IMG/VR virus record: IMGVR_UViG_3300021371_000067
Location: 1-31,510 of that record
Reading direction: 5' to 3' (one strand)
Source of the DNA: a virus
Length of the DNA: 31,510 bases
Part shown: piece by piece, positions 1-31,510 of the stretch
Layout: each line of letters opens with the position of its first letter
How positions within the stretch are numbered: the first letter of the stretch is position 1
Program-made: the position numbers and the translations under genes
The notes under the pieces: generated by a model
Told to the model about the DNA's origin: nothing
What the model saw: the letters and a program-made list of their open reading frames with translations, nothing else
The model's database searches: none

Positions 1-615
1 ATATGCGTCTGCATTAATAGTAGTACCATAACATTGGCATCTTATTGTGTTGATAGAAGTGTTACCTTCTCCTCCATATATTGTCACAGACAATCTTTCC
101 CAATCACCTCCCCCTGAGTGATAACTACTTCCATACCCCCAATAACTGCTTCCGCTTCTAGTGGTATTAACGTGTATTCTAGCCATAGAAGCTTGATCAG
201 TTTTGCACCACACTGAAACTGTATAAGTTTTACTGCTATCTATAGATCCCGGATCTGTTCCAGAAAAATTACTTTCGCTATTACCGCCAGCTCTTTTTTT
301 CATTTTCCACGCTCCTGTGAATCCCGGACCCCTATAGTTAGGCACCCACTCCATTCCTCCATCGGAACTTATATTAGAATTTGGATAATAGCTCCAATCC
401 CACACTGTTCCATGTAAATTATTGTGGTAAGTAGCATTGCTAGTAAAGGCAGTATTGGGATTAGTAGGGACCATAGTGCCAATGTCAAATGTAGTAGTCG
501 GTTCTCCTCTATTGTATCTGTATGTCTCATGACTTTCAGACACCAGAGGGTATCCTGTATCAAAACCAAATACCAATCCGTTGGTAACAATATCTGGGTT
601 AGCATGTGCGCTCAT
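1..615 (-). CDS. LamG-family-type tail adhesin, partial (C-terminus cut by window edge)
   Basis: Open reading frame of 205 codons from an ATG at 615 to the window edge with no stop, so the 3' end is missing. The N-terminus (MSAHANPDIVTNGLVFGFDTG) is a divergent copy of the motif that opens the next two upstream genes (PKIVTDGLVLCLDAG), so this is the third member of a tandem family. The visible part is Gly/Ser/Tyr/Trp-rich with beta-strand patterning (for example SKTYTVSVWCKTD), as in carbohydrate-binding jelly rolls. The LamG domain itself would lie beyond the edge. Its ATG overlaps the preceding stop as ATGA, and an AAGGAAG Shine-Dalgarno lies about 9 nt upstream, so translation is probably coupled. 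Likely role, by inference from position after the fibre gene: virion-associated glycan binding. Confidence 0.75.
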   Translation of the reverse strand, partial: MSAHANPDIVTNGLVFGFDTGYPLVSESHETYRYNRGEPTTTFDIGTMVPTNPNTAFTSNATYHNNLHGTVWDWSYYPNSNISSDGGMEWVPNYRGPGFTGAWKMKKRAGGNSESNFSGTDPGSIDSSKTYTVSVWCKTDQASMARIHVNTTRSGSSYWGYGSSYHSGGGDWERLSVTIYGGEGNTSINTIRCQCYGTTINADAY

Positions 616-1772
616 AGTCCGAATCTTCCTTTCGTTGCGTTGTAGTTTTGGAGGACTTCTGAGGCTGTCAATGCTTTATTATAAATTTTGACTGAAGCTA
701 TTTTCCCTTGCCAAGCATCAAAATTATTCCCAGTCCTGCCACCAATAGCTAGATTATTACCAGCATTAGTTGATATATTACCAGTATTAGCTTTAGTAGC
801 TACTAACCCCCCATTGTAGTAACCCTTTTCATTAGTTCTATCATAGGTGTAAACCACATAATACCATTTACCCACTTCTATGTTTTGGCCCCACTCAAAT
901 TGATTATTACCAACATTGGTTGTCTGAAATCCTCCTCCACTAATAGATTCATACGAAGCGTCATAGTGTAAAATATATCCATTCCCATAAACCCCCTTGC
1001 CAATAACATGACCATTACTAGTAATGGTATCCGAATTAACCCAAGCAGCCAATGTAATAGTACCAGAAGGATCTATATCAACAGAAGAGTCGCTTCCACA
1101 TTCTACTCTATCACCAACGCCATCAAAAATTAAAGACCCCCCACCCTCAGAAGAGAAATTAGATTGATCACTCATATTCTCAGGGTTTCCATCATTACTA
1201 CCCGCACGATCCTTCCACTGTCTTTGGTAAGAAACAAATGGTGTAGCTAATGGAGAAGATGCGCTAGTATGTTCAACTTGAATCTCTTTGATATCTACCG
1301 TCATATTGTCTGACGCTTGGACATCAAAGAAATCATATGTCTCATCGTAGGATGATCTTGACGCATAAGCTGTTTCATAATACCAACCATCACCTATATC
1401 CTTGGTCACTCTTGTGACACCTACGTCACAAAAATCAGTCACCTGAAAAGTGCCTGACCCAGATGTTACCTTGTACTTATAGCTCATTATGTAAGTTTCT
1501 CCATTTGTCAAATTCGTATGATCAAATGCAAACCTAAAAGAGATATAACTACTAGAGCCTTTATCCAAAACAAACCTATAATGGTAATCATTAGCGCTCA
1601 CTGTGGACTGAGTTCTCGTCCCCACTAAGTTGCCTGTTGTCCAGTTAATCGTGCCATTTGAATTATTAGCTAAATTAGTAGTAGGAGGAGCCAATAAACT
1701 CTTTTTATCCGCTGCATCTAAGCAGAGGACCAACCCATCTGTTATTATTTTTGGTGAATATGATGTAGCCAT
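612..1772 (-). CDS. LamG-like (concanavalin A-like) tail adhesin, 386 aa
   Basis: Three parts are visible. Residues 6-20 carry the motif SPKIITDGLVLCLDAAD. Residues about 30-165 form a beta-rich segment resembling a carbohydrate-binding module (TNLANNSNGTINWTTGN onward). Residues about 205-386 form a LamG/concanavalin A-like lectin domain (GSLIFDGVGDRVECG; ITLAAWVNSD; GKWYYVVYTYD; GKIASVKIYNKALTASEVLQ). The last 20 residues nearly match those of the neighbouring 230-aa protein, so the two are paralogs. LamG domains in phages usually serve as tail or capsid decorations that bind glycans; a receptor-binding role is inferred from position in the tail operon. It starts 2 nt after the upstream stop and ends in an ATGA overlap with the next gene. 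No catalytic residues are evident. Confidence 0.85.
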   Translation of the reverse strand: MATSYSPKIITDGLVLCLDAADKKSLLAPPTTNLANNSNGTINWTTGNLVGTRTQSTVSANDYHYRFVLDKGSSSYISFRFAFDHTNLTNGETYIMSYKYKVTSGSGTFQVTDFCDVGVTRVTKDIGDGWYYETAYASRSSYDETYDFFDVQASDNMTVDIKEIQVEHTSASSPLATPFVSYQRQWKDRAGSNDGNPENMSDQSNFSSEGGGSLIFDGVGDRVECGSDSSVDIDPSGTITLAAWVNSDTITSNGHVIGKGVYGNGYILHYDASYESISGGGFQTTNVGNNQFEWGQNIEVGKWYYVVYTYDRTNEKGYYNGGLVATKANTGNISTNAGNNLAIGGRTGNNFDAWQGKIASVKIYNKALTASEVLQNYNATKGRFGL

Positions 1773-1774
1773 AA

Positions 1775-2467
1775 TTATGAGAATCTACCTTTTGTGGCGT
1801 TATAGTTTTGTAGGACTTCTGAAGCTGTTAAAGCTTTACTGTAAGCTCGTACGAATGCTACTTTGCAAGGTAAAGCTCCAGACTGATTATCTCTATTAGC
1901 TATCAATAAATCTGTTCTTGTCCCCTGCGTAGATAGATCACCCTGACTTGAACCAGTATCACTATCTACATAAACACCATTTCTATATATTTTTACAGTG
2001 TTTCCCCCAGAATACACCGCAACATCATGATACCAAACATTTGAAGTCGGATATATCCAAGCAGCTTCGATTCTATTATTAAAGTCAGAAGTCCCTGATA
2101 CAGCGAACGCCCAATTATTCGAACCACCTTGACCAAATGAAAATCCATTATATGGACTTCCCGCTTTTCTCTCAAAAACACCCCCTCTTCCTCCTGAACC
2201 AGTTAATTGAAAAAGAAACTCAATAGTAAAATCCCCAGTGTTTGGAGTAACAGAACCACAATATGCTTTATCATCCGTACCATCGAAAGCTATACTACCT
2301 CCAATATCAGAATCAAAAGTAGAATCGTTAGTTAAAGTACCATTATTACCTTCTCCACTTCTATCAGTCCAAGTACTACCACTACCTCCATACGACTTAC
2401 CATCCCCTGCATCTAAGCAGAGAACTAAACCATCAGTTACTATTTTTGGTGAGTGGGATAATGCCAT
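1775..2467 (-). CDS. LamG-like tail adhesin, 230 aa
   Basis: A compact LamG-like protein: the N-terminal motif SPKIVTDGLVLCLDAGDGKS is followed directly by a concanavalin A-like jelly roll (GSIAFDGTDDKAYCG; GDFTIEFLFQL; WYHDVAVYSGGNTVKIYRNG; LLIANRD) and ends KALTASEVLQNYNATKGRFS. Compared with its 386-aa paralog it lacks the extra module of about 150 residues between motif and lectin domain. A GGAAG Shine-Dalgarno lies in front of the ATG. It sits 3 nt after the small 84-aa gene and 2 nt before the next LamG gene, inside the tail operon. Function is inferred as surface-glycan binding or virion decoration; the partner it mounts on is unknown. Confidence 0.85.
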   Translation of the reverse strand: MALSHSPKIVTDGLVLCLDAGDGKSYGGSGSTWTDRSGEGNNGTLTNDSTFDSDIGGSIAFDGTDDKAYCGSVTPNTGDFTIEFLFQLTGSGGRGGVFERKAGSPYNGFSFGQGGSNNWAFAVSGTSDFNNRIEAAWIYPTSNVWYHDVAVYSGGNTVKIYRNGVYVDSDTGSSQGDLSTQGTRTDLLIANRDNQSGALPCKVAFVRAYSKALTASEVLQNYNATKGRFS

Positions 2468-2470
2468 AAT

Positions 2471-2725
2471 CTATTCTTCCATTTGACCTGTGGGAGTCCA
2501 CGCTTCTTCAGAAAGAACCTCAAGGATCTGACTGTGAGAGTATGGCCCTTCAGTATTAGTTAAATCAGAAACAAAAGATGGAGTTTCACCTTCCCATTTA
2601 ACAAACGATTTTGTTTCATCTACTGACAAGCGAAGCGTTTCCGTTGAAGTTTCCAACACGTTTTTAAAGTCGATTGAATCGACTTCCGACATATTAAAAA
2701 TTAAGTAATTTCTATTTTCGAACAT
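2471..2725 (-). CDS. Small conserved-looking tail-operon protein, function unknown
   Basis: An 84-aa soluble protein (starts MFENRNYLIFNMSEVDSIDF) with no membrane segment or signal peptide. It alternates short beta-like and helical stretches, and its C-terminal third (YSHSQILEVLSEEAW) looks helical. I have an impression of similar small proteins beside fibre and LamG genes in cyanophage-like genomes, but I cannot name a family. It lies 8 nt after the giant fibre stop and 3 nt before the first LamG gene, so it is part of the same transcript. A chaperone or linker for the adhesins is possible but unsupported. No Shine-Dalgarno is visible ahead of its ATG. Confidence 0.7.
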   Translation of the reverse strand: MFENRNYLIFNMSEVDSIDFKNVLETSTETLRLSVDETKSFVKWEGETPSFVSDLTNTEGPYSHSQILEVLSEEAWTPTGQMEE

Positions 2726-2733
2726 ATTTTTAT

Positions 2734-5700
2734 TTATTTTAAATGTTTTTCTAATGCATCTACATCCTTCCGGGTTGCATGCACCACATAATTATACTGG
2801 CCATTGGGGGCTAATCCACTGACTTTTATTCTTTTATTGTTTTGCTCTACAATAAAGAGCTGCTGCATTTGACCAACAGAAGTTAATTGTACTGTCACAC
2901 TGTCCTCATGAACAAGCCAATCCCATTCTTCTGGTAGTTCAACTACTTCTTGATCTGACTTACCCCGAACATATACACCATGTTCATCACTCTCAACCAC
3001 ACCGTACTGGAGCTTCCCGCCAGTTTTGGGGTTATCTACTAAGAATGATTTTGTTGTAGCTGAAAGGTGACCAGTAACTGTCACACCGCCACTTGTTGTT
3101 TCAAACTTTTTAGAACCACCATAGTATAATTCTACACTATTAGACTCATTCATATTGGCTAGAGTATTTCCAACTGAGTCTTGGAATAAAATATCGTTAC
3201 CGCCTTTTATAATTAAATCACCTGTACCAGTCTCATTAATATAACTATTAGAACCATCATGGTAGATTCTTAAATCTGTACCTTGTCCAAATTGAGCTTG
3301 AATATTATCTTCAAACCTCATATTTTTAGAGACTACATTTTGCTCAGTACTACCATCTAACCTAAAGTATTCTGTTGTACCACCAGAGCCATCATCTGAC
3401 TTAAAGATGATATCACCATCGTCTTGACTATTACTGATTTGTAAACTTCCGCTCTTATTTGTTAAATAAGTACTAGCTCCATTATGGTGCATTTCAAAAT
3501 CTCTACCTGTACCGATAGAGAGAACAGATAAATCAGGAAATACAGTATAAGCATATGTACTTGCTGAGCTACCATCTAATCTAAAGTATTCCGTAACACC
3601 ACCAGATCCGTTATCGCTTTGAAAGACAATATCCTTATCATCAGCATTGTTTCTGATGTATAAGTCGCCTGTGTCATTTTCCAAATAAGAATCTGTGCCA
3701 TTATGAAGAATACTAAAATCTCCACTAGAACCTGCTTGAATTCTTATACCATCTTGCGCTCTAAAGTTTTTATAAGCTCTTGTTAAGACTCCACCTCCAT
3801 CTAACTGCAAGTAACTAGTTATTCCACCAGAGCCATCATCTGATTTAAAGAGAATATCTCCATCTGTAGCATCATTTATAATATTGAGATCCCCTGTTAT
3901 ATTATAAATACTACCTGAACCTCCTGAGTGCTGTATTCTTAAGTCGTTACCCGACCCCCAATAACTCGATACACTATCACCGTGAAGCGTGCTACCAGTC
4001 ATCGTACCACCTGCTAGTGGTAAGTAGGTGGAAGAAGCAGAACTAGTAGTAAGGTAAGTGTTACTATCTACGCTACCATCAGCTTTAAGGAACTGACTTG
4101 ATGTTCCACCAGATTTAATAAAGGATGAGGCAGTAACATTTCCAAAAACTTCTACGGTATCAGTTGAGCTTCTTTTTATATAGACTAAATCAGTAAGTGT
4201 AGAAGAAATTAAGCCTCTAAATTCAAGTCTATCGCTAGCCCCATTATAATTAATATCAAAATTAGTAGTTCCAGATACCTCAGAAAATATAATCGTGCCA
4301 TTTGGATCAGTATTAGCTCCAGAACTATCTATTAACGTAATAGTGGGATCTGTTGCAGAAATTCTTAAATCGCCAGTTAAAGTGCCACCTGCTAGTGGTA
4401 ATGCAGCAATGTCACTAAGAATATTTGCTTTAGTCCTAAAATGAACGTCACCAGCGCTTTGAACTAGAATCCCGTCATACGAGGCATTGTTCGAAAGACT
4501 TGAGAACGTTACTGCAGAAGCCGCTTCAAAATCAGTACTAACTGTTAAGTCTCCTGAGATCGTAGCATTGTTTGCAACTGTGACATTGTTCGCAAAGGTC
4601 GCAATAGAATTGCTTAATGCTAGTGCTTGTTGATTACCCGCTGTTTTAAAATCAAAATTATTAGCACTATGTGAATATATTATTACTCCATCTCTGTTAC
4701 CCGCTGGGTTATCTCCCGCTCCTTCTTCATCTAAATCATCAGCAAAATGTATAGATCCTGCACTAGTATCACCAGAATATATTGTTATACCTTGACTGCC
4801 AACACCGCTACCTACAACTAATTCGCTAGCTCCCGTGTTTGGTGTAATTGAAGCAGGGGTTGATATGTTAACTGAACCTGCAAAAGTTGCATTACCCGTA
4901 TTGTCAATACTGAAAGTTTCTGTTGTCGAAGAAGCACTATCGTCATACCATTGAAACTGTATTTTATTACCACCAGAACCTCGGATTATGTAAATATCAT
5001 TCGGGTCAGTAAAAGAATTTGAATCTGTAAAACCTAATGTTGGCCTTGTTGAATTTATATATATACTAGCAGAACCTCCGTTTGAAGTTGATGTAATATT
5101 ATCTGCGCTTAAATCACCTGCAAAGGTTGCATCACCAGTAGAACTAATAGTTAAAGCTGTTGCATCAACAGAAATAAACTGGAACCCGTTACCTGTCGCT
5201 CCTGTAGTCGCTTTCCATACACCACCGAAGTTTCTGAACTGACCACTAGTGCCACTGTAAACATTTGCAGAAGAAATTATCCCAGAGGGGTTAAACTGCG
5301 CTCTAAGTGTACCTCCAGTCGTGATACCTAACGTATCAGAACTCCCAGAAGCAAATCTAAGAAGACCAGTATCAGTATCACCAGAAAAGGTTATAGCAGG
5401 CACAGAAGGGGAACCATCAGGAGTAATCGCAACCCTCTCGCTGAATGTCCAAGCGCCAGTAGAGTTAACCCAGTTTATTGTCTTATCTGTAGCACCTTTA
5501 AGAGTGATGCCACCACCGTCAGCGGTAGTGTCAGTAGGAGTAGCGACTGTTCCTAACTCAATGTTTTTATCATCAACTTGAAGGGTTGTACTGTTTATTG
5601 TTGAAGTTGTACCGTTGACTGTGAAGTTCCCACTGACGACAAGATCATTGTTTACTGTTACGTCACTAGAGGAATCGACTGTTAAGGCAGTGGTTCCCGC

Positions 5701-8700
5701 AGTAATTAAGTTGATAGTGTCAGTGCCAAAATTAAGTTTAGTATCTTCGTCGCCAGCATGCCTTAAGTCAGATGATATATGGACCCTTGCAGCTTCTACT
5801 GTTGCGCTAGCTTTGATATCGCCTGTAACTTCAAGTTTCTTACTCGGAGTCGATGTTCCTATACCAACGTTACTACTATCAACAACAAGGATATTACTAT
5901 CTTGCGTAGTTCCACCAACAACCCTATTGACAACAAGTTTATTGCTTGAGTTAGTCGCTATATTGTAAGTAGATGTAGTAGCATCTGGGCTAGGATTAGA
6001 AAACCATAATGTTGATTCTAAAATAACTGATCTGCCTAAAATATGAGCATTACCCGCTCCAAAAGAATGACCGTAACCGTCCCTAGATCCATCTTCTATA
6101 CCCCTCTCAACTGATATTCCAAATCCAGAGGAACTGTTTACATCTAATTTAGCAGACGGACTCGTTGTTCCTATACCAACGTTGCCAGAAGTATCGATAT
6201 TTAGATTATTTGCATGTGTGCCAGCCTGAAATCCAAATGCTCCTTTGCCATTTTCAGCAGAAAGATAAACTGTTGTATCATCATCATTAAGAGCTATGGC
6301 GCATTTATTATCTAGAGAATTAAAGGAAGCTACTACGTCATCTGTTGACTCTACGTCTAATCTATGAGAAGGATTAGTTGTTCCTATACCAACGTTGCCA
6401 GAAGTATCGATTAGTATATCTCTATCATAATTGCTACCCCCCAAACCAAGAGGACCAGTAGTATTTTGAAGATAACCATAATTTGTACCTTCTAAAAGAA
6501 TAAGGGAGTCATTAGTATCTGCCCTTTTTAACCTTATTGAAGAGGCTGATGAAGCACTCTCAATGTCTAATTTATGGTTAGGATTCGTTGTTCCTATACC
6601 AACGTTACCGTCATTATCAGCAACTATAGTGTTGTTAGTCGTGCCACCATTTTTTGTGATTAACTTAAATCCATAAGTATCATTCGCTGTCCTATCATTA
6701 AGATAAAATACAGGCATACTAGTAGTACTTCCAATAGTGTAGAAACCAAAATAACCACTATGCCCTGCATTTATGTGGCCCACTCCTCCTGCGCCAGCAG
6801 CAGCAGGAGCAATAAAGTCGGAACCAATTTGCCACGAATTATTACCACCAGTATTAATATAGAATTTACCACCACTACTAGCCATATCTAATGTAGTAGA
6901 GACTATTGTGCTAATCTTTAAATTATAACCTGCTGTATCAGCTCCTATCGAATGTGTATATGTACCACCTGCTGACTTGATAAGTAAATCATTCGTACCG
7001 TTAACAGCTTGGTTAACAATAAGCCTGTCTGTAGAAGCAGTTCCATTAACATCTAACTTAAAGCTTGGACTAGTTGTTCCTATACCAACTTCACCAGAGG
7101 AATTTATAGTCAATCTGCTTAACGAGTTCCTAGCATCATATATATCGAAAGAACCTTCTGTTCCTCCTGCTCTTACTCGTAGCGCCCATCTGTTTAAACC
7201 CGGATTAAGATTGTTAGCGCTATTTAAAGCGATGTTTCCAACAACTTTTAATGTCCCATCGTTATAAGAAGTATCTGTCCCCCCCGCTACTACAAGTTTA
7301 GAACCCGGAGTAGTTGTTCCTATACCAACGTTACCCGCATCCCCGTCAACCGTTAGTCTATCAGCCCCACCCGCCAAGACCCTGATGTCATTGCCACTCC
7401 TATAAATGTATTCGCCTTCAGAAGTTGACGAACCAAATACAAATCCATTACTACCTGCGGCGTATACATTGTTGGATGCTAAGACATTACCTGTAACTGA
7501 AACACCATTAGATGTTGTTTCAAACTTCTTGACATTGTTGTGGTAAAGTTCAACAGCACCGTCTGCAATCCCTTTGAATAATGTTTCACCAGTATATTTT
7601 TGAACTACAAACTGAGCATTAGCTCTTACAAATAAATTGCCAGTCCCTGTATCATCAATATAACTAGCAGAACCATCATGGTAGATTTGAAGATCGCTGT
7701 TATCCCCAAATAGAGCTTTCCTGCCATCACCATAAAAAGAATCTTTATAGAAAATATTTAATCCTGCCCCGCCATCTACTCTAAAATATTCCTGAAGAGT
7801 CCCTGATGAATTTTCAGCCTGAAGTTTAATATCACCCCCGTGTACAGTATTACGTATATCTAAAACACCCGTTTTATTTACTATATAACTATCACCAGCC
7901 GAAGAGTGGTATAATTCTAAATCTTGAGCATTTCCAAAACGAACTTTAATATCATCGTTCAGATTTATATTACCTGACATCGTACCACCTGCTAGTGGTA
8001 ATGCAGCAATATCACTAAGAACTTGTGCTGCTGTTCTAGTTCCAAGAGTACCACCATCACTCACAACGAAAGGAGAAGCTGATGCAGAGTTAAGGCCAGT
8101 GAATTCGACATCTCCACTAACTGTTAAATCACCTGTAAGAGTACCGTCTGTAGCAGTAACTGAACCTGCAAAAGTTGCGTTACCAGAAGAGTTGATTGAC
8201 AATCTTACCTGATTGTTTGTTCCTAAACTTAAAGTCCCAGCTTCTCTATTATTTATTGTGAAGTTGGAACCACTGGAAACAAAAGCTGTTCCATCTGATG
8301 CTGTTGTTCCTGTTGTGTTATTTGTAAACTTTAATTCAGAGTTGGATGCAGCATTTATATGCAAGCCTGTTCCACCTGATTGTAAAGCTGGAGCAGTTGT
8401 TCCTATACCAACGTTACCAGCACCATCAATTCGCATCCTTTCAGCTAAAGCATTAGATGTATTACTAGTCTCAAAAATCAAGTTACCACCATTGGTATTA
8501 GTGGCCCACGGGCTAGTATGTATTGCAGCTTGATCTGTTTGGGTACCTGAAGATGTAGTGCCATAAAATAATAGATCATAACTGGAAGCTGAATTACCAG
8601 TGCCTATGCTGGCGATTTTTAGGTTACCACCAACCTCTAATTTTTCACTAGGACTAGTTGTTCCTATACCAACGTTACCGTCATAATCTATATGTAGTTT

Positions 8701-11700
8701 TGTGGTAGGAGAGGTTGAAGTAGCAGTGTCTAATGTCTGAAAAGACATGCTAGTACCTCTTGTCGTGTAAACAGAGTCGTCGTTAATCTGGTGCAGAATT
8801 CTACCAATTGTTCTTTGAGTAGTGCCGTTGTAGGTAGAACCTCTAAATACAATTCCTTGACCAAAACCAGTATACTCCAAGCTTGTTGTATGCTCTGTTT
8901 CTAGCGTTAAAACATCAATTGGGGCATTTCTATCACCAGTAGTCCCTACATATGCGTGGAGCTTAGTATCTGGACTAGTTGTTCCTATACCAACGTTGCT
9001 ATCTAGAATATAAGAACTATTGCCTCCAGCAGAAAGTCTTACTTTATTCACGCCATTATTATGTCTAAGGTAGAGACTGCCGTGACTACTCTCTTGACCT
9101 AAAGCCGCTATTTTAACTGTATTTCCAGAGTGTACTAATGTTATTTCATCTATATTACTCCCTGATGATTTTACTTGTAGTTTAGAATTAGGACTATTTG
9201 TTCCTATACCAACGTTACCAGCAGAAATGTGGTTAGCTGTTCCATCAGTATAGAAAGCTATTTTTTCTACACCCCCGTCATACATGTGGAATCTAGCTCC
9301 ATCAGTGGATTTCTCTGCTATTTGAACAATAGCATTAGTATTGCTGTTTCCCTGTATTGTTAAAGCAGAGTCTTTTGAGCTAACACTGTTTGATTTTATA
9401 GTTAAAGGCGATGTTGGACCCGTTGTTCCTATACCAATATTACCGTTTGATTTAATATATAGACTAGATGAACCAGCACTACCTGATCGTGGGTCGCCTG
9501 ATAAGAAATTAAGATGTGTAGAGTCTAAATAGATTTCACCTATACCACCAGCAGAGCTATCAAACCATAACCTTGGCGATTGCCCTCTTAAAATTAGTTC
9601 TGCTCCGTTAGTTGTGTCAGAAACAGCGAGAGTTGTTATTGTTGAAGTGTAACCACTAACTAAAGGGGCTGGCCCTATATGAAGTTTAGCTACTGGATTA
9701 GTTGTTCCTATACCAACATTCGTTCCATTATCATATGCAGCTCCAATCCCTAAGGTATCTGAATCTATCCACCTCGCTAGGTAATTAGCGGTTCCTGAGC
9801 CATCAACTGGCCCCGCTCCGATTGGCATTTCAATTACGTTACCAGAGGAATCAACGCCTAGTTTTTGCGTTACTGTCCCCGTGAATGTTCCAGCTCCGTA
9901 GTTGTTGAATTTAATAGCTCCAGCGGAGCTAATACGCATTCTTTCGGAAAGGACAGTGAAGAAAGCTAGTTCCCCAGTATCAACATTTGTACCATTTTTA
10001 AATGCTCTTATTTCCGCTACCCTACCGTTAGAAAGCGTTGATTGATGGTTTGTAAATGCTAAATAAGCGAAATCATCAGCGTCATCAGCGTCTGAACTTC
10101 CAGATAAGACTAACCCAGCTTGTTGAAGAGTTGTTGAAGATGAAGATCCTGCTGAAACTTGGAGCGCAGTTTCTAAGAAACCAAAATTATTTGGACTAGC
10201 TGTTCCTATACCAACGTTGCCGCTCAAGTCTTGGACAAAAGCATCTGAATCTGATGAAGGTCCAATATTTAATTTACCACTAGCATCTTTCCATATTCTA
10301 TGAGAAGTTGCATGTGAACTTGTTATAGCTAGACCATCAGACGCTGAATTACCTTTTTGTCTTAGGTGTAATGTTCCTGAACTAGCTACCCCTACACCAC
10401 CATCTATTATAGTTTGACCATCTTGCTCAACGACAAATACAATATTACTGTCATTACTTGTAGATGTGTTGCTTTGGATTTCAAATCTATTAGTTGTGTC
10501 ATCATTATTACTATCAATAAGTAATCTAATATCTCTGGTTGATGCAATTTCAACTTCTTGACCACTTGCAGATTCGATTCTAACTGTTCCGCTAGAATTT
10601 GTAATAGCTCCATTGACATCTAATTTAGCTGCTGGACTCGCTGTTCCTATACCAACGTTACCTGTAGATTGGTCAAGAAGCATTAATGAAGCTGCTGCTT
10701 GGGCCGTATTTGTGCTATGTCCATCCGTTACCGTAGCCCCTATTGTTAATTTTCTAGGACTCCCATCCAAAGTTCCTAAAAACCAATTATAGTGGTTACC
10801 CGAAACTGAATGATTCATCGAAATACCAGCTTCGGCAGTGCCAGATGTCTCTCGTATTTGGATTACGGGTGTGTTTCCTTCTACATGTAGTTTTGTATTT
10901 GGACTATTCGTTCCAATACCAACGTTACCTGTATTTATATAAGAGTTTCCATCTACATCTAAAAGAATTCCAATGGCATTACTTGATGTCTTGAGTTTTA
11001 TAGAACTAGCGTCATATTCGCCCCATCTAGTTGAAGCATTCGTATAGTCGTATAAAAATATCTGGTTGTTCTTAGCTGTTTGTGCAAAGTGTAAAGAGCC
11101 TCCACTAGCTTTAAAGTAAGCGTTGCCATTTGATAATGGCTCTATAGTAAAGTAGTTGGAGGCATCATAAGAAACTCTCAAATCTCCAAACACATCTAAC
11201 TTATCAGAAGGTGTGGTTGTTCCAATACCGACATTACCATCACCTGCTGGAGTCCCGATATACATAACTGTTCCAGCACCACCTACGATATGAATAGGTT
11301 TAGACCAACTCTTCCACTGCCAATAAGTTGAGCCTAATCCAAATCTATAAGTTGTTGCACCCCAGTCTATGTGACCATTATTCTCAATCTGTAACGCAGT
11401 AGTAAAAGAATCTCCATCTAGAATTAATTTACCCCCATTGCCATCAGAACCTAAAGGTTGAAGCGTTAAATCTCCAGTAGCTTGGATAACATCAAGAACA
11501 CCACTAACCCCAGAGAAAGCGTCAACGTTAATCGTTCCTGTAGCGGAAGGAGTTGCATCGAGGATTTCTTGAAGTGTTTGATCGTCAGTCTCAGAAGTAA
11601 GATAACCTTGGGAAGCTACCCAAGATTCGGAAGCTATCTGAGAACCCGTTAGTTGTGCGCTAGTCTGACCACTTAAAACAATAAGATCACTACCATACTC

Positions 11701-13782
11701 ACCCATCGTGATCTTGTCATATGTAGAAGTGGATTCAACCTCTACGATAGGGAGACCAGCGGCATCGTTGACTGAGAAGACGGTTCCGGTAACTTCATCA
11801 GTTACCCCGAATAAACGGCCATTCGAACCGTCTACACTGAAGTCTCCACCAGCAATATTAAACTCACCAGTTTTAGAGAATACACCTCCTGAGAAATCCA
11901 AGAACAAGGCATCATCAGCGTCAGACTGTTTAGTTCTATTATCGTTATCACTAAGGTAGACTGCACCTTGGTTTGTCACATTGACATAAGAGCCAAAAAC
12001 TTGCGCCCCAGCAGCACCACTAACAGTATTGTCGAGACCCCCACCAATGAAACCATAATCAGAAGTAACTATCGAATTGTCCTTACCTCCTCCTATAACA
12101 GCATAATCAGATCCTGAGATATCGTTATTTACGCCGCCAATACTACTAGAGTAATCTGAGTCTATTATATCTATACCGGATCCAGCCCCTATAAAACTAA
12201 AGTTGCCACTGCTAGTGCCGGAAATAGTGTTTTGAGTTCCAGCTACTATAGCGTCATAGTCGCCTTTAATTAAGTTTTGTGTACCCAATAATATGGCAGA
12301 ACCATATGAAAAAATCCTGTTACCAGATTGATCTGAAGCACCGCTAACATTAAAGATAGCCTTGTCAGACTCGAAAAATAAAGCAGAATCACCCTCAGAA
12401 CTGTCACCATAAATCTTAGATCTAGCATTTTTCCTAAACTCTATACCGTTTTCATGCAGGCTGTAAATCGGGCCACGGAAAGTTGATACTGCACTGCCAT
12501 TAGTTGTCAAGCCATTACCTAATGTTAGCAAACCACCAATACTCATTGCTGTGGTGGTGGATGCATCAGCGTCACACACATCCTGCAGGTCCAAAGTGTA
12601 CAGGTCTCCACTTATAGTGTTTATAGCTGTAGTATTATTCCCTACATTTGTCGTGTTACTAGTTACATAACCGCTCAAAGTATTTATTGAGCTAGTATTT
12701 GTCGAAATATTCGAAGTGTTAGTGCTGATGTTAGAAGTGTTTGCCGAAACATAAGAACTTAATCCATACCTACCATCCAAATCCGCCGTCTGGTCTGCCG
12801 CCCCATCGACACTCAATGTTAAAACACCATTGCTGGTATTAAAGTTAGCACCAGTAAGGTAAAAATTATCAGAACTTCCAGCTTCTGAAGGAGATAAAGG
12901 TGTAAAACCTAAAGCTCCTGTCACGTCACCACTAGATATTTCAGTCAAATAATTTGTGTTGGGCTTCTCTGCATACTCAAATTTGAAAGGGCCGACTGTC
13001 CACTGATCACCCAGACCAATTGTACTGTATGGTTTTATCGTTAGGTACAGATCACTACCAGTAAACTGAGGAACATTCTCTTCAAACAAAAACACACTTT
13101 GATTTTTGTTTTGAGATAAGGTTTTTGTAGCTGCGAGATGATCCGCAGACAAAGGGTTGCTATCAAAATATGTAGACCCTGATGCCCAGTATATATCAAC
13201 ATGATCAAAGTTGGTATACTCAGGGCTGTTCAAGAAATCAAAATCAATTTTTAATTGTCCAGAAACTCCAGATAACACTTGGGTAGACGCAGACCCAGCA
13301 GAAGAGGTAAACTTGTGTCCAGTAGCTGTATCTGTTACAGTAACTGATGAAACTCTTGGCCTGTTCCCGTAAAAATAAAACTCACTAGTAGTAACATTGT
13401 CGTCCCGGTCTTTGATCTCAGTTTTTATACCAAAATGTGGCGCATAAAAACCAAAGATGTCTATATTGTTCTGCTCAGTAAAGGTGAAACTGGACTGCTT
13501 GTAGCCAGATTGATAATTAGCATAGGCTACTGAACCATCTGGTTCTAGTATACTTATATTTGATTCTGTAAGGAACGCACTTTTTAGAAAATCTCTAGCG
13601 TCCGTAACTTCCTGACCGTCCCTGTCTTGAATCCGAAGATTTAAAGTTAGATCTCTATAGTTATGAACACCGCTACCACTAGAAGTCTGAGTTACGTCTG
13701 TAGTATTTCCACTGTATACAGAATCAAATTGAAACAAGCCTGTATTGTATAAAGAGGAAGAATATGTATAAAAGTTATCCAT
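2734..13782 (-). CDS. Giant modular tail fibre protein (3682 aa)
   Basis: This gene fills over a third of the window. The first 300 residues are beta-rich, likely the mount onto the tail tip. Residues about 345-395 are Asn/Thr-rich heptads (SNISTNTSNIST) suggesting a trimeric coiled-coil stalk. Residues about 490-600 carry YadA-head-like repeats (SDYAVIGGGKDNSI). Residues about 850-2640 hold 16 cassettes, each opening with a version of GNVGIGTTSPSAKLDVNG. The motif LPLAGGTMSG recurs at about 1927, 3127 and 3254. Six copies of a (L)xIYHDGSxSYI block occur, four of them in tandem near 3270-3520. The last 110 residues (KSFLVDNP, HGVYVRG, VELPEEW) form a distinct terminal domain. The S74 intramolecular chaperone usual after such repeats is absent. 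It starts 1 nt after the J stop. Role: host receptor recognition, assigned from repeat type and position. Confidence 0.9.
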   Translation of the reverse strand: MDNFYTYSSSLYNTGLFQFDSVYSGNTTDVTQTSSGSGVHNYRDLTLNLRIQDRDGQEVTDARDFLKSAFLTESNISILEPDGSVAYANYQSGYKQSSFTFTEQNNIDIFGFYAPHFGIKTEIKDRDDNVTTSEFYFYGNRPRVSSVTVTDTATGHKFTSSAGSASTQVLSGVSGQLKIDFDFLNSPEYTNFDHVDIYWASGSTYFDSNPLSADHLAATKTLSQNKNQSVFLFEENVPQFTGSDLYLTIKPYSTIGLGDQWTVGPFKFEYAEKPNTNYLTEISSGDVTGALGFTPLSPSEAGSSDNFYLTGANFNTSNGVLTLSVDGAADQTADLDGRYGLSSYVSANTSNISTNTSNISTNTSSINTLSGYVTSNTTNVGNNTTAINTISGDLYTLDLQDVCDADASTTTAMSIGGLLTLGNGLTTNGSAVSTFRGPIYSLHENGIEFRKNARSKIYGDSSEGDSALFFESDKAIFNVSGASDQSGNRIFSYGSAILLGTQNLIKGDYDAIVAGTQNTISGTSSGNFSFIGAGSGIDIIDSDYSSSIGGVNNDISGSDYAVIGGGKDNSIVTSDYGFIGGGLDNTVSGAAGAQVFGSYVNVTNQGAVYLSDNDNRTKQSDADDALFLDFSGGVFSKTGEFNIAGGDFSVDGSNGRLFGVTDEVTGTVFSVNDAAGLPIVEVESTSTYDKITMGEYGSDLIVLSGQTSAQLTGSQIASESWVASQGYLTSETDDQTLQEILDATPSATGTINVDAFSGVSGVLDVIQATGDLTLQPLGSDGNGGKLILDGDSFTTALQIENNGHIDWGATTYRFGLGSTYWQWKSWSKPIHIVGGAGTVMYIGTPAGDGNVGIGTTTPSDKLDVFGDLRVSYDASNYFTIEPLSNGNAYFKASGGSLHFAQTAKNNQIFLYDYTNASTRWGEYDASSIKLKTSSNAIGILLDVDGNSYINTGNVGIGTNSPNTKLHVEGNTPVIQIRETSGTAEAGISMNHSVSGNHYNWFLGTLDGSPRKLTIGATVTDGHSTNTAQAAASLMLLDQSTGNVGIGTASPAAKLDVNGAITNSSGTVRIESASGQEVEIASTRDIRLLIDSNNDDTTNRFEIQSNTSTSNDSNIVFVVEQDGQTIIDGGVGVASSGTLHLRQKGNSASDGLAITSSHATSHRIWKDASGKLNIGPSSDSDAFVQDLSGNVGIGTASPNNFGFLETALQVSAGSSSSTTLQQAGLVLSGSSDADDADDFAYLAFTNHQSTLSNGRVAEIRAFKNGTNVDTGELAFFTVLSERMRISSAGAIKFNNYGAGTFTGTVTQKLGVDSSGNVIEMPIGAGPVDGSGTANYLARWIDSDTLGIGAAYDNGTNVGIGTTNPVAKLHIGPAPLVSGYTSTITTLAVSDTTNGAELILRGQSPRLWFDSSAGGIGEIYLDSTHLNFLSGDPRSGSAGSSSLYIKSNGNIGIGTTGPTSPLTIKSNSVSSKDSALTIQGNSNTNAIVQIAEKSTDGARFHMYDGGVEKIAFYTDGTANHISAGNVGIGTNSPNSKLQVKSSGSNIDEITLVHSGNTVKIAALGQESSHGSLYLRHNNGVNKVRLSAGGNSSYILDSNVGIGTTSPDTKLHAYVGTTGDRNAPIDVLTLETEHTTSLEYTGFGQGIVFRGSTYNGTTQRTIGRILHQINDDSVYTTRGTSMSFQTLDTATSTSPTTKLHIDYDGNVGIGTTSPSEKLEVGGNLKIASIGTGNSASSYDLLFYGTTSSGTQTDQAAIHTSPWATNTNGGNLIFETSNTSNALAERMRIDGAGNVGIGTTAPALQSGGTGLHINAASNSELKFTNNTTGTTASDGTAFVSSGSNFTINNREAGTLSLGTNNQVRLSINSSGNATFAGSVTATDGTLTGDLTVSGDVEFTGLNSASASPFVVSDGGTLGTRTAAQVLSDIAALPLAGGTMSGNINLNDDIKVRFGNAQDLELYHSSAGDSYIVNKTGVLDIRNTVHGGDIKLQAENSSGTLQEYFRVDGGAGLNIFYKDSFYGDGRKALFGDNSDLQIYHDGSASYIDDTGTGNLFVRANAQFVVQKYTGETLFKGIADGAVELYHNNVKKFETTSNGVSVTGNVLASNNVYAAGSNGFVFGSSTSEGEYIYRSGNDIRVLAGGADRLTVDGDAGNVGIGTTTPGSKLVVAGGTDTSYNDGTLKVVGNIALNSANNLNPGLNRWALRVRAGGTEGSFDIYDARNSLSRLTINSSGEVGIGTTSPSFKLDVNGTASTDRLIVNQAVNGTNDLLIKSAGGTYTHSIGADTAGYNLKISTIVSTTLDMASSGGKFYINTGGNNSWQIGSDFIAPAAAGAGGVGHINAGHSGYFGFYTIGSTTSMPVFYLNDRTANDTYGFKLITKNGGTTNNTIVADNDGNVGIGTTNPNHKLDIESASSASSIRLKRADTNDSLILLEGTNYGYLQNTTGPLGLGGSNYDRDILIDTSGNVGIGTTNPSHRLDVESTDDVVASFNSLDNKCAIALNDDDTTVYLSAENGKGAFGFQAGTHANNLNIDTSGNVGIGTTSPSAKLDVNSSSGFGISVERGIEDGSRDGYGHSFGAGNAHILGRSVILESTLWFSNPSPDATTSTYNIATNSSNKLVVNRVVGGTTQDSNILVVDSSNVGIGTSTPSKKLEVTGDIKASATVEAARVHISSDLRHAGDEDTKLNFGTDTINLITAGTTALTVDSSSDVTVNNDLVVSGNFTVNGTTSTINSTTLQVDDKNIELGTVATPTDTTADGGGITLKGATDKTINWVNSTGAWTFSERVAITPDGSPSVPAITFSGDTDTGLLRFASGSSDTLGITTGGTLRAQFNPSGIISSANVYSGTSGQFRNFGGVWKATTGATGNGFQFISVDATALTISSTGDATFAGDLSADNITSTSNGGSASIYINSTRPTLGFTDSNSFTDPNDIYIIRGSGGNKIQFQWYDDSASSTTETFSIDNTGNATFAGSVNISTPASITPNTGASELVVGSGVGSQGITIYSGDTSAGSIHFADDLDEEGAGDNPAGNRDGVIIYSHSANNFDFKTAGNQQALALSNSIATFANNVTVANNATISGDLTVSTDFEAASAVTFSSLSNNASYDGILVQSAGDVHFRTKANILSDIAALPLAGGTLTGDLRISATDPTITLIDSSGANTDPNGTIIFSEVSGTTNFDINYNGASDRLEFRGLISSTLTDLVYIKRSSTDTVEVFGNVTASSFIKSGGTSSQFLKADGSVDSNTYLTTSSASSTYLPLAGGTMTGSTLHGDSVSSYWGSGNDLRIQHSGGSGSIYNITGDLNIINDATDGDILFKSDDGSGGITSYLQLDGGGVLTRAYKNFRAQDGIRIQAGSSGDFSILHNGTDSYLENDTGDLYIRNNADDKDIVFQSDNGSGGVTEYFRLDGSSASTYAYTVFPDLSVLSIGTGRDFEMHHNGASTYLTNKSGSLQISNSQDDGDIIFKSDDGSGGTTEYFRLDGSTEQNVVSKNMRFEDNIQAQFGQGTDLRIYHDGSNSYINETGTGDLIIKGGNDILFQDSVGNTLANMNESNSVELYYGGSKKFETTSGGVTVTGHLSATTKSFLVDNPKTGGKLQYGVVESDEHGVYVRGKSDQEVVELPEEWDWLVHEDSVTVQLTSVGQMQQLFIVEQNNKRIKVSGLAPNGQYNYVVHATRKDVDALEKHLK
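3190..3960 (-). repeat. Four tandem IYHDG-type fibre repeats, about 75 aa each
   Basis: Within the fibre gene four consecutive units share the pattern LRIYHDGSNSYINETGTGDL followed by a segment like DIIFKSDDGSGGTTEYFRLD. Unit spacing is about 220 nt. Two more diverged copies occur at about 7.65-7.93 kb. This is a phage-fibre shaft repeat type, and the units are related but not identical, which fits old tandem duplication. Confidence 0.8.
5855..11235 (-). repeat. Sixteen-copy NVGIGT cassette array with a conserved 17-nt core
   Basis: The plus-strand core GTTCCTATACCAACGTT, encoding NVGIGT on the minus strand, is exact at 5855, 6167, 6380, 6590, 7316, 8399, 8660, 8981, 9200, 10202 and 10643. 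Variants lie at 7076, 9425, 9704, 10910 and 11219. Every interval is a multiple of 3 (210 to 1083 nt). The sequence between cores differs from cassette to cassette, whereas the core is kept even at synonymous positions. Confidence 0.92.
11980..12310 (-). repeat. YadA-head-like beta-roll repeats within the fibre
   Basis: About six units of 14-17 residues with the pattern hxGxxNxxSGxxAxIGGG (for example SDYAVIGGGKDNSI and GFIGGGLDNTVSG) resemble the left-handed parallel beta-roll of trimeric autotransporter heads. They imply a trimeric collagen-binding-like head inserted in the proximal fibre. This is read from the repeat pattern only. Confidence 0.7.
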
Positions 13783-13783
13783 G

Positions 13784-16700
13784 TTATGAGAATGTAATAT
13801 TAGTTACAACTGGTCGGTCTAAAACTGAAAGGTTATCGTAAAGAAAGAATGATGTAATAGTGCTATAATCAGAATCAAAGAACTTGTTCGTGTTATTTGT
13901 ATTATCTCCTATAGCTTTCACATTTAAAGTGAACTTTCCGATAACCCCTATGTTATCGAATTTAACTGAGTTTGTGTTCTGTGTTATAGAAGATTCTGAT
14001 ACTGACCCATTTGCATAATTTAAGATGGCATTGTACCCATTATTGTTTGTCACTTGGTCCCAATCACCACTTATAAAGAAAGTGTTGGCGTTTGTCCCCA
14101 AACCTGTCGTCAAAGATAGATTTTGAGGAGAAGACAAAGTGTCATATGTCACATCACCCACTTGGGTTTGAACTTGGTAAGCGTAAGTGTTCTCTTTTGG
14201 CTCGAAAGAAATATTGTTTTCTATTAGTTCGTACTTCCCTGTGTCAAATTTTGAAGCTGACACTAGGTAGTCATTGGGGGTATCTTCTTTTATAGAATCT
14301 ATTTTGTACAAAAAATCAGAAGCATCTTTGATCTCAAAGCGGTAGGGGCTTCCTAGTTTTATATGTTGCAGGTAATCAGGTAGATCCACCCCACTGACAT
14401 AAGACCCTATCTCATTAGCTACATTCCCTACTAACCCTGTAACTTGAAGTGTTAAGATCTGAGGGTTAGAACCTATAGTAATGTCTGATACAGACACCCC
14501 GTTAGTAGAATTGTCCACACCAGAGAATATGTCTTTCCCACTTATATTCCCAACACTCAAAGAAGGGTTATAAAAATATAGTTTTGAATGTGAATTGTTA
14601 TTTAATGTAAATAAAGAGTAGTTTCTTTCTATATCCGTAGAACCACTTACTATCCTACTATAAAAATCATATTCATTTTTTGAAGCCGTAGTAGTTAAAT
14701 CTGTCTCATGTGCCAAAAGGGTTCCTGACGCAAATATCCACTTCCCTAAAGGGTCTGGACCGTCTAGGTCATCGACGTGATAATAGATCTTCTTATTTTC
14801 AGTACCTGTGTACACAGGGTAATCTACAAAGATATACTCATCGTCATCTGCACTATCACAAACACTTTGTGAGTAAGCACTTAAATAACCAGAGAAGTTA
14901 TAAAACCCAGTGTAATCACCTAGTCCGGGTATAGCACCATCTCCTGTTATAGAAAAAACATCCTTTATTCTTTCTCCGTCATTACTAGCCAAATTTGAAA
15001 GTTCTTGAGTTGTACTATCACCTGTTGGGATATAGACAGTCAATAAGCCTGTCTGGATAGAACTATCAATCGGGCTACTCAGCCTCAAGTACTCATTGCT
15101 TGAGTCCACACTGAGTACTTTTCCAAAGTTAGTTTTGTTACTTTTTAATTCATCCTCTACTATAATTAAATCTCCGGGTTGGCAAAGCAAAGCTTCTAAC
15201 CCTGTATTAAATGCAACCTTTTGATTCTCCTTTACGGTCCTGTAGACAAGATGCTGACCTATTCTCCTAGCCATAGCTTTGGAGGTAACGCCCAAGGCGT
15301 CTATTCTATTTTTGAAAACACCTCTGTTACGTATATCTTCAGCATCTTCTACTACCTCAATCTTTGGAACAAAATCCTCAAACCTGTCCAAGTAGCCAAC
15401 CTCGACAGTGTTAAACTGCTGATCCCTTCTTAGGTTTGCGTAGTTAAACAATCCGTCTTTTACATTTATATTATTGAATAACGCTATAGGCTCTTTCACC
15501 CTTTCGTCAGCGAAAGAAACTTCTGCACTTCTAAAAAAAGTTTTACCTCTAAACAGACTAGATATTGTTTGCACCGCATCATAAATTTTCTCATTATTAT
15601 TGAATAATATATTGCAAGAAAACCTAGGCTCTAAGCCACCCCTACCGTCTGGTACACCAACAAAATTTCCATTGTCATCCACAGCATCGCAAAACCTACC
15701 TATCTTATACAATTCCCACTTGTTCACTTCGTCCTCTGAAATATGCTGACCAAACCCATACCTAGGGTTTGTTAAAAGGTCAAAGACTATCCAAGCTGGG
15801 TTGTCGGTCCACCCCTCTACAAAAGTTCCATTCCAATCACCATCATAAACCAACTTATCATTTTGACTCAAACTGTCTAATTCAGTCTTTTTATCGTGAT
15901 ACCTCTTATCTGTTTTTAAAGAGTCGTCTCTTGTCGGGTGGTAATTGCTGGGGATCAATACCCTTTTCAACCTAGCATCAAACCTTCTTTCCGGTATGCT
16001 AGAAAACTGTCTTGAGTCCAACTTAGTGCCTATTATAGCGGAGTAAGGGTAGCGCAAATTACATTTTAATATTTCCGTTACCTTATAAAGGGAAACATCT
16101 TTGCTTATTAATATGGAAAATGTTTCAGTAGATAACTTGGTTACTCTTACGTATCTTTTCTCAGACACGCTTTCTATACTGTCTGTCGTGTTAACCTGCT
16201 TTACAGGTGGAAGTTTAAATGGTTCTGAGACTGGGTTCTCTATACTACCCCCGTCAACTAATTGCAAATACTCAAAGTCTGAATATTGGCCTGTTGAGTG
16301 AGCGTTCCCAATGTCTATCAAGGTGGTTCCTTCTATAACAGCAGCCATTCTGTACCTTCTAGTATCTTTAGGTACTTCTGTGCCATCTGTTTTTATCAAC
16401 CCGACTTCAACCTCAAAATTTACAACTGCTGGTATTTTATCTCCAGCTTTTATAGCTTTATCACTTTCAGGATTTCTATCTCTTTCGTTAGTGTCAAATA
16501 GAGCATCAACCTGCAATGTTATAAAAACCTCTTCTACATTAGGGTTGTATATCACATGAGTAACAGAAACTGCTTCTTCGTCTAAGTTATTGGCTGAATT
16601 AGTTGAATTCCAATCTGTAAAACTTCTATTTGCAGTGCCTTTTCCATCCCTTAGGTTGTCATTGCTACCTTCTGAGTCTGGCAGTAGATCGCCGTCAGTA

Positions 16701-18217
16701 TCAGAAGTATAAAACATAAAATCTGCATCATCTTTTTTTAAATCCTCTGGCTTATCTCCAGACTGGACCCTTAACCTTTGCACCTCCCCATTGAGTCGGT
16801 AAGGGCCATAAAGCCTTTCGTTTATATTTTTATCAATAAAAACTTCGTTAAAATAACGAAATGGTAATTGTGATGATTCACCAAGCCTCTCTTCAACTAA
16901 AACGTTAGAATAGTTGTACTTTACAGTAGAGTTCTGGTCAAGAATGTCAGTTGGGTTTTCAAAAAGTTTAAAACCGTTTAAGTTTTTAAAGAAATCCATT
17001 GCAGACTCACCGACTTGGATAGCTTTATTCTTGTAAGATTTTGGTAAATCGTCAGATTCAGTGTCGTCTGTCAATACAACATAAATACCTATAACACTTC
17101 CATTCGTTACACCGCCAGAATCTAAAACAGGGATAAGTAAGTTGACCACTCTATTTCTTGTAGCTAGTGGATTCTCTGAAGTGGTAGAACTTACAGGCTG
17201 AATTGAAACGCTAGATTGGGTTATTGTCCTGCTGCTTTGAATTGAGAAGTCGTCTGAAAAGAGAACTATAGCCCCACCTTTGTCGTAACTTCTTAATTTG
17301 CCAAAAATCTTTTTAAGAAAATAAAGTTCCCTACTAGATTCTGAAACTTGCGACTGCCAATTCTGGCCAAAGTTGATCCTCATAGCCCTATCTATGGAAA
17401 CTCTCATCGGGTGACCCTCTGGGTAGTTTGTTGTATCATCCCAGATGTCCAACAAATCTGATAACAGCTTTCTACTATTTGTATCTGCAAAGGTCTTTAA
17501 AGCTTGGCTTCTCGCATTTTGAACTTCACCCACACTTGAAAAACCAGTTTCGCCAAACTGAACAACCCTATGGTTAACAACCCCACCTTCTTTTTCAGAC
17601 CTGATAGGTCTAGAGGCGAAAACCAATGCTATATCATTGTTGACATCAGAAGATACATGTATTTGTAAATATCCATTTGTTACCAATCCACCTTTGCCTG
17701 TTATTGCAGAAGTGAATTGAGATGTGGCTAAGTACCTGAAAGTACTCAAACCTTGGACAACATTATACAACCTCTGCACAGGCTTTTTATTACTGTAATC
17801 AGATGCGTGATGAATAAATACACCCTCCCCCCCTCTTTCATTCTCTATAGTGTTAAAGAAAGATTTGCTAGCTAGCGCTGCAGTTGTATCAAATATTTCA
17901 GATCCACCACTTGATATTTTTTTGAAATCGGAATCAATGTCTGCATCCAGCACCTTAGAATTATTGGAAACCTGAACTGGTGTTCCGTTTAAGTAGACAC
18001 CCTGTGATAAGTTCTGGGGGTCAAGCAGGGAGCCTTTTTTATTTACCAAGCCCTCAATAGGCCCGTCTGATATAAGATCTAGGTTCTCCACATAACTAAA
18101 AGAAGAAGCAAATTGGAAATCCCCAATAGCAGGTGGCCTTAAAGTCGCTGGTTTAACTTTGGGTTTACTACCGAACAAACCACCTCTTAGATTTATTTTT
18201 TTTTCTAGATGTTTCAT
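13784..18217 (-). CDS. J: Tail-tip / host-specificity protein J (TipJ family)
   Basis: This 1477-aa protein matches lambda gpJ in features and position. The start carries ENLDLISDGPIEGLVN (about 43-58), the hallmark J opening. Near residue 805 is NPAWIVFDLLTNPRYGFG, the most diagnostic J motif. It is followed by a cysteine-containing SCNILFNNNEKIYDAVQTI and a region (REVEVGYLD-like, then MARRIGQHLVYRTVKENQKV) corresponding to the baseplate-hub fold. The C-terminal few hundred residues look like fibronectin-III/beta-sandwich modules (SSPQNLSLTTGLG, YNAILNYANGS). J forms the central tip hub that contacts the host receptor. It is longer than lambda gpJ (about 1130 aa). Its ATG overlaps the I stop as TAATG and its own stop is 1 nt before the fibre gene, so the three are co-translated. 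Confidence 0.93.
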   Translation of the reverse strand: MKHLEKKINLRGGLFGSKPKVKPATLRPPAIGDFQFASSFSYVENLDLISDGPIEGLVNKKGSLLDPQNLSQGVYLNGTPVQVSNNSKVLDADIDSDFKKISSGGSEIFDTTAALASKSFFNTIENERGGEGVFIHHASDYSNKKPVQRLYNVVQGLSTFRYLATSQFTSAITGKGGLVTNGYLQIHVSSDVNNDIALVFASRPIRSEKEGGVVNHRVVQFGETGFSSVGEVQNARSQALKTFADTNSRKLLSDLLDIWDDTTNYPEGHPMRVSIDRAMRINFGQNWQSQVSESSRELYFLKKIFGKLRSYDKGGAIVLFSDDFSIQSSRTITQSSVSIQPVSSTTSENPLATRNRVVNLLIPVLDSGGVTNGSVIGIYVVLTDDTESDDLPKSYKNKAIQVGESAMDFFKNLNGFKLFENPTDILDQNSTVKYNYSNVLVEERLGESSQLPFRYFNEVFIDKNINERLYGPYRLNGEVQRLRVQSGDKPEDLKKDDADFMFYTSDTDGDLLPDSEGSNDNLRDGKGTANRSFTDWNSTNSANNLDEEAVSVTHVIYNPNVEEVFITLQVDALFDTNERDRNPESDKAIKAGDKIPAVVNFEVEVGLIKTDGTEVPKDTRRYRMAAVIEGTTLIDIGNAHSTGQYSDFEYLQLVDGGSIENPVSEPFKLPPVKQVNTTDSIESVSEKRYVRVTKLSTETFSILISKDVSLYKVTEILKCNLRYPYSAIIGTKLDSRQFSSIPERRFDARLKRVLIPSNYHPTRDDSLKTDKRYHDKKTELDSLSQNDKLVYDGDWNGTFVEGWTDNPAWIVFDLLTNPRYGFGQHISEDEVNKWELYKIGRFCDAVDDNGNFVGVPDGRGGLEPRFSCNILFNNNEKIYDAVQTISSLFRGKTFFRSAEVSFADERVKEPIALFNNINVKDGLFNYANLRRDQQFNTVEVGYLDRFEDFVPKIEVVEDAEDIRNRGVFKNRIDALGVTSKAMARRIGQHLVYRTVKENQKVAFNTGLEALLCQPGDLIIVEDELKSNKTNFGKVLSVDSSNEYLRLSSPIDSSIQTGLLTVYIPTGDSTTQELSNLASNDGERIKDVFSITGDGAIPGLGDYTGFYNFSGYLSAYSQSVCDSADDDEYIFVDYPVYTGTENKKIYYHVDDLDGPDPLGKWIFASGTLLAHETDLTTTASKNEYDFYSRIVSGSTDIERNYSLFTLNNNSHSKLYFYNPSLSVGNISGKDIFSGVDNSTNGVSVSDITIGSNPQILTLQVTGLVGNVANEIGSYVSGVDLPDYLQHIKLGSPYRFEIKDASDFLYKIDSIKEDTPNDYLVSASKFDTGKYELIENNISFEPKENTYAYQVQTQVGDVTYDTLSSPQNLSLTTGLGTNANTFFISGDWDQVTNNNGYNAILNYANGSVSESSITQNTNSVKFDNIGVIGKFTLNVKAIGDNTNNTNKFFDSDYSTITSFFLYDNLSVLDRPVVTNITFS

Positions 18218-18807
18218 TATGCAGTGTCTACCTTGTTAGATTTTACTTCAGCCTCAGGTGAATCAATAATAGTTAATTGATTGGATGTCATAACCTTGGA
18301 CGACTCTATAGATTGTGGGAAAGATTTAACAGAGCTTTGCACTATCTGGGAGCCTACCTTCAACCTACCGTAACCTATAGGTATTGGGCTACCTTGACTC
18401 GCTATGTTTGCATTCCCTCCTTGGAAAAGTAAGGAGCCTTTGGTGCTTCCCACTGTCGCCTCCCCACCATCCAATGTTCCGGGGTCCATTAGAGCGTAAC
18501 TTATAACCACTTGAGCAACCGCAATAAGTATTGCTTCTAGGAGTGGTAGCCCAGCGCCGACTATTACAGGCACCAAATCTATCTGCTTAGGGTTCTTGCT
18601 ATTCAAGAATGACTCCTTGTTCATCCTTTTTCGGTCTACTAGAATATCGTAAATAAAACCCTCCTTCTGCAGATCCACTACTCTTCTCCTGAACCCAGAA
18701 CGATTGCAATCTATAGCTTTTATGACATCTCTCGGCTTGGAGATCTCCATATTGAAGATTTCCCCATACTCTTTAGCCAGTATGCCATGTAGTTTAATTT
18801 TGGTCAT
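18217..18807 (-). CDS. I: Tail assembly protein I (lambda gpI family)
   Basis: A 196-aa protein between K-like and J-like genes, as in lambda. The N-terminal 70 residues have the beta-grasp look of gpI (KIKLHGILAKEYGEIFNMEI). A hydrophobic Gly/Ala/Val stretch follows (VPVIVGAGLPLLEAILIAVA, near 98-117). The C-terminus is the typical glycine-rich segment ending in a beta-rich tail (GSPIPIGYGRLKVGSQIVQS). gpI is needed for tail-tip initiator assembly but is not usually found in mature virions. The start is supported by AAAGGA upstream; it overlaps the K-like gene by 14 nt and the J gene by 1 nt (TAATG). Confidence 0.88.
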   Translation of the reverse strand: MTKIKLHGILAKEYGEIFNMEISKPRDVIKAIDCNRSGFRRRVVDLQKEGFIYDILVDRKRMNKESFLNSKNPKQIDLVPVIVGAGLPLLEAILIAVAQVVISYALMDPGTLDGGEATVGSTKGSLLFQGGNANIASQGSPIPIGYGRLKVGSQIVQSSVKSFPQSIESSKVMTSNQLTIIDSPEAEVKSNKVDTA

Positions 18808-19189
18808 TGCAATCCTTTACCCTGTTAAGTATACTTACATCTAAATCCATGTTTTTAGGCTTATAAATATGAATTTTTTTAGTTTCCAAGCTATAGATCA
18901 AGAAAGGGTCACAGCAACTCTCTGCCATTTTAATGTCAAACTTAGAAGGTTGCTCACTCCCCTCTATATGGCTATGGTAAATAGCCACCATTTCACACTT
19001 ATCTTTGAACAATAGATAGTCGATAGGATCTATCATAAAGTATTTAGAAGGATCTTCTGATATGTTGTCTTGTTGACTAACGACATACTTGTTTGAAGAC
19101 CTATCGTAACCCAAAAAACCACAAATCTCTATATATTCGTTAGATTCGCATATTTTCTTTATGGTTTTTAAAGCTTGTTCTTCATTCAT
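18794..19189 (-). CDS. K: JAMM/MPN metalloprotease, N-terminal half of lambda gpK
   Basis: The 131-aa protein carries a full JAMM zinc-protease signature: Glu21 in EICGFLG, then His72-Ser-His74, seven residues, Ser82, two residues, Asp85 (HSHIEGSEQPSKFD). Lambda gpK has this domain followed by an NlpC/P60 cell-wall hydrolase domain; the second part is absent here, and no NlpC/P60 Cys-His pair occurs in the adjoining genes. All zinc ligands and the catalytic Glu are kept, so the enzyme may be active. Its position between L and I matches lambda. In that context it would process a tail-tip component or act during DNA entry (inference). ATG overlaps the L stop as ATGA. Confidence 0.88.
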   Translation of the reverse strand: MNEEQALKTIKKICESNEYIEICGFLGYDRSSNKYVVSQQDNISEDPSKYFMIDPIDYLLFKDKCEMVAIYHSHIEGSEQPSKFDIKMAESCCDPFLIYSLETKKIHIYKPKNMDLDVSILNRVKDCNDQN

Positions 19190-21069
19190 TGTTGGGAAGG
19201 TCTTGGGTTGTAGTCATACCCATCTGTCCCCGGAAACCCTCCGAAAGGCAAAAAGAAGTACTCCTGTGTGCTTTCTACAAAATCTGTAGTTTCATTAATA
19301 TAGCTAACTGTCTCGAAATTATCAGATCTCAAATCTCCATAACCAGTAAGATGCAGGTTGTGAGAAGAGCTGTCTAAAAGTCCGGTTTCTGAACCTAAAG
19401 CTCCTGTATTCATATCATACCAAGCTACTAAACCACCTGCACCAGCTTCCCCAGTTAGTGTAGCTAATTCCCCAGTACACTGAGAATACTCCAGAGGCAT
19501 AAACACATCCTTGAATGGAGCATCCCTAGACACATTTGTCTTTCTTAGTTTTGTCAGCTCATCAGTTGTTAAAGCCCGGTCCCAAACACAAACTTGAGCG
19601 ATATCACCCATAAAGGACACATTGTGGCGAGGCGCTGTTCCAATTTGTTGAAGCTCGAACAAAGAAAAGAAATCTGGCGTATTGTCAGATGTGCTTACAA
19701 CACCTTGGGCTTTTTGTTTTATAGTGTCATTCCAAGAGTGAATCAACTGTTCTTTGTTCCAAACAATGGAGGCAAAACCAAAGACGTTTTCTTTTCGAGT
19801 TTCTTCTCCAAAAGATTCACTCAAAACGTTCTTTACACCCTTTTGGTAGTAGTATAAAGGTGAAGTCTTTTTTGTTGTGTTCTGGACCCTATTGATTTGG
19901 CCATCGTGACTAGAAGAGAATATGGTCTTTATTGAGTCCTGCGATTTTGTATTTCTTAACCAAAAGGTTATGCTAAAGGCTTTTGCGTTTGAGTTTTGGA
20001 AGGTCAAGACTGAATTAGCACTAGTAAATAAACTAGCTGCACTAGCAAACTGAATACCGACAGGGCTTGACTCTGACCTCTCTTTAAATGAAACATATTT
20101 CAAATCTTGTGATGCCGCACCAACGAACTTTTGGTAAGTCTTTGTATCGCTAAACCTTCTTTTACAGGACTGTATGCTTTTGCTACAGTTATCCTGCTGC
20201 CAATAACTAGGATTATTCTCTGGAAACTGGGGGTTTGTTGAGCTATGCGCTTGAACACACACGTACCAAGTCCTAAAGTAAATTGGCAGTCCGTTCTTGT
20301 CCCTATCTATTATTAATTTTTTGTTCTCAAGGTAACAGGCTGTAAGCTTGTTATCATCACCATTGCGTGTCACAAAATACTGATTGTTTGCGTTGTATTC
20401 AAAACGGGAAGTGTTAAAATCATCTTGTATATCAACATCTACAATATTACCACTTGGGTCTTTAAAAGGTTCCGCAGTTGCTGTTTCTACAGGTTTACCT
20501 TGGTATCCGCAACCTAACCCCCTGTATTGCCAATAACAATACTTAGCATTTACCGTTCTTTGATTTACATCAAAATTGTCTAAATCTGTTGGTAAATTCA
20601 ACTCAAACTCCACATAATTGAAGTTCTCTAGTACCTTTTGCCCTATTAAATACTTCTCCTCTGTGATTTCTGCATTCCCATCTGCGACACCGAAAGGGTT
20701 GCCGCCATCAAAGTTAATATCATCTAAGTGCTTCACAAACACTTTTTTTCTGTATATTACGGCATTTTTAAGATCTGAGTACTGTTGCAACAACACAGTG
20801 ATTATCTTATCTGTATTAGCTATTCTAATCTTCGGCCTAGGTAAAGTCCCGTCTCCAAAGATGCCAAAACCCTCCGTATCTACAGCTAAAGGCATATATT
20901 GTAAACCGTTCCAAACTATAGGGTTTTTGAATACAGAACCCGGATGAAAGGTGTAGAATTTACTAGGTTCGTTTTTAAAATCAGGGTATAACAAAAAAAG
21001 CTCCAGAACCGCCGTGGGTTGTAGATCTAATAAACTTTTCGCTGCCTTATTCCTTCCTTCAGATGCCAT
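19186..21069 (-). CDS. L: Tail-tip protein L with [4Fe-4S] cysteines fused to a LamG-like domain
   Basis: The first 310 residues are lambda-gpL-like: TFHPGSVFKNPIVWNGLQYM near 40-59, then Cys178-x8-Cys187 (YCYWQYRGLGCGYQG) and Cys295-x6-Cys302 (DNCSKSIQSCKRRF). Lambda gpL coordinates an iron-sulfur cluster with four cysteines in the same paired arrangement. About 105 residues, including an aromatic segment (YFRTWYVCVQAHSS), separate the two pairs, more than in lambda. Residues about 320-560 form a concanavalin A/LamG-like fold (FSITFWLRNT; FMGDIAQVCVWDRALTTDEL). The tail ends FGGFPGTDGYDYNPRP. Length (627 aa) is far above the roughly 230 aa of lambda gpL because of the fusion. It is the first gene of the tail-tip operon, preceded by a GTGTAA motif 8 nt from the ATG. 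Confidence 0.88.
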   Translation of the reverse strand: MASEGRNKAAKSLLDLQPTAVLELFLLYPDFKNEPSKFYTFHPGSVFKNPIVWNGLQYMPLAVDTEGFGIFGDGTLPRPKIRIANTDKIITVLLQQYSDLKNAVIYRKKVFVKHLDDINFDGGNPFGVADGNAEITEEKYLIGQKVLENFNYVEFELNLPTDLDNFDVNQRTVNAKYCYWQYRGLGCGYQGKPVETATAEPFKDPSGNIVDVDIQDDFNTSRFEYNANNQYFVTRNGDDNKLTACYLENKKLIIDRDKNGLPIYFRTWYVCVQAHSSTNPQFPENNPSYWQQDNCSKSIQSCKRRFSDTKTYQKFVGAASQDLKYVSFKERSESSPVGIQFASAASLFTSANSVLTFQNSNAKAFSITFWLRNTKSQDSIKTIFSSSHDGQINRVQNTTKKTSPLYYYQKGVKNVLSESFGEETRKENVFGFASIVWNKEQLIHSWNDTIKQKAQGVVSTSDNTPDFFSLFELQQIGTAPRHNVSFMGDIAQVCVWDRALTTDELTKLRKTNVSRDAPFKDVFMPLEYSQCTGELATLTGEAGAGGLVAWYDMNTGALGSETGLLDSSSHNLHLTGYGDLRSDNFETVSYINETTDFVESTQEYFFLPFGGFPGTDGYDYNPRPSQQ

Positions 21070-21077
21070 GTCTTATT

Positions 21078-21083
21078 TTACAC
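21078..21083 (-). promoter_or_regulatory. GTGTAA motif before gene L (candidate promoter element)
   Basis: Minus-strand AAGTGTAAAATAAG ends just before the L ATG, with 8 nt between GTGTAA and ATG. The same hexamer family is found at the same distance before three other transcription-unit starts in the window. No Shine-Dalgarno is seen. Confidence 0.45.
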
Positions 21084-21132
21084 TTATTCTTATGTTATAA
21101 TAAAAATAAATACTGATTACTCCAAAAAATCG

Positions 21133-21163
21133 TTGACAAATAGGAGATTTCTTTGATTATTAT
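21133..21163 (+). promoter_or_regulatory. Putative sigma70-like promoter for the small-gene cluster
   Basis: Perfect -35 TTGACA at 21133-21138 and a -10-like TATTAT at 21158-21163 (19-nt spacing), or TTATTA at 21157-21162 (18 nt) with an upstream TG. A start site 6-8 nt downstream would fall at or next to the ATG at 21170, so the first gene might be translated from a nearly leaderless transcript. Confidence 0.5.
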
Positions 21164-21169
21164 AAAACT

Positions 21170-21418
21170 ATGCAGACCACTTTTAAAGTTATAGGAACAA
21201 GCTCCTTAAGTAGTAGGTTGCAAGGGAAAATAGCGACTTGCGAAGATTTCAAAATGTCAACAGGCGTCTCTTGTGTGCAAGCTTTAGATATTGAGGGTAA
21301 AATATACCTACTAGACACTAAGTCTGCACACTTTGTGGGCGAAAAAGCCTTTCTTCATGGGCTTATATCTGATGACGAATCATTTGTAGCCAAAGTAACA
21401 TTAGAATTCAAACAGTAA
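21170..21418 (+). CDS. Small hypothetical protein (82 aa), first of plus-strand cluster
   Basis: A soluble 82-aa protein (starts MQTTFKVIGTSSLSSRLQGK) with predicted beta strands (KIYLLDTKSAHFVG; FVAKVTLEFKQ) and no membrane segment. I do not recognise a family. The only Shine-Dalgarno-like AGGAG (21142-21146) is about 23 nt upstream, too far for normal use, and the promoter geometry suggests a very short leader. It is followed 1 nt later by the next gene and belongs to a four-gene cluster ending in a lipoprotein and a terminator. Confidence 0.6.
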   Translation: MQTTFKVIGTSSLSSRLQGKIATCEDFKMSTGVSCVQALDIEGKIYLLDTKSAHFVGEKAFLHGLISDDESFVAKVTLEFKQ

Positions 21419-21419
21419 A

Positions 21420-21593
21420 ATGAACCAAGAACTAACAAGGTATAGGGTGTATGACAAAAAGGGTCAGTACCACCACTCATATATTTCAGAAGAAGATGCC
21501 ATCACCTGTGCTAAACACGTAATGGGTTCCGTTAAAATTATAGAAAACGATTCAGAAAAAGAAGTTTTCGTTGTAAGTAAGAAAAAGAAATGA
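21420..21593 (+). CDS. Small hypothetical protein (57 aa)
   Basis: Reads MNQELTRYRVYDKKGQYHHS to a Lys-rich end (VVSKKKK). It starts 1 nt after the previous stop (TAA-A-ATG) and ends in an ATGA overlap with the next gene, which makes it a tightly packed genuine gene despite its size. A beta-alpha-beta pattern (RYRVYDKKG; SEEDAITCAKHVMG; VKIIEND) suggests a small globular protein. No family recognised and no motif pointing to a function. Confidence 0.65.
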   Translation: MNQELTRYRVYDKKGQYHHSYISEEDAITCAKHVMGSVKIIENDSEKEVFVVSKKKK

Positions 21594-21886
21594 TCTCTAT
21601 AATAAAAGCATTGACCCAAAGCCTTAGACTTTACCTTGAGTTGAGGAATAGGTTGGCGTTTTTTGAGATAAAAAATAACCATAGAAGGATAAAAAATGAA
21701 CTCATTAATGAAATTGAAGAACTACGGGCTGCTGGTGATAGCAACTCCTCTGATCGGGCTGACCTCTTGCGGAAGCGGCTCAAGTCCGAAAACGACGACT
21801 TTGAACATATATCAACCGTCTTCATTAAAGCTCAAGGCGGGGGCTCCAATTCAGACTCAGGAGGGGGTATACACTCCTCCAACTGA
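21590..21886 (+). CDS. Small helical protein overlapping a lipoprotein gene (possible spanin partner)
   Basis: A 98-aa protein with an amphipathic N-terminal helix (ISIIKALTQSLRLYLEL), a charged coiled-coil-like middle (INEIEELRAAGDSNSSDRAD, LLRKRLKSENDDF) and a Gly/Ser-rich tail (AQGGGSNSDSGGG). Its last two-thirds overlap a lipoprotein gene in the +1 frame, the layout of lambda Rz/Rz1. Unlike a normal inner-membrane spanin it has no clear N-terminal transmembrane helix, so the spanin assignment is uncertain; the coiled coil fits, the membrane anchor does not. The tail beyond residue 80 is low complexity and may be shaped by the overlapping frame. ATGA overlap with the preceding gene. Confidence 0.6.
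   Translation: MISIIKALTQSLRLYLELRNRLAFFEIKNNHRRIKNELINEIEELRAAGDSNSSDRADLLRKRLKSENDDFEHISTVFIKAQGGGSNSDSGGGIHSSN
21683..21689 (+). promoter_or_regulatory. Shine-Dalgarno for the embedded lipoprotein gene
   Basis: AGAAGGA ending 6 nt before the ATG at 21696, inside the coding sequence of the 98-aa gene. It favours independent initiation of the embedded gene and decides the start at 21696 over a second in-frame ATG at 21708. Confidence 0.65.
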
Positions 21887-21944
21887 TGAGATATGGCACT
21901 CTGACGCTCGATACAGGAAGCTAGAAAGAGAACTTTTCGATTAA
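21696..21944 (+). CDS. Embedded lipoprotein, Rz1-like outer-membrane spanin candidate
   Basis: An 82-aa protein with a type II signal peptide: MNSLMKLKN, hydrophobic GLLVIATPLIG, lipobox LTSC with the lipidated Cys at 25, then GSGSS. The mature part is about 58 residues, Pro-containing and polar, ending EIWHSDARYRKLERELFD. It lies mostly inside the upstream gene, shifted +1, with its own Shine-Dalgarno. Size, lipobox and overlap resemble Rz1 (o-spanin), which links to an inner-membrane partner to disrupt the outer membrane at lysis; no endolysin is present in the window and the nearest holin is 2.3 kb away, so the role is inferred. The C-terminal DEIWHSDARYR segment looks like a conserved motif rather than the Pro-rich lambda Rz1. 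Confidence 0.65.
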   Translation: MNSLMKLKNYGLLVIATPLIGLTSCGSGSSPKTTTLNIYQPSSLKLKAGAPIQTQEGVYTPPTDEIWHSDARYRKLERELFD

Positions 21945-21950
21945 AAAAGA

Positions 21951-21980
21951 AACGGCATCCGTAAGGGGTGCCGTTTTTGT
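21951..21980. terminator. Bidirectional intrinsic terminator
   Basis: A 10-bp stem pairs 21951-21960 with 21966-21975 (one G-T wobble) around a 5-nt loop, followed by a T run (21974-21978) on the plus strand. The A-rich left flank (21942-21950) gives a U run on the minus strand. It separates the convergent lipoprotein and PEP-CTERM-like genes and would serve both. Confidence 0.85.
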
Positions 21981-21984
21981 TTAT

Positions 21985-22815
21985 TTATAAGCGCTTTTTT
22001 TTATTCAAAAGCAATATTATCGGTATGGCACTTAGAAGAATAAAGTGGGCTTCTGGGATGGCTGTCCCTGTGGTGCCGTTAAACTTCAGTATATCAGGGT
22101 TTTGCGAGAATGATATGCCATTTAAATAAATGTCATCGCCCTGTTCTGAAAACTTTTCTAATGAACTTAAAGTAAGTTGAGCATTTGGGGCTAAGTTGAC
22201 GATTGATCTTTCAGTTTGACTATTTATTGAAGCCCCAGCTCCTCGTAGAGTTAAACTACTAGTTGAATCTACGTTTATTTCTAGCCCTATCGCAGAGAAC
22301 ATAGCGTTCATACTAGACCCTTCAGTGATATTTAAAGTAGAATAAACATTATCATCATCATTTACGCCAGTAAAACCATTGTTGTTTAGAAAGGTAAAAT
22401 CCGTAGATTTTAATGTTACTGAAAATCCATCGGCGATTTCAATGTGTGAATAAGCGGGGCTATCTTCGATTATAAAGGCATCTGTTATGCTTAATATATT
22501 GGCAATAGGCGAATCTCTGTCTAATTCCAGAGAATCTGATTGGGAAAAATCCCAGTTTGGAGTGTCATAAAAATCATAAATCTCTGCTTCATCTGCGTCC
22601 CAAGTGATAACCATATCTAATTTTTTATCTTCACTTTCAGATATGTCTATAATGTCCTCATTGCTAATCTGGATAGGTCTTTCTGGATTAATTAGAGGAT
22701 TAATATTGGGGTCTCCTATTGGATCCAATATAATTATATTACCTTCTACAGCGGATACAACAGCAGATTTAGCTACAGAAATAATTGAAAATAAAGTTAT
22801 GAGTGTGCGTTTCAT
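21985..22815 (-). CDS. Secreted PEP-CTERM-like protein encoded by the phage
   Basis: The 276-aa protein starts with a signal peptide (MKRTLITLFSIISVAKSAVV, likely cleaved near residues 18-22) and ends with a tripartite sorting-signal-like tail: IPEA near 252, a hydrophobic helix (HFILLSAIPIILLL) and a basic end NKKKRL. This is the organisation of PEP-CTERM signals (Pro-Glu-Pro motif, helix, Arg/Lys cluster) recognised by exosortase; Ala replaces the last Pro. The middle is Asp/Ser/Asn-rich and beta-structured (LTLRGAGASINSQ; ANAQLTL-like), consistent with a beta-helix surface or matrix protein. It overlaps the upstream 63-aa membrane gene as ATGA and ends at a terminator. Inferred role: host-envelope or extracellular modification during infection. 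An alternative is a tail-anchored periplasmic protein unrelated to exosortase. Confidence 0.7.
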   Translation of the reverse strand: MKRTLITLFSIISVAKSAVVSAVEGNIIILDPIGDPNINPLINPERPIQISNEDIIDISESEDKKLDMVITWDADEAEIYDFYDTPNWDFSQSDSLELDRDSPIANILSITDAFIIEDSPAYSHIEIADGFSVTLKSTDFTFLNNNGFTGVNDDDNVYSTLNITEGSSMNAMFSAIGLEINVDSTSSLTLRGAGASINSQTERSIVNLAPNAQLTLSSLEKFSEQGDDIYLNGISFSQNPDILKFNGTTGTAIPEAHFILLSAIPIILLLNKKKRL

Positions 22816-23003
22816 TTCTTCTTTTTGAGTATAAAGTTTTTTAGTTTGGTCAAGTTACCTGTCAACTTACCCAATAACCTACCCAACTTGCTTTCTTCAG
22901 GGACGATATAGGAAAGAGTACCCAATAAACCGATGATTGAAATAATGAACTCAGGCATGGACCCCATATAAGGGGCAAGTATTTTATCAAATAAATCTTG
23001 CAT
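22812..23003 (-). CDS. Small one-helix membrane protein, holin-like
   Basis: A 63-aa protein with one hydrophobic segment (MPEFIISIIGLLGTLSYIV, residues 16-34) and a strongly basic C-terminus (KLKNFILKKKK). The size and topology suit a small holin, pinholin or antiholin, but such features are generic. It sits between the acidic protein gene (5 nt upstream) and the PEP-CTERM-like gene (ATGA overlap), and a clear LydA-type holin lies 1.3 kb away, which makes a lysis-related role plausible but unproven. Confidence 0.6.
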   Translation of the reverse strand: MQDLFDKILAPYMGSMPEFIISIIGLLGTLSYIVPEESKLGRLLGKLTGNLTKLKNFILKKKK

Positions 23004-23008
23004 AATAA

Positions 23009-24241
23009 TTATTTTTTAATCATATTAGGAAGTTTTATGACATCAGGGACTTGAGTAACCTGATCATCTTCTTCTAGTTCGAATGTTTCTTCTGGGTTCT
23101 CTATATCTGTTTTTTTCTTTTCACCCTCTTCAGGCTGTTCTTCAGGCTCCCCCTCTTCAGATTCTTCCTCCACTTCTTCTTGCTCTTCTTCCTCTTTTTC
23201 CTCTTCTTCAGGTTCCTCTTCTTCTTCAGGTTCCTCTTCTTCTTCAGATTCCTCTTCTTCTTCAGACTCTTCTTCCACTTGCTCCTCTTCGGACTCCTCT
23301 TCGGACTCCTCTTCGGATTCTTCTTCGGATTCTTCTTCGGATTCTTCTGTCTCCTCTCCTTCAGTTTCTTCTTCAGTTTCTACAGAATCCTCTTCTTTAA
23401 CAGCTTCTCCTTCGCCTTCCTCATTATTTTCTTCTGTAGGTTCGCCCTCGTTTCCTTCAGCTTCGTCAGATGCTTCACCCTCCCCCTCTTCACCAACAGA
23501 CCCTTCATCTTCTCCCTCTTCTCCTCCTTCGTAACCTTCTTCAGACGTACCTACAACATCTCCATAACCCTTTTCAGCGTATTCTACAATCGCTTCGGTA
23601 ACACCACCAAAAGGTTGGAACCCAATTGTCGTCTCAGTAAAATCATTTAAATTAGAAAATATCTGGTGTTCCTGCTCTGCTACAACAGCTATTTCAGTAC
23701 CTTTTTCTTTTGTTGTTTTTGCTTGGAAGTAAGCTCCACTGCCTATGGACATAGTTCCAGCGACCCCAATTGTTCCTACTTTTTGTACCGTCTCTTGTAC
23801 AAAAGCACTTAAACCAGTAGCGGCACTTGCTGTTTGGGTTGTTGCTCCAGCAGCGGCTACAGCAGCAGTACCTTTTGCAGCTTTATCTAGAATATCTTTA
23901 TTTTTCTCAGCTATTTCACTGAGTTTATCCATAGTGGAGGTCTCAGGAGTTTCAGATTTGACTTCCTGACTTTTACCCTTTTTAACTTTTACCTCTTCTT
24001 CCCCAGCTTCTTCTTGCGAAAGTTCTTCTTCAACAACCTCGTCTTCTACTTCGGCACCACATTCCTCGCAAACACATTGTTTGCTCTGCTCCTCTCCCAA
24101 CTTCTGCAGCAAAGCCCATGCAGTCTCTCTAGCGTGACGGTCCAGATCGGATATGATATCATTATCCTCTGGATTACAATATTTTTTTGCAAAAGCTATC
24201 GCCTCCGCAAGATTTTTGCGATTTTCCCCGTCCATGTCCAT
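23009..24241 (-). CDS. Extremely acidic low-complexity protein with a Cys-rich knuckle
   Basis: A 410-aa protein in three zones. Residues 1-50 are a normal helical sequence (NLAEAIAFAKKYCNPEDND). A zinc-knuckle-like cluster follows: Cys56, Cys58 and Cys61 (CVCEECGAEVE). Residues about 115-185 are Ala/Gly/Thr-rich and moderately hydrophobic (AAVAAAGATTQTASAATGLS). Residues about 225-385 are almost entirely Glu/Ser/Gly with SEEE and EEEP repeats. I recognise no family. Such polyacidic tracts mimic nucleic acid or bind basic proteins, or they buffer or scaffold; none can be chosen from sequence. It leads an operon with a membrane peptide and the PEP-CTERM-like protein and is divergent from the holin. 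A GTGTAA motif lies 6 nt before its ATG. The tandem repeats imply unstable length. Confidence 0.75.
   Translation of the reverse strand: MDMDGENRKNLAEAIAFAKKYCNPEDNDIISDLDRHARETAWALLQKLGEEQSKQCVCEECGAEVEDEVVEEELSQEEAGEEEVKVKKGKSQEVKSETPETSTMDKLSEIAEKNKDILDKAAKGTAAVAAAGATTQTASAATGLSAFVQETVQKVGTIGVAGTMSIGSGAYFQAKTTKEKGTEIAVVAEQEHQIFSNLNDFTETTIGFQPFGGVTEAIVEYAEKGYGDVVGTSEEGYEGGEEGEDEGSVGEEGEGEASDEAEGNEGEPTEENNEEGEGEAVKEEDSVETEEETEGEETEESEEESEEESEEESEEESEEEQVEEESEEEEESEEEEEPEEEEEPEEEEKEEEEQEEVEEESEEGEPEEQPEEGEKKKTDIENPEETFELEEDDQVTQVPDVIKLPNMIKK
23207..23260 (-). repeat. 18-nt tandem repeat, three copies, in the acidic gene
   Basis: Plus-strand unit TTCAGGTTCCTCTTCTTC at 23207-23224 and 23225-23242, with a one-base variant (TTCAGA) at 23243-23260. 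It encodes repeated EEEEPE/EEEESE on the minus strand. Near-identity suggests recent slippage expansion. Confidence 0.9.
23288..23347 (-). repeat. 12-nt tandem repeat, five copies, in the acidic gene
   Basis: Plus-strand unit TTCGGAYTCYTC occurs five times back to back (first two TTCGGACTCCTC, last three TTCGGATTCTTC), encoding ESEE units. The block substitution pattern indicates two duplication events rather than selection on protein alone. Confidence 0.92.
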
Positions 24242-24285
24242 ATTAACTTACACATTAATTTGTTTTTAAGTGTAATATATTTTAC
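24242..24285. promoter_or_regulatory. Divergent promoter region with inverted GTGTAA motifs
   Basis: Forty-four bases separate the divergent starts of the acidic gene and the holin. TTACAC (24248-24253) and GTGTAA (24270-24275) form an inverted pair, each pointing at its own gene, with 6 and 10 nt to the respective ATG. No Shine-Dalgarno is seen on either side. Confidence 0.55.
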
Positions 24286-24600
24286 ATGGATTTTAAAAAT
24301 ATAATCGGGGAATTCTTCAATGGTGGATGGTTAATACCCCTGATTGGAGCTTCAGGGATGGTAGCAAGGATGCTGACTTATAAAGGGGAATATTCATTAA
24401 AAACATTCATAAGGAATGTTATTGCTGCAGCAATACTGTCCGGCATACTCTGGTTTGTGCTTCAAGACGCCCCTATAAGCGACTTTATAAAAGCAGTATC
24501 TTACGGGGTTATCGGGGTTGTGGCCCCAGAAATCATAAATGGGATTATTGCACTAGCCAAAAAGTTTGAGAAGAACCCAGATAAGTTTATTAAAAAATAA
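24286..24600 (+). CDS. Phage holin, LydA / holin superfamily III type
   Basis: The 104-aa protein has three hydrophobic segments: residues about 13-29 (GGWLIPLIGASGMVARML), 43-61 (FIRNVIAAAILSGILWFVL) and 68-92 (SDFIKAVSYGVIGVVAPEII), with a basic C-terminus (FEKNPDKFIKK). Pattern and size match LydA-like holins, which form the inner-membrane hole that releases or activates the lysin. It is a single plus-strand gene with convergent neighbours downstream, so it is probably transcribed alone from the divergent GTGTAA-bearing region. No endolysin lies next to it. Confidence 0.75.
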   Translation: MDFKNIIGEFFNGGWLIPLIGASGMVARMLTYKGEYSLKTFIRNVIAAAILSGILWFVLQDAPISDFIKAVSYGVIGVVAPEIINGIIALAKKFEKNPDKFIKK

Positions 24601-24605
24601 TAAAT

Positions 24606-24761
24606 TTAATCCTCTGTGATCCTAAACATTTGGAAGTGTGGCATAGAACCTTGCTGGTATTTGTTTTTAAATATGCAAACAGGTATCTTCTTTCCTTCAA
24701 ACTCTACAACCCCCGAAAGGAAATGGTTATCTCCTTTTGTCTTTACCCAAAAAGCACCCAT
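24606..24761 (-). CDS. Small conserved-type phage protein (51 aa)
   Basis: Reads MGAFWVKTKGDNHFLSGVVE and ends FQMFRITED. The pattern GAFW-K-(n)-LSGVVE-KIPVCIFKNK-(n)-PHFQMFR resembles a widespread small phage/plasmid family (DUF736-like beta protein), in which the conserved part begins at this methionine. A longer reading starting at 24884 is possible but would overlap the 57-aa gene by 122 nt. The chosen start is 1 nt after that gene's stop (TAA-A-ATG), matching the packing style of the window. Function unknown; last gene of the right minus-strand operon. Confidence 0.65.
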   Translation of the reverse strand: MGAFWVKTKGDNHFLSGVVEFEGKKIPVCIFKNKYQQGSMPHFQMFRITED

Positions 24762-24762
24762 T

Positions 24763-24936
24763 TTATTTTTCGCCCAACGACTTAAAGAATTCTTCTGTGG
24801 TTTTAAGAAACTCTTTTCTAGCTGGACCTGAGAGACTTTTATATTGTTTTTTGAATCTCCTATAATTTCTTCTTGATATTTCATCGTTCGTGTTTAATAT
24901 TAATTTTCTAATTTGTTTGGACTTTTTATTGTTCAT
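24763..24936 (-). CDS. Small basic protein (57 aa)
   Basis: Reads MNNKKSKQIRKLILNTNDEI and continues through RRNYRRFKKQYKSLSGPARK to SLGEK. It is strongly basic and helical (YRRFKKQYKSLS, then REFLKTTEEFF-like), reminiscent of a small phage family with a YRxxKKxYxxLxxxxRxxFL pattern, whose function I do not know. The ATG overlaps the GNAT stop as ATGA, and the stop is 1 nt before the next start, which together argue strongly that this short frame is the real gene here. A nucleic-acid-binding role would fit the charge but is only a guess. Confidence 0.7.
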   Translation of the reverse strand: MNNKKSKQIRKLILNTNDEISRRNYRRFKKQYKSLSGPARKEFLKTTEEFFKSLGEK

Positions 24937-25394
24937 AATTTAGCTATGTAAGTTTCACTATCTTTTAAGAAGCCGAGTCTACTGTAAAGACTCTTGACTT
25001 TATCTTTATTAGGTGATTTTTCGGAGCAACCCATCTGTATGAACTCAAACCCATTGTCTCTAGCAAATTTTATTGCTGTAGCCAAAAGCTTATAACCTGC
25101 CCTAGGATTGGAAGACAACCAAATGTACTCAGAGAACATCTCTACTCCATGTCTGGGATCCTTGTTCTTCAAAAAAATTATAGCCGCATCATAACTACCT
25201 GAATTGTTCATGTTGGCCCACACAAAAACTTTTGAGGTTAGAACCCGACTGTGGCCAAAAGCCTTCTTTATAGAGTCCACCCCATTCGGCAACAGGTAAT
25301 GATAGTTTTTGTCTTCACCCTCCAAGTCAAGAGCTTTCGTCAGGTCGTCCACAGCCTGACAAAAGTCCTCCCCGTTAGCTAGCCTTTTTATCAC
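24933..25394 (-). CDS. GNAT-family N-acetyltransferase
   Basis: The 153-aa protein has a GNAT layout. The N-terminal half is helical with a beta strand near residue 70 (DAAIIFLKN). Then comes the core beta4-alpha3 unit with the acetyl-CoA loop (SEYIWLSSNPRAGYKLLATA; Arg-x-Gly in place of the usual Gln/Arg-x-x-Gly-x-Gly/Ala), then beta5 (FEFIQMGCSEKS) and the closing YSRLGFLKDSETYIAKL typical of GNAT ends. It would transfer acetyl from acetyl-CoA to an amine of unknown identity. The start is GTG at 25394, overlapping the previous stop as GTGA. It sits in the recombination/glycosyltransferase operon; phage GNATs often modify structural or host proteins or polysaccharide precursors. Confidence 0.7.
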   Translation of the reverse strand: MIKRLANGEDFCQAVDDLTKALDLEGEDKNYHYLLPNGVDSIKKAFGHSRVLTSKVFVWANMNNSGSYDAAIIFLKNKDPRHGVEMFSEYIWLSSNPRAGYKLLATAIKFARDNGFEFIQMGCSEKSPNKDKVKSLYSRLGFLKDSETYIAKL

Positions 25395-26191
25395 TTTGCT
25401 ATGACTGCAATAAGCTTCCTAACCTCTTTCACAGGAATATCGTTAAAGGAACCCCAATCTTTTACGTCCTCATTAACATACTTCTCTTCTTTCCAAAGGA
25501 TCCGTAGTAAATCTTTAAACCCATCGAAATTGGTCACCTCATGCTTATCCCTAAGATATTTCTCTAGTAAACCCTTGGGTGTTGTAGTCGCTGCTGAGAC
25601 AGTAAAGCTTGAGTCGCTTGAGCTTTGTATAACCTTAGATCCCTTAGACTTGTCTATTTCGTCAGCGCCAACGATATGAATGTTAAGGAAGTTCCTCACA
25701 CACCTGACAAAAGCCCTGTTACATGCGATGGTCTCAAGGAATTTGGACGCAAAAGAATCTGTGTTGTCCAGACTTGCATTCGCCACGTCTGTATAAGTTG
25801 TCGCACATGACTCATAATTCCCATCCCATTCAATTGTGCATTTGGCTGTTACGTAACCATCTGAGATATTCTCTACCTCAAAATCCACAGAACTGTAACC
25901 TCTCATCTTAGCCAATTCTTTTATGCCACCAAGCATAATCAATAACTGGTTATCTCTCAAACCTTCTGTAGAGTCAGGAACAGTTTTGTTTCTAGTTGTA
26001 AACCAGTCTCTATTAGGGTAAAGGAAGTCAGGTTTTATCATAGACCTCCAATCAATAGACCCATCCTCATTAAACACATAATCTTGGTTCTTCAGCAAGC
26101 CGTGATTGTCTCTCTGGTAAATATCCGGTCCAAAAACCTTCTTCGCAGCAGCTTTCTTAACTACCTTTTTCGCTGTTTTCTTTTTGCTCAT
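25391..26191 (-). CDS. Rad52/ERF-like single-strand annealing protein, putative
   Basis: A 266-aa protein. The N-terminus is a lysine/alanine tail (MSKKKTAKKVVKKAAAKK) like histone H1-type DNA-binding tails. The core (about 75-175) follows the Rad52-fold order helix-beta-beta-beta-helix: LRDNQLLIMLGGIKELAKM, then VDFEVENI, YVTAKCTIEW, ATTYTDVANAS, and a helix FLETIACNRAFVRCVRNFLN that resembles the AETRAxNRALR signature helix of Rad52/ERF-type annealing proteins. A helical C-terminal domain (about 205-266) follows a Ser/Thr linker. Such proteins anneal complementary ssDNA during phage recombination. The call is by pattern only. It overlaps the upstream gene by 35 nt, and a Whirly-like ssDNA-binding gene opens the same operon. 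Confidence 0.5.
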   Translation of the reverse strand: MSKKKTAKKVVKKAAAKKVFGPDIYQRDNHGLLKNQDYVFNEDGSIDWRSMIKPDFLYPNRDWFTTRNKTVPDSTEGLRDNQLLIMLGGIKELAKMRGYSSVDFEVENISDGYVTAKCTIEWDGNYESCATTYTDVANASLDNTDSFASKFLETIACNRAFVRCVRNFLNIHIVGADEIDKSKGSKVIQSSSDSSFTVSAATTTPKGLLEKYLRDKHEVTNFDGFKDLLRILWKEEKYVNEDVKDWGSFNDIPVKEVRKLIAVIAK

Positions 26192-27305
26192 AAATGTAAA
26201 AATGGTCTAGTTCGTCCCAATATTCTGGAGTATCCAACACATTGTTATCGTTGTCAAGACCTTTCTTGTAGTGAGCATAGCTAAGATATTTTTTATCCGC
26301 CTCAAGAATATATTTGTTCGTCGAAAACTTGCAAGAATCAGGAATCTCTATCCTCTCGGCCTCTTCATATCTAGGGTGGACTTCTACATCGAAGTACTTG
26401 TTACGCAACGGTCCTAAATCACTATCCTTGTTTGCTAGAAGAACCAACCTTATATTCCAAGAAGACAGTATATCAAAATACTCCTTAGGAATATCTTCTG
26501 TATCACTGTCTAAAGCAAACATTAGAGTTTTTACGTTTTCTTTAAACATTTTTAAAATATCTGGCTGTATTAAACCTTCGGAAATTATTGTCACACGGTG
26601 ATTCAAACAGTAGTACATAAAAGCCTCTTCTTCAAACCCATAATCCGCCCTCAGGTATATTTCTTTTGGTAAACCCTCAATAATTTCAGTTGGAACAACC
26701 TCTATTATTTTTTGATTATAGTGAACTCCCACATGAAGCGTGGTTATGTTTGAAGGTACCTTGCCGCCGAGCAGTTTAATAACCGAATTAGCGACTTTTT
26801 CTGGCTTGATTTTATTGATACTGTCTTTTGGATCACGATCAGAATAACATGGTTTTACATCCCAATCAGGCTCTAGACAAACACACTGTTGTTTTTTAGA
26901 CCAATAGGGTTTTGTTACATTGGCATAGCTATTTCCAAACAGACTCACAGTTTTTACACCTATAGAGCTTGCATACTGGGCCAAATAGTCGTCAGACCCT
27001 AGATACAGCATAGATTTAGATATCAAGTAAGAAATGTTCTTGAAGTTACTAGTTATGTGTTTGTTCACGCCTAGTATAGGCTTATCTCCACCCACCTGCA
27101 AAACTTTTATGTTTTTCTCCTGAAGGAACTTCACAAGTAAACTAAAAACCAAAGGGTAATTCCTGTAAGACTTTGAAGCAACTGATGTGTCCCCATTAAT
27201 AATGATATAATTATCAAAATCAATCGGAAAAAAATGTGGAACTACTACAGGTCTACCTATTTTAACACCCAAGTTTTTTGCATACTCTTCTACTAAATGA
27301 GACAT
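26157..27305 (-). CDS. C-terminal half of a GT9 glycosyltransferase fused to an unknown domain
   Basis: The 382-aa protein begins MSHLVEEYAKNLGV, a motif normally found inside heptosyltransferase-type GT9 enzymes (HLVERY-like). It continues with the GT9 C-terminal Rossmann half to about residue 180: FDNYIIINGDTSVASKSYRN, VLQVGGDKP, GSDDYLAQYASSIGVKTVSL, a cysteine pair region (Cys141, Cys143, Cys153) and IKPEKVANSVIKLL. The catalytic-region pattern nDSG...H of GT9 reads SDDY...Q here. Residues about 185-382 (LHVGVHYNQKIIEVVPTEII onward) match nothing I know. The N-terminal Rossmann half is at the end of the upstream protein; the two genes join by a TAATG overlap. They probably form one split enzyme acting on a nucleotide-sugar and glycan acceptor; the substrate is unknown. 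Confidence 0.65.
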   Translation of the reverse strand: MSHLVEEYAKNLGVKIGRPVVVPHFFPIDFDNYIIINGDTSVASKSYRNYPLVFSLLVKFLQEKNIKVLQVGGDKPILGVNKHITSNFKNISYLISKSMLYLGSDDYLAQYASSIGVKTVSLFGNSYANVTKPYWSKKQQCVCLEPDWDVKPCYSDRDPKDSINKIKPEKVANSVIKLLGGKVPSNITTLHVGVHYNQKIIEVVPTEIIEGLPKEIYLRADYGFEEEAFMYYCLNHRVTIISEGLIQPDILKMFKENVKTLMFALDSDTEDIPKEYFDILSSWNIRLVLLANKDSDLGPLRNKYFDVEVHPRYEEAERIEIPDSCKFSTNKYILEADKKYLSYAHYKKGLDNDNNVLDTPEYWDELDHFYIYEQKENSEKGS

Positions 27306-29191
27306 TACCTTAAAGAAAATTGATTTTTACTTAACCCGTTATGGATATAACAAGGATTTTTTTGGGTTGTTATATTGGGATAAAACACCATGTCAAATAA
27401 ACCTTTTTCTGACCCTCTGCCCTCTAGAGCAAATGTATTTTCCAACTGCTGCGTATAAGGAAGGAGTTTATGAAGATTTTGGTTGTCTTCAATAAATTCA
27501 AAATACTCAACCTTTGTGAAAACGTATATGTTGTAATCCTTGTAGTTGTTTTTTAACTGCTTAAGTAGAGAATTTACCAATAGCACATCTGTCTCTGACT
27601 CCGGTATAATAACGGCAATCCTGCTACCCTCGTCATCACTTAGCAAATCCCCTAAACTAGGTTTACTACTCTGGGTGTTGTGGTTCTGAGCGACTCTTTT
27701 AAAGTGAGTTACTAGATCATCAGACTTCATACCTTTCGCCAGTTTATCTTTCCAGTGCTTAAACCCTTTACTGTTTCTATCCACATCTTCATCCACAACA
27801 TTCTTATAAAGGTCAATTATAAACTCATCTGAATTCAAACCTTCTGGAGGGCTGTAATCGGCATTCATGAGTTTTTTAGTAGTGTCGTAATCGTAGTCAA
27901 CTTCGGGCATGTTATCTATAATAGACTCCAACTGTTTACCGATTACTTCAACAGAAAAATTATCAACAACCCACTGTCGAGACTTTTTACCCATTTCCAA
28001 CTTATCCTTTTCTGACATGTTGTAAACATGACTAAGCATAGTAGAAATATGCTTCGGGTCTGTACTAGCTTTGATAAACTGAGTCCCCGGCTCCCTATAC
28101 TCATTCCAGTTCAAAGGGAAGCCCCCACTTTCCTCAGAGCAACTATCTTCACCGCAAGAATAATTGGTGACTAACGTAACAAGTTCTGTAAGTTTGGCCT
28201 CTTGAATAGGTATCTCTTGACCACCACTTGTAAAAGGGTGACAGTAAACGTCCATCAGGTTGTAAATCTCATTTAACTGCTGTTCAGTAACACCCTTTTT
28301 AGTATTTGTCGTATTTACTGTTTTTTTCGACCCGCAAGACGGACAATCAGTCTGCTGACCTTTAAAGGGACTGATATAATAAGTACCACAAGACTCACAC
28401 ACGTAAGTAGTTAGAACATCTATACTAGCTATACCCTTCTCATCTATTAATTTTTTAATGTCCCAACCTTCTCCCCAGTGAGTATGCAAGAGTAATTTAG
28501 CTTTTGAATCTGGATTTTCATCTTTAAACTGCCTAAAGGCTTCAAGTAGGTTAGGGACAGACTTCCTCAACTGATTTCGGAAGACAAAACCAATAATAAA
28601 CTCGTCATTTAGTCTATGGTGGTCCCTAAGCTCCGCCCTATCTTCATCTGGTATTCTGTAGAAGTTTTTAGTATCAAGAGACCCTCTTAGTGTTTTAACA
28701 TGGTTGTAACCCATTTCATTCATAGCTCTCTCTGCGAAACTAGCCCAGACAAAGTAGTTTTTTATCTTTGGGGCGTACTCTACAGCCTGAGGTAAGATTG
28801 GAAGACTATCTAGTGTTGTCCACACCATGCAATTAACCTTATTCCACCAAGGTTTTTGATGAAAATTATTAAAGGCCCAGATGTCCTCTATGCCAATATA
28901 AACGTCAGGTTTGAACTCCTCCACAGCTTTATCGACTAAACTAAAACCATAGCCCTCTGCCCTCCTTGATTTAGCATCTAAAGCAGCTAAGCTTTGAGAA
29001 CTAGGGTTAGCACCTCTACACTCCCAAGGCACTAGCTTGGTCCTAGGCTCCCCCCACTGCAAACCATTAGCTAACTCAAACAATTCATACTTCCCAGTAT
29101 CGTATAGATACCTAAGTATATTTTTTTTGTTTTTACCGAACCCGGTAAAAGCTTTGCAAAAATTAGAATGAATTAATACCTTCTTTTTCAT
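27305..29191 (-). CDS. GT4-type glycosyltransferase with zinc ribbon, DUF4214 and N-terminal GT9 half
   Basis: A 628-aa mosaic. Residues 1-425 form a GT-B glycosyltransferase of GT4 type: KKVLIHSNFCKAFTGFGK, then the second Rossmann half from 196 (FIIGFVFRNQLRKSVPNLLE) and the donor-binding loop SGGQEIPIQEAK with Glu331 kept as the second Glu of E-x7-E while the first position is Gly323. A zinc ribbon interrupts it (Cys265, Cys268, Cys283, Cys286). Residues about 452-503 match DUF4214 (FIIDLYKNVVDEDVDR, GFKHWKDKLAKGM). Residues about 523-620 look like the first Rossmann half of a GT9 enzyme (RIAVIIPESETDVLLVNSLL). It likely glycosylates a host-surface or virion component. ATGA overlap upstream and TAATG downstream. 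Confidence 0.75.
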   Translation of the reverse strand: MKKKVLIHSNFCKAFTGFGKNKKNILRYLYDTGKYELFELANGLQWGEPRTKLVPWECRGANPSSQSLAALDAKSRRAEGYGFSLVDKAVEEFKPDVYIGIEDIWAFNNFHQKPWWNKVNCMVWTTLDSLPILPQAVEYAPKIKNYFVWASFAERAMNEMGYNHVKTLRGSLDTKNFYRIPDEDRAELRDHHRLNDEFIIGFVFRNQLRKSVPNLLEAFRQFKDENPDSKAKLLLHTHWGEGWDIKKLIDEKGIASIDVLTTYVCESCGTYYISPFKGQQTDCPSCGSKKTVNTTNTKKGVTEQQLNEIYNLMDVYCHPFTSGGQEIPIQEAKLTELVTLVTNYSCGEDSCSEESGGFPLNWNEYREPGTQFIKASTDPKHISTMLSHVYNMSEKDKLEMGKKSRQWVVDNFSVEVIGKQLESIIDNMPEVDYDYDTTKKLMNADYSPPEGLNSDEFIIDLYKNVVDEDVDRNSKGFKHWKDKLAKGMKSDDLVTHFKRVAQNHNTQSSKPSLGDLLSDDEGSRIAVIIPESETDVLLVNSLLKQLKNNYKDYNIYVFTKVEYFEFIEDNQNLHKLLPYTQQLENTFALEGRGSEKGLFDMVFYPNITTQKNPCYIHNGLSKNQFSLR

Positions 29192-29673
29192 GAACGAGAC
29201 TTTAATTCTTCATTCTTATTGAAACGATAAGCGTATAACTCCTGAAGAGAGAACCTGAAAAACTCTAGCAGACAATAAGCTTCTGACATTTCGACACCAA
29301 TTCCAAACTTATTAGTAGAGTTTCTTACGATACCGAACGAAAAAGCATTAGGTCTTCCATCCCTCTTCCAAGGCTTAAAAGATATTTGTGTCTTATTATC
29401 CTCAAAAGAATGGTACGCCGAAAACTCTGTATAGTTTTCTATGGCGTTTATCAAACCACCTATTTCCACCTCATTAAGTTTTATAGACACAGAAGTTTCT
29501 GGATTCTTAGCGTTCTTAGCGAAAGACCCAGTCCTCTTTGACTGGTCCCAAGAATACTGCCTGACAGCCCTTACATACACACAAGGTTCTCCTGTCTGTA
29601 CAACACTCCCAAGGTCACAACTAAAAGCGCACCCTGTGTTTCTAGGGTTGGGTTTATAGAGCTTTACAATCAT
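29188..29673 (-). CDS. Whirly-like single-stranded DNA-binding protein
   Basis: The 161-aa protein follows the Whirly/PC4-like fold in order: beta strands in the first 45 residues (TGCAFSCDLGSVVQ; CVYVRAVRQYSWDQSKRTGS), the helix-initiating segment SIKLNEVEIGGLINAIENY, an acidic/aromatic strand (EFSAYHSFED), TQISFKPW, NAFSFGIVRN, and a final FGIGVEMSEAYCLLEFFRFS helix. Plant Whirly proteins share this spacing, including YDW/YSWD, a Ser-Ile-x-Pro-type SIKP/SFKP strand and the end helix. They bind ssDNA without sequence preference. It is the first gene of an operon that also holds a Rad52-like protein, fitting a replication or recombination role. Fold assigned by eye; no conserved catalytic residue is expected. 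Confidence 0.6.
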   Translation of the reverse strand: MIVKLYKPNPRNTGCAFSCDLGSVVQTGEPCVYVRAVRQYSWDQSKRTGSFAKNAKNPETSVSIKLNEVEIGGLINAIENYTEFSAYHSFEDNKTQISFKPWKRDGRPNAFSFGIVRNSTNKFGIGVEMSEAYCLLEFFRFSLQELYAYRFNKNEELKSRS

Positions 29674-29728
29674 ACAAGATAATATGTATTACGGGGACTA
29701 ATTCTAAATTTTTAGTGTATATATGGGT
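29674..29728. promoter_or_regulatory. Divergent promoter region with GTGTAT motif
   Basis: A 49-55 nt AT-rich gap between divergent genes. On the plus strand GTGTAT (29715-29720) is 8 nt before the ATG at 29729, matching the distance seen at three other starts. The minus side shows TATTATC shortly before the ATG at 29673 but no GTGTA hexamer. Confidence 0.5.
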
Positions 29729-29908
29729 ATGGACAATTTTGATATCGACCCCGACATGGTAAAGAGTATTAGAGAAAAATTCGGCATAAGTAAAGACACC
29801 TTTAGGCAAAGAGCAGACTTTATGGTCAAGTCCAAGAAAAACAAGGAGGATGTAGAAAAACTACTCCAATTAATAAAGCAGCTGAGAGATGAAGAGTCTA
29901 GCTGTTAG
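29729..29908 (+). CDS. Small helical protein (59 aa)
   Basis: A short charged helical protein, MDNFDIDPDMVKSIREKFGI onward, with many Lys/Glu/Asp pairs and a SKDTFRQRADFMVKSKK segment. A second in-frame ATG two codons upstream (29723) would give 61 aa; the later start is preferred because the GTGTAT motif then lies 8 nt away, as for the other motif-bearing genes. The middle (SIREKFGISKDTFRQRADF) may form a helix-turn-helix-like pair of helices, but this is weak. Ends 11 nt inside the convergent kinase-like gene. Function unknown. Confidence 0.5.
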   Translation: MDNFDIDPDMVKSIREKFGISKDTFRQRADFMVKSKKNKEDVEKLLQLIKQLRDEESSC

Positions 29909-30968
29909 GACCATCTTCTAGCACAGGCTCTGTGATATTCTTCCTGATAAACTCCCTGTTCTCTTTAAAAGCAGGTATTTTACACATCCTCTCGTAAGAG
30001 AGAGAAAACTCGTCAATAATCCTGACTATTTCATAGACCCTTTGGGACTCATAAAGGTACACTTCCTTAAGGTACCTGATCAAATAAGAGATACATTTTT
30101 TTCTTAACTCTACTTCATAGAAAAGATCGTAAAGAGGCTTGTCGTAATTCACCCCCAAGCTACTGCAGAATTTTTTCACAACATCTATCTCCACCAGAGG
30201 GCTAAGGCCAAAGGAAAGGGTTATATCTGAAATGTCCGAAAACACATGGCCTTTACACAGGTTTCTAAGATCATCAAATTGAACCCCTTCTCTACTAACG
30301 AACACATTGCTAGGTGTTGCGCCACCTAATATCAGCCCTGTTTTTACGTCTGGGAGTTTTGATTTTAGGGAGTTGATCTCTTTTTTTAAGCAGGAAATCA
30401 ACTTTTCTATCTTGGAGAAGTCTGAGTTTGCATCTATGGCTTTAATCTGCTCGTCACCAAATATGTCCCTCATATTATTATCCTTGACGAACTGATTGTT
30501 TAAACCTTTGTAAGTTAACCTTCCTACACTCTGCCCATGCAAGTTCTTGTAAGCTTCTAAGAATGAATCTATCTCTGTGGAGATATGTGAACGGCCAACC
30601 TCCATTATAGGCTCGCCGTTATGGAATTTACACAATAGGTAAAGTATCTTCTCTCCAACCTCTACAACACCCCCGTCTATGTACTCAGGTGTGTTTGGTG
30701 TGTTCAGTCTCTTAGAGTTCTGGGTTTCTTTTAAAAGGTTTTTGTTATCATAATCATAGGAAAACTTCAGAGATAGCGCCCCACCCTTTGTAAAGATGCG
30801 GTACATATCGTAATCTTCTGAAGAATCTATCGAGTCCAACCTAGTGATATCTACGCTGACGTTAGAGTTAGAAAGGATCCTATTGATAAACTCCATTTCT
30901 ACGTTAGATGGTTGGCTTGGTATAGGCATTGTATACAACCTACCATTATATATAGAGCTAATCTTCAT
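29898..30968 (-). CDS. Aminoglycoside-phosphotransferase-like protein with degenerate catalytic loop
   Basis: The 356-aa protein has an APH/choline-kinase-like layout. The N-lobe carries YRIFTKGGALSLKFSYD (a Lys in the beta3-like strand), a Glu in NLLKETQNSKRL (salt-bridge candidate), a PEYIDGG hinge and LYLLCKFHNGEPI (hinge/ATP-loop region). The catalytic stretch lies near 215-235: LILGGATPSNVFVSREGVQF aligns with the HGDxHxxN loop, but the His and catalytic Asp are Leu and Gly while the Asn is kept; the following DFG-like position reads FDDL. If the alignment is right, this is a catalytically weakened or repurposed kinase-fold protein. Role unknown; a modified kinase or a binding pseudokinase are both possible. 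Confidence 0.5.
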   Translation of the reverse strand: MKISSIYNGRLYTMPIPSQPSNVEMEFINRILSNSNVSVDITRLDSIDSSEDYDMYRIFTKGGALSLKFSYDYDNKNLLKETQNSKRLNTPNTPEYIDGGVVEVGEKILYLLCKFHNGEPIMEVGRSHISTEIDSFLEAYKNLHGQSVGRLTYKGLNNQFVKDNNMRDIFGDEQIKAIDANSDFSKIEKLISCLKKEINSLKSKLPDVKTGLILGGATPSNVFVSREGVQFDDLRNLCKGHVFSDISDITLSFGLSPLVEIDVVKKFCSSLGVNYDKPLYDLFYEVELRKKCISYLIRYLKEVYLYESQRVYEIVRIIDEFSLSYERMCKIPAFKENREFIRKNITEPVLEDGPNS

Positions 30969-30984
30969 ATCTTATGATAAAGAA

Positions 30985-31012
30985 ATCCCGCCCCCTTTCA
31001 AAGGGACGGGAT
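30985..31012. terminator. GC-rich hairpin between two minus-strand genes
   Basis: ATCCCG at 30985-30990 pairs with CGGGAT at 31007-31012; inside, CCC(TTT)C(AAA)GGG continues the stem with a tiny loop. On the minus strand it is followed by TTTCTTT, typical of a weak intrinsic terminator for the 71-aa gene. It ends about 17 nt before the ATG at 30968, so it could alternatively act in the leader of that gene. Confidence 0.65.
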
Positions 31013-31037
31013 AACACGAACACAACGATAATATAGG

Positions 31038-31253
31038 CTAAGAAATGCGACCGAAAATTCTAGACCCTGAACGGACCCCTGTGATACTCGTTTTAGAGAA
31101 TCGACGGGTTCGATTGTAGTTGCGGTCATACACTACAATAGTTTTATCTGTTTCAGATTGAAGCTGAGCGTTAAGTGATTCGCCCTGCTTGGTGTAAAGA
31201 CCAAAGAAGCGACCTTTGGAATTTCTGATTGCTTTTAATACTGTCTTACTCAT
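31038..31253 (-). CDS. Small basic phage protein (71 aa)
   Basis: A basic protein (MSKTVLKAIRNSKGRFFGLY onward) with an SH3/beta-barrel-like pattern: strands at SKGRFFGLYTKQG, ESLNAQLQSE, KTIVVYDRNYN, RRFSKTSITGVRSG. It resembles small proteins scattered through phage genomes whose function I cannot name; the positive charge would suit nucleic acid contact. No membrane segment. It is 10 nt after the stop of the Clp-like gene and is followed by a hairpin. Confidence 0.65.
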   Translation of the reverse strand: MSKTVLKAIRNSKGRFFGLYTKQGESLNAQLQSETDKTIVVYDRNYNRTRRFSKTSITGVRSGSRIFGRIS

Positions 31254-31263
31254 CTAGTTTAGA

Positions 31264-31510
31264 TTAGTATACTTTGATATCTTTGTCAACAACTTTTAAT
31301 GATATTTTTTCCACATTTTTATTTTCTATCACAAACCTAGCTATCGGAGTCTGTAAAAGTTTCTTTACAATGACTTTTACATTCCTAGCATGTAATTTTT
31401 CAGTTTTTATTTTATTTAAAATAAATTTATTGACTGTCTTCCGTGTCTTCAACGAGATGTTCTTTTCTCTAAGTCTATCCGCTATGAATGAAATCTCCTT
31501 GCCCACTATA
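31264..31510 (-). CDS. Clp-type AAA+ ATPase, C-terminal fragment (5' end outside window)
   Basis: The visible 82 codons run off the right edge. A GTG at 31506 is in frame, but the reading continues upstream (Ile then Val) and looks like the interior of a longer protein. The sequence fits the D2-small domain of ClpA/ClpB-like ATPases: IVGKEISFIADRLREKNISL corresponds to the I-V-x-K-x-I-x-x-L-x-x-K-x-V-x-L helix, and HARNVKVIVKKLLQTPIARF corresponds to the GARPLxRxIQxxIxxPLAxxI segment, with Ala-Arg and Pro-Ile/Leu-Ala kept. Family role: ATP-driven unfolding of protein substrates, with a protease partner or alone. Only the end is visible, so ClpA, ClpB or ClpC cannot be told apart. Confidence 0.65.
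   Translation of the reverse strand, partial: IVGKEISFIADRLREKNISLKTRKTVNKFILNKIKTEKLHARNVKVIVKKLLQTPIARFVIENKNVEKISLKVVDKDIKVY

Follow-up and report, generated by a model that had tools for sequence, protein, structure and literature searches.

A phage gene for a predicted secreted protein with a PEP-CTERM-like C-terminal tail in a recurrent three-gene operon

Do phages place proteins of their own into the exosortase sorting system of their hosts? The question is raised by a gene in the window (the whole stretch of viral DNA that was analysed, a 31.5-kb metagenome-derived phage contig), whose product had been predicted from the letters alone to be a PEP-CTERM-like secreted protein. Exosortase sorting is a bacterial system, with archaeosortase as its archaeal counterpart, and in the open-access literature we found no description of a phage link to exosortase or of phage-borne PEP-CTERM proteins. 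Judged from sequence, the gene product is probably a secreted surface protein whose sorting tail is of the exosortase type, and the gene is the third of a moron operon. The contig carries lambda-type tail genes L, K, I, and J (minor tail L was identified by Pfam at 2.7e-37, and K-, I-, and J-type tail proteins were identified too). Minor tail L (19186-21069) has a LamG/concanavalin-like domain fused at its C-terminus, and two more LamG-like proteins were recognised by inspection at 612-1772 and 1775-2467. Downstream of the J protein is a giant ORF of 3682 aa (2734-13782), parts of which are related to ORFs in the tail region of a 118-kb relative. The product of 27305-29191 is a phage glycosyltransferase that contains a zinc-ribbon-like segment as well as a DUF4214 domain.

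A 276-aa ORF matches positions 21985-22815 exactly, with minus as its coding strand; the plus strand of the same interval has stop codons throughout. Its translation begins with MKRTLITLFSIISVAKSA and ends with GTAIPEAHFILLSAIPIILLLNKKKRL, and the organisation that had been noticed here, a signal-sequence-like start and a tripartite tail, is confirmed, on the minus strand. No family was assigned to the protein by Pfam, NCBIfam, or PHROG. The gene had also been grouped with a membrane peptide and an acidic protein, and the three do form a tight operon in which it is the third gene: the gene for the 63-aa peptide starts 5 nt past the stop of the gene for the acidic 410-aa protein, and the ATG of the tagged gene overlaps the stop codon of the 63-aa gene. 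Family library searches with the acidic protein gave no match. The operon occupies the minus strand between holin-like and spanin-like genes of the plus strand; these last names are given from architecture and position, as the family libraries yielded no useful match. The features are as follows (class 1 denotes the body of this protein, as distinct from the class-2 bodies described below).

21985-22815, minus strand: tagged gene P0001, class-1 body with PEP-CTERM-like tail, 276 aa (ORF and translation; 32 homologues)
22762-22815, minus strand: signal-sequence-like stretch, residues 1-18 (inspection; conserved in homologues; class-2 starts are similar)
22060-22494, minus strand: predicted beta-helix, residues 108-252 (AlphaFold2, pLDDT mostly 47-87; best Z 9.5)
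21988-22062, minus strand: tail of AIPE, hydrophobic helix, and KKKRL, residues 252-276 (translation, homologue comparison, hydropathy)
22812-23003, minus strand: 63-aa membrane peptide, the best-conserved cassette gene (identity across relatives; precedes the tagged gene in both classes)
23009-24241, minus strand: acidic 410-aa protein, encoded first in the operon (ORF, conserved locus order)
24248-24253, minus strand: GTGTAA, putative late promoter element, 12 nt upstream of the acidic-gene start
24286-24600, plus strand: holin-like 104-aa membrane protein, divergent from the cassette (conserved cassette flank)
21590-21886, plus strand: inner-membrane-spanin-like 98-aa protein, convergent with the cassette (position, nested reading frame)
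21696-21944, plus strand: outer-membrane-spanin-like lipoprotein with an LTSC lipobox, nested in the 98-aa gene (architecture)
21948-21978, plus strand: terminator-like hairpin where the spanin-like and tagged genes converge (weak on its own, one being found against 3.2 expected in shuffles)

The tail has the layout AIPE-AHFILLSAIPIILLLN-KKKRL, with alanine as the third motif residue (IPEA). Comparison of the window protein with its homologues from 32 viral contigs revealed that all 33 proteins share AIPE and that its codons vary synonymously at every position, while the residue that follows it is A, I, V, S, M, or F (P in one). Pairwise identity averages 83.5% for the body and 56.1% over the 16 residues after PE; on these alignments, this is how a short recognised motif would look when the helix behind it is kept for hydrophobicity alone. 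In the window the tail has a mean hydropathy of 3.02 over 13 residues and a PE-to-basic spacing of 16; a hydrophobic helix of the ~14-residue length typical of PEP-CTERM is present (modelled at residues 258-275), as is the terminal basic cluster, which is KKKRL here and comprises 2-4 basic residues in all class-1 tails. A search for this tail geometry among 1237 distinct ORFs from the fetched loci returned 76, all within class 1 and class 2. The tail of the class-1 protein as read from the sequence is not a chance arrangement, since AIPE is invariant despite synonymous variation, the helix drifts faster, and the pattern is confined to two families.

Is this a PEP-CTERM protein? The published layout consists of PEP, 14 hydrophobic residues, and 5 basic residues (PMC1569441). 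The window protein has an invariant PE (33/33) in place of the near-invariant Pro-Glu-Pro; its N-terminal stretch is signal-sequence-like by inspection only, and is conserved in the homologues. Neither the protein nor its tail matched the PEP-CTERM HMMs, including TIGR02595 (curated cut-off 16 bits), even at E 10; PEF and PEFG models gave only chance-level matches of single members. A close class-1 homologue (L043) has a true AIPEP and reaches 14 bits across the full 24 positions of TIGR02595, and it also matches three PEP-CTERM families at their C-terminal ends. Because there is no HMM match and the third motif residue is alanine, the window copy is, in strict terms, only PEP-CTERM-like: by its sequence, a PE-A variant that falls outside the family proper. 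The original prediction was right in kind about the tripartite tail and rightly cautious about the change from proline to alanine, and the strict membership does not hold. It had also named two signs that would together speak against it, the lack of a PEP-CTERM HMM match and homologues with an ordinary tail anchor and no IPE[AP] motif; the first is what we found, and the second is not, as all homologues keep AIPE, and the proteins that take its slot in other phages attain canonical PEP-CTERM scores.

Some phages have the same 63-aa gene followed by a different secreted body (for example L065, L066, L070, and L071), whose C-terminus is again PE, a helix, and basic residues. This class 2 is present in 42 viral contigs. 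Its tails range from APEL, PIPEL, and VVPEAN to VVPEPATV and SIPEPSTS, that is, from PEL, PEI, or PEA to the canonical PEP, and five of the 14 records tested exceed the TIGR02595 cut-off (best 28 bits). Across the 48 distinct tails of both classes, the PE-to-basic spacing is 15-18 residues, which fits the published PEP-CTERM layout (PMC1569441). Against NF038120 (PEP_CTERM_QFxxD), 12 of 14 class-2 members match (best 1.1e-8), and the class-2 bodies of these other phages do so up to the C-terminal end of the model; the phage members among the scores listed fall far under its cut-off of 80 bits, and the window protein does not match it at all, only the class-2 proteins doing so. Profile comparison of the two classes (hhalign) aligned nothing beyond the first 34 residues, and past these the class-1 body of the window is unrelated to class 2 as far as the comparison can test; homology of the two bodies was therefore rejected. 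Thus, at the level of sequence, the tail is a conserved module carried on two unrelated bodies in one operon slot and grading into canonical PEP-CTERM, and this apparent exchange of bodies is the strongest evidence for reading the tail as a sorting tag.

The timing of expression is suggested by motifs upstream. In the window, GTGTAA stands 12-16 nt ahead of three transcription units (at 14-16 nt for minor tail L and the holin-like gene, in addition to the acidic gene); in related loci GTGTAA or GTGTA recurs upstream of the acidic gene, GTGTAA being found in 14 of 38 distinct upstream regions. In other lineages, 10 of the 11 loci examined have xATAAATA 21-34 nt upstream of the acidic gene, in most of them as TATAAATA, the T4 late promoter motif. 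From these late-type motifs, the cassette is likely expressed late, alongside tail and lysis genes. The mechanism we favor is sorting of a late moron to the surface by the host: the protein would be exported through the Sec pathway and held in the inner membrane by the hydrophobic helix and the basic end; a host exosortase would recognise AIPE, cleave nearby, and pass the body to the cell surface or its exopolysaccharide. As for the purpose, we tentatively suggest that the surface of the dying cell would be altered in a way that keeps phages from adsorbing to it or to its debris; this is the least certain step, and is modelled on outer-membrane morons of other phages.

The protein could instead be sorted in just this way for nutrient capture or glycan binding, in a metabolic or biofilm role, a reading that competes with the anti-adsorption purpose only, and not with the sorting step. 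The predicted structures bear on it. The class-2 model (pLDDT 75) is a jelly roll whose nearest folds are DUF4465/BtuJ B12-binding surface proteins and carbohydrate-binding modules (Z ~9-10), and PEP-CTERM proteins are linked to exopolysaccharide and floc formation (PMC1569441). The likeness to DUF4465/BtuJ proteins and carbohydrate-binding modules is one of fold only, and the window protein differs: its class-1 model has a beta-helix at residues 108-252, as had been expected for its middle, and the C-terminal helix, at a low confidence (mean pLDDT 51). Foldseek found nothing below E 0.5 with this model, while a second structure comparison returned beta-helix proteins (best Z 9.5). From the models, both folds are plausible candidates for surface binding, but a shared fold proves no function, the class-1 body lacks the fold in question, and the late-type promoter motifs would leave scant time for metabolic gain; we regard a nutrient or glycan role as rather unlikely.

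The neighborhood of the operon raises another alternative. Most class-1 and class-2 loci with sufficient flanking sequence share one gene order (acidic, 63-aa, tagged, and then the spanin-like genes that converge on them), despite differences in the surrounding phage genes; by this gene order the operon is a recurrent cassette, wedged between holin-like and spanin-like genes. The 63-aa peptide shares 90-95% identity within most of the near clade and 33-40% with distant phages, in which the small peptide is often still encoded upstream of the tagged gene. The outer-membrane-spanin-like protein has ~300 relatives in viral contigs; the holin-like 104-aa protein matched a weak PHROG of unknown function and nothing else in the family libraries, and its gene is directly upstream of an endolysin-like ORF in L165. 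This lysis-region position with its conserved flanks, the resemblance (by inspection) of the 63-aa peptide to small holin-like peptides, and the absence of an HMM match for the window protein would all suit an ordinary periplasmic lysis protein, anchored by its C-terminus, with the tail as an inner-membrane tether and no sorting. But a plain anchor needs no invariant PE, no fixed spacing, and no pair of unrelated bodies, and some copies are canonical PEP-CTERM; nor does the tagged gene show a recognised lysis family or a nested Rz/Rz1 arrangement, the nested pair being on the strand opposite to the cassette. Moreover, in two contigs (L134 and L135) the spanin runs straight to the holin with no cassette between them, and a scar at ~4247-4312 retains the last 15 tail codons, reversed, beside the spanin-like gene, reading ALPIILLLRRRTRFN and then a stop, as in L048; L165 likewise lacks the cassette and retains the spanin and holin genes. 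Because the tail scar is kept, the losses in L134 and L135 are, on sequence grounds, deletions and the cassette is accessory. We find a tethered lysis protein improbable.

Next to the tagged gene, two podovirus contigs (L107 and L073) have a T7-type head-tail adaptor; this, the structural genes around it in the window, and the occurrence of beta-helix and jelly-roll bodies in phage tail and decoration proteins could point to a virion component (a head decoration or tail spike precursor) losing its tail at assembly, but a signal sequence and membrane tail would lead out of the cytoplasm, where virions are assembled, and the cassette moves among unrelated structural contexts and can be lost, so that we hold this to be very improbable.

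Returning to a sorted surface protein, in distant phages a gene with a barrel-like C-terminus (YRLTF, YRLKF, or NYTF) may come after the tagged gene. Such outer-membrane-barrel-like ends were seen in L065 (7784-8455), L066 (1496-2167), L109 (10732-11403), L102 (11016-11846), and L113 (7072-8238); in L186, L187, and L192-L195, it is the spanin-like gene that is followed by a gene with a similar end. It is possible, though we would not yet favor it, that unrelated phages of exosortase-bearing bacteria share a late surface-remodelling operon that, by way of the host exosortase, displays a phage protein and excludes other phages or prevents re-adsorption. Its parts would be an acidic protein, a small membrane peptide, a swappable exosortase-tagged protein, and sometimes an outer-membrane barrel, and it would cover lambda-tailed phages, T7-like phages, and phages with T4-type late promoter motifs.

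Which host would supply the enzyme? No exosortase is encoded in the 16 phage records searched, which points to dependence on that of the host. We scanned genome contigs for class-1 relatives, as a prophage route to the host, and found none; for class 2, the scan returned two phage-like contigs from a metagenome-assembled genome (G013) labelled Flavobacteriaceae, and one Planctomycetota homologue. G013, the sole genome with close class-2 copies, gave no exosortase match. Its two contigs (L074 and L075) carry the cassette and spanin-like genes, L074 also a holin-like gene, and probably come from phage, having been binned with this genome in which no exosortase match was seen. Two exosortases are present in one Planctomycetota genome that carries a class-2 homologue; across 149 Planctomycetota genomes, the class-2 profile matched only G014. 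Kin of the spanin-like gene occur in four contigs (L180, L182, L183, and L199) together with a gene for a 580-aa secreted PSCyt2-PSD1 (DUF1549-DUF1553) protein, at 4813-6555 in L180; the domains were confirmed in L180, L182, and L199, and are unusual phage cargo. Of 21 Planctomycetota genomes, 12 have PSCyt2 above its cut-off, against none of 14 control genomes. These PSCyt2-PSD1 proteins in phages with related spanin-like genes, together with the two-exosortase Planctomycetota genome that has a class-2 homologue, suggest that the host probably belongs to the Planctomycetota or Verrucomicrobiota. The terminase of the 118-kb relative was tried as a hint to the host and set aside, its matches being distant and mostly Gram-positive. 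Among 50,697 isolate phage records searched by tblastn, the tagged, 63-aa, spanin-like, and two class-2 proteins all had no match.

If phages do use exosortase, surface sorting would be part of the phage-host contest in such bacteria. The tails would also offer natural short substrates with a relaxed third position for studies of exosortase recognition, and the cassette would be a marker predicting exosortase-bearing hosts of uncultured phages.

The closest known system is that of PEP-CTERM (TIGR02595) and exosortase EpsH/Xrt (PF09721). Similar to its substrates, the window protein combines a signal-sequence-like start, PE, a helix of ~14 residues, and a basic end; the bodies are variable in both, and same-slot proteins of other phages exceed the curated cut-off, but the window copy has PEA rather than PEP, has no HMM match, and is phage-borne. 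Exosortase and archaeosortase tails without PEP are known, namely PEF-CTERM (TIGR03024), PEFG-CTERM (TIGR04296), and VPEID-CTERM, so the third proline is dispensable in some sorting tails of this kind; the tail described here likewise lacks it, but its signature is not the same as theirs. Among phages, lambda bor and lom and T5 llp encode outer-membrane morons, either lipoproteins or beta-barrels, and bor is a neighbor of the Rz/Rz1 spanin genes, encoded on the other strand. The window protein resembles these in being a putative accessory phage surface protein, and differs from all of them in its exosortase-type tail.

Follow-up and report, generated by a model that had tools for sequence, protein, structure and literature searches.

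The window analysed here is one linear virus record with a length of 31,510 bases. On its minus strand it carries a closely packed run of genes that includes, in the direction of transcription, a 161-aa gene (29188..29673), gene 1 (27305..29191), gene 2 (26157..27305), a 266-aa gene (25391..26191) and an acetyltransferase-like gene of 153 aa (24933-25394; matching phrog_1249 at E 3.8e-7). All features described below lie on the same strand unless they are placed elsewhere in the window. Gene 1 encodes a 628-aa protein, chain 1, in which a GT4-like enzyme is followed by a DUF4214 domain and a segment that matches the N-terminal half of GT9 glycosyltransferases. Gene 2 encodes the 382-aa chain 2, which begins MSHLVEEYAKNLG and combines a match to the GT9 C-terminal half with a C-terminal domain that has no assigned family. 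At either end the pair overlaps its neighbour: the start of gene 1 with the stop of the 161-aa gene directly upstream, and the end of gene 2, over 35 nt, with the 266-aa gene directly downstream.

Genes 1 and 2 meet in a TAATG stop/start overlap (27303..27307). A sequence-only reading of this DNA had proposed that the two halves of a GT9 enzyme are joined at such an overlap, and direct reading of the minus strand at 27307-27303 agrees: the TAA stop of gene 1 occupies 27307-27305 and the ATG of gene 2 occupies 27305-27303, the last A of the stop being common to both. The junction reads ...TTT TCT TTA AGG TAA, then ATG TCT CAT. Translation of the two genes is probably coupled, as the overlap itself suggests.

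The surroundings of the pair are constant. Among the matches listed, which comprise 110 distinct loci, the 161-aa gene adjoins gene 1 upstream in 97 of the 97 loci with room for it, and the 266-aa gene adjoins gene 2 downstream in 108 of 108. The 161-aa gene, gene 1, gene 2 and the 266-aa gene thus form a fixed four-gene cassette, without exception where there is room. Neither outer gene has a Pfam family over the cut-off or a PHROG match under E 0.01. Because the cassette places the pair between two conserved genes without a family, a role in DNA hypermodification was considered; it was rejected since a thymidylate-synthase family occurred in 0 of 16 contigs while the controls were positive. 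A search for Tet/JBP also gave 0 of 16 contigs, with a positive control that was silent as well.

Several other features of the window were recorded. By eye, the protein encoded at 21985-22815 starts like a signal peptide and ends in a PEP-CTERM-like tail, as does the one at 10513-11247 of the related locus L011; such proteins are unusual for a phage and perhaps hint at a host with exosortase sorting. A 410-aa gene (23009-24241) has a very acidic, repeat-rich C-terminal region of the SEEE type, the length of which differs among relatives. A 3682-aa protein (2734-13782) with many NVGIGT-type repeats appears tail-fibre-like by eye, and after its gene several concanavalin-like genes, also recognized by eye, lie at 1-2467.

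Chain 1 outside its GT9 segment resembles a GT4 enzyme. Residues 2-428 (27908..29188) match phrog_2170, a phage family of glycosyltransferases, with E 3e-19, and give weak matches to GT4 Pfam models. A low-confidence model of the chain retrieved GT4/GT-B enzymes in Foldseek (best E 4.3e-9). The GT4-like region contains a zinc-ribbon-like CxxC...CxxC insertion at residues 262-297 (28301..28408), with below-cut-off matches to PF14319 and PF09723 and four cysteines identified by eye. DUF4214 covers residues 451-499 (27695..27841) at E 6.1e-5 and 23.5 bits, slightly above the cut-off of 23.2; in the relative L029 it reaches E 0.022 only. Full-length relatives of gene 1 share 62% to 100% identity among themselves.

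To place the two GT9 segments, profiles of 53 non-redundant relatives were compared with a reference profile of 20 bacterial GT9 ORFs (L044-L063), the starts of which were guessed from Met positions. Each hhalign E-value refers to one comparison, and column shuffles serve as control. The N-half profile, corresponding to chain 1 residues 524-628 (27308..27622), aligned to GT9 positions 16-77 with a probability of 94.6 and a score of 54.7, whereas 100 column shuffles gave at most 24.9. When the profile was run blind on 296 bacterial genomes of one phylum, matches appeared in 81, and all 18 of the best matches that were tested were intact full PF01075 proteins. This profile match and the blind retrieval support the proposal that the last 100 or so residues of the 628-aa protein are the first Rossmann half of a GT9 enzyme. 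The last 111 residues of chain 1 had no relevant Pfam match, and PDB sequence searches with the N-half found no GT9, neither with a profile of 14-15 sequences nor with the 53-sequence set. The segment is short, with about 105 residues in chain 1; the N domain of HepI has 152 residues (PMC8124905).

The C-half, the donor-binding side of GT9, corresponds to chain 2 residues 1-182 (26760..27305). The weak GT9 Pfam match of the window covers residues 87-146; the C-half scores 21.6 bits against PF01075, 0.4 under the 22-bit cut-off. Within the family, PF01075 was matched at E<=0.01 by 46 of 53 members, and in two sets of records 9 of 11 and 11 of 16, respectively, exceeded its curated cut-off. The 53-sequence profile matched the heptosyltransferase II structure PDB 1psw (E 6.9e-5), and a smaller profile of 14-15 sequences found no GT9 in the PDB. 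In the hhalign comparison, the C-half aligned to GT9 positions 199-365 with a probability of 98.7 and a score of 113.3, with a shuffle maximum of 22.6, and Foldseek returned WaaC as best match of a low-confidence model of chain 2 (E 5.9e-3, probability 0.99). The expectation that the gene after the 628-aa protein continues with the second GT9 half is borne out by the PF01075 and 1psw matches. The remaining part of chain 2, about 190 residues (186-374; 26184..26750), is conserved in alignments of the relatives; it showed no Pfam family over the cut-off and no GT9 match.

When N-half and C-half were joined, they aligned co-linearly over GT9 positions 16-365, with a probability of 99.2 and a score of 141.8, and both halves also align co-linearly to E. 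coli WaaC. In tests with smaller first alignments, joining the halves in swapped order recovered the C-half match alone, and other segments of both proteins scored at most 16.2, or at most 17.0 with reversed columns included. By the standard of profile comparison, the two segments are the N- and C-terminal halves of GT9, in GT9 order and on adjoining genes.

Residue matching was carried out with WaaC of E. coli MG1655 as reference. Chain 1 D535 (27587-27589) aligns to D13, the proposed catalytic base of WaaC, and chain 2 K45 (27171-27173), D105 (26991-26993) and Q110 align to K192, D261 and H266, respectively. Conservation was counted in 106 sequences, i.e., the window and 105 of the 110 distinct pairs, pairs with chains shorter than 300 aa in the fetched stretch being dropped. 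D535 was kept in 106 of 106, although the Gly that precedes it in the GT9 Gly-Asp motif is not kept in the window. Position 45 is Lys in 95 sequences, Arg in 7, and Gln, Thr or Asp in the other 4; position 105 is Asp in 97 and Asn in 9. At position 110, the GT9 His is present in 67 sequences and replaced by Gln in 38, including the window. In WaaC, substitution of the equivalent residues cut activity 4688-fold (D13A), 2027-fold (D261A) and 926-fold (K192A), as reported in PMC5713226. With D535 on chain 1 and K45 and D105 on chain 2, the two sets of important residues of the cleft are located on two proteins. The dN/dS ratio was low (0.02-0.10) in every computable segment of both halves; 12 pairs were tried, several of which were saturated or too short.

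These results bear on two readings in which the halves do not make up a glycosyltransferase. In the first, they share no active site: the N-half would serve the GT4 enzyme as an accessory or acceptor-binding appendage, and chain 2 would be a separate GT9-derived nucleotide-sugar-binding protein. The replacement of the His equivalent by Gln in 38 of 106 sequences and of D105 by Asn in 9 of 106 would fit this, and the separate models of the chains, built from shallow alignments of 5 and 4 sequences, are unreliable (mean pLDDT 42.8 and 44.5). However, conservation extends to both sides of the cleft, the position proposed as catalytic base never varies, yet a binding appendage would have no use for it, and the halves are neighbours, in constant order, in all split loci listed. 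We consider separate roles unlikely. In the second reading, the chains do form a heterodimer, but with a degenerate or repurposed fold and another activity, e.g., binding or a non-sugar transfer. The distance of the pair from characterized GT9 enzymes, the lack of an assigned acceptor or donor and neighbours without a family match leave some room for it. On the other hand, most members keep the three positions of mutational importance in WaaC or exchange them conservatively, and a repurposed fold appears very unlikely to us.

To examine whether the division is peculiar to this phage, loci were collected by pattern scans in which the 80 best matches to the window were retained; a distant fused relative could escape them. 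This gave 331 loci, several stretches of the same contigs included. Among these matches, the halves lie in separate ORFs in 323 loci, representing 118 distinct split sequences, and in a single ORF in none (0 of 331); in all 323, the halves are neighbours, with the N-half first. The 8 loci not scored as split comprise 6 with the C-half only, in which the contig begins close to the junction or at it (two of these, L018 and L154, which duplicates it, had been scored as split in an earlier pass), and 2 without a match, in which the contig begins downstream. Identity among split pairs goes down to 31%, as measured with 110 of the 118 distinct sequences. As a positive control, the same procedure was applied with a looser threshold to 46 ordinary bacterial GT9 loci. 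It scored 15 as fused, 22 as C only, 4 as N only, 2 as neither and 3 as having the two halves in different ORFs; in the latter three, the C matches lie far upstream of the N match, two of them in another frame, and they are read as neighbouring GT9 genes.

A search for an intact GT9 elsewhere, in 16 long contigs of 58-148 kb, found none. Each contig has a single GT9 match, taken from its location and the reading frames of 374-407 aa to be the C-half in gene 2. Two relatives are on MAG contigs labelled Verrucomicrobiales and Flavobacteriaceae, labels that do not establish a host. A second phage-like contig in the Flavobacteriaceae bin of L030, L031 (G011:C140), carries a split pair too, of the ATGA type. 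No close relative was found in named phages by tblastn with both chains or with single halves.

The junction itself varies. TAATG recurs at the corresponding position in all 20 contigs collected first, the window included, and so exceeds chance, but among 110 distinct pairs the stop-to-start distance is -4 in 35, -1 in 28, +1 in 18 and +2 in 15, and more rarely +4 (3 pairs), +3 (2), -13 (2) or +12 (1). In 6 of the 110, a whole gene separates the halves, with a gap of 365-385 nt. These six, L214 and five other distinct loci, form one clade, and in L214, the one tested, the intervening gene (4576-5004) encodes DUF6165 (PF19662, 33.8 bits, cut-off 27). All three frame relations of the halves are found, in 81, 23 and 6 of the 110 pairs, the window belonging to the class of 81. 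A quick tree, built from 106 sequences without their junction columns, requires at least 19 changes of junction geometry and at least 15 of frame relation, whereas the gene insertion is a single event.

These counts decide against the proposal that a single base change broke up an ancestral fusion. If the window is viewed alone, its TAATG overlap does resemble a small slip, as a recent mutation or sequencing error in an intact GT9 would leave. The split in 323 of 331 loci at identities down to 31%, together with the repeated changes at the junction, the intervening gene and the lack of any fused locus among the matches listed, makes the probability of such an accident close to negligible. The split is old and has been kept. 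That the cell produces both halves as one polypeptide, through programmed frameshifting or through readthrough of the stop, is also highly improbable. A -1 shift could in principle join them in the window and the rest of the 81 class, which share one frame relation. With the varied junctions and frame relations and a whole gene in between in some members, though, no common frameshift can do so. Moreover, inspection by eye found no canonical slippery heptamer at the junction of the window (T TTA AGG) or of its nearest relatives (A TTA AAG), and in the latter the -1 frame has stops upstream of the ATG.

We therefore favour, as the likely reading of the sequence data, that the two genes encode one heterodimeric GT9-type glycosyltransferase of the GT-B fold, with a composite active site and with a GT4 enzyme attached to its N-half. 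The suggestion that the enzyme is made as two chains that complement each other, with the first half tethered to a GT4 enzyme, agrees with both the split counts and the GT9 matches of the halves. Chain 1 would supply the acceptor side, i.e., the N-terminal Rossmann half with D535 as proposed catalytic base, together with the GT4-like enzyme and DUF4214, and chain 2 the nucleotide-sugar side, i.e., the C-terminal Rossmann half with K45 and D105, together with its further domain. Coupled translation would produce both chains together, and on pairing the active site would form in the cleft between the two polypeptides. Since the N-half is covalently joined to the GT4 enzyme, two sugar-transfer steps could be housed in one complex, and the fusion suggests two transfers per assembly. 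The heterodimer, its activity and its acceptor are what we infer from these data.

Compared with the heptosyltransferases WaaC and WaaF (HepI and HepII), the phage pair shows a co-linear profile match and counterparts of D13, K192 and D261. Unlike the pair, these enzymes are single chains with a longer N domain, and neither their donor, ADP-heptose, nor their LPS acceptor should be assumed for the phage enzyme. Another phage protein with a GT9 match (hhalign probability 97.1) is the hypothetical 289-aa gp167 of Caulobacter phage C1. The C-half profile finds a match in its C-terminal part (E 1.6e-9), but the protein has no recognizable N-half of the phage pair (hhalign probability 2.3) and lies outside the cassette.

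To our knowledge, natural splits of GT-B enzymes are known only from the branch of MurG, Alg13/Alg14 and EpsE/EpsF, and we found no published description of a split GT9 in the open-licence PMC literature, of which coverage was partial. Annotation overlooks the pair, because the N-half has no relevant Pfam match and the C-half is often near or under the GT9 cut-off. A probable second split origin in GT9, with more than 100 diverged phage sequences and no fusion found, raises the question what keeps the two pieces of a GT-B enzyme apart; the pair may also be a source of natural split partners for enzyme engineering. We give about an even chance to the fullest form of this interpretation: an uncultured tailed-phage lineage has an obligately heterodimeric GT9, with the base on a bifunctional GT4-GT9N chain and the donor site on a second chain, which arose as a split GT-B enzyme independently of the MurG/Alg13-Alg14 branch and transfers two sugars, one after the other, to a phage-specific acceptor.

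The closest parallels are the eukaryotic UDP-GlcNAc transferase Alg13/Alg14 and bacterial EpsE/EpsF, in which one GT-B enzyme is divided between its domains, with N-half and C-half from two genes; in Alg13/Alg14, the active site is located between the two chains (PMC8993221, PMC4973528). The phage pair has the same arrangement of N and C halves on separate genes, as known from its gene architecture. The systems differ in ancestry, with Alg13/Alg14 and EpsE/EpsF related to MurG (GT28/GT1) and the phage halves assigned to GT9 by GT9 profile matches. Re-fusions are known for the former, in contrast to 0 of 331 loci among the matches listed for the phage pair. Furthermore, the phage pair differs by the GT4 enzyme attached to its N-half and by the further domain that follows its C-half. 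The phage pair is probably an independently evolved counterpart of Alg13/Alg14.
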